Origin: Bacteroidota bacterium
GTDB lineage: Bacteria; Bacteroidota; Bacteroidia; Bacteroidales; JACABE01
Assembly (NCBI GenBank): GCA_026391675.1
Contig: JAPLDQ010000044.1
Span: 1-49,194 of the forward strand
Direction: 5' to 3'
DNA length: 49,194 nucleotides
Position numbers and translations under genes: made by a program
Shown here: positions 1 to 49,194 of the stretch, piece by piece
Position numbering within the stretch: position 1 is the first letter of the stretch
How the letters are laid out: each line of letters starts with the position of its first letter
Notes under the pieces: generated by a model
Told to the model about the DNA's origin: nothing
Databases searched by the model: none
Seen by the model: the letters and a program-made list of their open reading frames with translations, nothing else

Positions 1-50
1 AATTATTTATAGACAATTAAACGCATTATTTCAAAGAACTTTTCTAGTTT

Positions 51-131
51 TGTAAACGAACTTGTGACACAGTTTTGATAATTAAATGTAAACGAACTTG
101 TGAAACAAATTTGTAAACGAACTTATGAAAC
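51..131. repeat. three direct 20-bp repeats downstream of a surface-protein gene
   Basis: Three near-identical copies of TGTAAACGAACTTGTGAAAC start at 51, 87 and 112. The copies differ at one or two bases and are spaced 36 and 25 bp apart. They lie just past the stop codon of the first minus-strand gene, so they would be in its 3' untranslated region or belong to the next unit to the left, which the window cuts off. The spacing is too short and irregular for a CRISPR array. The role is unknown. Confidence 0.75.
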
Positions 132-145
132 TTATCAACTAATAC

Positions 146-2038
146 TTAATCCTTCACAAATCTGCTAACCAGCGTTTCTTTTTGATTATTCAGTTTTATA
201 ATATAGACTCCTGTAGCAAAGCTGCGAATATCAATTGCAGTTTTATTTTCTTTAATTTCTGTTTGTTTGAGCAATTGGCCCTGTATATTGTAAATGGAAA
301 CAACAGTGTTTTGTTTTACATTGTTGCCATTGAGTTCAATAATAAGATTGTTTTTTGCAGGATTGGGATAAATTCCAATATCTGTCTTAACCAAATGCTC
401 ATTAACTCCAACAGCAACATTTATAGGATAATTAGCTGAAAAAGCACCGATTCCTCCGCAATTATTGAGTCCTCTTACTTTTAAATCACCGGAAGTAGCT
501 GTTAGAGAAAAATTTAAGAATACACTATCAGCCAATGTAATATTTGAAGGTGAAAAGCTAACACCATTACCTGAATAGGTCCATTCATATTTATCTGCAT
601 TATTTAAAGTTGGGATTTTATATAAAACATAATTTTGACCCTGACTTACATTATTGTTCCCATTAGATGATATCATTCCTGCAGAATCCGGTACCGGCAA
701 ACCTGTCTGTACTACATAAATTGTTTTGGATAAGGTTTGTAAGCAATTCCCGGTTCCTGAATTTGGGAGGAAACAAAAATACGTTGTTGTAAAATGGGGT
801 GCAACAATTATGGATTGGGTTGTCATATTCAATGGTGTCCACAAATAACTTATAGCCCCGGCAGGTGCAGTTAAAGTGTCCGGATTGCCTGAACAGACAG
901 TATCACTGCTGCTTTTAATGACATATGGCTCACAGTCACAGTCCAGATATGCATATCCTCTGCAACCTCCCGACGAGCAATCAGAAACAGTGAAACGTAC
1001 GGTAACATTCTGTCCAATATAGGCAGACAGATCAATGTTTTTCATGGTCCAGGGCTTATATTTTACTCCGTTGGCAGTATTTGTAATATATGTTGAATTT
1101 GAAGGTGTCAGCAGTATTGTTCCACAACTGTCAATATTTCCGTTGGCATCAAATACTTCCACCTTAAAGAATTTTTCCAAGTTATCAGGATGAGTGGCTA
1201 AACTAAAAACAAGGGCATAATGATAAGTAAAACTGGTATTATTGGGTCCGACGGTAAATGTCTGCTCAACTGAAGCTGCATCATAGGTTTGAATAGCATC
1301 TAAATCACCTAATCTGATTGATTTGTTGCCACTGTATACTTTTTGAAATCCGCAATTTGGATCAGTACCGGAAGTTTGAATCTCAATATTGGGATTGGTC
1401 ATATTATTAAAGCTAATCGGAAAATAAACAGGTGTTGCAGCCCCTGCAGCCCCATCATATTGCTGTCCCATTGTTGTGAACCATCCGTATAAACCATTTT
1501 CAAAACCCAGATTAGTACAAGGGGGTTGGGTAGGAGATGATATAACCGTTAATTGAAATGTTCCGAAATTATTTGCTCCTTTACCCCAAAAACGTATGTA
1601 TATCATCATATACATTGGTAATCCTATTTTATCTATCTGAGGCATATTATCATTGGGAGGAAAGCCAGTGGATTTATTGTCATTACAGGCGATTAATGAC
1701 AAACTGCCGCAACCTCCTGAATAAATGGCCATACCACCATCTGTCATTGATCCTGTTACAGCATCAAAAATTAAATGACCGCTTGATGATACCATTACCG
1801 CAAACCATACATCTCCGCTAATTGGTGTTGCACATGAAGGTGGAGGAACTGATGATACCGTTGAATTAAGATTATCATAAGTTGTATATGTATTGGTAGA
1901 AGTGGGTGTAATTATTATTGCACCCGAACATTCATCATTTAAAGGAGGAGGTGGTGATGTTTTTGCATAAACATTGTTGTCAGCAAGCAATATTAATAAG
2001 GTAACTACAAGCTGAACAAAAGCTAATGACTTCTTCAT
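146..2038 (-). CDS. secreted surface protein with T9SS sorting domain (paralog A)
   Basis: This is a 630-residue protein exported through the inner membrane by an N-terminal signal peptide (about residues 1-25, ending VYA). It should then be sent across the outer membrane by type IX secretion. The C-terminal 80 residues carry the typical sorting domain, with IYPNPAKNNLIIEL followed by GVYIIKLNNQKE and a basic end. Residues about 33-165 (NDECSGA, DVWFAV, ACNDN) resemble the pre-peptidase C-terminal type beta-sandwich seen in many such proteins. The middle looks like an extracellular beta domain, and about 375-445 (DTVCSGNPDTL, YLW) resembles a PKD/Ig-like repeat. No catalytic motif is visible, so the ligand is unknown. 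It is a tandem paralog of the next gene, and the two short leaders are also similar. Confidence 0.85.
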   Translation of the reverse strand: MKKSLAFVQLVVTLLILLADNNVYAKTSPPPPLNDECSGAIIITPTSTNTYTTYDNLNSTVSSVPPPSCATPISGDVWFAVMVSSSGHLIFDAVTGSMTDGGMAIYSGGCGSLSLIACNDNKSTGFPPNDNMPQIDKIGLPMYMMIYIRFWGKGANNFGTFQLTVISSPTQPPCTNLGFENGLYGWFTTMGQQYDGAAGAATPVYFPISFNNMTNPNIEIQTSGTDPNCGFQKVYSGNKSIRLGDLDAIQTYDAASVEQTFTVGPNNTSFTYHYALVFSLATHPDNLEKFFKVEVFDANGNIDSCGTILLTPSNSTYITNTANGVKYKPWTMKNIDLSAYIGQNVTVRFTVSDCSSGGCRGYAYLDCDCEPYVIKSSSDTVCSGNPDTLTAPAGAISYLWTPLNMTTQSIIVAPHFTTTYFCFLPNSGTGNCLQTLSKTIYVVQTGLPVPDSAGMISSNGNNNVSQGQNYVLYKIPTLNNADKYEWTYSGNGVSFSPSNITLADSVFLNFSLTATSGDLKVRGLNNCGGIGAFSANYPINVAVGVNEHLVKTDIGIYPNPAKNNLIIELNGNNVKQNTVVSIYNIQGQLLKQTEIKENKTAIDIRSFATGVYIIKLNNQKETLVSRFVKD

Positions 2039-2519
2039 AATTTAAATAATTATGTAAATGAATTGATATATTTACAAAAATTAAAGGTCTATAAATATGA
2101 CAGATAAATGTGAGTTTTAGTTGCTCTGATTTCGTATTATTTAAAATATAATTAACAGTTCGCTGCTATACAGCTATGCAAACAATATTATTATCTTTTT
2201 ATTAACAGTTAAGTCCTATGGACTTAAGCTCACTTCATATTTTTAATTATTAAATATAAATTTGATTTAGTTTAGCCTTCAACATTTGAATTATTTGCAA
2301 ATCAAATGGATGAGATCGAAATTAAGGTTTATTGAGAATGGCTGCAGACTTCTTTTCTTTTGCTGCGTAGTAGCATACTGTTAATAACAAATAATGCATT
2401 GCTCTAACCAGCACTGTAGGTGCGGCCTGTTTAATTTATTAAACTTTTTAAGTGTAAGCATTAACCCTGCTTTAACCACTGACAGAGTCCGGAACCTTGT
2501 CAGAAGTGAGCTCTGAGTT
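2039..2519. other. gene-free stretch between the two paralogs
   Basis: No convincing reading frame was found. The stretch includes the leader of paralog A and a small palindrome, AAGTCC-TAT-GGACTT, at 2211-2225. That palindrome resembles the GGACTAAAGTCC palindrome after the MFS gene at 48735-48746. Nothing else could be recognised. Confidence 0.5.
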
Positions 2520-4424
2520 CTATTCCTTTACAAATCTGCTTACAAAACTTTCTTTCGCATTATTTAATTTTACAATATAAATACCGCTAGCAAAGCTTTG
2601 AATATCAATTGCTGTCTTGCCTTCTTTAATTTCTGTTTGTTTGAGCAATTGGCCCTGTATGTTGAAAATTGATACAGCTGTATTTTGTAATATTATATTT
2701 CCATTTAATTCAATAATCAGATTATCTTTTGCAGGATTGGGATACATCTTAAACTGTGCATCACCTTTATTTTCAGTTACCCCAACCCCGACATTAATCG
2801 GATAGTCTGCAGAAAAAGCCCCGTCCAGGCCACAATTATTATGCCCTCTTACTGTCAGATTACCTGATGTGGCAGTGGATGAAAAATTAAGCCAGACACT
2901 ATCAGTTGTGGTTTTATTTGAAGGATAAAAGCTTACTCCGCTTCCTGAATAATACCAATCGTAACGGCTTGTATTATTAATAGGAGGAACTATATACAAT
3001 ACATTATTCTGATTCTGACTTACATTATTATTGCCGTTTGAAGTTATATTTCCTGCTGCTGAAGGATTGGGTGAGCCTGATTGACCTGTATATATTGTTT
3101 TGGATATGGTTGCAGCACAACCTCCGTTTCCTGAATTTGACACAATACATGAATAAGTAGTTGTTATGTTGGGCGTAACTACGATAGACTGGGTTGTTGC
3201 ACCTCCCGGTGACCACAAATAACTTACAGCTCCTGAAGGAGCATTTAAAGTATCCATATTTCCGGCACAAACAGTATCCCGGCTGCTTGTAATAGCATAA
3301 GGCTGGCATTCGCAGTCAAGATAAGCATAGCCAAAATGTCCGGTAGGTGAACAATCAGAACTGGTAAAACGAACAGTAACATTCTGACCTGAATAGGCCG
3401 ACAGATTCATGTTTACTGTTGTCCATGGTTTATAATAAGTTCCGGATGATGATGATTGAATAAGTGTTGAATTTGGCATTGCCAGGGTATTTAAACCACA
3501 GCTATCTGAATTACCATTGGCATCAAACAATTCAACCTTAAAAAAAGGTTGTTGGTAAGTAGGATGCCCTCCTGATTGCAGCACTACTGCATAATGATAA
3601 ACAAACATAGTATTCATGGGCCCAACGGTAAATGTTTGTTCAATTGAAGCAGCATCATAGGTTTGAGCAAGTGAAGTTTCACCGATTTTAACTGATTTTA
3701 AACCGCTGTATACTTTAGGAAATCCGCCATAAGCATCAATTCCGGATGTTACTAATTCAAAATTAGCATCTGCAGTATTGTTAAACAAAATGGGAAAATA
3801 TACCGGTGTTGCTGCTCCAACAGCTCCGTCATACTGCTGACCTAAGGTGGCAAACCATCCGTTATAGCCGTTTTCGAAACCCGGATTGGTACAGGGAGCC
3901 TGCAATGGTGCAGCAATAACTGATAATAGAAATGTTCCAAAATTTGAAACACCTTTCCCCCAAAACCGGATAAATATCGTATCATTAAGATTTAATCCGC
4001 ATTTATCTATTTGTGGCATAGCAGCATCCGGATATCCATAGGTTGTTGCTGACTTATTATCATTACAGGCAATAAAAAATAAATTATTACAACTACCTGA
4101 ATAAATGGCCATTCCTCCATCTGTCATTGTGCCTGCTTTTGAATCAAAAATAAGATGGCCGCTTGCAGGTACAATTACGGCAAACCATACGTCACCACCC
4201 AAAGGCGATGCACATTGTGGTAAAGGAACTCCTGTTGATACCGATGAATTTAAATTATCATAATAAATTGTATAAGAATTTGCAGGAGTAGGTGTAATTA
4301 ATATTGCACCCGGACATTCATCATTTACTGGTGGTGGAGGTGGAGTTTTTGCATATACTATCGTGTTTGCAAGCATTATTATACTGATAATAAACAGCCA
4401 AATAGAAGAAGTTAGTTTTTTCAT
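2520..4424 (-). CDS. secreted surface protein with T9SS sorting domain (paralog B)
   Basis: This is a 634-residue protein that is colinear with paralog A over its whole length. It has a signal peptide (residues 1-25), an NDECPGA/DVWFAV N-terminal beta domain, a central cysteine-containing domain with the shared EQTFTVGP motif, a PKD/Ig-like segment (DTVCAGNMDTLNAPSG) and a C-terminal type A sorting domain (MYPNPAKDNLIIEL to SFVSRFVKE). The protein is predicted to be attached to, or released from, the cell surface by type IX secretion. The pair probably arose by tandem duplication, with most divergence in the central domain. No enzymatic motif is seen. Adhesion or glycan binding is only a guess. 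Confidence 0.85.
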   Translation of the reverse strand: MKKLTSSIWLFIISIIMLANTIVYAKTPPPPPVNDECPGAILITPTPANSYTIYYDNLNSSVSTGVPLPQCASPLGGDVWFAVIVPASGHLIFDSKAGTMTDGGMAIYSGSCNNLFFIACNDNKSATTYGYPDAAMPQIDKCGLNLNDTIFIRFWGKGVSNFGTFLLSVIAAPLQAPCTNPGFENGYNGWFATLGQQYDGAVGAATPVYFPILFNNTADANFELVTSGIDAYGGFPKVYSGLKSVKIGETSLAQTYDAASIEQTFTVGPMNTMFVYHYAVVLQSGGHPTYQQPFFKVELFDANGNSDSCGLNTLAMPNSTLIQSSSSGTYYKPWTTVNMNLSAYSGQNVTVRFTSSDCSPTGHFGYAYLDCECQPYAITSSRDTVCAGNMDTLNAPSGAVSYLWSPGGATTQSIVVTPNITTTYSCIVSNSGNGGCAATISKTIYTGQSGSPNPSAAGNITSNGNNNVSQNQNNVLYIVPPINNTSRYDWYYSGSGVSFYPSNKTTTDSVWLNFSSTATSGNLTVRGHNNCGLDGAFSADYPINVGVGVTENKGDAQFKMYPNPAKDNLIIELNGNIILQNTAVSIFNIQGQLLKQTEIKEGKTAIDIQSFASGIYIVKLNNAKESFVSRFVKE

Positions 4425-4886
4425 AATTTAAATGATAAAGTAAATGAAATCCGGATAATTTATAAAGTTTAAGAACTATAATAAAGACTCCAAAAATAGT
4501 ACTTTGGTTGCATTAAAATTGGATTATTTTAAAATATTTACTTTTTATTTTAAATTAATGTTAACTAAAAAACAAGAAATGGATATAACATGGGAAACGC
4601 ATAAGGAGAGATAGAGAGCTGAGGTTATGATACCTGAGAGGGAATCTCAATTTTCTAACATTTGCCAATTTAAGTTGCATATCAAATCATTGCATCATTT
4701 AAATCACCCAATCTTCTTAGTTTATCTTAGTGCCTTAGTGGTAAAAAGAGTACTTAGAATACTTAAAGTTAGAGTACTTAATACCGGGTCTGCGTAAATC
4801 AGTATAATCTGTGTGTGTGCTATTATATCACTTATCACTTATCGCTTGCCACTTAATAACCTAATAACTTAATAACCAATAACCAA
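4425..4886. repeat. intergenic region with low-complexity tandem-like repeats
   Basis: No gene is seen in these 462 bases. Three repeat-like tracts occur: CTTAG/TTAGTG words at about 4715-4745; a CTGCGTAAATCAGTATAATC-type tract at about 4790-4825; and iterations of CACTTATC/CTTAATAACC/AATAACC at about 4829-4890. The last tract recurs in similar form between the next two genes at 7272-7319. Such oligonucleotides are common between genes in this phylum. Their function is not established. Confidence 0.5.
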
Positions 4887-7271
4887 TTACCAAATCTCGA
4901 TATCCGTCTCCAGCCTGATATCTTCAGATGAACTCCCTATAAACAGTTTATACTTGCCTTTTTCAATATGAAACTCCTCCAGATTATTCCATAATCCAAA
5001 ATCCTGAACATGGAGGTAAAAATGAAGGGTTTTTGTCTGTGCCGGTTCCATTTCTATCCTTTCAAATCCGCGCAGTACTTTTTCGTAATTGCTAACACTG
5101 CTTATCATCTGATGCAGGTAAAGCTGTACAATCTCTGTTCCTTTTCTGCTTCCGGTATTTGTAATATTGAAGCTTACCTCAATTTGCAAACTATCATCTC
5201 CCAATCTTTGCTCAACTGTTATATTGCTGTATGAAAACTTAGTATAACTCAATCCATAGCCAAAGGGAAAAAGCGCTCCGGCAACATCAGCACCGCCAAC
5301 ACCACGGGATTGCACTTTAAAGGGGAAGGCATAGGGTATTTGCCCGACATGCCTTGGGAAAGTTATGGGCAGTTTACCACTGGGATTGATATCGCCAAAT
5401 ATGGTTTTCGCAACAGCACTTCCGCAGAATTCACCCGGATACCAGGCTTCAATAATGGCGGGCAGGCTGTCGTTTGCCCAGTTTAGCGTAACAGGACGGC
5501 CATTGAGTAATACCAGTATCAGCGATTTATTCACGCGGTAAACGGCTTCAAGCAATTCCTGCTGTCTTCCGCTCAGTTCCAGGCTCATGCGGCTGAAGTT
5601 CTCACCCACTGTCTTCAAATCATCCCCCAAAACCATTATCACAACATCACTTTGCTTAGCCATTTGTACAGCACTGTCAATTGCTGCCGCTTCTAAGTTA
5701 CTTAAAGCCGTTTTATAAAGATCACTGTTAGGGAAGCGTGCATCCCTTATCTCTGTGCCTTTACAATAACTGATACTTGCTTCGGGCAATAAGTTTCTGA
5801 TGCCTTCCAGCACGCTAATCACCGGTGCATTGGCAGGTCCGTAGCGTGAACGCAGGCTTTGTTTTTCATCGGCATTAGGCCCAATTACGGCAATGCGTTT
5901 AATGTTTTTCGAAAGCGGTAAAAAATTCCCTGCATTCTTTAATAATACGATGGATTCATCTGCAGCCTGCATGGCCAATGCCTGATGGGCCGGGGAATGT
6001 ACTATGCTGTCGGCTTTCAGTGGCGCTGCAACATAGGGTTTATCAAATAAGCCCAGTTTAAACTTAACCCTCAGCACATCTGCAACCCTTTCATCAATAA
6101 CAGCCATGGGAATACGTCCGGTATTAATGTCATACCTGAGATTTTCAAGATAAGGTTTGGGATCCATAAAATTGGTACGGACATTTACACCGGCTTTCAT
6201 AGCCATTTCTATTGCTGTGGCATAATCAGGAGCTACAAAATGAAAGGTATATAAGTATTCCAGAGCATCAGAATCAGTAATGTTATAGCCTTTAAATCCC
6301 CATTCCTTACGCAGTATATTGGTCAATAAATGCTTATTGGCACAGCTTGGTACACCATTGTATTCGTTATAGGAAACCATTAAGCCCAGCATACCGGCTT
6401 CCTGCACTGCCATGCGCCATGGCTCGAGATAGATGGCACGGAATTCCTGGGCAGTTACCGATGGTGCTGTTCTGCAGGCGCCGTCACGTCCGCCTGCCGG
6501 TACACTGTAAACGGCAAAATGCTTGGCTGTGGAAATAACGCCATTGTCCTGAAGTCCCTTTACCATTTTCTTTCCAAGCGTTCCGACAAGGAAGGGATCT
6601 TCGCCGTAGCATTCTTCGGTTCTGCCCCAGCGTGGGTCGCGGGCAACATCCAGTATGGGCGAATAGATATTGGTATAGCCCAAAGCCAGGGCTTCCTCAG
6701 CTTCGCATTTACCGATGCTGTAAATAAGTTCTTTGTCCCAGCTGCTTCCCTGCCCTAGCTGACAGGGAAAAAACGTTGCTTTGGTATGACAAAGTCCTCT
6801 TATTCCTTCGTTGCTGAAATCAGCAGGAATACCCAGCCTGCATTGCTCGATGAAAAAGCGTTGTACTTCATTGCGTGCCCTGGCATGACTGGAATAGGGG
6901 ACTTCCAGTGTTTTCATTCGCGGTGGGCGGGCTCCGTTGATGTGTTCATCAATATTGGCCACACCATCTTTCCAGACTTCATTTTTCCAGTTATCTGTGG
7001 GCAATGAATCTTTTAACCAGGCACCCAGACCATACAGAGTATATAACTGACAGCTTTTTTCCTCAACCGTCATCTGGCTGAGCAGGTTCTTTATTCTTTT
7101 ATCTATGGGCTGGGCCGGATCTTCATATACATCCTTCTTGCCATTTTTATTCAGATCTATCCAATCAGTATGGTAAATGGATGATTGTCCGTAAAGAGAA
7201 TTTATTGCCGGAATTAAAATCAAAAAAAGTAAAATAATCAGTATCAGTTGTAACTTAAATATATTTTTCAT
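4887..7271 (-). CDS. GH3 beta-glycosidase (beta-glucosidase/beta-xylosidase type)
   Basis: This 794-residue enzyme belongs to glycoside hydrolase family 3. It hydrolyses terminal beta-linked sugars with retention. A signal peptide or membrane anchor covers residues 1-29. The (alpha/beta)8 domain begins at about 60 and contains KHFAVYS and the nucleophile motif GYNITDSDALEYLY, where D333 is the likely nucleophile. The second alpha/beta domain has NAGNFLPL and GPNADEKQ, and a fibronectin III-like domain ends the protein (SNYEKVLRGFERIEM onward). The length is usual for the three-domain form. It is most likely periplasmic, and works beside the fucosidase 48 bases downstream, so the pair suits stepwise trimming of fucosylated or hemicellulosic glycans. 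The exact substrate cannot be read from the sequence. Confidence 0.93.
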   Translation of the reverse strand: MKNIFKLQLILIILLFLILIPAINSLYGQSSIYHTDWIDLNKNGKKDVYEDPAQPIDKRIKNLLSQMTVEEKSCQLYTLYGLGAWLKDSLPTDNWKNEVWKDGVANIDEHINGARPPRMKTLEVPYSSHARARNEVQRFFIEQCRLGIPADFSNEGIRGLCHTKATFFPCQLGQGSSWDKELIYSIGKCEAEEALALGYTNIYSPILDVARDPRWGRTEECYGEDPFLVGTLGKKMVKGLQDNGVISTAKHFAVYSVPAGGRDGACRTAPSVTAQEFRAIYLEPWRMAVQEAGMLGLMVSYNEYNGVPSCANKHLLTNILRKEWGFKGYNITDSDALEYLYTFHFVAPDYATAIEMAMKAGVNVRTNFMDPKPYLENLRYDINTGRIPMAVIDERVADVLRVKFKLGLFDKPYVAAPLKADSIVHSPAHQALAMQAADESIVLLKNAGNFLPLSKNIKRIAVIGPNADEKQSLRSRYGPANAPVISVLEGIRNLLPEASISYCKGTEIRDARFPNSDLYKTALSNLEAAAIDSAVQMAKQSDVVIMVLGDDLKTVGENFSRMSLELSGRQQELLEAVYRVNKSLILVLLNGRPVTLNWANDSLPAIIEAWYPGEFCGSAVAKTIFGDINPSGKLPITFPRHVGQIPYAFPFKVQSRGVGGADVAGALFPFGYGLSYTKFSYSNITVEQRLGDDSLQIEVSFNITNTGSRKGTEIVQLYLHQMISSVSNYEKVLRGFERIEMEPAQTKTLHFYLHVQDFGLWNNLEEFHIEKGKYKLFIGSSSEDIRLETDIEIW

Positions 7272-7319
7272 TTTTCACTTGTCGCTTTCCACTTAATAAC
7301 TTAATACCCAATACCCAAC
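7272..7319. repeat. short intergenic repeat tract
   Basis: This tract (CACTTGTCGCTTTCCACTTA, then AATAACTTAATACCCAATAC-like words) closely resembles the one at about 4829-4890 just after the GH3 gene. It is therefore a dispersed intergenic repeat rather than unique sequence. Confidence 0.5.
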
Positions 7320-9395
7320 TTAATCAACTACCACTTCGCTGATAAAAATCCAGGATTTACCTCCGGCACCCTGATGACCTGCCGGACAAACGCCCCTGTT
7401 GCCGGCTGTAAATCTGACATACCTTACCATCATAGCTTTAAAATCTTTGGCAAAAACCGCTGCAGCTTTGCCTGATTTCCAGTTTACAGTATCTGTTTTA
7501 AAACTGCTTATCTTGTTAAAGTTCTTTCCATCTGTTGAAACCTCCACAGTGATGTAAGTCGGCTCAAATATCCATGCTCTGGAATCCAGCAGATAGTGCA
7601 ATTCTGTATGTTTTATCATGCATGCTTTGCCCAGATCAATAACAGCATTAAAATTATCGCCTTCAAAGCCCAGCCAATTGTTGTCATTGTAGTTTTTAGT
7701 TCCATAATTGCCATCGCAAAGACTTGCAGCGCCTCTGGCATAATATTTTTTGGAAGCATCCGGTTTTAATGTTGGTGTAATGCCATAAGACAAAGGTATT
7801 TTTATACTGGTGGTTTTCCCAAACTTAATCTTATTGTAAAAAGCTGCAGCTTTAAAAGTATTTTGCTTTTTCAGGATTAATGAGGATGTAAAAACAGGAG
7901 ATACTATCTTTGGCGTTGTGCCATCTGTGGTATAATGTATGCTCAGTTTATCATTATCAATTTTTGATTTTAAACTAACGGACAACATATCCTTGCTTTC
8001 ATCGTAGGTATAATTAAATTCAGGAGCATCAATTACCTGAGCTTTGCCTTTAATTTCGAGAACTACTACTGAATTTACTTCATCAGTGGCTTTTTCAGGC
8101 AGGGATATTTCCAGTTTTATACCTGTTTTCTTTATCGGAAGGGATTTCTTTTGTAAATCAGCGAGTAAATTAGCTTTTAACGGCTCATTCAGCAGATTAT
8201 CCAGCACTATTTTCTTATTTTTCGGCCAATCAAAAAGATGAAAATATAAAATTGTTCCGTTTGCTGTTTCTTTTTGAGTGCACTTGCCCCAACTAAGAGA
8301 TTTAAAAGGACTTGCCTTAGTGCCATAAACGGATGCTCCGTTCACTTTCATCCATTTTCCTATGTTTTCCAGTCTTTCTATGCTTTCGGGCGGCAATACA
8401 CCCATGGCAGTTGGTCCAACATTCAGGAGATAATTCCCTCCCTTGGAGGCAACATCCACCAGGTTTTCTATCAGTGTTTTTGTTGATTTCCAGTTATGGT
8501 CAAACTGATTAAAGCCCCAGTGGTCGTTCATGGTCATGCAGGTTTCCCAATCCACACCGGGCAAACCGTTCTCAGGAATTTCCTGTTCGGGTGTGCCATA
8601 ATCTCCCAAAGCATCAGGATTGGTGCTGAAACCTGCCATGCCGGCACGATAACTGTCGATACGGTTGTTGATGATAAGGTCAGGTTTTAGTTTTCTCAAA
8701 TAATTATAAAGTTCAGTGGCATATTGATGATTCCAGGTAGATTCCCATTCACCGTCAAACCAAATTACACTGATATCACCATAATTGGTGAGGATTTCAG
8801 TTAATTCATTTTTAAGGTATGCAAAATAGCGGTTAAAATCAGCACCATTAATTGGTCTTATATCTTTTTCCCATTCGCGGCGGGGCAGGTAATCCGGATG
8901 ATGCCAATCCATGATGGAATGATACCAGCAGATTTTTAATCCGTATTTTCTGCAGGCATCGGCCAGTTCTTTTAAAATATCCCTTTTAAAAGGCGTGCTC
9001 ATCACATCAAAATCGGTATATTTTGAATCGAAGAGGCAAAATCCGTCGTGGTGTTTGGAGGTTAATACGATATATTTTATTCCTGCATCCTTGGCATATT
9101 TTACCCATTGCTCAGCATTAAACTGCACAGGATTGAACTGTTTCAGGAGTTTTTCATATTCAGTTACGGGTATATGGGCTGTTTCCCTGACCCATTCAGC
9201 ATGGTTTTTTTCTTCGCCCCATTGTCCGGCAGGAATAGAATACAATCCCCAGTGTATAAACATGCCAAAACGGGCTTCGCGCCACCATTCCATTCTTGCA
9301 TCTTTATTATCTTTAACGACATTGTTTTCCTGGGCAAAACTATTGATTGCATTAACAGTCAATAACACAAAAGCCAAAATATATCTTTTTTTCAT
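7320..9395 (-). CDS. GH29 alpha-L-fucosidase with C-terminal accessory domains
   Basis: This is a 691-residue secreted exo-alpha-L-fucosidase. The signal peptide is residues 1-21. The GH29 barrel follows, with WWREARFGMFIHWGLYS near the N-terminus, KYIVLTSKHHDGFCLF, and the nucleophile motif VIWFDGEW, in which D214 should be the catalytic nucleophile. A segment with IHYTTDGTTPK (about 480-520) looks like a chitobiase-type beta-sandwich. The last 140 residues resemble a discoidin (F5/8 type C) carbohydrate-binding module. The catalytic part is full length. It follows the same strand as the GH3 gene and probably acts with it on exported or imported fucosylated glycans. A TAAATTTG element on the minus strand at 9418-9425 may be its -7 promoter element. 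Confidence 0.95.
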   Translation of the reverse strand: MKKRYILAFVLLTVNAINSFAQENNVVKDNKDARMEWWREARFGMFIHWGLYSIPAGQWGEEKNHAEWVRETAHIPVTEYEKLLKQFNPVQFNAEQWVKYAKDAGIKYIVLTSKHHDGFCLFDSKYTDFDVMSTPFKRDILKELADACRKYGLKICWYHSIMDWHHPDYLPRREWEKDIRPINGADFNRYFAYLKNELTEILTNYGDISVIWFDGEWESTWNHQYATELYNYLRKLKPDLIINNRIDSYRAGMAGFSTNPDALGDYGTPEQEIPENGLPGVDWETCMTMNDHWGFNQFDHNWKSTKTLIENLVDVASKGGNYLLNVGPTAMGVLPPESIERLENIGKWMKVNGASVYGTKASPFKSLSWGKCTQKETANGTILYFHLFDWPKNKKIVLDNLLNEPLKANLLADLQKKSLPIKKTGIKLEISLPEKATDEVNSVVVLEIKGKAQVIDAPEFNYTYDESKDMLSVSLKSKIDNDKLSIHYTTDGTTPKIVSPVFTSSLILKKQNTFKAAAFYNKIKFGKTTSIKIPLSYGITPTLKPDASKKYYARGAASLCDGNYGTKNYNDNNWLGFEGDNFNAVIDLGKACMIKHTELHYLLDSRAWIFEPTYITVEVSTDGKNFNKISSFKTDTVNWKSGKAAAVFAKDFKAMMVRYVRFTAGNRGVCPAGHQGAGGKSWIFISEVVVD

Positions 9396-9624
9396 TTTAA
9401 TAAAATTGATTTGAGAACAAATTTAAATTAAATTTCAAGCTAAAGAAAAAAATTGAAAGCATTTTTCTCAATAAATGAACAGTTTAGCTGTATTTATTTG
9501 AAATTACAAATTATTATTGTTCGGTTAAACTTTATCATGTCCCTATCGGGACAATCCCGTAAGTCAATGTTATTAATTTAAGGATTTATTTAAATAAATT
9601 CAATTGCCCGTTAGGGCATAAATA
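9396..9624. other. host intergenic DNA to the left prophage junction
   Basis: This stretch holds the upstream region of the fucosidase gene, including the possible minus-strand -7 element at 9418-9425. It also holds two small palindromes, GTCCC-TATC-GGGAC at 9539-9552 and GCCC-GTTA-GGGC at 9606-9617. These resemble palindromes on the other side of the prophage. The sequence ATAAATA at 9618-9624 recurs at 46924-46930 and is a candidate target duplication. No gene is seen. Confidence 0.55.
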
Positions 9625-9634
9625 TATAACCCGC

Positions 9635-9672
9635 AAAACCATTCGACCCAAAATTTAAAACCAATCGTCCAG
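9635..9672. promoter_or_regulatory. candidate transposase-binding sites R1 and R2 at the right phage end
   Basis: Two related motifs, AAAACCATTCGACCC at 9635-9649 and AAAACCAATCGTCCAG at 9657-9672, start 22 bp apart and lie within 50 bp of the proposed phage end. The second matches the middle site of the other end (AAAACGAAACGTCCAA in complement) at 13 of 16 positions. In Mu the R1 and R2 sites are likewise adjacent with about 22-bp spacing. Binding is inferred, not shown. Confidence 0.55.
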
Positions 9673-9709
9673 CTGCTGCAAATTTAAATAATATTTAAAT
9701 ACCAATTAA

Positions 9710-9741
9710 AGAGGGCTGCAACTTAATTGATGCAGCCCTCT
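9710..9741 (-). terminator. intrinsic terminator after the methylase gene
   Basis: A perfect 11-bp stem, AGAGGGCTGCA pairing with TGCAGCCCTCT, encloses a 10-base loop. In the minus-strand transcript it is followed by a T-rich run. It lies 5 bases beyond the methylase stop codon and would close the last late transcript at the phage end. Confidence 0.85.
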
Positions 9742-9746
9742 TTCTT

Positions 9747-10571
9747 CTATAATATAAATGCCTCCTTTAGTTGCTCCTCTGTGGGGCTATAGTTCATTGT
9801 CAATACTTCAGTCTTTCTCTTACCAAAGCCTGAAGATTGTGACATATTAAGTTCAAATTGAATCCACTTATTCTTCTTTGTATATTTGTTTAATATCTCA
9901 GTGGGGAAAGAGCTTAATAAAAACGCTCCTTTTACCTCAGACAGGCAATCCAACAACTTTTCATAATCCTGCTCAGTGTAGCCCTCATAATGGCCACAAT
10001 CGGTATTTATATAAGGTGGGTCAACATAATGGAACGTATCAGCACTATCAGCTGCTTTAATCACTCTAATTGCATCCCTGCAAAATATAGATGTTGATTC
10101 AAGTCTTTTTACATAAACCTCGTTAAACATTTCCTTTTTAGTCTGCCATTGCCTTGCAGTATTTCTGTCTTTTGACAGCTTCCAACTGCCTCCTAATACT
10201 GCAAACATTGATTGATGACTGAGAACATAAACTGCCCAGGCTCGCATGACTTTATCAGGATCAGTATGGTTCAGATAAATGTCCTTAGCTTGTTTGTGTT
10301 GAAATTCTGAGTGTAGCGTACAATCCACTTCATCCTTCAGGGCTTCAAATTCTCGTTTTATTACCCGGTAAAAGTTAACTACCTCTCCGGATACATCGTT
10401 AATGAATTCGATAGCAGCTGGCTCTTTTGCAAAGAATAAAGCACCACCGCCAAAAAACGGCTCATTATAAATTCGATGTGCCGGAAGAATAGGTAATAAA
10501 TTCTTTAGCATTAATTGTTTGCCTCCGTAGTAGGTAAGAGGCGGTTTCATTTGTTTTTTAATTTGATTCAT
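9747..10571 (-). CDS. D12-class DNA adenine N6-methyltransferase
   Basis: This phage DNA methyltransferase transfers a methyl group from S-adenosylmethionine to adenine N6. The chosen start gives about 274 residues (MNQIKKQMKPPL). A longer frame begins at 10655 but runs through the upstream hairpin. Visible motifs are YYGGKQLMLKNLLPIL near the start, NEPFFGGGALFF (the FxGxG cofactor-binding motif) and DPPY in HYVDPPYINTD (the catalytic motif IV). The gene is the last one before the right phage end, the position held by mom in Mu. Protection of phage DNA from host restriction is therefore a reasonable inference. Tandem hairpins upstream and a terminator downstream make it look like a separately controlled unit. 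The target sequence is not known. Confidence 0.92.
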   Translation of the reverse strand: MNQIKKQMKPPLTYYGGKQLMLKNLLPILPAHRIYNEPFFGGGALFFAKEPAAIEFINDVSGEVVNFYRVIKREFEALKDEVDCTLHSEFQHKQAKDIYLNHTDPDKVMRAWAVYVLSHQSMFAVLGGSWKLSKDRNTARQWQTKKEMFNEVYVKRLESTSIFCRDAIRVIKAADSADTFHYVDPPYINTDCGHYEGYTEQDYEKLLDCLSEVKGAFLLSSFPTEILNKYTKKNKWIQFELNMSQSSGFGKRKTEVLTMNYSPTEEQLKEAFIL

Positions 10572-10639
10572 TTGTGTTGTTAGATTTATTAAAATATTTG
10601 TATTTTTGCAGCCTACCACTTTAATTCTTGCATAAATAA

Positions 10640-10693
10640 AAAGGTGAAGACGCACCTAAAGGCATTGCCTCTGCTTGGTGCGTCTTCACCTTT
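10640..10693. terminator. long perfect hairpin between holin-like gene and methylase
   Basis: A 17-bp perfect inverted repeat has arms 10640-10656 and 10677-10693. Each arm contains GGTGAAGACGCACC or its complement, and the loop holds a second small palindrome, AGGCATTGCCT. T/A runs flank both sides, so the hairpin could terminate in either direction. It would stop the long late minus-strand transcript before the methylase. Confidence 0.7.
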
Positions 10694-10694
10694 A

Positions 10695-10725
10695 TTATAC
10701 CGGAGATTGGTAGTCTCCGGTATAA
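10695..10725. terminator. second hairpin in tandem
   Basis: A perfect 12-bp stem, TTATACCGGAGA with TCTCCGGTATAA, encloses a 7-base loop. It sits 1 base from the longer hairpin and 14 bases after the holin-like gene stop. The two may form a double terminator, a transcript-stabilising structure, or a regulatory barrier ahead of the methylase. Confidence 0.6.
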
Positions 10726-10739
10726 AGTAGGGGTATAAA

Positions 10740-10967
10740 TTACCCTTTGTTTAGCATCTCTGTTTTATCAGCTGAGCTCTTTGAACTCCCCCAATAGTAC
10801 CCTACGATTAAAACTAATGTCATTTTAATGGTGGCCACCATATCCATAATTGAATTAGTATATTTACCGTCTGCGTTATTAGCTGACATATAAACTAAAG
10901 CTACAAAGAAGCCGATAACTATTAAGGCTCCTAAAGTGTACATAAATACATTGTTTACTTTTTTCAT
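10740..10967 (-). CDS. small two-helix membrane protein
   Basis: This 75-residue protein has two predicted membrane helices, about 8-28 (TLGALIVIGFFVALVYM) and 44-61 (IKMTLVLIVGYYWGS), and a short charged tail. Small proteins of this kind are common at the end of phage tail-fibre operons in this phylum and are often called holins, though a holin role is not shown. A separate lysis cassette with another small membrane protein is present at 24.3-26 kb, so this one may do something else. It ends just before the tandem hairpins. Confidence 0.7.
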   Translation of the reverse strand: MKKVNNVFMYTLGALIVIGFFVALVYMSANNADGKYTNSIMDMVATIKMTLVLIVGYYWGSSKSSADKTEMLNKG

Positions 10968-11006
10968 TTTAATTTTGATTTGTTTGTTATTAATTATTAT
11001 TTGTAA

Positions 11007-11741
11007 TCAGAATAGACCTTTCGTATATTCATAATATTTTTTTACAAATTCAGCGTTCCAAGCTACATTGTCTATAATTACCTCATCAATATAACCGTTA
11101 AATTTATATGTGCCACCTCCTCCGTAATAGTCTCCAATTGTAATTCCTGAATTTCCACTTACACCGGTTCCTGAAGCTGTTCTTTCACCTATTTTCATCC
11201 CATTTAAATAGCCAGATAATGTTGTTGATATTGAATTGTAAGTCAGAATTAAATTATCAAAATTTGTAGTAGATATATTGTAAGTATAAGCGATCGATTG
11301 ATCTGCGACCCCTATTTTTACACGGTCAAAATAAATAGAAATTACGCCTGCCGTATTGTCAACACCAATTGTATAACCAACTTTCGATACATTAGAATTT
11401 AGATCTATCAGACCTCCGTATTTTCCACTTTGAATTAAATTAACTCTTTTAATCCAAAGTGATAAAGTACAACTTCCACCGTCAATCGCTAAATTATTAT
11501 TTGTTTTTGTAATATATCCGGTCGTCATACTAGCACCCTGTGCAAATTTACCGGTACTTATAGAATAAGTTATATTAACATCAGTACAATTATTATTATT
11601 CCCTGACGTATCCCTTGAGTTCCCGTTCAAATGTAACAGTAATTTAGTTGTTGCTGAGCCGGATCCTATTATTTGCCCAAATTGCGCAAATAATAAATTT
11701 CCTGATATTAGGAAAACGATAAGTATTATTAATTTTTTCAT
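11007..11741 (-). CDS. LamG/concanavalin-like fibre or receptor-binding protein
   Basis: This is a 244-residue protein with an N-terminal hydrophobic segment resembling a signal peptide (residues 1-19, ending LLFA). A laminin-G or concanavalin-like beta-sandwich follows: LLHLNGNSRDTSGNNN, SCTLSLWIKR, YLNGMKIGERTAS, FNGYIDEVIID. Such domains bind sugars. Its stop and the upstream gene are separated by a single base, so it is co-transcribed with the 828-residue fibre. An adhesin role at the fibre tip is likely. The signal-like start is unusual for a virion protein and is shared with the fibre upstream. Confidence 0.7.
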   Translation of the reverse strand: MKKLIILIVFLISGNLLFAQFGQIIGSGSATTKLLLHLNGNSRDTSGNNNNCTDVNITYSISTGKFAQGASMTTGYITKTNNNLAIDGGSCTLSLWIKRVNLIQSGKYGGLIDLNSNVSKVGYTIGVDNTAGVISIYFDRVKIGVADQSIAYTYNISTTNFDNLILTYNSISTTLSGYLNGMKIGERTASGTGVSGNSGITIGDYYGGGGTYKFNGYIDEVIIDNVAWNAEFVKKYYEYTKGLF

Positions 11742-11742
11742 A

Positions 11743-14229
11743 TTATTTTAAGTATAAAAGACGTGTAGGAAATAAAAACAATTGAACATATAAATCAACA
11801 GGAAATGTTGTAGTAGTTACTGCAATAATATTTAATTGCAATCTATCATTTAGCGCAAGAGATAGATTTGGGTTGGCCGTTTTAGTTGTAGTCGTAGTTG
11901 CAACGTTATACGCTAAAGAAGGAGAAACTATTGTAACAGTTCCTGTACCATTCACTAAGTTTACATTCGTAGTTCCTGAAGTCGAAGCAACAGTTCCCAC
12001 TTGCATATCACAACCAAGTATTCTCATCGGTTCATTTGCATAGTAAGCACGTGAGCAGTCTGTTGCTGTTGCACCTATTGTTCCGGCAATTGCATAATCT
12101 ATTTTTGTATAGCTTTGTTTGCAATAATAAACTGAATTAGCATCAAATCCGGCTGCAACTATAGTATCTCCAACTATTGTTACAGTTGTATATGTGCCAT
12201 CCCAACTAGCTGGCCTGTCAACCATGCCACAGCGCACAGTTGAACTTTCTTTCCATTTAACGATCAATCCCTTTGCAATGTAATACGAATAATCACCGGT
12301 ACATGTAAATGTTGTCTTGGTTGTTTTCGTTGGGCTTCCTTCTATAGGCGTCCAAAACTGATTAACTACATGAAGAACCGTTCCATTGCCATCTCCTGTT
12401 AATGTAGAATCTTTATTTACTGCAGCTATTTTTGTATTTATTAAACCGTTTAAAACTCCATGCCCTGCGGTGTCTCCGGTGTTTGTACCAGAAACTAAAT
12501 TTAATGCTGTTCTATTTGAATGATACAAACTTGTAGTATCAGGAAGTTGAGACACATAGGCTAATGGAGCATCTTGTATTGTGAGATTAATAAAATTCCA
12601 AATATTAAAAACTGAATCCCATCTGAATTTCATTATATACCTTTTATTATAACCAGTTATAGGTAATGAAAATCCGGAATATTCTTTATACATAGTACCC
12701 CATGTTATTGTATAAGAACCGGCTGTGAAAAATAAATTTATAACTATTTCATCTCCCTCGTTTTGACTTGTTCCTGAGTTTCTTATTTCGATGCCTTGAT
12801 TTTGTGCGGTTATTACATATTCATCATATTGTGATTTATCAGGGACAATTAAATTGGACATAATATTTTGGTAGATTCTTTTGGTTATTCTTTTATTTGA
12901 AAAAGTATTCGTAGATGACTCTGTGATCGAATTTGCCTTTTTTAAATAAGGTAATAACATATCTCCTGTATCAGTAGCGTTTAGTTTTAAACTGATTAAA
13001 CTATTAAGCAATCCATGTCCTACTGTATCTCCTGTATTCGCTCCCAATACTAAATCTAAAGCTGATCGATTTAAGTGATACAACCCTGATGTATCCACCT
13101 GCGTTATACCAGATACAACATTTGCTTTAATGGTATCGCATTTTATATTTCCATTAACTTCAAATCTTTCAGATGGTGCAACTACACCAATTCCAACTTT
13201 CCCAGATGATGTGGGTGTTATAGATGGATTTCCTGAAAACACAGAATAAAGTCCCGTTGCAAATAACACTCCACCTAAATTCATAGAATTGTTAGCTCCG
13301 TTTGGAAGTGATATATAACTACCTATTATTATGTTATTCGAACCTATTTTATTGCCCGAAAACCATTTGCCTGCTTTATATCCAAATATATTACAATAAG
13401 AAGCACTCGTATCATTCTCTCCTGCCGAATAACCAATGAAGTTAGAAGCCATTACTGATTTTGCACCGTACCCTGCTGAATAACCAATGAAGTTAGAACC
13501 ACCTGATGAACTTGCTCCATACCCTGCCTGATAACCTATAAAATTTGAATTACCAGAAGATGTTGCAACTCTTCCTGCATTTTTACCAAAGAAATTAGAA
13601 TTGCTTGAGTTTGTTGCCTGATACCCTGCGCCATTACCAAAGAAATTAGACTCATATGCACTTGTAGCTTCACGCCCTGAATTCGGTCCAAAGAAATTAG
13701 ATATATATGAACTTGTTGCCTGATACCCTGCCCCGACTCCTAAAAAATTAGCGTCATAAGCGCTAGAGGCCTGATATCCTGCCGAAACACCTATAAAATT
13801 AGAGTGATTTGAGTTTGTTGTTAGAAACCCTGCCTGATAACCTATAAAATTTGATTGTATTGCAGTAGAGTTGCTGCCGTAATTCCAACTAAAAATTGAA
13901 TTATCACTTCTTATAAATAACGCCGAACTATCAGTCAGCATTTTAGGAGTTACATATTCTGTTATACTATCTTTACTTCCCACTATTTTGACTTTATTCT
14001 CATTTAATAAAGTTCTTATACTCTCGTTTGCCTGAGCAATTCGCATGGTTGAATACAGGTTTTTATAACCTGCGATAGTTGTATCTGTCCAGCGAACTAA
14101 ACTATTAACAGGCATAATCATGTTAAACCGAGAAGTATCCTTCGGCATTTTTATGATACTTTGTGGAGATTGCGCATTTGCGCTTAATATCAGTAATAAT
14201 AATACTAATAGATTTGTGATTTTTTTCAT
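11743..14229 (-). CDS. long tail-fibre protein with AG-repeat segment
   Basis: This 828-residue protein begins with a signal-like stretch (MKKITNLLVLLLLILSANAQ). Residues about 130-275 are built of roughly 16-18-residue repeats with the pattern SNFxGxxAGxxAxSSx, such as SNFFGNGAGYQATNS and SNFIGYSAGYGAKS. Repeats of this kind are known from trimeric phage fibres and surface adhesins. Later sections repeat GLYHLNRSALDLVLGANTGDT-like units (about 390 and 570) and end in a beta-rich tip. No DGR variable repeat was seen here. The role as a side or tail fibre is inferred from repeat structure and position between baseplate genes and the lectin-like gene. Confidence 0.8.
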   Translation of the reverse strand: MKKITNLLVLLLLILSANAQSPQSIIKMPKDTSRFNMIMPVNSLVRWTDTTIAGYKNLYSTMRIAQANESIRTLLNENKVKIVGSKDSITEYVTPKMLTDSSALFIRSDNSIFSWNYGSNSTAIQSNFIGYQAGFLTTNSNHSNFIGVSAGYQASSAYDANFLGVGAGYQATSSYISNFFGPNSGREATSAYESNFFGNGAGYQATNSSNSNFFGKNAGRVATSSGNSNFIGYQAGYGASSSGGSNFIGYSAGYGAKSVMASNFIGYSAGENDTSASYCNIFGYKAGKWFSGNKIGSNNIIIGSYISLPNGANNSMNLGGVLFATGLYSVFSGNPSITPTSSGKVGIGVVAPSERFEVNGNIKCDTIKANVVSGITQVDTSGLYHLNRSALDLVLGANTGDTVGHGLLNSLISLKLNATDTGDMLLPYLKKANSITESSTNTFSNKRITKRIYQNIMSNLIVPDKSQYDEYVITAQNQGIEIRNSGTSQNEGDEIVINLFFTAGSYTITWGTMYKEYSGFSLPITGYNKRYIMKFRWDSVFNIWNFINLTIQDAPLAYVSQLPDTTSLYHSNRTALNLVSGTNTGDTAGHGVLNGLINTKIAAVNKDSTLTGDGNGTVLHVVNQFWTPIEGSPTKTTKTTFTCTGDYSYYIAKGLIVKWKESSTVRCGMVDRPASWDGTYTTVTIVGDTIVAAGFDANSVYYCKQSYTKIDYAIAGTIGATATDCSRAYYANEPMRILGCDMQVGTVASTSGTTNVNLVNGTGTVTIVSPSLAYNVATTTTTKTANPNLSLALNDRLQLNIIAVTTTTFPVDLYVQLFLFPTRLLYLK

Positions 14230-14233
14230 GTTT

Positions 14234-14527
14234 TTATTTTATATTTATGAATTTGATTTTTTGCCATACATATTCCTGGGCTGCATCAAATGTCACTATA
14301 TTATTTACTAAGTTGCAGTATGCCGAAACATCTACCCCGGCGATTGTAGCCTGATAAAAATCTTCTGTAATATCAAAATCAGCAATTACAAATTCTGTTT
14401 GACCTTCCTCAATAGTAAAAATCTGCGATCTCTTTCTATCAATAAAATCAATCAACTGATAAAACTGATCCTGAGTAGGACGTTTACCTGTTTCAAAAAA
14501 AGTTTTCAATACATCTGAAGCTGCCAT
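14234..14527 (-). CDS. small fibre-associated phage protein, unknown function
   Basis: This is a 97-residue soluble protein (MAASDVLKTFFETGKRPTQDQFYQLIDF...). The opening pattern, with FETGKRPTQDQFYQLIDFID, is like short proteins or domains often seen at the start of fibre modules in phages of this phylum. It lies 4 bases upstream of the long fibre gene in the same operon, so a small attachment or fibre-connecting role is possible. I cannot assign a family. Confidence 0.65.
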   Translation of the reverse strand: MAASDVLKTFFETGKRPTQDQFYQLIDFIDRKRSQIFTIEEGQTEFVIADFDITEDFYQATIAGVDVSAYCNLVNNIVTFDAAQEYVWQKIKFINIK

Positions 14528-14535
14528 TTTATTAA

Positions 14536-15348
14536 TTATAATTTATAACTCATACCGTCTAAATAAACAATTGCCGGCAATCCTACTGACCACACAGTAC
14601 CATCGTTCAATATTTGTAAGTTTGGTAAATATCTGGTCTTACTGGGTCTGTATTTAGCAGGCAAAGTGAATAAATGATTTGTATTCGATGCCCCTTTATC
14701 AATCGCTCCTCTAAAATGCACCATGCCAAAAACATCTTTTTTATACCCTGCATTTTCGTTAGGAGCACCATGCTGTGTCCAGTCATTTAAAAACACTGCT
14801 ACATCAACCCAATCTTCTTCTGATACTCTCAACTTGTCAAATAAATCGGCTGTATCAATAGCTGCTAAAATTTCAGTACTACTTAATAATTTTAAAATCT
14901 TAGTTTGTATATATTCGGCATTGTGTGGCATATAGATGTAATTACCAAGCAAATCTTGTACAACCGCTCCGAAAGCTAATTTAGCAGTTCTAATTTGATA
15001 AGTATCATGAGAACTTGCATCATAAAACAATTTATTGCCTGCGATATCATAATTAATATCGACTATCCATTCAAGAAATTCGCCGGCTGGCCACACTGCA
15101 GGAGTTACAACAGAACCTGCCGGTACGAATAAGATTTCACCTCCGAGGCACAGATATCCTTCAGTCCAGTTGTAAGTAGTTCCTACAATAGTTACTACAC
15201 ATCCGCTAATTTTAAATGAATCTGTAGCTGCTATTCCAAATGCAGAAACTAAGCCTTTAAATGCATCACGAACTGCAGTATCTAAGAATCTGAAATCGTC
15301 CAATACAATCGGTAATTTACCGTTATCTGTTGTTATAAGTTTATTCAT
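14536..15348 (-). CDS. tail/baseplate-associated fibre protein
   Basis: This is a 270-residue protein directly after the gp48-like gene, with which it shares its boundary base. It starts MNKLITTDNGKLPIVLDDFRF, then has a central region with many short beta segments (YLCLGGEILFVPAG) and a C-terminal region HFRGAIDKGASNTNHLFTLP followed by RYLPNL. That region resembles fibre-tip or baseplate-wedge connector domains. Position between baseplate and fibre genes supports a role in joining fibres to the baseplate. The assignment rests mostly on context. Confidence 0.6.
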   Translation of the reverse strand: MNKLITTDNGKLPIVLDDFRFLDTAVRDAFKGLVSAFGIAATDSFKISGCVVTIVGTTYNWTEGYLCLGGEILFVPAGSVVTPAVWPAGEFLEWIVDINYDIAGNKLFYDASSHDTYQIRTAKLAFGAVVQDLLGNYIYMPHNAEYIQTKILKLLSSTEILAAIDTADLFDKLRVSEEDWVDVAVFLNDWTQHGAPNENAGYKKDVFGMVHFRGAIDKGASNTNHLFTLPAKYRPSKTRYLPNLQILNDGTVWSVGLPAIVYLDGMSYKL

Positions 15349-15833
15349 TATATACTTTGTATTAAAAATTGTTTTCCGGCTATTCTGTATTGATTAATTA
15401 AGGCTCTCATTCTGTCTAAACCGGCAGCACCTAAATTATTATAAAGTGCCAAAGGAATTTTAACAATAAAATGATATTGAACTACGAGCTCAGCAGCATT
15501 TGATAAATAAACAGCATCAGCATTTTCGGCTAAATTTGATAAATAAAGAGGATATCCTTCAGCTTTGGTTGAAATATATGTATATTCCACATCCGCCACA
15601 TCCTCAATAAAAATTGTATTAACAGCATATTTATCATTCAAAAGTTTCTCAAGATAAATCACCTGGCCTGTATAGTCTAATCGTTTATTAGCATCAATTC
15701 TGAAATTCTGAAAATCGGCATATAATACCTTTATGGGTGTAATAAAACACTTCAACATAGCAAAAAACCTGTCTTTGTTGAGACAGCTTGCTATGTTTTG
15801 CCTTATCAATATGTCTAAATCAACATTAAACAT
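15348..15833 (-). CDS. gp48-like baseplate/tail protein
   Basis: This 161-residue protein overlaps the baseplate J gene by 8 bases. In Mu, gp48 follows gp47 (baseplate J) in the same way. The first half (LIRQNIASCLNKDRFFAMLK, YTGQVIYLEKLLNDKY) is typical of small proteins encoded after baseplate J in phages of this phylum. Similarity to the Mu protein itself is not evident by eye, so the name is by position. Confidence 0.6.
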   Translation of the reverse strand: MFNVDLDILIRQNIASCLNKDRFFAMLKCFITPIKVLYADFQNFRIDANKRLDYTGQVIYLEKLLNDKYAVNTIFIEDVADVEYTYISTKAEGYPLYLSNLAENADAVYLSNAAELVVQYHFIVKIPLALYNNLGAAGLDRMRALINQYRIAGKQFLIQSI

Positions 15834-16638
15834 TTGCAGAAGAATTAAGGGTAAGTGTATCCAATTGATAGTAGCCGGCTATTGATTCATAATTCTGATC
15901 AGTAATAGTTGACCATACTGCAGCTGCAGCTTCTTTTACTTTAAAATCTGCAATATACACATCAACTACACCAGGAACATTTTGGATGGCATCAATCAGT
16001 TTAGTTCTGTTAATCACGCCACCGTAAACGATTGCTTTCAAATAGTTTTCAAGTGCTATTTTAACCACTTCAATACCATCGCTTATGTTTGCTCCGGCAG
16101 CAGTTAATACAAGAGGGTCAAATACTAAATTAAGCGTAAACTTAGCTGAGCAGGCATTGTACGAAATGATATTCATATTAGTACCGGCAAACTTCACCTG
16201 TGACATATATGATTTAAATGATATCAGTTCCTGATTAGTCAGAGCAACAGGAACACCGGCAGCTTCCTTACAAACTTTAATTCTTAATTGACCTGCAACT
16301 TCTCTTATGGCTACACGCTTTACTATCATTTTCCCGGCATCAGGAACTTGGTAAATAAACTTACCATTTACCCAGGATAATTGATCACCATATTGAAATA
16401 ATAAACACATAGCATGATACCATCTTAAGGTACCAGGAATAAGATTTTCAATTTTTGTGTTGATCTCAGTTTTATGGTTATCGAATATTACTTCGAGTGT
16501 CCATATAGCTAAAGCGACAATATATGCCCATAAATTAAATAAAGCTGTTGCTGAAGGTGATACATACACTGCAAGTGAAGCTTCATTATTCTTAGCTGTT
16601 ATAATAATATTTTTTATTTCAATAACCGATCGTGCCAT
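15826..16638 (-). CDS. baseplate J-like protein (Mu gp47 role)
   Basis: This is a 270-residue baseplate wedge protein. Typical points are the N-terminal region with FNLWAYIVALAIWTLEVIFD, ALTNQELISFKSYMSQVKFAG, and a late segment NRTKLIDAIQNVPGVVDVYI, which matches the conserved end of baseplate J proteins. It is expected to form the wedge that links the tail hub with the fibres. It lies between the LysM protein and the gp48-like gene, as expected for a contractile tail cluster. Confidence 0.8.
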   Translation of the reverse strand: MARSVIEIKNIIITAKNNEASLAVYVSPSATALFNLWAYIVALAIWTLEVIFDNHKTEINTKIENLIPGTLRWYHAMCLLFQYGDQLSWVNGKFIYQVPDAGKMIVKRVAIREVAGQLRIKVCKEAAGVPVALTNQELISFKSYMSQVKFAGTNMNIISYNACSAKFTLNLVFDPLVLTAAGANISDGIEVVKIALENYLKAIVYGGVINRTKLIDAIQNVPGVVDVYIADFKVKEAAAAVWSTITDQNYESIAGYYQLDTLTLNSSANV

Positions 16639-16647
16639 ATCTTTTTT

Positions 16648-17145
16648 TTAACTTACAATAAAATCTATACCTATAGCCCAGTAGCCTATGCCTGAATTAA
16701 CCTCCTGAGTTTCTTTTATTCTTGATGCAACTATTGCATTTTTGTTTTTTAAGTCGTTTACCACATTAGCATTAATAATTTTGTTTCTGTCAATTATTAA
16801 TTGAGTTCCCTCATTTATTGAATCAGTAATAGAATTAATTCCATTATCTTTAGCAAGCTGAGCAACACCTTCTGTTGAACCATATTCCTGAAGCGATAAA
16901 TCGAATAAATTTTGGCCGGAACTAACAGTTACATATTTTAAATTACTTTCTTTTAAAATTTCATTTTCAAACGTTTTAGACTTATAATTTTCATTAATTA
17001 TTAATTCAGTACCGGGTATTAAATCATCAGTAATATTGTCAATATTATTCTCTTCAGCAAGACGAAAAACACTATCAACAGTTCCGTATTGCTGAAGTGC
17101 TATATCAAATAATGATTGTCCGTTTAATACTATTATTTTACTCAT
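16648..17145 (-). CDS. tail protein with two LysM domains
   Basis: With the start MSKIIVLNG this protein has about 165 residues. An upstream ATG at 17157 would add four residues, but the chosen one overlaps the previous gene by only 8 bases. Two LysM repeats are clear: GQSLFDIALQQYGTVDSVF with PGTELII, and GQNLFDLSLQEYGSTEGVA with EGTQLII. LysM domains bind peptidoglycan or help hub assembly. In contractile phages, tail protein X-type LysM proteins sit at the tail tip and join tube, hub and cell wall. Confidence 0.8.
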   Translation of the reverse strand: MSKIIVLNGQSLFDIALQQYGTVDSVFRLAEENNIDNITDDLIPGTELIINENYKSKTFENEILKESNLKYVTVSSGQNLFDLSLQEYGSTEGVAQLAKDNGINSITDSINEGTQLIIDRNKIINANVVNDLKNKNAIVASRIKETQEVNSGIGYWAIGIDFIVS

Positions 17146-17425
17146 AATTAGCGTCAACTTGCAGTTGTTGATTTATATAATTTACTGAAGTAACATGCAT
17201 GCCATCCTTTTCAAACTGATCATTAATCTCATTCAGCATATCATTCGTATCATCATCATTTAAATAATTCTCAATCCCTATACCACATTTTGGATTTTCT
17301 TTCCATTCTCCTTTTTGAGTTATTAGTAGTAGTTTCTGATGTTGCAATGTGCTTTCACCAATTACAAAATCACCGTCTACACAGGCTAAATCTCCGCTAT
17401 CGTCTAATAATATATCTTGTGGCAT
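17138..17425 (-). CDS. gp25-like baseplate wedge protein
   Basis: This is a 95-residue protein. The patterns ILLDDSGDLACVDGDFVIGES and GEWKENPKCGIGIENYL are typical of the small gp25/gp46-like wedge proteins of contractile tails, which contain a conserved glutamate-rich core. It overlaps the spike gene by a single base and precedes the LysM protein, matching the usual order spike, wedge, baseplate J. Confidence 0.75.
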   Translation of the reverse strand: MPQDILLDDSGDLACVDGDFVIGESTLQHQKLLLITQKGEWKENPKCGIGIENYLNDDDTNDMLNEINDQFEKDGMHVTSVNYINQQLQVDANYE

Positions 17426-17988
17426 TAGTGTTTGATTTTAGTGTTTTCGATATCGCTTAGTTTAGTTTCTTCAATTGCATCACCTCCGGAAGAAGGAGCT
17501 GCTGCAGTTCCGGTTTGAGCATTTTGATTGCCAGTTGTACTCACCTGATGAGTATGAGTATTGTATTTTTTTAAATAATTATTAAAAGCCTTTTCAATAT
17601 TATTTAAACGTTTTACCAATGAAGGAGCAATGACTAAACCTTTATTATTTCCTTTATTAAATATTATTTCATTACTATTTACAACGATATCTATATTATC
17701 AATTTTAATGCGTATTTTATCAATTTCACCTACTTTTAGTATATAGATATTATTTGAAGCAGATATCCTCCCACAAGTCACCTTACTGCCTATTTTTGGG
17801 TAAACAACAATACGATTACCATTAGCATCTATAATCGATCTCAATTTTACATCAGTAAATTCTCCTTCAGCTGAGATATCACATATATCTTCAGTATCAT
17901 TAACAGCAATAATTGTAGCTGGAAAAATGATTTCATTTTCACCGAATTTCTTAAGTAATTTCCTTAATTCTTCAATATCTTTACTCAT
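17425..17988 (-). CDS. baseplate spike / gpV-like protein
   Basis: This is a 187-residue protein. Residues about 20-100 form an OB-like domain (IFPATIIAVNDTEDICDISA, GSKVTCGRISASNNIYILK), as in Mu gp45 and P2 gpV. The helical stretch RLNNIEKAFNNYLKKY leads into NTHTHQVSTTG, a likely histidine-rich metal-binding spike tip of the HxH kind seen in phage spikes. The protein would form the trimeric needle that pierces the cell envelope. Confidence 0.75.
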   Translation of the reverse strand: MSKDIEELRKLLKKFGENEIIFPATIIAVNDTEDICDISAEGEFTDVKLRSIIDANGNRIVVYPKIGSKVTCGRISASNNIYILKVGEIDKIRIKIDNIDIVVNSNEIIFNKGNNKGLVIAPSLVKRLNNIEKAFNNYLKKYNTHTHQVSTTGNQNAQTGTAAAPSSGGDAIEETKLSDIENTKIKH

Positions 17989-17989
17989 A

Positions 17990-18973
17990 TTAATTCAGTT
18001 TAATTCCTATGGTTAATTTTCTACGTCCACCACTCATCCCAAAATCCACCTCAGTACTTTCAATAAAATACCGGCCACCACGAACAGGAAATAATGGGTC
18101 TGTTAATTCAGCTGCCATCCCGGGTTCGGAATATGGTTTAAGAAAACAATTAATAGTTCCTCTGTATCCGTCATATTTATACCTGTCAATTTCAGTCCTG
18201 GCCAATTTCTCAAGCTGTGATTTATCATGCACATCATAAAAATAAAGCGTTCTGATTTCCCCTGAACTGTCACCAATGGTTGCTTCAATTTTACTACCAT
18301 CTCTGTCCATACTAATTGCTTTAATTTTAAGCTTTACATCTTCTTTATTTTGCCACTTCAGGTCATCAGCTTTTATCACATTACGGCCATTAACAAGCTT
18401 TACAGTTTTGCCAACATTTTTGGTATAAGCTAATCCGGCATATAATGTATTATCCTGGTTAAAATAAATTGTCAGACCGTATTTATCTTTAAGCTCCTGC
18501 AGAACCCATAAAGCTGTTTTATTATGGGCAACAAAATTTATAACTGATATTTCCGGGATATCCTTGCTTAAAGTGAATTTACATAGCTCAGCTAAATACT
18601 TCAATATTTCATTAATACTGGCTTTTCCCCACGATTTTGTGACATTAATAGATTTTAATGGATAAATCCAGTCTTCACACTCAAGCTCCAGTGGTGCTTT
18701 TAAATTAACACGGTTAACGAATCCAACAAACTCCTGAACCAATTCACCGTTATAACCTAATTTAATAACAATACTTTGACCTGCCTTAATTTTTTCTGAT
18801 AAAGTAACCTGCTGCAGTTTATCATTTGAAATTCTTTCGTAAGCAGTTAATGGCAATTTAACAATAGCAGTATCACCTAATGTAAAAACCGAATGCTTAA
18901 TCTTTACGTTATTCACGCTTCGCATCCTTATTTTATCATTGATGATTATTTCGCTATTTAACCAAAATGCCAT
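17990..18973 (-). CDS. gpD/gp44-like tail hub protein
   Basis: This 327-residue protein is placed between the DUF6046-like gene and the spike gene, the position of Mu gp44 or P2 gpD. It has a long first beta domain (NVKIKHSVFTLGDTAIVKLP, GYNGELVQEFVGFVNRVN), a middle region with ILKYLAELCKFTL and WVLQELKDKYGLTIYF, and a final barrel with KLARTEIDRYKYDGYRGTI. These are the usual features of the trimeric hub that holds the spike. Start and stop codons overlap those of its neighbours by one base or leave one base. Confidence 0.75.
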   Translation of the reverse strand: MAFWLNSEIIINDKIRMRSVNNVKIKHSVFTLGDTAIVKLPLTAYERISNDKLQQVTLSEKIKAGQSIVIKLGYNGELVQEFVGFVNRVNLKAPLELECEDWIYPLKSINVTKSWGKASINEILKYLAELCKFTLSKDIPEISVINFVAHNKTALWVLQELKDKYGLTIYFNQDNTLYAGLAYTKNVGKTVKLVNGRNVIKADDLKWQNKEDVKLKIKAISMDRDGSKIEATIGDSSGEIRTLYFYDVHDKSQLEKLARTEIDRYKYDGYRGTINCFLKPYSEPGMAAELTDPLFPVRGGRYFIESTEVDFGMSGGRRKLTIGIKLN

Positions 18974-19566
18974 TATATTACCTCCAGTTCTAAATAAAAA
19001 TCACTTTTCAATGTAAGTTCAAAAGTTTGTGCATTTTCTATCCCTTGCATATTAGCTAATTCAGGCATACCAACTATAATGCAGTTTTCTTTAGGCTGAA
19101 TAAATGCATCTGATACTGCACAATCAAGTGTTAAAATTTCTTTCTTATTATATAAATTTTTAACTGTATAAAGCCATTCTTCAGGATAAGTCCCATCATA
19201 ATTAATTGCTGTAAAAATTAACTTGATATTATAATCCTGATTATTTATTATTTCCTTAACAGTTCCTTCTACTGATGTCATTGGAGTTTCTACTAAAGTC
19301 TTTTGAGTAGAAATATTTATATATGCATTTGGGAATTCAATCCCATTAAGATAAACCGGCATAAAATACCATACGCCGAGTGCATTTTGTTTATATAAGG
19401 GTTTACCACGTTTACTTTGCTTTTCATATTTGTTAACGTAAGTAATATTTTCAGGAAACTCGTTGGCCACCATTCCATGTGATTCATCTTTCAGAACCTG
19501 TGGAAAAGGCAAACCGATAGTTCCCCTGGCCATCCCTAATATTTTACTTAATTCAAATACTACCAT
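18973..19566 (-). CDS. tail protein between tape measure and hub (DUF6046-like)
   Basis: This 197-residue protein sits between the tape measure and the hub gene, overlapping both by one base. Sequences such as PVYLNGIEFPNAYINISTQ, TSVEGTVKEIINNQDYNIK and FIQPKENCIIVGMPEL look like a family found at this spot in Mu-like phages of this phylum, which I recall as DUF6046. In Mu the corresponding position holds a DNA-circulation-like tail protein. A tail-tip or hub-adaptor role is inferred from order only. Confidence 0.6.
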   Translation of the reverse strand: MVVFELSKILGMARGTIGLPFPQVLKDESHGMVANEFPENITYVNKYEKQSKRGKPLYKQNALGVWYFMPVYLNGIEFPNAYINISTQKTLVETPMTSVEGTVKEIINNQDYNIKLIFTAINYDGTYPEEWLYTVKNLYNKKEILTLDCAVSDAFIQPKENCIIVGMPELANMQGIENAQTFELTLKSDFYLELEVI

Positions 19567-21479
19567 TATCTTCCTGCTATTGCGTTACCGCTGTTTAAAA
19601 CTCTTAATAATGTTTCCACAACTATTTTTTCCATATCCTGAGTACCTTCTTTAAGGTTCTGAGAATGAATATTCACTGAATCCATTAATTTTCCTAGATG
19701 GATGGTTATATTAGTCGGCTTTGAACCGCCTGAAGTGATATTATCAGAAACATCCATCGAACTGGATCCACCGGTTCCAACTTTAGATGCACTTTTATCC
19801 GGAGTGGAAATACCTATTTTCTCTTTAAGCTTATCAGTAACATCACTTAATTTTCTTGAGTTATTCCATGATAATTCCCACTTTAAAGAATCTTTAGCTT
19901 TTTGCTCATATTCAAATACCTTTTTAGCTCCATCAACCACTGCCTGCTGACGTGCTTTCATATCAGCATTAATCTTTGCTATAGCATTTTTATTCTCTGA
20001 TGAATCTCCTAATCCAATGGCTTCTTTAAATTTGTACCATCCTAATTTTATTAGGTCAAGACCCCACATTATACCATTAACCATTACATTCCAAGCAAAT
20101 TTTATTTTTTCAACATAAGCCAGGAAAGTATATTTCATAAAATTTACAATTGATTCCCACTGTTTCCCCCAACCATCTGTTTTATAAACTACATAGGCAA
20201 TAATAGCTATCAAAGCAATTATACCGGCAATTATCCATGTAATAGGATTTGCATACATTGTTGCATTTAAAAACATTTGTGCTGCAGCCCAAATTTTTGT
20301 TGCAGTATTTACTGCCCAAATCCATGCATTCATTAATATCATTGCTGCAGTTAAGCTACCTACTAAAACTGTAATTATTAAAATAATTGGATTTCCTTCT
20401 TTAATTTTAGTCCATAACCAAGTTAATCCTGTATTAACTTTAACGATAGTATTCATTAACCATTCAAGGAAATTATTCATTAAATTTAATGCCGGAATAA
20501 CAAGAGGACTTATGATATCATAAATTTTAAGCAAGCTTTGTTTTAAATTATCAATGAATGTACTCCACTTACCCATTGGACTATTTCCCATTTTCTCAGT
20601 CATTTGATAAAATCTTCCACCTGGACCTGTTGCACTTTCAAAAGCTGATTGAACCATTTTAACAGATATATGTCCTTTCTCCATTTCTTTTCTAAGAAAG
20701 CCCATTGATTTACCTGTTTTTTCAGAAATTATCTGAAGTGGATTAAACCCGGCATTTATCATTTGCAATAAATCCTGACCATTCAATTTACCTGCAGAAG
20801 ATGATTGAGAAAAAGCAAGAGTTAATGAATTCATTTTATTAGCATCACCCATTGCGATATCACCTAACATTTTTAAATTAGGCATTATTTTATCCTGGGC
20901 AATTCCAAAACCTAACATCATTTTTGCATTATCAGCTAACGGAAGTGTTTCATAAGGAGTTATTGCAGCAAACTGCCTGATATCTCCGAACATTTTATCA
21001 CCTTTAGCTTTACTACCCAGTAAAGTTTCAAAAGCAACACTTTGCATATCTGATCTAAAACCTTCACGAAAAGCACCTGCAGCAATAGTACCTGCAATAA
21101 CTAACGGATTTGTCAACAATCCGGCTCCAGGGATCATACTTAATGCATCACTAATATTTCTTTTGAAAAATCCACCTGTTTTAACATTTTGAAGGTTAGT
21201 AATTTTTTTTGTCAGCTTTTCAATTTCAGAATTGTAAATTCTTAAATCTCTCAAATTACTTTCAGGAATCAAATCACGTTCATTTTTTAAAAGATTCAAT
21301 CTTTGCTGAAGTGTATATACACTTTTCCCCATTTCGTTAAATAACTTTGAGTTAGCTAAGGATTGAGATTGTAAATGTGCAAATTTATTTAAAGCAGAAT
21401 CGGAACTTATTCCTATCTGCTTTAGTTTTGCGCTCATCTTATCCTGTAGCGATAAAGTATATTCTAAAACGTGAGACAT
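19566..21479 (-). CDS. tail tape-measure protein
   Basis: This 637-residue protein sets tail length and is threaded through the tube. The N-terminal third is helical. The segment about 130-260 (FETLLGSKAKGDKMFGDIRQF, AKMMLGFGIAQDKIMPNLKMLGDIA, QDLLQMINAGFNPLQIISEKTG) is the conserved tape-measure domain. Several hydrophobic helices occur at about 330-440 (IILIITVLVGSLTAAMIL, ITWIIAGIIALIAIIAYVVY), and a helical C-terminal part follows. Its ATG overlaps the stop codon of the frameshifted chaperone reading frame, which is the usual gene order. Confidence 0.9.
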   Translation of the reverse strand: MSHVLEYTLSLQDKMSAKLKQIGISSDSALNKFAHLQSQSLANSKLFNEMGKSVYTLQQRLNLLKNERDLIPESNLRDLRIYNSEIEKLTKKITNLQNVKTGGFFKRNISDALSMIPGAGLLTNPLVIAGTIAAGAFREGFRSDMQSVAFETLLGSKAKGDKMFGDIRQFAAITPYETLPLADNAKMMLGFGIAQDKIMPNLKMLGDIAMGDANKMNSLTLAFSQSSSAGKLNGQDLLQMINAGFNPLQIISEKTGKSMGFLRKEMEKGHISVKMVQSAFESATGPGGRFYQMTEKMGNSPMGKWSTFIDNLKQSLLKIYDIISPLVIPALNLMNNFLEWLMNTIVKVNTGLTWLWTKIKEGNPIILIITVLVGSLTAAMILMNAWIWAVNTATKIWAAAQMFLNATMYANPITWIIAGIIALIAIIAYVVYKTDGWGKQWESIVNFMKYTFLAYVEKIKFAWNVMVNGIMWGLDLIKLGWYKFKEAIGLGDSSENKNAIAKINADMKARQQAVVDGAKKVFEYEQKAKDSLKWELSWNNSRKLSDVTDKLKEKIGISTPDKSASKVGTGGSSSMDVSDNITSGGSKPTNITIHLGKLMDSVNIHSQNLKEGTQDMEKIVVETLLRVLNSGNAIAGR

Positions 21480-21649
21480 TACTGATTTTCTTTTTTTCTG
21501 ATGTATTCAAGTTCTTTTATTCGCATTGCCCATTCTTGGTCTGAAAGGCTATCAGGGTCATGAATATGCATATAATACATTAATTGGGCATTGAATATGC
21601 GATAGTGATCATGTTCTTTTACCTCTGAAGCCTTTAGAACTTTACGATC
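21479..21649 (-). CDS. C-terminal extension of tail assembly chaperone made by -1 frameshift
   Basis: This open frame of about 55 codons lies between the small tail protein and the tape measure and has no start codon at its beginning. It overlaps the end of the upstream frame in the -1 phase within a window of about 13 bases (21637-21649). It encodes a hydrophilic, helical segment with IHDPDSLSDQEWAMRIKELE. In many phages the tail assembly chaperone is made as short and frameshifted long forms at exactly this position. The window contains GTA-AAG, where an A-AAG slip is possible; no strong heptamer is present. Initiation at the internal ATG is the alternative. Confidence 0.65.
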   Translation of the reverse strand, partial: DRKVLKASEVKEHDHYRIFNAQLMYYMHIHDPDSLSDQEWAMRIKELEYIRKKENQ

Positions 21650-21957
21650 TCAGCATCTCTGATTTCGATTAGTTCTGCTAATTTAGCTCCGGCACTAAGG
21701 AATAATGTATCATCCGTTTTGATTTCTTCTGATCCACCAAGCCAACAATTATCAAGAATAACTTCATTAAATTTTAAGGGGTCTTTTGCTCCAACTGATG
21801 ATGCAAAACTTAATGTTTTCCTGTCAACAGGTTTTAAATAACAAATATGTCCTGAAACAATAATTCCATTAACTTGACCATATTTCTTTTTCCAAATCTC
21901 AATTTGTTCTTTTGTTACTTGACCTGTTAATTCTTTTGCTTCTTTAGTATTTTTCAT
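21634..21957 (-). CDS. tail assembly chaperone, short form
   Basis: This is a 107-residue protein between tail tube and tape measure. It is mostly helical and small, with QVTKEQIEIWKKKYGQVNGI and DDTLFLSAGAKLAELIEI. In Mu and most tailed phages the two genes here encode chaperones that coat the tape measure before the tube forms. It is preceded by a strong terminator-like hairpin at 21989-22023, which would lower its expression compared with the abundant tube and sheath. Confidence 0.75.
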   Translation of the reverse strand: MKNTKEAKELTGQVTKEQIEIWKKKYGQVNGIIVSGHICYLKPVDRKTLSFASSVGAKDPLKFNEVILDNCWLGGSEEIKTDDTLFLSAGAKLAELIEIRDAEIVKF

Positions 21958-21988
21958 AATTTTGAAATTTATTGATTTTTTAAAAAAA

Positions 21989-22023
21989 ATATCCGCTTAA
22001 CATCTTATCCGTTAAGCGGATAT
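21989..22023 (-). terminator. hairpin between tube and chaperone genes
   Basis: A perfect 13-bp stem, ATATCCGCTTAAC with GTTAAGCGGATAT, encloses a 9-base loop. On the minus strand it is followed by a run of T residues. It looks like a complete intrinsic terminator inside the structural operon, probably allowing part of the polymerases to continue into the tape measure. Confidence 0.8.
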
Positions 22024-22053
22024 TATATTATTATAATATCTGAATATTAAATT

Positions 22054-22488
22054 TTAACTTGTTGTATTATATTTTATTTTTACACAGCTAAAAGGAACAG
22101 ACACTTCCATATCAGTATCACCCTGTTTTAAGGCTTTTTCAACATCTTTTAAAACAACACCTATACAAACATCAGTACGAATCATTCCATTCTTTACATA
22201 AGCTACAGATATATTGAAAGGAGGTAAATCCAAAGGATCAGAAGAACCGGTTATAACTTTCACTTTATCAATCATAGCTTCTAATTCGCTTTGACCTATT
22301 TTAATGTCACCTTCATATTTTTTATTCCCTTTAGCTATTGCCTGTGGTTCACTGCCTTTCCCATATATCTCTTTTGTCTCTTGTGAGCCTTTATATTTTA
22401 TTTCTAAAATACGGGATATTGAACGACCCAATAAAATCACTTCAATATCTTTCCAACTGTATTCTGAACTATTAAAATCCCAATTCAT
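22054..22488 (-). CDS. tail tube protein
   Basis: This is a 144-residue protein directly after the sheath gene. The beta-rich pattern (MNWDFNSSEYSWKDIEVILLG, KYEGDIKIGQSELEAMI, TDMEVSVPFSCVKIKY) and size fit the tube subunit of contractile tails. It shares the usual position after the sheath and before the chaperone pair. A start 2 bases after the sheath stop suggests coupled translation. Confidence 0.8.
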   Translation of the reverse strand: MNWDFNSSEYSWKDIEVILLGRSISRILEIKYKGSQETKEIYGKGSEPQAIAKGNKKYEGDIKIGQSELEAMIDKVKVITGSSDPLDLPPFNISVAYVKNGMIRTDVCIGVVLKDVEKALKQGDTDMEVSVPFSCVKIKYNTTS

Positions 22489-22490
22489 AT

Positions 22491-23681
22491 TTATGCTGTT
22501 TTAAATGGATTAACTAAACCTAATGTAATATCAATTTTCTTAGAATATCCTTTAGGAACTATGTTGATTGACACAGCAACTTTGTCTGCGCTTAAAAAGT
22601 TCTGTTTAGGATTTATGTAGCATTCAGGACTACCTGAAATTTCTCCGGTCATGTTTTGCTGAAGTGCATTTTCAACATTGGATTTCCAACTTGCAATTAT
22701 GCCGGCAGAAATATAACCATTGTCCTGATCAACTTCAATATCGTCATTTAACTCTTCAATAAGAGTTGTATATGCAATGCATAAAGCTTTATCTATAACA
22801 CGGCCACGGGCAAAGGAACAATAATCATTAGCATTGGCAGTACAGGTAGGATCATCAGTAAAAAAGAATCCTGCTTTACCATAATAGTTCCTGATAAATA
22901 AATATCCTTTATCATGTATGGCATTCCAACTGGCTTCAACTGCATTCACAGCAACACCATCAGGAAAACAAGCAGCACTAATTCCTATGTTACCATCTTT
23001 AACTCTGGCCGGATTTCTTTGAACCGGTATAGCTGCATATCGGCCTAATAATAAACCGCACAAAACTACACCTGCAGCTGAAGAACCTAATGCAACCTGA
23101 ACACCTTTATTGACCATTGTTTTTAAATCCAATGCGCCAATTGTAGTAGTTCTGAAACCCTGACCGCAAATTATCGCCCTGAATGGTTTATATGCAGCTG
23201 CATAAACTAATCTTAAGGCTTCAAGTTTAGTAATAGCAGCAAAACAATCATCATCTACACCACCTAATCCGGTTGCATATAATGAGACATAACCAACTGG
23301 AGCTTTACGATTAATACTTAAAATCCTGATACGACCTGCAGCAGCATCCAGTAATTTTTTTGCTGATATGCCTACGGTATCTTTGTCACATAATGCAGTT
23401 AGTAATGTAGCATCACTAACAACCATAAGCCATAATTCAGCACCTTCTCCAGCCATATCATAAAATGCTTTAACATCACTATAAGCAATAGCATTATTAG
23501 CAGCTATAAATCCTAGATCAAGAAAAGCTTGAAATGAAAATAATCGTACAGCTTCTCCTAATGTGAGATAACCGGTCGTTACGACTCCGGAAACCACCAT
23601 GCCGGCAACAGCATCAGCTGTTTCATTTACACGACCTAAGCCGTTTTTAATTGTAATATCTATTCCTGGTAATCCACTCAT
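22491..23681 (-). CDS. contractile tail sheath protein
   Basis: This is a 396-residue sheath subunit. It starts MSGLPGIDITIKNGLG, then has the region GVVTTGYLTLGEAVRLFSF and a long middle domain. The C-terminal domain contains YCSFARGRVIDKALCIAYTTLIEELND and IASWKSNVENALQQNM, a typical pattern for the sheath C-terminal handshake region. The length and gene order (sheath, tube, chaperone, tape measure) show that the virion is a myovirus-type particle, as Mu is. Confidence 0.88.
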   Translation of the reverse strand: MSGLPGIDITIKNGLGRVNETADAVAGMVVSGVVTTGYLTLGEAVRLFSFQAFLDLGFIAANNAIAYSDVKAFYDMAGEGAELWLMVVSDATLLTALCDKDTVGISAKKLLDAAAGRIRILSINRKAPVGYVSLYATGLGGVDDDCFAAITKLEALRLVYAAAYKPFRAIICGQGFRTTTIGALDLKTMVNKGVQVALGSSAAGVVLCGLLLGRYAAIPVQRNPARVKDGNIGISAACFPDGVAVNAVEASWNAIHDKGYLFIRNYYGKAGFFFTDDPTCTANANDYCSFARGRVIDKALCIAYTTLIEELNDDIEVDQDNGYISAGIIASWKSNVENALQQNMTGEISGSPECYINPKQNFLSADKVAVSINIVPKGYSKKIDITLGLVNPFKTA

Positions 23682-23685
23682 TTTT

Positions 23686-24219
23686 TTAGCGATTAATGGT
23701 TATTACTTCTTTTTCAATACCAATACTCTTTTGATGCTTTCTTGCATCTTCTTTTGAATAAAATGGAGTTTCATCTGCAGTTAAATAGAATACATTAACA
23801 TGAGGATTGGTTTCAAAATACAGCTGCATTTTCTTTCTCAATTTTTTTTCTTCGAGTTTTGATAAAGTTTCATCCATAAGTTCAATATAATTAGTTTTTG
23901 TAGTTTTTCCTTCCTGATCAGATTCGGTAACTTTATCAGTAACTTCTGCTTTTTCATCCTGAACAGTTTCAGTAACTTCTTCAGTAACTTCAGGGATAAT
24001 TTCTTTAACTTCTTCCGGAGCAGTTGCAGTTGTTTCTTCAGTAACTTCTGCTTTTTCATCCTGAACAGTTTCAGTTACTTTTTCAGTAACTTCCGGGATA
24101 ATTTCCTTTATTTCTTCAGGAGCAGCTTCAGTTACTTTTTCAGTAATTTCTTTCTTGACCGGTTTTTTTTCACCTTTCAGACTTTTATCTGCAGTAGCTG
24201 ATTTTTTATCTTTTGTCAT
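23686..24219 (-). CDS. acidic/lysine-rich repeat protein upstream of sheath
   Basis: This is a 177-residue highly charged protein. After a lysine-rich start, residues about 28-110 hold two near-identical units of about 38 residues with EEIKEIIPEVTEKVTETV and DEKAEVT, giving a Glu/Thr/Val-rich disordered tract. A small C-terminal domain (KMQLYFETNPHVNVFYLTAD) follows, with a fold unlike the repeats. The repeat may expand or shrink by recombination. Similar short proteins with a folded end occur before the sheath gene in related phages. Function is unknown; a structural or assembly role fits its place. Confidence 0.65.
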   Translation of the reverse strand: MTKDKKSATADKSLKGEKKPVKKEITEKVTEAAPEEIKEIIPEVTEKVTETVQDEKAEVTEETTATAPEEVKEIIPEVTEEVTETVQDEKAEVTDKVTESDQEGKTTKTNYIELMDETLSKLEEKKLRKKMQLYFETNPHVNVFYLTADETPFYSKEDARKHQKSIGIEKEVITINR

Positions 24220-24286
24220 TTTGTTTAAATGTTAATTAATTACTATTTAAATTTTTAAGTTTTAAGTTTTAATAAATGGATGTTCT

Positions 24287-24733
24287 TTATTTCCTGAAGA
24301 ACGATTTGTATTTATTTATTTTTATAGTACCTGCATTACGGCTTACCAACGTTCTGTAATAAATCCAACCTAATTTAGTAGTAAACTGAGGGCAATTAAT
24401 TAAAGTATCTGGTGTTTTTCCGAAATATGTTACTGACAGAATATCGGTATATGTAGTATCTGTAATAAAATACTTTCCCTGGAACTTTACACCTACATTG
24501 GCAGTATCTGATAACTTACTCAAGCTTATCTGCTGATTACTGAATAAAACTTCTACCTTATCCGGAGACATTACATGTGACCAGGTAGTTTTAGTTGATC
24601 CAACTGTATCTGAAGCAACACCGTTATAATAATATTCATAGCCATTTTTTAAGGGTGTTGGAATGGTTTGTGCTTTACAAATTGTAAAAGTGAACAAACT
24701 GATCACTAACATAAAAACGATTGATTTTTTCAT
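24287..24733 (-). CDS. secreted protein of the lysis region
   Basis: This is a 148-residue protein with a clear signal peptide (MKKSIVFMLVISLFTFTICKAQ). The mature part is beta-rich and shows no known motif (YEYYYNGVASDTVGS, KLSDTANVGVKFQGKYF). It is the last gene of the endolysin group and could be an outer envelope component of lysis or a virion protein. It is not recognised. Confidence 0.6.
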   Translation of the reverse strand: MKKSIVFMLVISLFTFTICKAQTIPTPLKNGYEYYYNGVASDTVGSTKTTWSHVMSPDKVEVLFSNQQISLSKLSDTANVGVKFQGKYFITDTTYTDILSVTYFGKTPDTLINCPQFTTKLGWIYYRTLVSRNAGTIKINKYKSFFRK

Positions 24734-24753
24734 TGATTTATTGATTTAAATGA

Positions 24754-25296
24754 TTATTCTGTGATTATTAATTTATCGGGAATTATAATCCCGTTACATT
24801 CTGATAATATTTTTAAGTAATATTTTTTAGCACCCCATCTTATAAATAAAAATTTGTGCGGTCTTTCCCAATACAGGAAACCGGTTAACTTATCATGCAG
24901 CTGCAAATTTTCAGTAATGGTATCGTTTATTGATTGTAGACTTAAATCGTAGCAAGGTTTTGAGATATGATAATTCTTGACAATCTTAATTGTATCTTTT
25001 ATATGAATGGTATCAATTACTGGAATTAAAAGTGTACTGTCTTTATAGTTGTATTTAGTTTGAAAAGCAACATTTACTGTTTTTTCTCTTATTCCTGAAG
25101 CATCTCTTAAACTGTCAATTTCTTTATGAAAAGCTTTGATTTCATTGGTATGCAATATTTCAGCATTATTGGCATCATTAACAACAGTATCATAGTTGTC
25201 TTTAAATCTTATTTTTTCATCATACTCTTTTTTCAACATATAAAGAGAACCGATGAATAATAAGGATAATACTGCTATAATTATATAATTTCTCAT
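24754..25296 (-). CDS. spanin-like membrane-anchored protein
   Basis: This is a 180-residue protein with one N-terminal membrane helix (IIIAVLSLLFIGSLYML) and a long charged helical segment (about 25-75, with DNYDTVVNDANNAEILHTNEIKA in two parts). A periplasmic region follows. This layout, and a start one base after the endolysin gene, fit an inner-membrane spanin or equivalent disruption factor. No Rz-type signature is visible, so the role comes mainly from gene context. Confidence 0.55.
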   Translation of the reverse strand: MRNYIIIAVLSLLFIGSLYMLKKEYDEKIRFKDNYDTVVNDANNAEILHTNEIKAFHKEIDSLRDASGIREKTVNVAFQTKYNYKDSTLLIPVIDTIHIKDTIKIVKNYHISKPCYDLSLQSINDTITENLQLHDKLTGFLYWERPHKFLFIRWGAKKYYLKILSECNGIIIPDKLIITE

Positions 25297-25297
25297 A

Positions 25298-25756
25298 TTA
25301 AAATAAAATTATTTTTGCTGTTGAATTAATGTCATCATAAATGTCCTGATGAACCCAGTTAACGTCTTTTTCCAATCTGATTCTGCAAGGAAGTTTGTCT
25401 TGTTTTACAAATATTCTTTGACGTGATTGTTCTGCAGTTAGTCCAGGAACATCAAAATCAATTCCCATTCCTTTATGAGCTGTAAGATATATTTGTCCGG
25501 CTAATGTTTTTTCTTTAACCAAACTACAAATATTGCACCTGTTACCACGCTGAGAATATTGGCCACCATTTTTATAGGTATTAATTATCATTCCTTCAGG
25601 GAAGATTTCGTACCTTAAAATATAAATAACCTGAAGCTCCATAAAATCGTAAAATTGCCAGCTTCTTTCTCCGAATGCAGCATAAGTATGAGGACATACA
25701 AGTTCTCTTATATCAAAATACTTTTTAAGCGCAATTATTACTTCTCTCCTGTTCAT
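25298..25756 (-). CDS. endolysin of the peptidase M15 type
   Basis: This is a 152-residue protein without a signal peptide. The pair AHKGMGIDFDV (metal-binding H and D) and NWVHQDIYD (the third metal ligand H in a WxHxD-type motif) matches the zinc D-Ala-D-Ala carboxypeptidase / endopeptidase family M15. It should cut peptidoglycan cross-links. Its start overlaps the stop of a small membrane protein by four bases (ATGA-type), as is typical of holin-endolysin pairs. Confidence 0.8.
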   Translation of the reverse strand: MNRREVIIALKKYFDIRELVCPHTYAAFGERSWQFYDFMELQVIYILRYEIFPEGMIINTYKNGGQYSQRGNRCNICSLVKEKTLAGQIYLTAHKGMGIDFDVPGLTAEQSRQRIFVKQDKLPCRIRLEKDVNWVHQDIYDDINSTAKIILF

Positions 25757-25968
25757 TTTTTTAAATCTCTTTTAAGTTTTATACAACCATTTATTATTGC
25801 AATTACACCAGCTCCAATTGCCACGCCCCATGCTGAATATTGTAGTACGATTTCTATCATTGGTCTTGAATAAGATGAAACAGATAAAACAGTACCGACA
25901 CTTGCAGAACTGATTGAAGTTACAGCCGGTCTTGTTATACTTGTTAAGTAGGTTAATACTTTATCCAT
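25753..25968 (-). CDS. holin-like small membrane protein
   Basis: This is a 71-residue protein with one or two membrane segments (about 16-32 and 38-62, the latter IEIVLQYSAWGVAIGAGVIA) and a basic tail, KLKRDLKK. It lies immediately upstream of the M15 endolysin with overlapping codons. Size, topology and context fit a holin. No family was recognised. Confidence 0.65.
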   Translation of the reverse strand: MDKVLTYLTSITRPAVTSISSASVGTVLSVSSYSRPMIEIVLQYSAWGVAIGAGVIAIINGCIKLKRDLKK

Positions 25969-25983
25969 ATTATGCGGTAGATG

Positions 25984-26415
25984 TTAATAATTATCAATAA
26001 CCGTTATTTTAAATTCAGATTCAAAACAAATGTATCCAACTCCATACTTTGGTTTTGCGCTTTTTACACGTTCAACATATTCAAAATTATCGCCTTCAAT
26101 TCCATTCACTGCTTTAAATATGTCATTATGTTGATTAAGCATTTCCAAAGATTCAGTTTCAGCTTCAGCACCATCAAATGTATTTTGTTCGTTATTCAGA
26201 TACAGAGCTACATTTATAATACCATTACCTTTTTGCGATTTTTTACTGAACTCTTGCCAATTTATGTCGCCTATTTCAATTAATGCTGCCGGCAACGGAA
26301 CAGGTAAGTCCTTTTCAGGTTTTAAGAACTGTCCCTTTTGCAGATCAATAAACAAAAGGGGCAGTTTTAATTTTAGTGCAGCTTTTACAGCCTGATATAC
26401 ATCAGTATTATACAT
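25984..26415 (-). CDS. head-tail connector / tail terminator-like protein
   Basis: This 143-residue protein is encoded right after the capsid gene, overlapping it by one base. It starts MYNTDVYQAVKAALKLKLPL, then has PVPLPAALIEIGDINW and a beta-rich end (YGVGYICFESEFKITVI). The size and the strand order helix-beta-beta resemble tail-terminator or minor tail proteins. It could close the tail tube at the neck. The assignment is by position and general pattern. Confidence 0.55.
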   Translation of the reverse strand: MYNTDVYQAVKAALKLKLPLLFIDLQKGQFLKPEKDLPVPLPAALIEIGDINWQEFSKKSQKGNGIINVALYLNNEQNTFDGAEAETESLEMLNQHNDIFKAVNGIEGDNFEYVERVKSAKPKYGVGYICFESEFKITVIDNY

Positions 26416-27455
26416 TAAATGTTTTCTGCAGGAGCTTTGTAAATTAATGCTGAATACTTTTGAGCATCACGTTGGAATCCGGTTTTAAACCTGTGTTGGA
26501 ATCCAAATTCATGCGCTCTTCCTTTAGGATTTTGACTGAATGGTAAATAAGTCATATCAAATAAACCACTGGCTCTAAATACTTCATTCTTACAGAATGC
26601 GAAAGCAGTATTAACAACATCACCACCGATTGCTGTACCTAAGGCAGCCTTTTGATTTGTAGCAGCGTTATAACCTACCTGATGCGAATATTTATGAATT
26701 TTTATACCGTACCATTCAACGAGTGTAGGTTTAATAATTCCAACACTTTGCTGATATTGTATCTGGGCTTTTAAAATATCATTATTTTTTATTAACTCCC
26801 ACCACATTGTTGGCTCAAGTACAACATTTCTACCATCATCAGGGAATACAGCTACATCCATTTGTTCTGCTAATTTCTGAATGTCATTAATTGTACACAT
26901 TCTATAACCATTTGATACATCACCGGTAGTAGGTATAATTATTTTTAATTGACCGGCTGAAGTTGGTGTAAAACTATGTGCAGCTGCAAGGGCTTCTTTC
27001 TTTCTAATGGCAACAGCTGATTTATTAGTATAAAATTCAATTTTAGGATAGGGTAGCGTTGAAAGATTTATATTTCTAATTTTGTAGTTCTGCGAATCAT
27101 AAGTATCCAAATCAACTGCATGTGGAGTTTCATTAGGTTCAACAGAATCAACATCATCTGTTTTATTAACATAAACTTCCGGATCATCTCCAGCTTCACC
27201 AAATTTTAGTGTTTGATTCTGATCAACGAAAATACTTAAATCTTCAGCTTCATCCAACCATGTAGCTTTTTGTACATATGCATCTTTTAATGCTCCGACA
27301 AAGATTTCACGGTTTAAAGTGATTTGTAATGAACCGGCAGATTTTGGTACAAACCCACCCAATAAGGATACAGCCCCAAAAACAGGACCAAATAAACAAG
27401 CAATTATCAGTGATAATACTGCTGCTCCCATAAACGATTTAAAAAATTTACTCAT
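26415..27455 (-). CDS. major capsid protein
   Basis: This is a 346-residue protein downstream of the protease/scaffold gene, the invariant place of the major capsid protein. The C-terminal half (DIQKLAEQMDVAVFPDDGR, WWELIKNNDILKAQ, HKYSHQVGYN) is typical of capsid proteins in Mu-like phages of this phylum, which should have the HK97 fold. An oddity is a strongly hydrophobic N-terminal stretch at about residues 9-33 (GAAVLSLIIACLFGPVFGAV), which looks like a membrane or signal segment and may be removed by the phage protease. Confidence 0.75.
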   Translation of the reverse strand: MSKFFKSFMGAAVLSLIIACLFGPVFGAVSLLGGFVPKSAGSLQITLNREIFVGALKDAYVQKATWLDEAEDLSIFVDQNQTLKFGEAGDDPEVYVNKTDDVDSVEPNETPHAVDLDTYDSQNYKIRNINLSTLPYPKIEFYTNKSAVAIRKKEALAAAHSFTPTSAGQLKIIIPTTGDVSNGYRMCTINDIQKLAEQMDVAVFPDDGRNVVLEPTMWWELIKNNDILKAQIQYQQSVGIIKPTLVEWYGIKIHKYSHQVGYNAATNQKAALGTAIGGDVVNTAFAFCKNEVFRASGLFDMTYLPFSQNPKGRAHEFGFQHRFKTGFQRDAQKYSALIYKAPAENI

Positions 27456-27519
27456 TTTTTTTTGATATTTGATTTATTAATTATTTTAACTTTAAAAATA
27501 TTGATTGCTTATAATTGGA

Positions 27520-28089
27520 TTAATCTTCAGAGGGGATATAAGTTCCTTCTTTTTTCAAGTCTTCTCTGTATGCCAGCTGTAACTTTTTATAATCCTCAGG
27601 TTTTTCAGTTTCCATCTTCTGCAAACCGTCCAGATCATTTTTATACCATTCAGAAAAATTCCATTTACTGCGGTCTTTTGAATCAGATTGTTTAGTTTTA
27701 TCCGTAGATAAATTACTTACAATATTGTCCAGAACTTCAGTTCCTTTTTTTGCTTCAAGTATTTTTTTAGTACCTTCATAATCGGATTCTGCAGCTTTTG
27801 TATAAAAAGCAAGTTCCTGTGCTGTTATAGCTCCACGTTTCTGATGCATTTCAATCAGCTGAGCAGCTAATTTTTTAGTGTCACCAGTATCATCCTTTTT
27901 TGAAGGAAGTTTCTCCAGGGCTAATTTGGTTCCATCATAATCCAGCATTGCACTGTTTTCAAAAAATAATGCATTATCTGCATTAATAGCACCTCTTTCC
28001 TGATGCTTTTTAATTAAATCTGCAGCCAGTTGTTTTTTTAATTTATCATTATCGGCTTGCAATTCTTCTACGGTTTTTGTTATTGCCAT
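27520..28089 (-). CDS. possible nested scaffold protein
   Basis: An internal ATG in the protease frame (MAITKTVEELQADNDKLKKQ) lies at 28087-28089 in an A-rich context, AAACAAAAATGG, like true starts in this window. It would yield a 189-residue scaffold exactly at the junction between protease and helical region. Mu makes its scaffold (Z) from such a nested start in gene I. The internal start here is inferred. Confidence 0.5.
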   Translation of the reverse strand: MAITKTVEELQADNDKLKKQLAADLIKKHQERGAINADNALFFENSAMLDYDGTKLALEKLPSKKDDTGDTKKLAAQLIEMHQKRGAITAQELAFYTKAAESDYEGTKKILEAKKGTEVLDNIVSNLSTDKTKQSDSKDRSKWNFSEWYKNDLDGLQKMETEKPEDYKKLQLAYREDLKKEGTYIPSED

Positions 28090-28572
28090 TTTTGTTTGAA
28101 TTTGGTTTGAATTTTTATTTTCTACTATAAAATTTAATTTACATTCTTCACCATCCTTATTAAAAAGTTTAATTGAATTTGCATTACCAGGAACTGTAAC
28201 AAGACTCATTTCTAATAATTCACATTCCAATACAGTTTCGCATCTTTGACCTGGCAATAAGTATTTTGGATCATCTGTTTCTGTAATTCTCAGCATCGAA
28301 AGTGATACTGCAGACATATACTTATTTTTATACTTATTGTATAATTTTTTTGCGAAATCATCTGTTTCATCAAATTCAAGTGTTGCTTTAAAAACATTTC
28401 CTTCTACACGTAAATTTTTCCAACGGCCAATGCTTAAATTTTCACTGGAGTGCTGATATAGACAAATTGGATTTTTTAAAAAATTTTCCGTATTTATTCC
28501 GGCAGAAATAATTCTGTAACCATAGCGGTTAACAGATTCGTCATTAATAATAAAATCTAATTCTAGTGCCAT
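27520..28572 (-). CDS. prohead protease fused with scaffold
   Basis: This is a 350-residue protein in two parts. Residues 1-150 resemble a prohead protease of the HK97/Mu-I kind: YRIISAGINTENFLKNPICLYQHSS, YMSAVSLSMLRI, and a late ELLEMSLVTVPGNANSIKL. In that family a His and Ser in these positions act in catalysis. Residues 162-350 are helical and carry two similar 44-residue units (QLAADLIKKHQERGAINA and KLAAQLIEMHQKRGAITA), as expected for a scaffold. An in-frame ATG at codon 162 could produce the scaffold alone, as in Mu genes I and Z. Confidence 0.8.
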   Translation of the reverse strand: MALELDFIINDESVNRYGYRIISAGINTENFLKNPICLYQHSSENLSIGRWKNLRVEGNVFKATLEFDETDDFAKKLYNKYKNKYMSAVSLSMLRITETDDPKYLLPGQRCETVLECELLEMSLVTVPGNANSIKLFNKDGEECKLNFIVENKNSNQIQTKMAITKTVEELQADNDKLKKQLAADLIKKHQERGAINADNALFFENSAMLDYDGTKLALEKLPSKKDDTGDTKKLAAQLIEMHQKRGAITAQELAFYTKAAESDYEGTKKILEAKKGTEVLDNIVSNLSTDKTKQSDSKDRSKWNFSEWYKNDLDGLQKMETEKPEDYKKLQLAYREDLKKEGTYIPSED

Positions 28573-28774
28573 ATACTTTTTTTTGAAAAAACCTGAGCGA
28601 TTTTATTCGCCCAGGAAAACTATTACTTAAAAATTATGAAATGAATGAGAGTGCAAATATGCATTCATAAAAAAGCGAATACAAATTATACTGCAACACT
28701 TGCACACTATACTGCAACACTTGCAGAGTATTTTGTAAAACCGGTCGAAATATTTGATTTTTGTATAAAAAAAG
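28573..28774. promoter_or_regulatory. divergent late promoter region with paired palindromic repeats
   Basis: The two late operons start from this 202-base region. It contains two copies of an 18-base repeat, TATACTGCAACACTTGCA, at 28687-28704 and 28708-28725, so 21 bp (two helical turns) apart. Each copy holds the palindrome CTGCAA-CAC-TTGCAG, perfect in the second copy and one base off in the first. A possible minus-strand -7 element, CATATTTG, is at 28654-28661 with TTTG at 28682-28685. On the plus strand, GATTTTTG at 28752-28759 resembles the -7 element. An activator acting in the manner of Mu C or Mor could bind the repeats and drive both directions. Confidence 0.6.
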
Positions 28775-29206
28775 ATGTTAAGTAATACTAAAAAGAAGCA
28801 GTTAGCTGAGGAACTTTACGTAACCGGTAGAATGAATGCTCGTGAAATTGCTATTCATTTAGGAGTTTCAGAACAAACATTAACAAAATGGAAAAAAGGT
28901 AATAAAGCCGAAAAGTCCTGGGATGATCGTAAAAAAGAATTAAGCCTAACACCTGTCAGATTAAAAGAAAAATTACTTGAAGAAGCTGAAAATATCGCCA
29001 ACGGCAAACCTTCATTAATCAATGCAGATTCTTTATCAAAAGTAATGTCAGCCATTGATAAACTTGATAAAAAGATATCATTAAGAGTTATTATTGATGT
29101 CGTAAAAGAAATTGATAATTACGTCTCCAAACATGATCCCAAGTTAGCAGTAATATTTACTGAGTGGCATAAAAAATTCATTATTTATCGTTCATTAACC
29201 GAATAG
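28775..29206 (+). CDS. terminase small subunit-like HTH protein
   Basis: This 143-residue protein sits immediately upstream of the large terminase (2 bases apart). A helix-turn-helix, MNAREIAIHLGVSEQTLTKWKK, occupies about residues 19-40, and a helical C-terminal part follows (NADSLSKVMSAIDKLDKKIS). Small terminase subunits recognise the phage DNA for packaging. In Mu-like phages, packaging starts from the integrated end. The first gene of the plus-strand late operon is the expected place. Confidence 0.78.
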   Translation: MLSNTKKKQLAEELYVTGRMNAREIAIHLGVSEQTLTKWKKGNKAEKSWDDRKKELSLTPVRLKEKLLEEAENIANGKPSLINADSLSKVMSAIDKLDKKISLRVIIDVVKEIDNYVSKHDPKLAVIFTEWHKKFIIYRSLTE

Positions 29207-29208
29207 CA

Positions 29209-30774
29209 ATGTTTAATCAAAGTTATGATAAACTAATTCGTGATTATGAAAAGCATTGTCAATACATTGCCAATGTAGCAAATTGCGAAATACACGAAAG
29301 TGTAGAAGATAAGGATAAGCGTGTTAAGGAACTTGAAAAATCATATAAAAAATGGTTTGAGTATTATTTTCCTCAATATGCTAAAGTTACATGTGCCTGG
29401 TTTCATATTGCTTTTGCCAAACTAATTATAAAATACAGGATCATATTTATTTTACTGGAATGGTATCGTTCTGCAGCTAAGTCAGTTCATGCTGATATGG
29501 GGGTACCCATGTATTTGATGGTATTAGGTGAGTTAAAGTTCATGCTTTTATTAGGTGAAACTGATATTAAAGCTAAAAAACTTTTATCCGGAATTCAGGC
29601 ACAATTACAATACAACAAACGTTTTATTAATGACTACGGAGCAAAATACTCACATGGAGACTGGGGCAATGGAGACTTTACTACTATCGATGGTGTTAAA
29701 TTTATGGCCATCGGATTCGGAGCTTCACCACGTGGTGCCAGAGAAGGTGCTAACCGACCTGATTATATAGTTGTTGATGATGTTGACACTAAAAAGCATG
29801 TTAATAATAACAGGCTAATGCGTGAAGCTATTGAATATATAACAGAAGATGTATTTGGTTGTTTTGATTCCGATAATAATGCAACAATGCGTTTCGTACT
29901 TGCTAACAACAACTTTCATAAAAATAGCATAACTAACAGGCTTAAGATTTTATTTACAACCTTTATTAAAAAGGCAAAAGAGGAGAAAACAAAAACTCCA
30001 TATCATATTTTAAGTGTAACTGCAGTTAAGGATTTAACTTCTTTTGAACCTAACTGGCCGGAGAAAACTTCAGCTGAATATTGGAAGAAGAAATTTAATA
30101 ATACGCCTTTACATTCATTCATGCGTGAATTCATGCATAAGCATGTTGATTATGGTAAAATATTTAAACCTGAATGGGTAACCTATAAACCTGCATTAGA
30201 TTATTCTGAATATAAAATGTTATTGGGTCATGCCGATTTATCTTATACTACACAGGGTAACTCCAAATCACAGGTTTTAATAGGTGCAACCGATTACGAA
30301 TTACATCTTATTGAAGTATTCTGCAGAACCTGCCATATTACTGAGGCAATGGATTATTACTTTAATCTTGTAAAAAAGCTAAACAAGAATAAACTCGCAG
30401 CTTTATTTTATTACGATGCCACTGCTGCCCAGGGCGAAATTTACGGAGATATTTATCAAATGGAAGCTGCTAAACATAAATGCTACAGTTATCCTATGCC
30501 CGAACACCAAACAGTTAATAAGGAGTTGAAAATTGAAGCTGTTTTGACAAGTTTGTTATTCAACAGGAGATTGGTAATTGCTGAACATTTAAAAGGTAGT
30601 CCGGATTTAGAAAATGGATTGGCACAATTATTTGGGTTTGAAAAAGGATCAGGTTTAGATGATGACTTTCCCGATAATTTAGCTTCAGCATGCAATTTAA
30701 TACAAAGTAATATATTTCCTGAAGAAAGTAATTTTAAACCAATCATAGGCAAAACAAAAAGAAAAGGATTTTAA
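29209..30774 (+). CDS. terminase large subunit
   Basis: This 521-residue ATPase-nuclease packages DNA. The ATPase half contains LLEWYRSAAKSVHADM, in place of a standard Walker A, and YIVVDDVDTKKHV, a Walker B-like segment. The nuclease half begins near KMLLGHADLSYT and includes GATDYELHLIEVFC and FYYDATAAQGEIYGD, whose acidic residues probably bind metal. Length and position fit the Mu gp28 role. The gene reads without interruption. Confidence 0.88.
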   Translation: MFNQSYDKLIRDYEKHCQYIANVANCEIHESVEDKDKRVKELEKSYKKWFEYYFPQYAKVTCAWFHIAFAKLIIKYRIIFILLEWYRSAAKSVHADMGVPMYLMVLGELKFMLLLGETDIKAKKLLSGIQAQLQYNKRFINDYGAKYSHGDWGNGDFTTIDGVKFMAIGFGASPRGAREGANRPDYIVVDDVDTKKHVNNNRLMREAIEYITEDVFGCFDSDNNATMRFVLANNNFHKNSITNRLKILFTTFIKKAKEEKTKTPYHILSVTAVKDLTSFEPNWPEKTSAEYWKKKFNNTPLHSFMREFMHKHVDYGKIFKPEWVTYKPALDYSEYKMLLGHADLSYTTQGNSKSQVLIGATDYELHLIEVFCRTCHITEAMDYYFNLVKKLNKNKLAALFYYDATAAQGEIYGDIYQMEAAKHKCYSYPMPEHQTVNKELKIEAVLTSLLFNRRLVIAEHLKGSPDLENGLAQLFGFEKGSGLDDDFPDNLASACNLIQSNIFPEESNFKPIIGKTKRKGF

Positions 30775-30787
30775 AACATTAACATTT

Positions 30788-31114
30788 ATGACTAAAACAA
30801 CTAAGGTTCCAATTTTAATAGCAATTATTATTTACATAAATTATTTTATCACTTTATTGGGGATAACACTACTTAAGTTTTCATTCTTCAGGTTTATCAA
30901 AAGGTTATGGAATATTATAGCTATACAGTTCTGTATATGGGAAGCTAAAAGTTTACACAAATTAACCAATAAGCAATATTATGTACTTAAGGTTTATGGC
31001 AAAATAAGTGTGATGTCAACTACTCAGATTAATTATAACCGGAGAAAGAGATTAATCAATAAATCACTTGATTATTACAGATTACAGGAATTATGCATCT
31101 TTAAAACCAAATAA
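30788..31114 (+). CDS. small membrane-anchored protein of unknown function
   Basis: This is a 108-residue protein. A hydrophobic region covers about residues 8-32 (PILIAIIIYINYFITLLGI), followed by a basic, helical region with KQYYVLKVYGKISVMSTTQ and NYNRRKRLINKSL. It lies between the large terminase and the gp36-like gene on the same strand, with 1-13 base gaps. No family is recognised. A role in assembly at the membrane is only a guess. Confidence 0.6.
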   Translation: MTKTTKVPILIAIIIYINYFITLLGITLLKFSFFRFIKRLWNIIAIQFCIWEAKSLHKLTNKQYYVLKVYGKISVMSTTQINYNRRKRLINKSLDYYRLQELCIFKTK

Positions 31115-31115
31115 T

Positions 31116-31532
31116 ATGTTTTTAACATCCGATGAATTAAATTCAATTGTAGATATTAGTTTAATTACAAAACTTACTGCTGATGATAGTGATATAGTAG
31201 ATACTGTTATTGCCGAAAGTATTGAAACAATGAAAGGCTATCTTTCAAAATATTATGATACTGAAGCAATTTTTAGTAAAGAAGGTGACGATCGTAGCTT
31301 AACAGTACTTAAAAAACTGAAAGATATTGTTGTATATGAATTATATACACGCAATCCTAGATCAATGAATGAAGTTGCTGAAAAAAAATATTCAGAAGCC
31401 ATGAATTGGCTTGAAAAATTAAACACGGGAGAGTTTTGCGATAAATCACTTCCTGTTCCTGTAGTAACAGCCGAAACAGTACCCACATCAGTAAGTTGTG
31501 GTAGTAATCCAAAATATAAATCTAATTTTTAA
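31116..31532 (+). CDS. gp36-like (DUF1320) head-tail protein
   Basis: With the ATG at 31116 this protein has 138 residues. An ATG at 31068 would overlap the upstream gene and add 16 residues without conservation. It starts MFLTSDELNSIVDISLITK and continues with VDTVIAESIETMKGYLSKYYD and LKDIVVYELYTRNPRSMNE, a pattern typical of DUF1320 (Mu gp36), which joins head and tail. In Mu this gene follows the capsid; here it lies between terminase and portal, so the order is rearranged. Confidence 0.75.
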   Translation: MFLTSDELNSIVDISLITKLTADDSDIVDTVIAESIETMKGYLSKYYDTEAIFSKEGDDRSLTVLKKLKDIVVYELYTRNPRSMNEVAEKKYSEAMNWLEKLNTGEFCDKSLPVPVVTAETVPTSVSCGSNPKYKSNF

Positions 31533-31536
31533 AACT

Positions 31537-32778
31537 ATGGCGTTCAATTTTAATTTTTCTTTTGGAAACAAAAAAGACTTAGCTCTTAAGCAACCACCAA
31601 TTACAGATACAACCAATGATGCACAGGTAAACAAAATAATGGTTGATTATTTTAAAACTTATCAATCATTATACCGTCGTGAAATTGATGATTGGCAAAA
31701 TGCCAGGATTTTACGTCGTTCAATAATTAATCCAACTACTATTCAGCTGCAGCAATTGTATCAGGATTCTTTGGTTGATATATTTCTAAAACGTCAAATA
31801 CGTAATCGAATTTTGCGTATTTCTAACAGAACAGTTGTTATTAAGGATAAAGTTGGAAATATTGATGTCGATAAGAGTGCTGTATTACAAACTAAAGTAA
31901 TAAGAACCATAATAAAAAAAGCAATGGAATCAAAGTTTTACGGTTATTCAATGCTTTATGTGGCTAAATGGGAACCGGGTAAAATAATAAAACTGGTTGA
32001 AATACCCAGGGGAAATGTTATTCCTGAATTGGGATTACTTTTAAAAGATGCTTATAATGTTGGCACCGGCATTAAATATACCGACTATCCAAATTTCTTA
32101 TTGTATTCTCAATTAGATGATCCTATTGGATTATTAGAAGATATTGCACCGCTCACCATGCTTAAACGTCATTCCTGGGCAAGTTGGGACGAGTTTGAAC
32201 AAATTTTCGGTATTCCTTTACGTATTGCAAAAACTATGGTTGATACGCAAAAGCATCGTGATGATCTTGAATTCTGGTTGCAAAATATGGGATCAGCTGC
32301 TTATGCCATACTTCCAAAAACTGTTGATTTAGAAGTTAAGCCTTCTGAACAAACTGATAGCTTCAATGTTTTCAATGAAAAGCGTAAAGCTGTTAATGAA
32401 GAAATAGCCATCGGAGTTAACGGTCAAACTATGACAACCCTTCAGGGAAGTTCACGTTCTCAATCTGAAACTCATTTAAAAACTCAAGACGAAATTACTG
32501 CAGATGATCTCCAGGATACACTTGATTATTTAAATGATGAAATTATTCAAATTTTACGCAATTTAAGTTATGATATTCCTGAAGGTTATTATTTCGACTT
32601 AATGCAACGCACCAATATTCCGGTTGGTGAAAAAGCAAAAATAGATCAGATATTACTGCAGGGAGGTTATCGTTTAGACAATGAGTATGTGGAGGAAACA
32701 TATAATGTAAAACTTGATAAGGAAAATCCTTTTAATGCACCAGGACAAAATAAATCTGCTTTAAGTTTTTTCGTCTAA
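31537..32778 (+). CDS. portal protein (DUF935, Mu gp29-like)
   Basis: Starting at ATG 31537 (MAFNFNFSFGNKKD) this protein has 413 residues. Matching parts include FKTYQSLYRREIDDWQNARI, MESKFYGYSMLYVAKWEPGK, HSWASWDEFEQIFGIPLRIA and LQGSSRSQSETHLKTQDEI, typical of the portal family through which DNA enters the head. The stop follows a T-rich TTTTTTC at 32766-32772, and the next reading frame continues in the -1 phase without a start codon, which suggests a frameshift to the head morphogenesis protein. Confidence 0.85.
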   Translation: MAFNFNFSFGNKKDLALKQPPITDTTNDAQVNKIMVDYFKTYQSLYRREIDDWQNARILRRSIINPTTIQLQQLYQDSLVDIFLKRQIRNRILRISNRTVVIKDKVGNIDVDKSAVLQTKVIRTIIKKAMESKFYGYSMLYVAKWEPGKIIKLVEIPRGNVIPELGLLLKDAYNVGTGIKYTDYPNFLLYSQLDDPIGLLEDIAPLTMLKRHSWASWDEFEQIFGIPLRIAKTMVDTQKHRDDLEFWLQNMGSAAYAILPKTVDLEVKPSEQTDSFNVFNEKRKAVNEEIAIGVNGQTMTTLQGSSRSQSETHLKTQDEITADDLQDTLDYLNDEIIQILRNLSYDIPEGYYFDLMQRTNIPVGEKAKIDQILLQGGYRLDNEYVEETYNVKLDKENPFNAPGQNKSALSFFV

Positions 32779-33944
32779 GTCCTCAGGAGGAAATTATCCG
32801 GCAATTATCGTTCGATAAAAGCGATCTTGAGGACGAAATATTTAATCTTTACTTTGGATCACATCCGCAGGATTGTAATTGCCAGCTGCACGAAATTCCT
32901 ATTTTTAGTTTAGCTGCAGGAGACAGAACCGAAATTGTTAATCGTGCTATAATTAATATTAAATCTGATAATGCAGCTTTAATTAGCCCGGATTTATATA
33001 AACTATATTCAGATAATTATTTAAAGGCCATTAAAAGCGTTTTTGGAGATGTTGACACCAACCATCCGCTTTGGGAAAAGGTGCAGCAATATAAGCTTAA
33101 TACGGCCAATTTTGCAGCATATAAGAGTTATAAGGTTACTGATGAAATTAAAGCAGCTGATCCGAAGCTTGCGAGGCAAATTATTAATAAATATAACCGG
33201 TTTCAGGCTGCAGAGTACAATACGGTTGTGAGTCGTTCACGTACTGCCAAACAGTTTGATACTTTTCAACAGGAAAAGCATTTATATCCCAACTTAACCT
33301 GGCTGAGAACTCGCTCAGCGAATCCCAGGGAACTGCATTTAAGTTATGTTGGAATAAGTCTTCCTATTAATGATCCATTCTGGACCGAAAATCAACCGGG
33401 CAATTTATGGAACTGTAAATGCGATTGGAAAACAACTGATGCAGAAGTAACACCAGTTCCTGATAAAATTATTAAACCTGCCAGGGGACTGGAGGGAAAT
33501 CCTTATGAAACAGGTGAGCTATTTACAAACAAACATCCGTATTTTAAAGTATCTGAAGAAACAGCTTCTGCAGTTGATAAATTTATTGTAAAACAAATAA
33601 GAGATGAAAATACCAAGGCTGCATTAACTGAGTTAAGAAAGAACGATTATACTTTAAAATTAGAAAATAAGGTACATCCGTTAGTATTCAGCAGAGATGC
33701 TATTAAGCATTTATTTCATAATACACATACTTATCAGAGTTTAAAAGATATGTCAATTCCGTATTTACCTGAAATTATTAAAATTGCTGAAATGGTTAAA
33801 ATTAAACCTGCAGTTGATAATCCAATGGTAAAACGATATATTTATTATAAATATGATATCCTTGATAAGCCGGCATTTATTAATGTAAGAGAATCAATAA
33901 ACGGAGATTTAACAATATATTCTATTACACCTAGTATAAAATAA
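32772..33944 (+). CDS. head morphogenesis protein (Mu F / SPP1 gp7-like), no normal start
   Basis: The frame is open from 32754 to 33944. The C-terminal half has the classic motif: LYPNLTWLRTRSANPRELHL, DPFWTENQPGNLWNCKCDWK. Mu F (gp30) sits after the portal and helps head assembly. There is no ATG, GTG or TTG between 32754 and 33081, yet the first 100 codons look coding (SPQEEIIRQLSFDKSDLEDE, HPQDCNCQLHEIPIFSL). A start at GTG 33081 would remove them. A -1 slip on T-TTT-TTC at 32766-32772, in the portal frame, would join the two proteins. A rare start codon or a sequencing error are the alternatives. Confidence 0.7.
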   Translation, partial: RLSPQEEIIRQLSFDKSDLEDEIFNLYFGSHPQDCNCQLHEIPIFSLAAGDRTEIVNRAIINIKSDNAALISPDLYKLYSDNYLKAIKSVFGDVDTNHPLWEKVQQYKLNTANFAAYKSYKVTDEIKAADPKLARQIINKYNRFQAAEYNTVVSRSRTAKQFDTFQQEKHLYPNLTWLRTRSANPRELHLSYVGISLPINDPFWTENQPGNLWNCKCDWKTTDAEVTPVPDKIIKPARGLEGNPYETGELFTNKHPYFKVSEETASAVDKFIVKQIRDENTKAALTELRKNDYTLKLENKVHPLVFSRDAIKHLFHNTHTYQSLKDMSIPYLPEIIKIAEMVKIKPAVDNPMVKRYIYYKYDILDKPAFINVRESINGDLTIYSITPSIK

Positions 33945-34005
33945 AAACAGTTCTTAATCCATCACCAAGGCTCCATAGGCCAGGGCTGAAATTAAAAACT
34001 GTTTT
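33944..34005. other. long-loop inverted repeat between F and G genes
   Basis: AAAACAGTT at 33944-33952 pairs with AACTGTTTT at 33997-34005 around a 44-base loop that contains GGCTCCATAGGCCAGGGC. It could be a terminator or an RNA structure that changes the ratio of downstream G-like protein. The evidence is only the repeat and the 120-base gap. Confidence 0.4.
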
Positions 34006-34064
34006 CAGATGCAAATATACAAATTTTAAATCCAATTTAATAAGTTTTTAAATAAATTTTAAAC

Positions 34065-34514
34065 ATGGACAAATTCACCGTAAAACTTAAACAGGATTCT
34101 GATGCAATAAAACAATTCATACAACACGACTTGCCATTAAGAATCGGTAAAAAAGGAGTTGATCTATTTGCTGAGAACTTTCAAAAAGAAGGTTTTCAAA
34201 ATGGTGGATTGCAAAAATGGAAGGAAGTTAAACGTCGTTTAGATCCACGTATAAAAGATGCAAGATCAAGCAGAAAAATTCTATCCGGGAATACTGCAGA
34301 TTTAGGTCGTAGTTTACGATATATTCCTGAATTGGCAAAAGTAATGTGGTATTCAGATGTTTCCTATGCAGAAGCACATAACGAAGGAACTACAACAGCC
34401 GGACGTAGCCGGAACGTTACCATACCACAGCGTAAATTTATTGGAGATAGTCGGGAACTGGAGGCAATAATTAAACAGGAAATGGATAAATTTATGAATA
34501 ACTTATTTAAATAA
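34065..34514 (+). CDS. virion morphogenesis protein (Mu G-like)
   Basis: This is a 149-residue protein. The pattern FTVKLKQDSDAIKQFI, KKGVDLFAENFQKEGFQNG, LSGNTADLGRSLRY, YAEAHNEGTTTAG and VTIPQRKFIGDS is characteristic of the phage virion morphogenesis family, tail completion proteins such as Mu G. It follows the F-like gene as in Mu and is the last gene of the plus-strand late operon, ending at a strong terminator. Confidence 0.88.
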   Translation: MDKFTVKLKQDSDAIKQFIQHDLPLRIGKKGVDLFAENFQKEGFQNGGLQKWKEVKRRLDPRIKDARSSRKILSGNTADLGRSLRYIPELAKVMWYSDVSYAEAHNEGTTTAGRSRNVTIPQRKFIGDSRELEAIIKQEMDKFMNNLFK

Positions 34515-34547
34515 AAAAAGGTGAGTAAATCTACTCACCTTTTTTTT
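34513..34547. terminator. bidirectional terminator between late and lipoprotein genes
   Basis: The stem AGGTGAGTA with TACTCACCT (34519-34527 and 34532-34540) is flanked by a run of A on the left and T on the right. It therefore terminates transcripts coming from both directions. It overlaps the end of the G-like gene and the end of the minus-strand lipoprotein gene. Confidence 0.9.
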
Positions 34548-35175
34548 ATTGTGGAATTTCTATTTTTGAATCATCTGAAAATAATACTATATTAATAATA
34601 TATGTTATTTTTAACTTACTAATATCAGTATTAAATATTGTTGATGAACCTAAATCAACATCACTTACTAATTGCTTTTTAATTATTTCATTTTTTGAAT
34701 TTGCTTTTAATAATTCCGTTTTTTCCTCATCAATTATAGCAATTTCATTATCAAACATGTTTTTAATTACAATAGAAAATTTCAACCCTTTAATATCCTT
34801 TTTAGATTTGTTTTCAATAAGTAATTTGAATAAATTAAATTTTAAATCATCATTACTTAAATTCCCTTTATCAATAAATTTAATAGAAACAGCATCATTA
34901 ATAGATTTTATTTTTAGCTCTTTTTCTATTCTATAACTTTTAATTTTATCAAGTGCTTGTTTATATGTAATGTTTTCTGCAGCAGTATTTAGAATATACA
35001 TCGAAAATCCTTTATCTGATAATTCATTAATATCACTTGAAGTATATTCATTAGAATATTTTAATTGTATATCTTTTAAATCGTTAATAAAAGATTCTTT
35101 ATTAATTTTTTTATCAATTACGCCTTTACAGCCCGATAAAATTATTACTAATACTATAAATAAAACTTTTTTCAT
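34546..35175 (-). CDS. prophage lipoprotein, possible superinfection factor
   Basis: With start MKKVLFIVLVIILSGCKG (ATG at 35173-35175) the protein has 209 residues. An upstream ATG at 35199 adds eight. The lipobox LSGC indicates cleavage and lipid attachment at cysteine 15. The mature part is charged and helical at first, then beta-like (GLKFSIVIKNMFDNEIAIID). No catalytic motif is recognised. Terminators on both sides separate it from early and late operons, a layout typical of a lysogenic accessory gene. Surface exclusion of related phages would be one explanation, but it is not shown. Confidence 0.7.
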   Translation of the reverse strand: MKKVLFIVLVIILSGCKGVIDKKINKESFINDLKDIQLKYSNEYTSSDINELSDKGFSMYILNTAAENITYKQALDKIKSYRIEKELKIKSINDAVSIKFIDKGNLSNDDLKFNLFKLLIENKSKKDIKGLKFSIVIKNMFDNEIAIIDEEKTELLKANSKNEIIKKQLVSDVDLGSSTIFNTDISKLKITYIINIVLFSDDSKIEIPQ

Positions 35176-35212
35176 AAATAATTGATTTAAAATTTTCACA
35201 AATATAAATAAA

Positions 35213-35233
35213 AAAGGAGTTTAACACTCCTTT
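35213..35233 (-). terminator. terminator at the end of the early operon
   Basis: The stem AAAGGAGT with ACTCCTTT encloses a 5-base loop. On the minus strand it is followed by a run of T. It lies 9 bases after the last early gene and ahead of the lipoprotein gene. Confidence 0.85.
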
Positions 35234-35241
35234 ACTTAAAA

Positions 35242-35469
35242 TTATTCTTCAAAAAGTGCAAGTTGATCCGGATTGGGTATTTCAGGTAACTCATCAATTC
35301 TACCGGAGTTTTTTAGATAATTATAAAAAGTACGATCGCTAATTTCATATACCGGATAAATATGCCTTCTATAAATCTCAGCATTGGTCAACCCAATAGC
35401 AGCCCATTTGTCATAGATATCTATTATTCCTTTTAATCTTTTGTTATAGCTATTACCTTTGTAACCCAT
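35242..35469 (-). CDS. small putative HTH regulator at the end of the early operon
   Basis: This is a 75-residue protein. The region YDKWAAIGLTNAEIYRRHIY and VYEISDRTFYNYLKNSGR resembles a helix-turn-helix in which the recognition helix would be RTFYNYLKN. In Mu the last early gene encodes Mor, the activator of middle genes. Size and location suggest a similar activator here, and the 21-bp repeats in the late promoter region would be possible targets. This is inference, and no direct similarity to Mor is visible. Confidence 0.6.
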   Translation of the reverse strand: MGYKGNSYNKRLKGIIDIYDKWAAIGLTNAEIYRRHIYPVYEISDRTFYNYLKNSGRIDELPEIPNPDQLALFEE

Positions 35470-35471
35470 AA

Positions 35472-35714
35472 TTAACTAAATATAAAAATATTTGGTTTTA
35501 AATCTTTAGTTCTTAATATTTTTAGTCCTCTAATTATCAAAATATCAGTCATTATATCTTGAGGAAAAATAACCGAAACTTCTTTAATTAATTCTTCATA
35601 AGTATTACAACTCATAGTTACATATTCTGTTTTTTTTGGAAACATACTATTAACCGCTATTTGCTTTTGTTTTTCAAGATATTGCTTATAAAATTCATTT
35701 ATTATTTGTCCCAT
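35472..35714 (-). CDS. small early protein of unknown function
   Basis: This 80-residue protein starts MGQIINEFYKQYLEKQKQIA and has a helical N-terminal part and a beta-like C-terminal part (DILIIRGLKILRTKDL). It begins 6 bases after the 110-residue gene and ends 2 bases before the HTH-like gene, so it is co-transcribed. No family is recognised. Confidence 0.6.
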   Translation of the reverse strand: MGQIINEFYKQYLEKQKQIAVNSMFPKKTEYVTMSCNTYEELIKEVSVIFPQDIMTDILIIRGLKILRTKDLKPNIFIFS

Positions 35715-35720
35715 AATTAA

Positions 35721-36053
35721 TTAATTAAAGTTAGTAATTTGTTGATCTATATCTCTCAGAATTTTACGATAAACAGATAATTCGTAATCATACAGACCTT
35801 TTAAACTTATTTGAAATCCGTAAATAATAAGACTTTGCATACAAAATGCTTCTGGTAGAGACAAAATAAAATTATTTTTATCTTTTAAATTTATAATTTT
35901 TAACTGTAACTTTTGATACAATTTAAAAAGTTGTTCTTTTATAAAATAATAATTAATATCATTATCTTTTTCTATATGGGAAGAACAAACTTCAACAAAC
36001 AGAAAGAAACCTTTTATTTGCGAACTACTAAGAACTAGTCTTATTTTCTTCAT
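35721..36053 (-). CDS. small helical early protein of unknown function
   Basis: This 110-residue protein is mainly helical (INYYFIKEQLFKLYQKLQLK, ALLYDYELSVYRKIL-like end, namely GLYDYELSVYRKILRDIDQQ). It overlaps the upstream gene by 26 bases. The overall shape resembles small regulatory proteins in Mu-like early operons. A four-helix accessory protein for the DGR (Avd-like) was considered because of its size, but the distance from the RT and lack of recognisable similarity speak against it. Confidence 0.55.
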   Translation of the reverse strand: MKKIRLVLSSSQIKGFFLFVEVCSSHIEKDNDINYYFIKEQLFKLYQKLQLKIINLKDKNNFILSLPEAFCMQSLIIYGFQISLKGLYDYELSVYRKILRDIDQQITNFN

Positions 36054-36285
36054 TTTTTTGTTTTTCGGTTAAGTAAGATGATACTTCTTTCCACAAATCA
36101 TGACTCATATCAATATGAACCATTTCGCCCTTTATTGTTGCTTCTTTTAGTATTTTTTCAGCTTCAGTAATTAGTTCTTCAAAATAGCCAGCAGATGGAG
36201 CACTTCCTTTTTCATGACTAGCTATTTTTTTTGTAAATTTTATTAATCCGGTAGGATTAACAATTAAGTTTTTAAAACCTTTCAT
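36028..36285 (-). CDS. small early protein of unknown function
   Basis: This is an 85-residue charged protein: MKGFKNLIVNPTGLIKFTKK, then a helical segment FEELITEAEKILKEATIKGE, then a polar tail. It lies between two other small genes, with overlapping ends to the next. It is not recognised. Confidence 0.55.
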   Translation of the reverse strand: MKGFKNLIVNPTGLIKFTKKIASHEKGSAPSAGYFEELITEAEKILKEATIKGEMVHIDMSHDLWKEVSSYLTEKQKNEENKTSS

Positions 36286-36293
36286 ATTTTTTA

Positions 36294-36713
36294 TTAATTA
36301 TTCCATAATTCAGCATTCAAATAAGTCTCAGCATATTTCTTTCTTGTTCCTGCTGAAATAGAAGCAAAATACATACTTATGTAATTATATGCCTTCAGCT
36401 GATCAGTTTTATTCAACTTATTATATTTTGCCAGTGTTTTCTTCCGGCTGCTGATCAGCTTATCGTCGTACTTATTCCAAAACATCTCAAAAGTAATCTC
36501 CAGTTTGATTTCTGTAAGTTTTAGGTTAGGAGCACCCTCAACTATTAGCTGCAGTTCCGGCAGTTCCCTGGGCATCTTTTTAAGTATCCAAATTTGTTGC
36601 TGTTCGCTTAATCCTGCGCTTTTTAATGAGAATTCAACCAACAATCCAAGTTCGTTGAAATATAAGTCCACAAAGCCTGTAAATGCGTCAGAGGTTAATT
36701 GATATTGTTTCAT
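36294..36713 (-). CDS. early protein with replication-type C-terminal motif
   Basis: This is a 139-residue protein. The last 70 residues have the pattern FEMFWNKYDDKLISSRKKTL, KLNKTDQLKAYNYISMYF, and TYLNAELW. This FW-x-Y-x-K ... YL-x-x-x-W layout is common in C-terminal parts of small phage replication or DnaT-like proteins of this phylum. It is encoded directly after (downstream of) the 64-residue gene with no gap. A role in phage DNA replication is possible but unproven. Confidence 0.6.
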   Translation of the reverse strand: MKQYQLTSDAFTGFVDLYFNELGLLVEFSLKSAGLSEQQQIWILKKMPRELPELQLIVEGAPNLKLTEIKLEITFEMFWNKYDDKLISSRKKTLAKYNKLNKTDQLKAYNYISMYFASISAGTRKKYAETYLNAELWNN

Positions 36714-36908
36714 TTATCTTATACTTATTTGTCTGTTATAACCATATTCACTGGATAATTGTAAAGCATATTTATGATTAAGCAATTCATCATCATCTGC
36801 AGTTAATTCCCGGGCTTTTACATTGAGTCTTAAGCCAAATATTTTCTTAGCTTTCATGTGCAGATAATACTTTCTGTTGCGTTGTTTTTTTGTTATATTT
36901 CTTTTCAT
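36714..36908 (-). CDS. small basic protein
   Basis: This is a 64-residue protein rich in Lys and Arg, starting MKRNITKKQRNRKYYLHMKA. The gene immediately precedes the 139-residue early gene, with touching ends. A nucleic-acid-binding role would fit the charge. It is not recognised. Confidence 0.5.
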   Translation of the reverse strand: MKRNITKKQRNRKYYLHMKAKKIFGLRLNVKARELTADDDELLNHKYALQLSSEYGYNRQISIR

Positions 36909-36927
36909 AACTATATTCTAAATTGGT

Positions 36928-37233
36928 TTAACTAAATTTAAGTCTGTCACTAATTTCCACTATTACCGTTTTAAAAGGGAATCCCTCTTCAGGGACTTTC
37001 TGAATGGCTTCTATTAATTCAATCCCTGATGTAAATACCACCCTCTTTTCTCCATTTATTGAAATTTGCAGATGGAGGCATTTATCGTTACCTTTTCCTT
37101 TATATATCTTAGAATCTTCAATTTTATAATGATGCACAATAATTTCATTATCCAATAACTTTGCCATTTTTATTTTATTCCCTTCAAACCCTTTGGATAC
37201 AATCTTTATGTTAAAATCGCTAAATTGTTTCAT
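36928..37233 (-). CDS. conserved small protein overlapping the DGR reverse transcriptase
   Basis: This 101-residue beta-rich protein overlaps the RT gene end by 14 bases, so the two are translated together. Key features are FNIKIVSKGFEGNKIKMAKLL, YKIEDSKIYKGKGNDKC, LHLQISINGEKRVVFTSG and a C-terminal TVIVEISDRLKF. It could be a small OB-type or similar nucleic-acid-binding fold. I recall similar small proteins in mobile elements of this phylum, but cannot name the family. Because no Avd-like gene is seen, it is the best candidate for a DGR accessory factor. Confidence 0.65.
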   Translation of the reverse strand: MKQFSDFNIKIVSKGFEGNKIKMAKLLDNEIIVHHYKIEDSKIYKGKGNDKCLHLQISINGEKRVVFTSGIELIEAIQKVPEEGFPFKTVIVEISDRLKFS

Positions 37234-38209
37234 GTAATAGTTTTTTTAATAAGTTCTTTGAATTGCAGTGCAATGCCCATCCATTATAGGACGCAATGCT
37301 TTGCTTATTTTTATTCTTTACTAACATTCTAGCAAAGTTCTTTTTAATGCTTTTTCTCAGACGTGTATGCGTATGCCTGAATACATATCCAACAAAATCA
37401 ATTCCACGAGCATCAACAGGGAATATCTGATAATTATGTTTGATTTCAAGCTTTAATTTGTCATTTAAATAAGTCCTGATATCTGATAACAGTTGATGTA
37501 AATAAGCCTTATTTGAGGCTAAAATCACGATATCATCCGCATATCTGAAGTAGTATCTTACTTGTTTTTCCTCCTTAATCCAGTGGTCGAAATATGTAAG
37601 GTAAAAGTTAGCGAGGTATTGGCTGAGATAGTTTCCGATTGGAAGACCGGATGTAGATTCGATGACTTCATCAAGTAACCAGATCAAGTCTTTATCTTTT
37701 ATTTTTCTTAATAATAATTGCTTTAATACATCATGATCGATGTTTGGATAAAACTTCCTGATGTCAAGTTTTAAGCAATATTCAGTATTTTCAATGTCTT
37801 TTAAAGCATATTTAACAGCATCAGCAGCTTTATGAATACCACGTTTTTTAATACAGCTATATGTATTCGCAATAAATGTACTTACAAAAATAGGTTCTAA
37901 TACATTCATTACTGCATGATGAGTAATGCGATCAGGGAAGTATGGCAAGCGGAATATTAAGCGTTCCTTTGGCTCATGTATTGTAAATGTAGTGTATTCA
38001 GATGTTTTATATGTTTTATTGATCAACATTTCGTGCAATTTAATTATATTTTCATGCCTATTTTTATCGTGTTCAATAACACCTGCTTGTTTTGCTTTGC
38101 CTTTCCTGGCAATTGTATCTGCAAGTTCTAAATTGTCAATGCTACAGATTTGATGATATAAATTATTAATTCTTTTCATGCCTTTGCTTTTAAAAGATCG
38201 TTTTCGCAT
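37220..38209 (-). CDS. reverse transcriptase of a diversity-generating retroelement
   Basis: This is a 329-residue reverse transcriptase; a second possible start, MKRINNLYHQI, is at 38179. Catalytic motifs are visible in order: RLPYFPDRITHHAV (motif 2 region), CLKLDIRKFYPNIDHDVL (first Asp), GLPIGNYLSQYLANFYL and YFRYADDIVILASN (YADD). The motif IGNYLSQ, with SQ rather than the SP of group II intron enzymes, is the hallmark of DGR enzymes. No maturase or endonuclease domain follows, and the C-terminal thumb ends SYNGWALHCNSKNLLKKLL. It would copy TR RNA into adenine-mutated cDNA that replaces VR sequences in the two genes upstream. Confidence 0.95.
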   Translation of the reverse strand: MRKRSFKSKGMKRINNLYHQICSIDNLELADTIARKGKAKQAGVIEHDKNRHENIIKLHEMLINKTYKTSEYTTFTIHEPKERLIFRLPYFPDRITHHAVMNVLEPIFVSTFIANTYSCIKKRGIHKAADAVKYALKDIENTEYCLKLDIRKFYPNIDHDVLKQLLLRKIKDKDLIWLLDEVIESTSGLPIGNYLSQYLANFYLTYFDHWIKEEKQVRYYFRYADDIVILASNKAYLHQLLSDIRTYLNDKLKLEIKHNYQIFPVDARGIDFVGYVFRHTHTRLRKSIKKNFARMLVKNKNKQSIASYNGWALHCNSKNLLKKLLHETI

Positions 38210-38279
38210 TTGCTACCAACGATCTGATAAGATTAATTTATTTTTTGCCCTGATGGCACGGTTTATGCTGCATAAGAAA

Positions 38280-38359
38280 CATAGGTGAGAGCTGCAATTC
38301 GAGTTCGTATTATCGTAGTTGTAATTCGAATTCTGGAACCGGAAACCGGAAGCTAGAAC
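38280..38359 (-). repeat. DGR template repeat (TR)
   Basis: This 80-bp non-coding sequence lies between the reverse transcriptase start and the first target gene. It aligns without gaps to VR1 at 38476-38555 and to VR2 at 38894-38968. Read in the frame of the targets it would encode SGFRFQNSNYNYDNTNSNC, so seven residues in this part are Asn codons (AAC/AAT) whose first two bases are adenines. This is the typical design of a DGR template. The mutable adenines are T in the plus-strand listing. All mismatches to both VRs lie at those positions. Confidence 0.95.
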
Positions 38360-38390
38360 TAACAGCACTAACAGCATACAACCTTAATTT

Positions 38391-38807
38391 TTATTTTTCC
38401 GGATACAGGAACATTTCTTTGTATTCTTCCTCAAAAGTTTCAGTTATATAAACGATCCTTTCGCTGGAAAAAGTGCAAAGGCGAGAGCCGCAATACGAGA
38501 GCGTAATATCGTAGCCGTAATACGAATACAGGAACCGGAAACCGGAAGCCAGAACAGAATACCAGGCATAATACTTATATTCATCAAAATCGCCCCAATC
38601 CGGAACCCATCCGTTATTTATTGCCTCAAAAATTATTATCAGTTTATAGTAGGCAATTAAAGTACTACTATACTTTTTAATCAAAAGTATTCTTATTAAG
38701 AATATTATACATACCCTTAAAAAATAGCTCTTACCTGTTTTTTTACAAGCATCTTTAAAATCCTTAATTGTTCTGAAATCAAATTCAGTGTTGTTGTTGT
38801 TTTTCAT
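38391..38807 (-). CDS. DGR target protein 1 (variable protein)
   Basis: This is a 138-residue protein. The N-terminal part contains FRTIKDFKDACKKTGK, then a hydrophobic stretch (about 27-46), then LIAYYKLIIIFEAINNGWVP, DWGDFDEYKYYAW and the variable region at residues 85-111 (SGFRFLYSYYGYDITLSYC), followed by GSRLCTF and a helical tail. The order resembles small hypothetical proteins I recall from genomes of this phylum, with NxGWxPDW...EYKYY...GSRLC. Asn codons of the TR read Y, Y, G, I, L and Y here. A binding protein of the C-type-lectin kind is likely from the DGR context. The gene is in the early operon, so it is not a tail fibre. The hydrophobic stretch may be a membrane anchor or result from two compensating indels. 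Confidence 0.85.
   Translation of the reverse strand: MKNNNNTEFDFRTIKDFKDACKKTGKSYFLRVCIIFLIRILLIKKYSSTLIAYYKLIIIFEAINNGWVPDWGDFDEYKYYAWYSVLASGFRFLYSYYGYDITLSYCGSRLCTFSSERIVYITETFEEEYKEMFLYPEK
38476..38555 (-). repeat. DGR variable repeat VR1 in target gene 1
   Basis: This 80-bp segment is identical to TR at all 59 non-T positions of the plus-strand listing and differs at 13 of 21 T positions, which are adenines on the coding strand. Its 3' coding end, with GCGGCTCTCGCCTTTGC, is shared with VR2 and differs from TR, as expected for the initiation site of mutagenic homing. Confidence 0.95.
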
Positions 38808-38820
38808 TTCTTATTTATTT

Positions 38821-39273
38821 TTAGTGATAAAATCTTTCGTATAATTTTGTATGTGTTTTGCCCATAAAATCAGACCTTGTCTGATCTATTATGCAAAGGC
38901 GAGAGCCGCAACACGAGCGCGTACCATCGTAGATGTAAGCCGAAGCCCGGAACCGGAAACCGGAAGCCCTGTTAAATATTGGTGTCCATTTTTTCTGATT
39001 TGAATCCTCCCAATTAGGGAAAGCAGGAGCATCATTTACAACTATAATGATGTGTTTAAGCATTTTATAAGCTACCACATCATCACTATCAGTTTCATAA
39101 ATAATATCATCTCTATGAACCGGTTGTTCCTCACAGGCAATTTCATAGCTTATAATTTCATCCCAGCGTCTTTTTTTAAAAGCGTCAGGGAATAGTTCTT
39201 CCAATATTTCCTTGCCGGCAGCACATTTTTTAGCAGCCTTAAGTACTTTTTCTTTTTCAATTTTTAATTCCAT
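38821..39273 (-). CDS. DGR target protein 2 (variable protein)
   Basis: This is a 150-residue protein, 13 bases upstream of target 1. The N-terminal half is helical and charged (MELKIEKEKVLKAAKKCAAG, EILEELFPDAFKKRRWDEII). The middle has SYEIACEEQPVHRDDIIYE, and the variable region at residues 102-127 reads SGFRFRASAYIYDGTRSCC followed by GSRLCIIDQ. Outside the VR-containing half it is not similar to target 1, so the two share only the diversified ligand-binding module. No signal peptide or membrane anchor is seen. Role and ligand are unknown. Confidence 0.85.
   Translation of the reverse strand: MELKIEKEKVLKAAKKCAAGKEILEELFPDAFKKRRWDEIISYEIACEEQPVHRDDIIYETDSDDVVAYKMLKHIIIVVNDAPAFPNWEDSNQKKWTPIFNRASGFRFRASAYIYDGTRSCCGSRLCIIDQTRSDFMGKTHTKLYERFYH
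38894..38968 (-). repeat. DGR variable repeat VR2 in target gene 2
   Basis: This segment aligns to TR 38280-38354 without gaps. Differences occur only at T of the listing (coding-strand adenines), at 16 of 21. Changes include double substitutions in AAT/AAC codons, for example to GCT, ATC and GGC codons. The left part, next to TGCAAAGGCGAGAGCCGC, is identical in VR1. Confidence 0.95.
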
Positions 39274-39278
39274 AATAA

Positions 39279-39638
39279 TTATTTAACTAGAGTTAATTCC
39301 CGTTTACCTTCTTTCATATCTCCAATTTCAAATCGTAAAATCTTGATTTCTTTCTTCAGCTGTAATAAGAAGAATGATTTTACTTTATGCGCAGCGGCCA
39401 TCAAAAGATTGTGCCTTCCGGATGGTTTACCAACTTTAAAACCACCTTTAGGAACATCAGTATAAAATATCTTACCATCTTCAAAAATTATCGAGAATGT
39501 TGCTTCAGGTTTTAAAGCAAGCAATTTCTCAGCTGCTTTATTAAATAGGAATCCATGTAAACCAACTGTTACCTGAGCAGGCATATCCTTTTGCAGGAAA
39601 TCAGTTAGTACGTCAGGTGTTAATGTAATGTTTGTCAT
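39279..39638 (-). CDS. early protein of unknown function next to DGR targets
   Basis: This is a 119-residue protein, 5 bases upstream of target 2. It reads MTNITLTPDVLTDFLQKDMP, EKLLALKPEATFSIIFED, GGFKVGKPSGRHNLLMAAAH, ending in a basic part with KKEIKILRFEIG. It has a mixed alpha/beta pattern and no known motif. It probably belongs to the early transcription unit rather than to the DGR itself, though its tight spacing to target 2 leaves this open. Confidence 0.55.
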   Translation of the reverse strand: MTNITLTPDVLTDFLQKDMPAQVTVGLHGFLFNKAAEKLLALKPEATFSIIFEDGKIFYTDVPKGGFKVGKPSGRHNLLMAAAHKVKSFFLLQLKKEIKILRFEIGDMKEGKRELTLVK

Positions 39639-39655
39639 AATTATAAATTTAAGGG

Positions 39656-40270
39656 TTATATACTCGAAAAATTAAGATTAACAAGCTTGTATGAACCATC
39701 AGTTTCACGGAAATAAACATTAAAATATTTGGTTGATGATGGCCTTCTGATTGCAGCTTCTAATAGGTTTAACGCTTCCTGAAAATCAGGATTATCAATT
39801 TTGGTTCTATATTTTGTTAAACTCATTACCTTTTTAGCATCGAGTTTTCCTTTAGTTGTTGAAAATGCATCCTGGACTAAATCCTTTACAAAAAGTTGAT
39901 CACTTGTAAGATTATTATCTAAAAAGTTATTCAACTTTTCTTTACTCATTTGAATTGTTATATCATCAAAGGTGATATAATCATTCATTGATACTACTAT
40001 TTTAACTGATCTGTCAAAATTATACCATGTATAATTACCTTTACTGGTTGGTTGTCTGCCGTTAAAACTTTTGGCGGTAGCTGCTATTACATTATTGCTA
40101 ATTTCGTCAACCATTTTTTTAAAAGCAACCATTTTTATATTTATAAATGCAGCTTCTTTTAATAATTTGGCAGCTCCAGCTTCAGCAAGCTTATTAGCTT
40201 TACTAACATGAATTGCAGGAACATTGTGTCCCTGTTCGTCAACCCATAATTTTTGTTTTGTTTGATTCAT
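39656..40270 (-). CDS. DUF3164-family Mu-like early protein
   Basis: This is a 204-residue protein. Features of the DUF3164 family are KLWVDEQGHNVPAIHVSKAN near the start, a long helix, YTWYNFDRSVKIVVSMNDY, ITFDDITIQMSKEKLNNFLD, then KLDAKKVMSLTKYRTKIDN and STKYFNVYFRETDGSYKLV. Proteins of this family occur in the early regions of Mu-like phages. Their function is not known. The context between GemA-like and DGR genes supports a role in replication or transposition. Confidence 0.85.
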   Translation of the reverse strand: MNQTKQKLWVDEQGHNVPAIHVSKANKLAEAGAAKLLKEAAFINIKMVAFKKMVDEISNNVIAATAKSFNGRQPTSKGNYTWYNFDRSVKIVVSMNDYITFDDITIQMSKEKLNNFLDNNLTSDQLFVKDLVQDAFSTTKGKLDAKKVMSLTKYRTKIDNPDFQEALNLLEAAIRRPSSTKYFNVYFRETDGSYKLVNLNFSSI

Positions 40271-40291
40271 TTTTTTATTGTTAAATTGTTA

Positions 40292-40534
40292 TTATAATTT
40301 GTACCCATCAACTATTTTGAAGTGACTTGCTGCAGGAGCAGCAACTTTACTATTATCAATTTCTTGTTTCAATTGCAACCGGCGAAGCTTCACTGTTAAT
40401 ATTGTGTAGTATTTCCATTGATCTCCGAATAATGGAAAAATGCGTTTGATAAAACTATCGAGTAAACCGTCAATTTCTTTCCGGCAGTCGTTAATTTGTT
40501 TGTCTAATTGATTATAGCCATGTTCATCTTTCAT
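40292..40534 (-). CDS. small early protein of unknown function
   Basis: This is an 80-residue helical protein: MKDEHGYNQLDKQINDCRKE, IDGLLDSFIKRIFPLF, then VKLRRLQLKQEIDNS. It has a coiled-coil appearance. It starts one base after the GemA-like gene. It is not recognised. Confidence 0.55.
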   Translation of the reverse strand: MKDEHGYNQLDKQINDCRKEIDGLLDSFIKRIFPLFGDQWKYYTILTVKLRRLQLKQEIDNSKVAAPAASHFKIVDGYKL

Positions 40535-40535
40535 A

Positions 40536-40982
40536 TTATTTGGTATTAGGTTTTCTTATTGCTTTTAAGAAGTCTTCTTTTACTGTTTCTGCGTTCCTGA
40601 TCAGGACATAAAGTTCCTGTTCGTTATAATCATTAAATCGGCGTTTATTCCCTCCACATCCGTATTTTTCTGCCCAGGCAATTGCATCACCGGTGGTTTT
40701 CCCCATAAACTTAAAATTGCTGATAATTACCTTGCGCATATTATCTCGTTTTTTCTCAGCTTCAGTCATCGCCGGTGGTTTTTTCCAGGATTCTGATCCT
40801 GTCGAAGTACGTCCATTCAGCTGCAATATAAGTTCTCTGAGTTCCCCATCACTTAACTCCTTCAGGCTGTCTGTTCTGCCTTCAGTAAAGTCAACAACCA
40901 ACTCCTCCTTGCTATAATTGCAACCTTGCTTAACAGCAGTATTGAAAGCTGCATAAAAATGGCTGTATCTGTTATTGGGCAT
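40536..40982 (-). CDS. GemA/gp16-like protein (DUF1018 type)
   Basis: With the ATG at 40980-40982 (MPNNRYSHFYAAFN) this protein has 148 residues; a start at 41006 overlaps the previous gene further. It shows SHFYAAFNTAVKQGCNYSKE, VDFTEGRTDSLKELSDGELRE, MTEAEKKRDNMRKVIISNF and WAEKYGCGGNKRRFNDYNEQ. This pattern is that of phage proteins related to Mu gp16 (GemA), which changes host gene expression and DNA supercoiling. The similarity was seen by eye only. Confidence 0.6.
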   Translation of the reverse strand: MPNNRYSHFYAAFNTAVKQGCNYSKEELVVDFTEGRTDSLKELSDGELRELILQLNGRTSTGSESWKKPPAMTEAEKKRDNMRKVIISNFKFMGKTTGDAIAWAEKYGCGGNKRRFNDYNEQELYVLIRNAETVKEDFLKAIRKPNTK

Positions 40983-41328
40983 AAAATTGATTTTTGAAAA
41001 GGTCAATAATTACTTCATTCTCCACCATCATTTCCTTAAATTCGACGTAATCGAAGTTGTGAGGAATTTGTTTATGATCAATCAGCAAATCATCATCTTT
41101 ATAGAAAAGGAAAAACCACCAGTCCCAATAACCTAATTTTATATCAGTAAGCAAAATCAAGGATTTTGGCGCATTCTTTTCTACGAAACTACACCCAACC
41201 TCAAAAAGCAATTTATTATGCATTTCGGGCGTTATTCCGGCTAATTTTTGAATCTCAACTTTTGCATCATATAATTTATGCTTTTCTTGCTGAGTGTAAG
41301 AAGAAGGTTTTGTGTGTGGGCTTTTCAT
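40972..41328 (-). CDS. early protein of unknown function
   Basis: With the ATG at 41326-41328 (MKSPHTKPSSYTQQ) this protein has 118 residues; an ATG at 41358 would add ten but overlaps the upstream gene by 23 bases. It includes HKLYDAKVEIQKLAGITPEM, SLILLTDIKLGYWDWWFFLF and YKDDDLLIDHKQIPHNFDYV. It looks like an alpha/beta protein, not recognised. It lies between the 94-residue protein and the GemA-like gene. Confidence 0.55.
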   Translation of the reverse strand: MKSPHTKPSSYTQQEKHKLYDAKVEIQKLAGITPEMHNKLLFEVGCSFVEKNAPKSLILLTDIKLGYWDWWFFLFYKDDDLLIDHKQIPHNFDYVEFKEMMVENEVIIDLFKNQFYAQ

Positions 41329-41335
41329 TTCTTTA

Positions 41336-41620
41336 TTATTTAGATTGTATTCTGTCAATTTCAGCAGCTATTAAAGCACCTGCTTTTACTAAGTCTCTTA
41401 CTCTATCATTTTCTGATGGTTTATACCATTCAATATCAAATGGCCATATAACCATAAACCATGTTTGTAATCTTGTCTTCCAATAACCTCTTAAGGCATA
41501 ACAAACTGCTGCGTCAGATAATTGACCACAATTGAGCTTAGCATCATTTTCTGGAGTCCATCCTTCAACGTCAATCTGTCTTTTTCTTTCTTTTGCGATT
41601 AATTCAATTCCTGTTTCCAT
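41336..41620 (-). CDS. small conserved phage protein (ER-RQ...GW type)
   Basis: This is a 94-residue protein: LIAKERKRQIDVEGWTPEND, LSDAAVCYALRGYW, WPFDIEWYKPSEND, RDLVKAGALIAAEIDR. The pattern ERxRQ...GWTxExD...KAGALIxAEIDR is widespread in short phage proteins of unknown function. Transcription continues from the ATPase gene 12 bases upstream. Confidence 0.65.
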   Translation of the reverse strand: METGIELIAKERKRQIDVEGWTPENDAKLNCGQLSDAAVCYALRGYWKTRLQTWFMVIWPFDIEWYKPSENDRVRDLVKAGALIAAEIDRIQSK

Positions 41621-41632
41621 AATTTCTATTGA

Positions 41633-42256
41633 TTAAATTTGTTTATTCCAGTATTTATCTGCGCCTTCTTTCCAAATTATAAAAGGTTCCTGATCTCCTC
41701 CAAACCGAGATGCTTCGATAAATGCTTTATATTTTTCTATAAATATCTTAACATCACTGTCAAACCTTATTCTTTTTGCAAGACTTCCTGAAGGTAATTT
41801 TCCATCAACTTGACTTATAATTATAAAAGTTTTGTTTCTAAAAGTATCTTTCAATAATATATAATCTTTGTATTTCATCTGGCTATACTGTGACGAGTCT
41901 ATTACAACTATTTCAGCACTTTTTCTTTTATGTAATCTTATTATAAGATCAGGAATTGGTTCCTTGTCTAATAGTAAAAATCTACTTCCACATTCATCAA
42001 GTCCTGCACGTTTGCACGACAGCTGCATTGTTAATGAAAAACCCTCTTCAAAACTATCATATAATACCTTCCCGAAATTTGTCATATATTTACATAATTG
42101 AAGTACAAAGCTTGTTTTGCCATTACCTGAATCACCGCTAACAAACCATATCCCCCCACGACCCGGTTTACCGAAACTTTTTTCCCAACTACCTTTGAAA
42201 TCATAAGTTTTAAAATTTTTAGTAAATAATGAGTTTGTCGAGTAAGCTCTTGCCAT
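41633..42256 (-). CDS. RecA-like ATPase of the early region
   Basis: This 207-residue protein has a Walker A motif, GIWFVSGDSGNGKTSFVLQL, near residue 40 and a Walker B-like strand, AEIVVIDSSQYSQM, near 115. A strand TFIIISQVDGKLPSGS also fits RecA/DnaB-like folds. It follows MuB in the operon. Its role could be in replication or recombination, for example as a helicase-loader or repair partner. It is separate from MuB, whose fold and N-terminus differ. Confidence 0.75.
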   Translation of the reverse strand: MARAYSTNSLFTKNFKTYDFKGSWEKSFGKPGRGGIWFVSGDSGNGKTSFVLQLCKYMTNFGKVLYDSFEEGFSLTMQLSCKRAGLDECGSRFLLLDKEPIPDLIIRLHKRKSAEIVVIDSSQYSQMKYKDYILLKDTFRNKTFIIISQVDGKLPSGSLAKRIRFDSDVKIFIEKYKAFIEASRFGGDQEPFIIWKEGADKYWNKQI

Positions 42257-42311
42257 ATTTTATATTTATCTTTCCGGTTATTGATCTTTGTTTGCTGAGC
42301 AATTATTAAAC

Positions 42312-43178
42312 TTAATTCTTGTTTAATTCGTTATAAATACGTCTCAGGCTTAATTCAGAACCTTTAATAATAACATTTGTATCAGTTCCTGCAGGTGCAT
42401 TTACCTTGGCCACCATCGATGCCTGAACCATTAAAAATTGTTTCATTTCATCTGTTCCTGCAGGAGAAACCTTCTGATATCTGCTGCCATATCTTGAGAA
42501 TAATTCAGTGTAACCAACCTTCTTACAGTCGATAGCTCTTACAATTTTCTGTTTTAATCCATCAGCACCCATCATATACCATCCGCATGCACGTTCACTA
42601 GCATTCCATAAAGCTTTTAACTCTAAAAATGCAGAATAGTCCAAGTCTCCGGCTTCGTCAAGTATAATCAATGGGTTGGGGATGCTACGCAGATAAAACA
42701 CCAAATCTGCGTAAACATCAGCATATTTGCCTGTATGCCCCACCCCAAATTCTTTAGCTATAAATCTTATCAGTTTTTGCTTAGTCTTTACCTGACTGCA
42801 ATCTGTATAAATGGCGTTTTTATTAGATTTTACATACTCTTTAGCACAATAGGTTTTGCCGATATCAGCGATATCGCACAATAAACTACTCATTGAATTG
42901 TCCTGGCATAATTTCAACTGACCGGTTATAAAATTATATGCCGGTGTATTGGCTGTTTTCCATACTGCTGCAGTTCCTAATTGGATATCCATTAAACGGG
43001 CTAAACTTATCCAGTTCTGATCACTCAGCACTCTTTCAGTTTCACCGTTTTTAATTCGGCTATACTGAGCATTATTAATTCCCAGGCTAACTGCAAATTT
43101 TGAATCACTGCCGGCAAAGTTTTCACGTCTTTCGGCTAAGACTTTTACGATCTGTTTTTTAATTTCTGTTGTAATCAT
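42312..43178 (-). CDS. MuB-like target-choosing ATPase
   Basis: This is a 288-residue AAA+ ATPase, the partner of the MuA transposase. A helix-turn-helix, SKFAVSLGINNAQYSRIKNG, is at residues about 25-45. The nucleotide-binding motif appears as CDIADIGKTYCAKEY, less canonical than GxxGxGKT. Walker B is NPLIILDEAGDLDYSAF, and the sensor part includes MMGADGLKQKIVRAID. MuB binds target DNA, activates the transposase and gives target immunity. The gene is 34 bases after MuA, as in Mu. Confidence 0.88.
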   Translation of the reverse strand: MITTEIKKQIVKVLAERRENFAGSDSKFAVSLGINNAQYSRIKNGETERVLSDQNWISLARLMDIQLGTAAVWKTANTPAYNFITGQLKLCQDNSMSSLLCDIADIGKTYCAKEYVKSNKNAIYTDCSQVKTKQKLIRFIAKEFGVGHTGKYADVYADLVFYLRSIPNPLIILDEAGDLDYSAFLELKALWNASERACGWYMMGADGLKQKIVRAIDCKKVGYTELFSRYGSRYQKVSPAGTDEMKQFLMVQASMVAKVNAPAGTDTNVIIKGSELSLRRIYNELNKN

Positions 43179-43212
43179 TTTATTGGTGTTTTAATTGGTG
43201 TTTAAATTTCGT

Positions 43213-45225
43213 TTAAAGGCTATTTATAGCATATTCACCGCCATAGCTAGCTGCATAAGCTTCCATATCCTCAATTGTTTCTTCATGCATGCTAAGCGGA
43301 GTCGAAGCAACAACTTCTGCTGCTGAAGCTGCAATCTCGGCCATCTGAATATGTTCGTTTTGAATGATCTCAATTTTATCAACCTTATTTTCCTTTATAA
43401 GCTTATCAAACTTATTAGTAAATTTAGCTTGGTCAATTCTTACTTCTTCATCATGTGCGGTACGTTCGGACATAGCTTCCTGATATCTTTCCAGCATTTG
43501 GCATTTACATAAAAAACTACCATTTTGGTATAAATATACTTCAGGTATGCTTCCATCATCAATAGGCAAATAGTAAGCATCTACATCATAGTTGTTGGTT
43601 TGTAAACGATCTACTATCTTTGAGTCAGGTAATATATACATATTATACTGCACCCTGCAGTATTGATTATTTCTGATACTGGTTTCTGTTTTTTCGCCTA
43701 TACATTTATAAATAAGTGCTTTATTAACTTGAGGTAGATCAGGATTAAGATTGTACATCAAAACCTGCCAACGGGTCATACCTGGATACTTCTTTTGTTT
43801 GCTGTGTAGTTTATTATTATGCTCAAAATTACTTTTCTGATCATCAGCAACCAATGTACTGTAAGCATAGAATTTTTCTTTAAATTCATTGTTTATTTTA
43901 TCGCTGGTAACACGGTTAGCTTCAAGTTTTAAATAAAACCTGCCTATTCCGGATTGAAGTTTCTTTTCAGTACCGTATTTCTTTTGCTTAATCTCATGTT
44001 CAGCACGTTTTTCACGACTATTCCCTTTATTACAAATTCTCATAAATGGGAACATCTCGCTTAGGATATCAAAATAATTACTTACAAGATGATTTTCAAC
44101 TTCAACTTGCATTGGCATTCCAAATCCGTTCCGATCTATCAGTCTGAACATATCTCTTAAGCAGGCAATGAATAAATCATCATCTTTGCTCATTGAATAT
44201 GCAGCACCTATGATACATTCACTTGCAACATCAAATGCGTAGTATGCTTTTACACGTTTGCCTGATAATTCTTTGCGAGGTAGGTCTCTGTCATCCATTG
44301 ATATTTTACTGAAAGAGAAATTAGGAGAGTTCCTGTGATTATGTGGCCGGTGTGTATTGTTATATTCAAATGTACCCATACGAACCTTGTCAACTAATGC
44401 ACGATTCAAAGGATTGTTAAGATAAGCCCATACTGTTGATTCACTTATTGAAATTGGACTGCCATCCTTCATAAAATCTTCACGATTGAATAATTCTCCG
44501 GATTCGCAATCAACAACTTCAATTTTACCACTCATATACGCTTCAAATTGTTCATGAACTGTAGTTGTATAAGGTTTTTCAGGCTGTGAATACAGGCTTA
44601 AAATCAATCTTTCAAGTTTTACCGATACTTTCCGGGCATTATCATTACCAAATTTTGGGTCAATTAGCGAAGCATAACCGGATTTAATATACTCCAGATA
44701 AGTAAGTTTTAATCGTTTTTCGCTTCCGGGCAATGTGTGAGGCATCTCTTTTGATAGTGTTTTAACAGCTTTTACAAGCATTTCCCACAATTTTGCTTTA
44801 GGTTCACCCAGTTGATTGCGCTGTTTTATACGTTCCTGGACAGTATTTTTAATTTCATTTAAAATCGAAGCACTATTACAGTATAATTGAATTTTATCGA
44901 CGTAACGTTTATTAGTATTAAAAGGATGATCAGTAAAATACGTCAACGCTTTAGCATCAGGAACCAATCTTTCAATAAATGGCTTAGTGGCTGCCACTTC
45001 TTTAACATCACCATATTTCTCATAAATAATACGCTTATATTTTGATGGTAAACTATCCAGTTCTATTAATGCAGACTTTCCATAGCACGAACGACGTATG
45101 ATATTGGCATTGCCTCTATTTCTTAAATTCTTATAAGTTGATTGAGGGATAATGCCTTCTATATTAGTTTCAGTTCTTATTAATTCTGCTCCGGAGATGC
45201 ATAATCTGTTATTATAGTATTCCAT
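43213..45225 (-). CDS. MuA-like DDE transposase
   Basis: This 670-residue transposase cuts the phage ends and joins them to the target. N-terminal DNA-binding parts (PQSTYKNLRNRGNANIIRRS, SLPSKYKRIIYEKYGD) precede the RNase H-like core with D332 in YYAFDVASECIIG, E377 in QVEVENHLVSNYF where a D is usual, and E405 or E409 in NSREKRAEHEIKQKKYGTEK. A C-terminal beta-barrel region and helical tail (about 580-670) would contact MuB. The length is close to the 663 residues of MuA. The Glu in the second catalytic position should be checked against relatives. Confidence 0.9.
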   Translation of the reverse strand: MEYYNNRLCISGAELIRTETNIEGIIPQSTYKNLRNRGNANIIRRSCYGKSALIELDSLPSKYKRIIYEKYGDVKEVAATKPFIERLVPDAKALTYFTDHPFNTNKRYVDKIQLYCNSASILNEIKNTVQERIKQRNQLGEPKAKLWEMLVKAVKTLSKEMPHTLPGSEKRLKLTYLEYIKSGYASLIDPKFGNDNARKVSVKLERLILSLYSQPEKPYTTTVHEQFEAYMSGKIEVVDCESGELFNREDFMKDGSPISISESTVWAYLNNPLNRALVDKVRMGTFEYNNTHRPHNHRNSPNFSFSKISMDDRDLPRKELSGKRVKAYYAFDVASECIIGAAYSMSKDDDLFIACLRDMFRLIDRNGFGMPMQVEVENHLVSNYFDILSEMFPFMRICNKGNSREKRAEHEIKQKKYGTEKKLQSGIGRFYLKLEANRVTSDKINNEFKEKFYAYSTLVADDQKSNFEHNNKLHSKQKKYPGMTRWQVLMYNLNPDLPQVNKALIYKCIGEKTETSIRNNQYCRVQYNMYILPDSKIVDRLQTNNYDVDAYYLPIDDGSIPEVYLYQNGSFLCKCQMLERYQEAMSERTAHDEEVRIDQAKFTNKFDKLIKENKVDKIEIIQNEHIQMAEIAASAAEVVASTPLSMHEETIEDMEAYAASYGGEYAINSL

Positions 45226-45228
45226 AAA

Positions 45229-45345
45229 TTATTTTTTGCAGTTATTATCTTTATATACACCTGCTCCCATCATTATTATGATCACAAAATATGCGATGGT
45301 AGCTGTCATCATGATGATGAATTCCAATAAGCTCATTCCTTCCAT
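45229..45345 (-). CDS. 38-residue membrane peptide between Ner and MuA
   Basis: A short frame beginning ATG GAA GGA and ending 3 bases before the MuA start codon encodes a peptide with MEGMSLLEFIIMMTATIAYF and a further hydrophobic run IIIMMGAGVY, then a polar KDNNCKK end. One membrane helix covers most of it. It fills the gap between the Ner-like gene and MuA in the same direction. Most annotation programs would skip it. Its function is not known; a membrane toxin-like or signalling peptide are possible ideas. Confidence 0.55.
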   Translation of the reverse strand: MEGMSLLEFIIMMTATIAYFVIIIMMGAGVYKDNNCKK

Positions 45346-45356
45346 TTTTATTAGTA

Positions 45357-45572
45357 TTAAATTTGACTTGTACTATCAATGTGTTTTATACATTCGATTA
45401 ATCTGTAACAATATTCTATTATTCCTGAATTATCGGTTCTCTCACCCATTATAATTCTATTTATCAGCGATTGTGATTTATTAAAATGAGAAGCAACATG
45501 CTTCTGACTTATAAGCTCTCTTTGCGCTTCAACTTCTTGTCTTTTTTCTTCTAAACTCAATTTTTTTTCCAC
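45357..45572 (-). CDS. Ner-like DNA-binding regulator
   Basis: The minus-strand frame is open from 45641, but that ATG lies upstream of the likely early promoter (-7 element at 45612-45619), so a GTG at 45572 is preferred. It gives about 71 residues, close to the 75 of Mu Ner. A helix-turn-helix is visible in ISQKHVASHFNKSQSLINRI. Ner turns down early transcription after transposition genes are on. The gene faces the repressor across the operator region, as in Mu. Confidence 0.7.
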   Translation of the reverse strand: MEKKLSLEEKRQEVEAQRELISQKHVASHFNKSQSLINRIIMGERTDNSGIIEYCYRLIECIKHIDSTSQI

Positions 45573-45604
45573 TTTGATATAATTTGATGTATTTTTGTAA
45601 AATA

Positions 45605-45664
45605 TACGTGACAAAGATAATACGAAATTACGTAAAAACAAGAATTATTTACGATTTTTCGTAT
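45605..45664. promoter_or_regulatory. early promoter and repressor operators
   Basis: A minus-strand TATCTTTG (-7 element) sits at 45612-45619. Next to it ATACGAAATTACGTAAA at 45620-45636 and TTTACGATTTTTCGTAT at 45648-45664 are inverted copies of one 17-bp motif, 14 of 17 bases agreeing. Each is partly palindromic (TTACG/CGTAA). The first copy lies between the -33 and -7 regions of the early promoter, so the repressor would block it. The second is near the repressor's own promoter. Repression is inferred from position. Confidence 0.65.
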
Positions 45665-45684
45665 TTATTTTTAATTTTAACATT

Positions 45685-46341
45685 ATGAATGAAGTAACTG
45701 AAAGATTTATAGAGTGTTATAAATACCTTGAAAAGCTAAATTTTTTCTCAAACAAGAAAGAATTTGCTAAAATAATAGGTGTAAGTACTTCATTATTGAC
45801 AGATATTGAGAAAGAAAGAAGTAATATTGGTATTAATGCAATACGTAATACCGTAATAAATTTCAATATAAATTCAGATTGGATTTTAACTGGAAATGGT
45901 TCAATGATAAAAGGTATTATTCCAATTGCAAAAAAAACTGAAAATTTAAAAGAAGGTATACCGCTTATTACAACCAATGCAATGGCAGGTTATTTCAAAG
46001 GTGATACTCAGGTATTGGAATATGAATGCGAACGATTCGTAGTACCCATTTTTAAAGATGCAGAATTCCTTATCAGCGTCAGAGGTAGTAGTATGAATCC
46101 TAAATATAATAGTGGTGATATTGTTGCCTGTAAAAAATTAACGATCGATACATTTTTTCAGTGGAACAAAGTCTATGTTTTAGATACAATACAGGGTGCA
46201 TTAATTAAACGAGTTAAGAAAGGATCAACTGATGATTATTTATTAATAGTTTCAGATAACCCTAAATATGAGGCTTTCGAACTACCTAAAACGAGTATTT
46301 ATGGTATAGCCATTGTAATAGGAGTTATCCGGTTAGAATAA
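45685..46341 (+). CDS. phage repressor with S24 peptidase domain
   Basis: This is a 218-residue cI/LexA-type repressor that maintains lysogeny. Residues 18-45 have a helix-turn-helix, FAKIIGVSTSLLTDIEKERS. The C-terminal half is an S24 peptidase with the self-cleavage pair: the serine in ISVRGSSMNPKYNSGDIVA and the lysine in GALIKRVKKG. Cleavage is probably between the two domains near NAMAGYF, an Ala-Gly bond. Induction would therefore follow the host SOS response. It is transcribed away from the early operon. Confidence 0.88.
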   Translation: MNEVTERFIECYKYLEKLNFFSNKKEFAKIIGVSTSLLTDIEKERSNIGINAIRNTVINFNINSDWILTGNGSMIKGIIPIAKKTENLKEGIPLITTNAMAGYFKGDTQVLEYECERFVVPIFKDAEFLISVRGSSMNPKYNSGDIVACKKLTIDTFFQWNKVYVLDTIQGALIKRVKKGSTDDYLLIVSDNPKYEAFELPKTSIYGIAIVIGVIRLE

Positions 46342-46923
46342 TTATTTTATTTTAAAATTTTCTTCCTTTTCCCATTATTTAACTTTATAATTTTTATTTT
46401 AATTATAAAAATATACTATTTAACTGTATTACAATATATTAGTATGTTTTTATGGGGTATTTAAAATATAAATATAGGGTCATATAGGGGGGTCTATTCA
46501 TGCATTTTAAGTAAAATATCATGTTTTTTAGGCACTATGTATGGTCTAATCCATATATTTTGAACCCAGTTTTGAACCCCCAACTGAACCCCCAACTAAG
46601 ACATTTCGTTTATTTGCATAAAAAAAGGCCACCGTAAAAAGGCAGCCTAATTTATTCTTAAATCTTATGTATTTTTTATTACTTTTGTTGCTTATATGGC
46701 TTAATTTAACGCTATTTAGGGTATTTGTCAGGTATAATTAAACTAAACCATTAAAACCGATTAAAATTAGCCCTAATAATTAAACCTAAATTAAAGCAAA
46801 TTAAACTTATTGGACGTTTCGTTTTAAAATCAAGCAGGCAAATTTATATTGTATCTGCTTATAAATCAAATAAAAATAGGCAAATTTATAAATAACCTTT
46901 TAAGACACTTCGTTTTGTGCCCT
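46342..46923. promoter_or_regulatory. left phage end with three candidate transposase sites
   Basis: No gene is present in these 582 bases. Three copies of a 16-bp motif occur: at 46597-46612 (GACATTTCGTTT core), 46810-46825 (GACGTTTCGTTT) and 46901-46916 (GACACTTCGTTT). The nearest copy is 7 bp from the proposed phage end, and the next is about 90 bp further inward. This resembles L1 and L2 of Mu. In front of the innermost copy, three tandem 12-base words, TGAACCCAGTTT and two TGAACCCCCAAC, fill 46561-46596. The rest is AT-rich. Confidence 0.6.
46561..46596. repeat. three tandem 12-bp words near the phage left end
   Basis: Two perfect copies of TGAACCCCCAAC are preceded by a degenerate copy, TGAACCCAGTTT. 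They touch the innermost transposase-like site at 46597. They could bind a regulator or an architectural protein. The function is unknown. Confidence 0.65.
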
Positions 46924-47329
46924 ATAAATACCAATAGAAAATTAGTTTTACCCTTTTATTGATTGTCCGTAGGACATATACCTTACAATAAAGAAATATT
47001 TTTGTTAATTTCCTACGGAAAATTATGGAAAGCGTCAGCTAAATTTTCTATTGATATTATTCTCCTACGGAGAAAACTTTTTAACTTAATGACATTGGGT
47101 AGGGATATAATATTGGCAGAAAATAAAAGTATGCCCTGCTTTTTTAATGGCCAGTAGGGACATAATAAAATATGGATGTTCCAAATATTAAAATAATTTT
47201 AATCGGACAACAATGATTACAAATCTTAAATTAACTTAAAATTTATAAGGAATATTAAGTAAATGATTTATTTTTGAGGAGAATTTAGGCTAAATATAAT
47301 CAAAATAATAAAAAACAGCTTATTAAGCA
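46924..47329. other. host intergenic region with co-varying palindromes, upstream of MFS gene
   Basis: ATAAATA at 46924-46930 repeats the sequence left of the prophage. Three small palindromes follow: GTCC-GTA-GGAC (46965-46975), TTTCC-TAC-GGAAA (47009-47021) and TTCTCC-TAC-GGAGAA (47060-47074). A related half-site, AGTAGGGACATAA, is near 47152. A plus-strand TATTTTTG at 47269-47276 is a good -7 promoter element for the MFS gene. The short frame covering 46963-47157 is interrupted by these palindromes and is not considered a gene. Confidence 0.55.
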
Positions 47330-48703
47330 ATGCAAAAACAGGATTCCTCAAAAGGCAATAATATCATACTGTTTATAGTAATGATTACTTCTTTTATAAA
47401 TCCATTTCTTGGAGCTGCTGTTAATATTGCCTTGCCTAAAATTGCAGAATCATTTCAAATGGATGCCATTACCATGAGCTGGATAGGAATGTGTTTTCTG
47501 CTGGCCTCAGCTGTTTTTCTGGTTCCAATGGGCAAGATTGCAGATATTATCGGCAGAAAGCGAATATTTTTAACAGGAAATATTATCTTAACCCTTGGGT
47601 CCATTTTATGCGCTTTATCCACTTCCACTTTTATACTTTTATTTGCCAGATTTGTTCAGGGTGTTGGATCTTCTATGGTATTTGGTACCGGAATGGCAAT
47701 AGTTACTTCTGCTTTTCCTCCGCAAAATAGAGGCAGAGCTATTGGTATCACTGTTTCATCGGTTTATTTTGGGTTGTCTGTAGCTCCGTTATTAGGTGGT
47801 ATCTTAACACATTACTTTGGCTGGCGAAGTATATTTTATGTTACGGTTCCTTTGGGCGTTTTGGTTGTTATTTCTACACTTATTTTTATAAAAGAAGAAT
47901 GGGCAGATGCAAAAGGTGAAAAATTTGATTTTGCAGGTTCAGCTGTTTATATGATTTTTATGAGTATCCTCATGTATGGTTTTACTCAGCTCCCGGAACC
48001 ATTTGCCATTGGTTTAACTATTATCGGTTTATCAGGTATGATATGGTTTGTAAAGCTGGAACTCCGGACACAATTCCCGGTTTTAAATATTCATCTTTTT
48101 AAAAACAATAAGGTTTTTGCCTTTTCAAATTTAGCTGCTCTGATTAATTATGCTGCTACTTTTGCCATTACTTTTTTGCTGAGTTTATACCTGCAGTTTG
48201 TAAAAGGATTTACGCCAAGGGATGCAGGAATGCTGCTGGTTACCCAGCCTCTGCTGATGACAGTTTTTGCTTCTTTATCAGGACGATTGTCTGATCGGTT
48301 CAGCCCTAATATATTATCTTCCTTTGGGATGGGTGTTATTGTAATAGGACTGATTCTATTAACTTTTATAAATGAATCAACCCAAAATACATATTTGATT
48401 GTATGTCTGGTTATTTTGGGTATAGGATTCGGTTTATTTTCTTCACCAAACACCAATTCAATTATGAGTTCAGTGGAGAAAAAATACCTGGGAATAGCAT
48501 CAGCAACTGTAAGCACCATGAGACTTACAGGGCAGATGTTTAGCATGGGAATTGCCACATTGATTATGAATCTTTATATCGGACATGCTAAAATAACCAT
48601 TCTTAACCGTATTCAGTTTCTGAACAGTGTCCAGCTGGCTTTTATATTTTTTGCAGTCCTATGCACACTGGGTGTATTTGCTTCTCTTGCAAGGAACAAA
48701 TAA
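47330..48703 (+). CDS. MFS drug/multi-substrate exporter (DHA2/EmrB-QacA type)
   Basis: This 457-residue proton-driven exporter of the major facilitator superfamily has about 12-14 membrane helices. Motif A, MGKIADIIGRKRIFLTG, lies between helices 2 and 3. RFVQGVGSSMVFGTGMAIV is the helix-4 arginine motif, and GLSVAPLLGGILTHYFGWR resembles the antiporter motif C. The family pumps drugs and small toxic molecules from the cytoplasm. It is transcribed alone from a promoter next to the prophage and is followed by a hairpin. The substrate is not predictable. Confidence 0.88.
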   Translation: MQKQDSSKGNNIILFIVMITSFINPFLGAAVNIALPKIAESFQMDAITMSWIGMCFLLASAVFLVPMGKIADIIGRKRIFLTGNIILTLGSILCALSTSTFILLFARFVQGVGSSMVFGTGMAIVTSAFPPQNRGRAIGITVSSVYFGLSVAPLLGGILTHYFGWRSIFYVTVPLGVLVVISTLIFIKEEWADAKGEKFDFAGSAVYMIFMSILMYGFTQLPEPFAIGLTIIGLSGMIWFVKLELRTQFPVLNIHLFKNNKVFAFSNLAALINYAATFAITFLLSLYLQFVKGFTPRDAGMLLVTQPLLMTVFASLSGRLSDRFSPNILSSFGMGVIVIGLILLTFINESTQNTYLIVCLVILGIGFGLFSSPNTNSIMSSVEKKYLGIASATVSTMRLTGQMFSMGIATLIMNLYIGHAKITILNRIQFLNSVQLAFIFFAVLCTLGVFASLARNK

Positions 48704-48734
48704 TTAATATTACTAATGATAGAATAAACTAATT

Positions 48735-48801
48735 GGACTAAAGTCCTTCAGTATATAATTCATTAGCCCCAGCCTTAAGGCTGGGGCTAATGAATATACT
48801 G
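48735..48801. terminator. palindromes after the MFS gene
   Basis: A short palindrome, GGACTAAAGTCC, at 48735-48746 is followed by a large one at 48749-48801. The core of the large one is ATTAGCCCCAGCCTT pairing with AAGGCTGGGGCTAAT, extended by CAGTATA/TATACTG on both sides. It probably terminates the MFS transcript from the left and the sorting-domain gene from the right. Its form resembles dispersed intergenic palindromes of this phylum. Confidence 0.65.
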
Positions 48802-48878
48802 ATTATGCTGGGGTTTAGCCCAAATCTTAAATAATTTAATCTGTCAATAGTGAATAAATATATTGTTTTCCCATATTT

Positions 48879-49194
48879 TTATTCAAGTATCAGTCTTTCG
48901 ACTTTTGAAGTATTTTTATTGCTCAGTTTAATAAAATAAATTCCTTTCGGATAAGCTGATAAGTCCAGGTTTTTAGTAATGGATTGATTTTTCAGCAATA
49001 GTTTTTCTTCATAGATTAATTTGCCAACAATATCATAAAGCTGTAAATTCAGGCTGCTGTTGCTTCCATTGATTGCAACCGTAATTAAACCTGAAGTAGG
49101 ATTGGGATAAATCTGACAATTTATAGTATTTGAGATTTCATTAATTCCAACCGTAGAAACATAAATCGGATATGTAGCAGATACTGTACCGTCA
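48879..49194 (-). CDS. C-terminal end of a T9SS sorting-domain protein (partial)
   Basis: This minus-strand frame runs off the window end, so only the last 105 codons are present. It encodes a type A sorting domain: YPIYVSTVGINEISN, then CQIYPNPTSGLITVAIN, LQLYDIVGKLIYEEKLLL, and YPKGIYFIKLSNKN, ending RLILE. The order VGINE before the sorting domain is like that of the two paralogs at the left of the window (VGVNE, VGVTE). The protein would be secreted by type IX secretion. The function of the missing part is unknown. Confidence 0.88.
   Translation of the reverse strand, partial: DGTVSATYPIYVSTVGINEISNTINCQIYPNPTSGLITVAINGSNSSLNLQLYDIVGKLIYEEKLLLKNQSITKNLDLSAYPKGIYFIKLSNKNTSKVERLILE

Follow-up and report, generated by a model that had tools for sequence, protein, structure and literature searches.

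A diversity-generating retroelement with two small, apparently non-structural target proteins in the early operon of a Mu-like Bacteroidota prophage

Diversity-generating retroelements (DGRs) have mostly been read as tools for surface recognition, with the C-type lectin as the fold able to bear such mutation (PMC8144416, available part). In the phage BPP-1 (NC_005357), a reverse transcriptase (RT) and adenine mutagenesis between a template repeat (TR) and a variable repeat (VR) act on the tail protein Mtd, and an Avd gene is annotated. Hankyphage, a Mu-like phage of Bacteroidota, carries a DGR with a single target, a large C-type lectin protein whose VR spans residues 2188-2225 and which was later named a tail fibre (PMC6199706, PMC12135933). 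In the Bacuni phages of Bacteroides uniformis a single TR serves two targets, the second at a distance; these are described as carrying DUF1566/Fib_succ motifs with a C-type lectin fold and are believed to act in host binding, and an Avd gene is present (PMC8143477). A non-structural second DGR target has been published for Quimbyvirus in 2021 (PMC8008677) and for four gut prophage species in 2025 (PMC12629997). In the gut prophages the second VR lies near counter-defence genes and away from the RT, tail targets are present, and the available part of the report does not identify the second targets as phrog_11581, the protein family that concerns us here. In Quimbyvirus and LoVEphage one DGR likewise diversifies a non-structural protein, but its TR supplies a tail protein as well, and there is just one non-structural target, located a long way from the RT (PMC8008677, PMC8525569). 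Since the phages of both papers are aligned, in the parts available, to one Bacteroides dorei record, CP011531.1, the published second target of Quimbyvirus is probably the remote target of LoVEphage, an identification that goes through the shared record and not through the Quimbyvirus sequence itself.

The stretch of DNA analysed here (the window, 49,194 nt) holds a compact minus-strand cassette, namely an RT, a single TR and two VR-bearing target genes, T1 and T2, which together with an accessory ORF occupies positions 36928-39273. Its features, and those of the prophage that matter for its placement, are as follows.

22491..23681, minus strand: tail sheath, phrog_907 (PHROGs), 13.5 kb from the RT
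36928..37233, minus strand: accessory ORF, 101 aa, phrog_19665, beta-rich model, 14-nt overlap with the 3' end of the RT gene
37220..38209, minus strand: DGR reverse transcriptase, 329 aa, IGNYLSQ and YADD motifs, PHROGs and PDB matches
38280..38352, minus strand: TR core, 73 nt with 20 A, within the 181-nt gap between T1 and RT
38391..38807, minus strand: target T1, 138 aa, phrog_11581, helical model with the VR as a low-confidence loop
38476..38548, minus strand: VR1, inside T1, 12/12 mismatches at TR adenines
38821..39273, minus strand: target T2, 150 aa, phrog_11581, paralogue of T1, starting 5 nt past the upstream gene
38894..38966, minus strand: VR2, inside T2, 15/15 mismatches at TR adenines
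39279..39638, minus strand: ORF of 119 aa directly upstream of T2 in the operon, no function assigned
39656..40270, minus strand: DUF3164 early protein (Pfam)
41633..42256, minus strand: ATPase-like early protein, weak RadA/Sms match below the cut-off
42312..43178, minus strand: MuB-like DNA transposition protein, phrog_296 (PHROGs)
43213..45225, minus strand: MuA-like transposase, phrog_310 (PHROGs)

A preliminary description had proposed a DGR with an RT, one TR and two VR targets in the early operon of a Mu-like prophage, and this reading is supported. First, over the 73-nt core all mismatches between the TR and the VRs, 27 of 27, fall on TR adenines and none on the 53 non-A positions, for which the probability by chance is 7e-9 (VR1) and 1e-11 (VR2). 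Second, the RT, which matches phrog_1423, reverse transcriptase, with an E of 8e-130, agrees with the motif rule for DGR RTs, [IVL]GxxxSQ plus YxDD. Third, the assignment of this RT to the DGR type holds in the PDB search, where the best match is 8ub7 (E 8e-41, versus 5e-19 for the next best); 8ub7 is the BPP-1 DGR enzyme, as it and the BPP-1 RT align along the entire 328 residues (E 4.5e-230). We therefore take the element to be a DGR with near certainty. The best of many PADLOC RT profiles was a generic RT model and the NCBIfam matches fell below their cut-offs; a defence RT was rejected because the TR/VR system accounts for the enzyme.

To look for further targets of this TR, we scanned the whole 4.04-Mb genome with a 67-nt pattern in which TR adenines were set to N and up to 3 mismatches were allowed. 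Exactly three places were obtained, all within the cassette, and none with the reversed pattern. As these are the only TR-like repeats in the genome, no tail target of the same TR was found there, and in 7 more records or genomes a tail target of the cassette TR was likewise not found. A fourth place hit by a 19-mer (C25:20892, 2 mismatches) was attributed to chance, since its flanks do not continue the TR and the 67-nt pattern misses it. At the end of the repeats the TR codes for SSHL and the VR for GSRL in 106 of 222 VR/TR pairs, counting the exact motif, the rest stopping before it or reading otherwise; this difference is as expected of an IMH/IMH* pair, with a putative role in homing.

The cassette differs from BPP-1 in that no Avd-type match was found in it with Pfam, PHROGs, PADLOC and NCBIfam, libraries which may not all contain an Avd model. 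Avd is a common DGR accessory gene but is not required. The beta-rich ORF of 101 aa occupies the place where Avd was sought, and it is found 3' of the RT in most of those relatives with a contig long enough to show it; a fold search with its protein returned weak matches only, none with an E below 0.1. In the available part of PMC5883640, Avd is present in only two of the DGR phages described. An Rfam search of the window gave no match.

Concerning its location, the cassette sits in the MuA-MuB operon, where the gaps between minus-strand ORFs from MuA down to position 35242 range from -35 to +55 nt, the 181-nt TR spacer being the exception. The window contains the MuA, MuB, portal and terminase genes of a Mu-like phage, together with a CI-like repressor (PHROGs). 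With the sheath lying 13.5 kb from the RT, the early-operon position away from the tail genes, as originally noted, is upheld, and gene order would imply that T1 and T2 are expressed early or in the lysogen. Ten ORFs around the cassette, scanned with Pfam and PHROGs, included none recognisable as a known defence or counter-defence gene.

The same early-region cassette, whose search in related prophages had been suggested, is indeed recurrent. Among 144 relatives of the RT, some of them duplicates, 115 have VRs in small targets of the T1/T2 kind. Within these 115, homologues of MuA (18 loci) and MuB (30) are all upstream and on the same strand, homologues of the portal (26) and MuF (21) are all downstream and on the other strand, and homologues of the ATPase-like protein lie upstream in 33; 50 relatives could not be assigned to a phage module. 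In some relatives that are not Mu-like, the cassette lies at most about 6 kb from primase, DnaB, RecT-like, terminase, RecE-like or replication-initiation genes. An RT tree labelled by target type needs 3 changes between tail and small targets versus 16.5 after shuffling, with weak inner support; containing DGR RTs only, it does not bear on placement relative to non-DGR RTs. In one cassette (L182), which has an RT and targets, the strict scan gave no TR/VR pair. Loci of relatives include L098 and L100, from the cultured Pedobacter arcticus A12 and Flavobacterium sp. AED.

Activity of the system, anticipated as variation at TR adenines, can be seen between near-identical relatives. Two pairs differ at VR adenines only, namely L073/L075, with 0/2549 differences outside and 11/40 at these adenines, and L058/L099, with 0/2539 and 21/40, respectively. 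These belong to 12 pairs compared out of 66 related pairs, with overlapping membership (L073, L075, L078), in which an excess at VR adenines (Fisher p below 1e-3) was obtained for 9/10 pairs with small targets and 2/2 other pairs. The close pair L069/L070 shows no VR difference, and eight further pairs, outside the 12, are 100% identical, VRs included. Four divergent pairs also show a few differences at TR and non-A VR positions.

Both T1 and T2 match phrog_11581 (E 6e-17 and 3e-7, respectively; 3e-47 for the PV4-TP1 homologue), a family that our literature search did not find in any paper; nor did that search find a paper joining Elizabethkingia and DGRs. Both targets are modelled as helical; the AF2 model (pLDDT 81) has low confidence at the VR itself. 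The helical model has no PDB fold match, and no function could be read from matches in sequence or fold. On balance this leans away from a C-type lectin fold around the VR, a leaning tempered by the low confidence there and by the lectin domains described for Quimbyvirus. With the target of one relative as query, 11 phage records match, and plasmids gave no match at E 1e-3; with T1 of the window as query, phage records gave none. In Versailles, LoVEphage, BI-TP1 and PV4-TP1, a tail gene and a remote phrog_11581 gene share one TR. The remote target of LoVEphage is homologous to the small targets, and its VR derives from the TR that also serves the tail gene. The remote gene adjoins recombination genes in Versailles and methyltransferases in PV4-TP1, BI-TP1 and LoVEphage, and, in all, several phages other than that of the window carry phrog_11581 proteins near replication, recombination or DNA-methylation genes. 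Such a neighbourhood was read as counter-defence in Quimbyvirus by Benler et al. (PMC8008677, available part). Among the DGRs of crAss-like phages whose RTs are about 50-60% identical to ours (cr115_1, cr55_1, LMMB, cr60_1 and cr56_1), cr60_1 and cr56_1 have a remote target homologue with a plausible but weaker VR, although, unlike in the window, the target adjacent to their RT is an annotated tail protein.

The window thus departs from Hankyphage in having two proteins of 138 and 150 aa encoded in the early operon, and from Quimbyvirus and LoVEphage in that no tail target was found and the two paralogues lie directly upstream of the TR. New here are a lineage that, where tested, has such non-structural targets only, and the protein family, phrog_11581, shared with the remote targets. 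The cassette recurs downstream of MuA and MuB in Mu-like relatives, and the predicted scaffold that carries the variable segment is helical. We consider T1 and T2 to be, in all likelihood, non-structural early products.

It could nevertheless be argued that T1 and T2 are virion proteins, either small decoration, internal or adsorption proteins, and that this DGR, like others, works in host binding. Most viral DGR targets carry a tail-protein annotation (PMC8144416, available part), the Versailles record labels the homologue 'tail protein', both Quimbyvirus targets were described with C-type lectin domains by Benler et al. (PMC8008677, available part), and the VR hairpin resembles that of the lectin-type tail targets of sister RTs (hhalign P 1e-8). 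However, the likeness is restricted to the hairpin (P 0.02 for residues 1-80; 0.77 for the C-terminus), and wherever the genes can be placed, their surroundings are early or replication regions; phrog_907 located a tail sheath in 6 of 13 virus records, each time at a distance of 11-15 kb. Moreover, a metal-dependent hydrolase homologue is present at 10 of the 22 homologue loci whose stretch lacks an RT, and NinB accompanies it at 4 of these 10. We judge virion proteins to be unlikely.

The explanation that we favour overall, in which our confidence is evenly divided, is a DGR for two paralogous early and apparently non-structural proteins engaged in counter-defence or host-factor binding; even granting a DGR and non-structural early products, binding for counter-defence or host takeover would be close to a coin toss. 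T1 and T2 would be produced soon after infection, or in the lysogen, and would remain in the cytoplasm, with an intracellular and probably counter-defence function. There, the variable hairpin may bind a host factor that varies from host to host, most probably part of a defence system or some other host protein that must be neutralised, and the phage population would hold many binder variants, as tail DGRs give many receptor binders. Two other roles appear quite improbable, to a similar degree. First, T1 and T2 may act for the lysogen, in superinfection exclusion or immunity against variable parts of incoming phages or plasmids. The cassette is carried by a prophage, and DGR-diversified sensors have reportedly been proposed for bacterial conflict systems, which we count for this possibility. 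However, the genes belong to the transposase operon, which in Mu is silenced by the repressor in the lysogen and which the CI-like repressor should silence here; and target homologues also occur in crAss-like phages. Second, they may be adaptors of phage replication, transposition or recombination, the hairpin fitting different host replication partners, as the neighbours MuB, the ATPase and DUF3164 would suggest in the window, and nearby primase, DnaB, RecT-like, NinB, replisome organiser and DnaC homologues elsewhere. Yet replication partners are generally conserved, which makes them a poor reason for hypermutation, and the BI-TP1 homologue lies among methyltransferase and other genes.

A widespread lineage hypermutating only early, apparently intracellular proteins, perhaps on a scaffold other than the C-type lectin, would mean that phages hypermutate something needed after entry. 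It is tempting, if rather speculative, to envisage a DGR lineage that has left behind both the tail and the C-type lectin fold, with a transplantable hairpin on small helical paralogues providing an intracellular, antibody-like library of tailored anti-defence inhibitors driven by reverse transcription. Two short proteins and one hairpin offer a handle for finding the partner, and, because the remote targets of LoVEphage and similar Bacteroides phages are related, the answer would be of wider use. Residue composition of the VRs was considered as a sign of binding and dropped, as the 2.4-fold excess of Tyr over a uniform-base expectation shrinks to 1.3 with observed base frequencies (Leu 1.8, Val 0.47, Pro 0.1). 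The cassette family is uncommon in the class of the window, being present in 9 of 295 and 7 of 395 genomes, its own genome counted.

The element in the window is certainly a DGR, with its RT, one TR and two small target proteins, T1 and T2, which carry VR1 and VR2, respectively. In transcription order, the cassette is composed as follows.

36928-39273, minus strand: DGR cassette (T2, T1, TR gap, RT, accessory ORF)
minus strand, first in the cassette: T2, 150 aa
minus strand, second, after T2: T1, 138 aa
minus strand, between T1 and RT: TR gap, 181 nt
minus strand, after the TR gap: RT, 329 aa
minus strand, at the 3' end of the RT with a 14-nt overlap: accessory ORF, 101 aa

The 73-nt core of the TR includes 20 adenines, at which all mismatches with VR1 (12) and VR2 (15) are found, with none at the 53 other bases; the probabilities of this by chance are 7e-9 and 1e-11, respectively. 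With all 27 mismatches at TR adenines, the DGR of one TR and two VR targets proposed in the preliminary description is borne out. A search of the 4.04-Mb genome that includes the window, using as pattern the TR with every A replaced by N, gave 3 matches, and 0 for the reversed control. The best PDB match of the RT was 8ub7, the BPP-1 RT (E 8e-41; next, 5e-19). In mutagenic retrohoming, the process described for BPP-1, cDNA is made from the TR RNA with mutations at A and then takes the place of the VR. Our TR/VR data fit such a process, and the exact motif GSRL in the VR versus SSHL coded by the TR (106 of 222 pairs) is what an IMH/IMH* pair should show. The window cassette gave no Avd-type match; the accessory ORF, which follows the RT in most relatives, has a beta-rich model (pLDDT 88).

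Upstream of the cassette, on the same strand, lie MuA, MuB, an ATPase-like protein and DUF3164, and successive ORFs are spaced by -35 to +55 nt, TR gap excepted, so that the cassette would belong to the early operon. Between the RT and the end of the tail sheath, at 23681, lie 13.5 kb. The early position far from the tail genes, as first described, is well supported, and gene order suggests that T1 and T2 would be expressed early; the function of the DGR is inferred.

Searches with the RT recovered 278 relatives in viral_contigs, the best 80 of which were retained, and 64 in genome_contigs, eight of them titled Ignavibacteria, Clostridia, Clostridium, Pumilibacter or Desulfatirhabdium and the rest Bacteroidota; these sets include duplicates (e.g. 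L011/L012, L056/L098, L077/L100). RTs of crAss-like phages share around 50-60% identity with that of the window. Under a strict scan (at least 50 nt, no mismatch outside TR A), a TR/VR pair was found in 76 of the best 80 viral loci, with at least two VRs in 59 of the 80, and in 57 of the 64 genome loci. Among these 144 relatives (best 80 of 278 viral plus 64 genome), VRs lie in small targets like those of the window in 115 (116 if the window is counted); another target is present in 18, and no pair was seen in 11, the RT being at most about 330 nt from a contig end in 10 of the 11. Three VR-bearing small targets, not two, adjoin the RT in L105, L107, L127, L130, L147 and L152, and one TR with four VRs across 12 kb, all in small targets and two of them distant from the RT, occurs in L121 (Dyadobacter, 5044-17185).

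Proteins of the window and of the loci served as phmmer queries for the neighbours of the 115. MuA (18/115), MuB (30/115), ATPase (33/115) and DUF3164 (16/115) were on the same strand and always upstream of the cassette; portal (26/115) and MuF (21/115) were on the opposite strand and always downstream. By setting, 39 loci were classed as Mu-like, 10 as flanked by terminase and 16 by replication genes, and 50 were left unplaced. Chosen non-Mu neighbours matched terminase subunits, portal, replication initiation and RecE-like exonuclease (PHROG/Pfam); ten further proteins included RecT-like, DnaB, primase and terminase, together with one FtsK-like, one in a family without known function and two without match.

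The flanks of the 115, many of them short and searched with no positive control, were negative for homologues of nine tail-region genes from the window and for those of one sister tail target. A phrog_907 tail sheath was detected in 13 of the 23 records or genomes searched; in the six virus records among these 13, its distance from the cassette is 11-15 kb, and seven virus records gave no phrog_907 match. A TR-pattern search of seven further records or genomes (five with one pattern, two with another) found no tail target, each having exactly three places, namely, the TR and two VRs (control, 0). Including the window, this makes TR and two VRs only in 8 of 8, four being virus records and possibly fragments. 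Where tested, no tail target was found in the lineage, which keeps two early paralogues. This is what is new, the kind of DGR itself being known. According to Benler et al. 2021 (PMC8008677), phage DGR targets known before are structural, and the second target of Quimbyvirus, whose neighbours are methyltransferases, a nuclease and a tRNA ligase, is non-structural. A 2025 collection (PMC12629997) describes second, distal VRs in four prophages, close to counter-defence genes, and Roux et al. (PMC8144416) give viral DGR targets as mostly tail proteins; the phrog_11581 family, to which T1 and T2 belong, may be among the clusters of the latter. Searches of the open-licence literature gave, judging by title or abstract opening, no paper about a lineage whose DGR targets are all early, and none containing phrog_11581.

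Target-family homologues were detected by tblastn in 11 phage records. The seven listed below were checked for remote VRs, the others being cr109_1 and three more LoVEphage records. In 7 of 7, the TR next to the RT has matches at two places, one in the adjoining gene (by annotation a tail protein or tail collar fibre protein in six, hypothetical in BT-TP2) and the other remote.

Remote VR matches (at most three non-A mismatches allowed).
Versailles: 115 nt, 15/23 A changed; distance to the TR, about 43 kb
BI-TP1: 117 nt, 16/27 A changed
PV4-TP1: 117 nt, 19/27 A changed
LoVEphage: 117 nt, 20/27 A changed
BT-TP2: 125 nt, 16/35 A changed, record 121-245; the homologue starts at the opposite record end
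cr60_1 (weaker): 67 nt, 17/23 A changed
cr56_1 (weaker): 73 nt, 21/27 A changed

Reversed-TR controls in three of these phages gave no match. The homologue adjoins NinB, a recombinational repair protein and a replisome organiser in Versailles, and methyltransferases and a Holliday junction resolvase in PV4-TP1, BI-TP1 and LoVEphage; in cr60_1 it is surrounded by hypothetical proteins. Target queries yielded 73 loci. In 22 of them the stretch includes no RT, some of these stretches being cut by contig ends; 10 of these 22 have a metal-dependent hydrolase homologue, and four of the 10 also NinB. In two pairs of near-identical replication-region homologues with no nearby RT (L228/L229, L230/L231), the hairpin differs at the protein level, as if from a remote DGR.

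Both T1 and T2 match phrog_11581. No Pfam or NCBIfam match was found for T1, nor an NCBIfam match for T2, whose Pfam match is at chance level (E 0.098, below its cut-off). The AF2 model of T1 (98-sequence alignment) has five helices and a mean pLDDT of 81, with mean confidence per block of around 43-61 in the VR (residues 87-111). For T1, Foldseek found nothing below E 5 in PDB; below 1e-3 it found three viral proteins, none of them characterised. In a quick tree of 56 loci with the VR removed and many forks unresolved, T1 and T2 labels change 10 times versus 37.7 when shuffled, and the two lineages behave as two old paralogues. T1 has an inverted repeat (TATTCTT-ATT-AAGAATA, window 38688-38704) in a hydrophobic stretch that, by eye, is off the family consensus; the protein may be altered there, the frame being open nonetheless.

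Five of the 18 RT relatives with another target were scanned; all match the phrog_5302 tail protein, and three also match phrog_11581, at the VR only. Profile comparison of small targets with 17 targets of this other type gave P 1e-8 for the hairpin, P 0.02 for residues 1-80 and P 0.77 for the C-terminus. The same variable hairpin is thus apparent on two scaffolds. In a quick RT tree of 89 dereplicated rows, excluding loci without TR/VR pair and RTs below 280 aa, target type changes three times versus 16.5 when shuffled. We claim, on the predicted scaffold, that the small targets would be other than C-type lectins. Against this separate-scaffold reading would stand the C-type lectin domains described for both Quimbyvirus targets in PMC8008677, if the second is of the phrog_11581 family; B. 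dorei CP011531.1 is a common alignment record for LoVEphage and Quimbyvirus. Roux et al. (PMC8144416) tie VR regions to C-type lectin folds.

Diversification was evaluated in 12 of 66 related pairs, L132/L133 and L136/L153 having the other target type. Differences affect 11/40 VR positions facing TR A and 0/2549 outside in L073/L075, and 21/40 and 0/2539 in L058/L099. Between two Elizabethkingia species, 23/38 VR-A, 0/116 other VR and 0/77 TR positions differ, with 266/2502 outside VR and TR. More divergent pairs also have a few TR or non-A VR changes, up to 6/77 and 6/57 (L055/L064), and L069/L070 have no VR difference. Eight of the 66, outside the 12 compared, show 100% identity that extends to the VRs, and each may be one DNA recorded twice.

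Within the class of the window, target homologues were found in 9 of 295 genomes (E 1e-5) and phrog_11581 matches in 7 of 395 (1e-6), own genome counted in both; the RT was matched in 8 of 59 relatives (1e-30), namely, the own genome, one at 78% identity and others at 31-42%. Among eight regions fetched around class target homologues, three have RT and VRs, one has an RT and no pair under the strict scan, and four lack an RT, one of these being at a contig end. Two of the three targets in L179 (12746-13561, with VRs) lie upstream of MuA, at around 7 kb from the third target and the TR beside it. In L178 (6459-6898 and 14892-14950), two of the small targets lie around 8 kb from the TR and RT, with 17 and 16 of 20 A changed over 59 nt. 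L175 (6836-7573) and L232 (5995-6762) have a target-family domain fused to a similar second, C-terminal part. Also observed by eye in the window were a DNA adenine methylase-like ORF at the tail end of the prophage (9747-10655) and, outside the prophage genes, two similar long proteins in tandem (146-2038 and 2520-4424).
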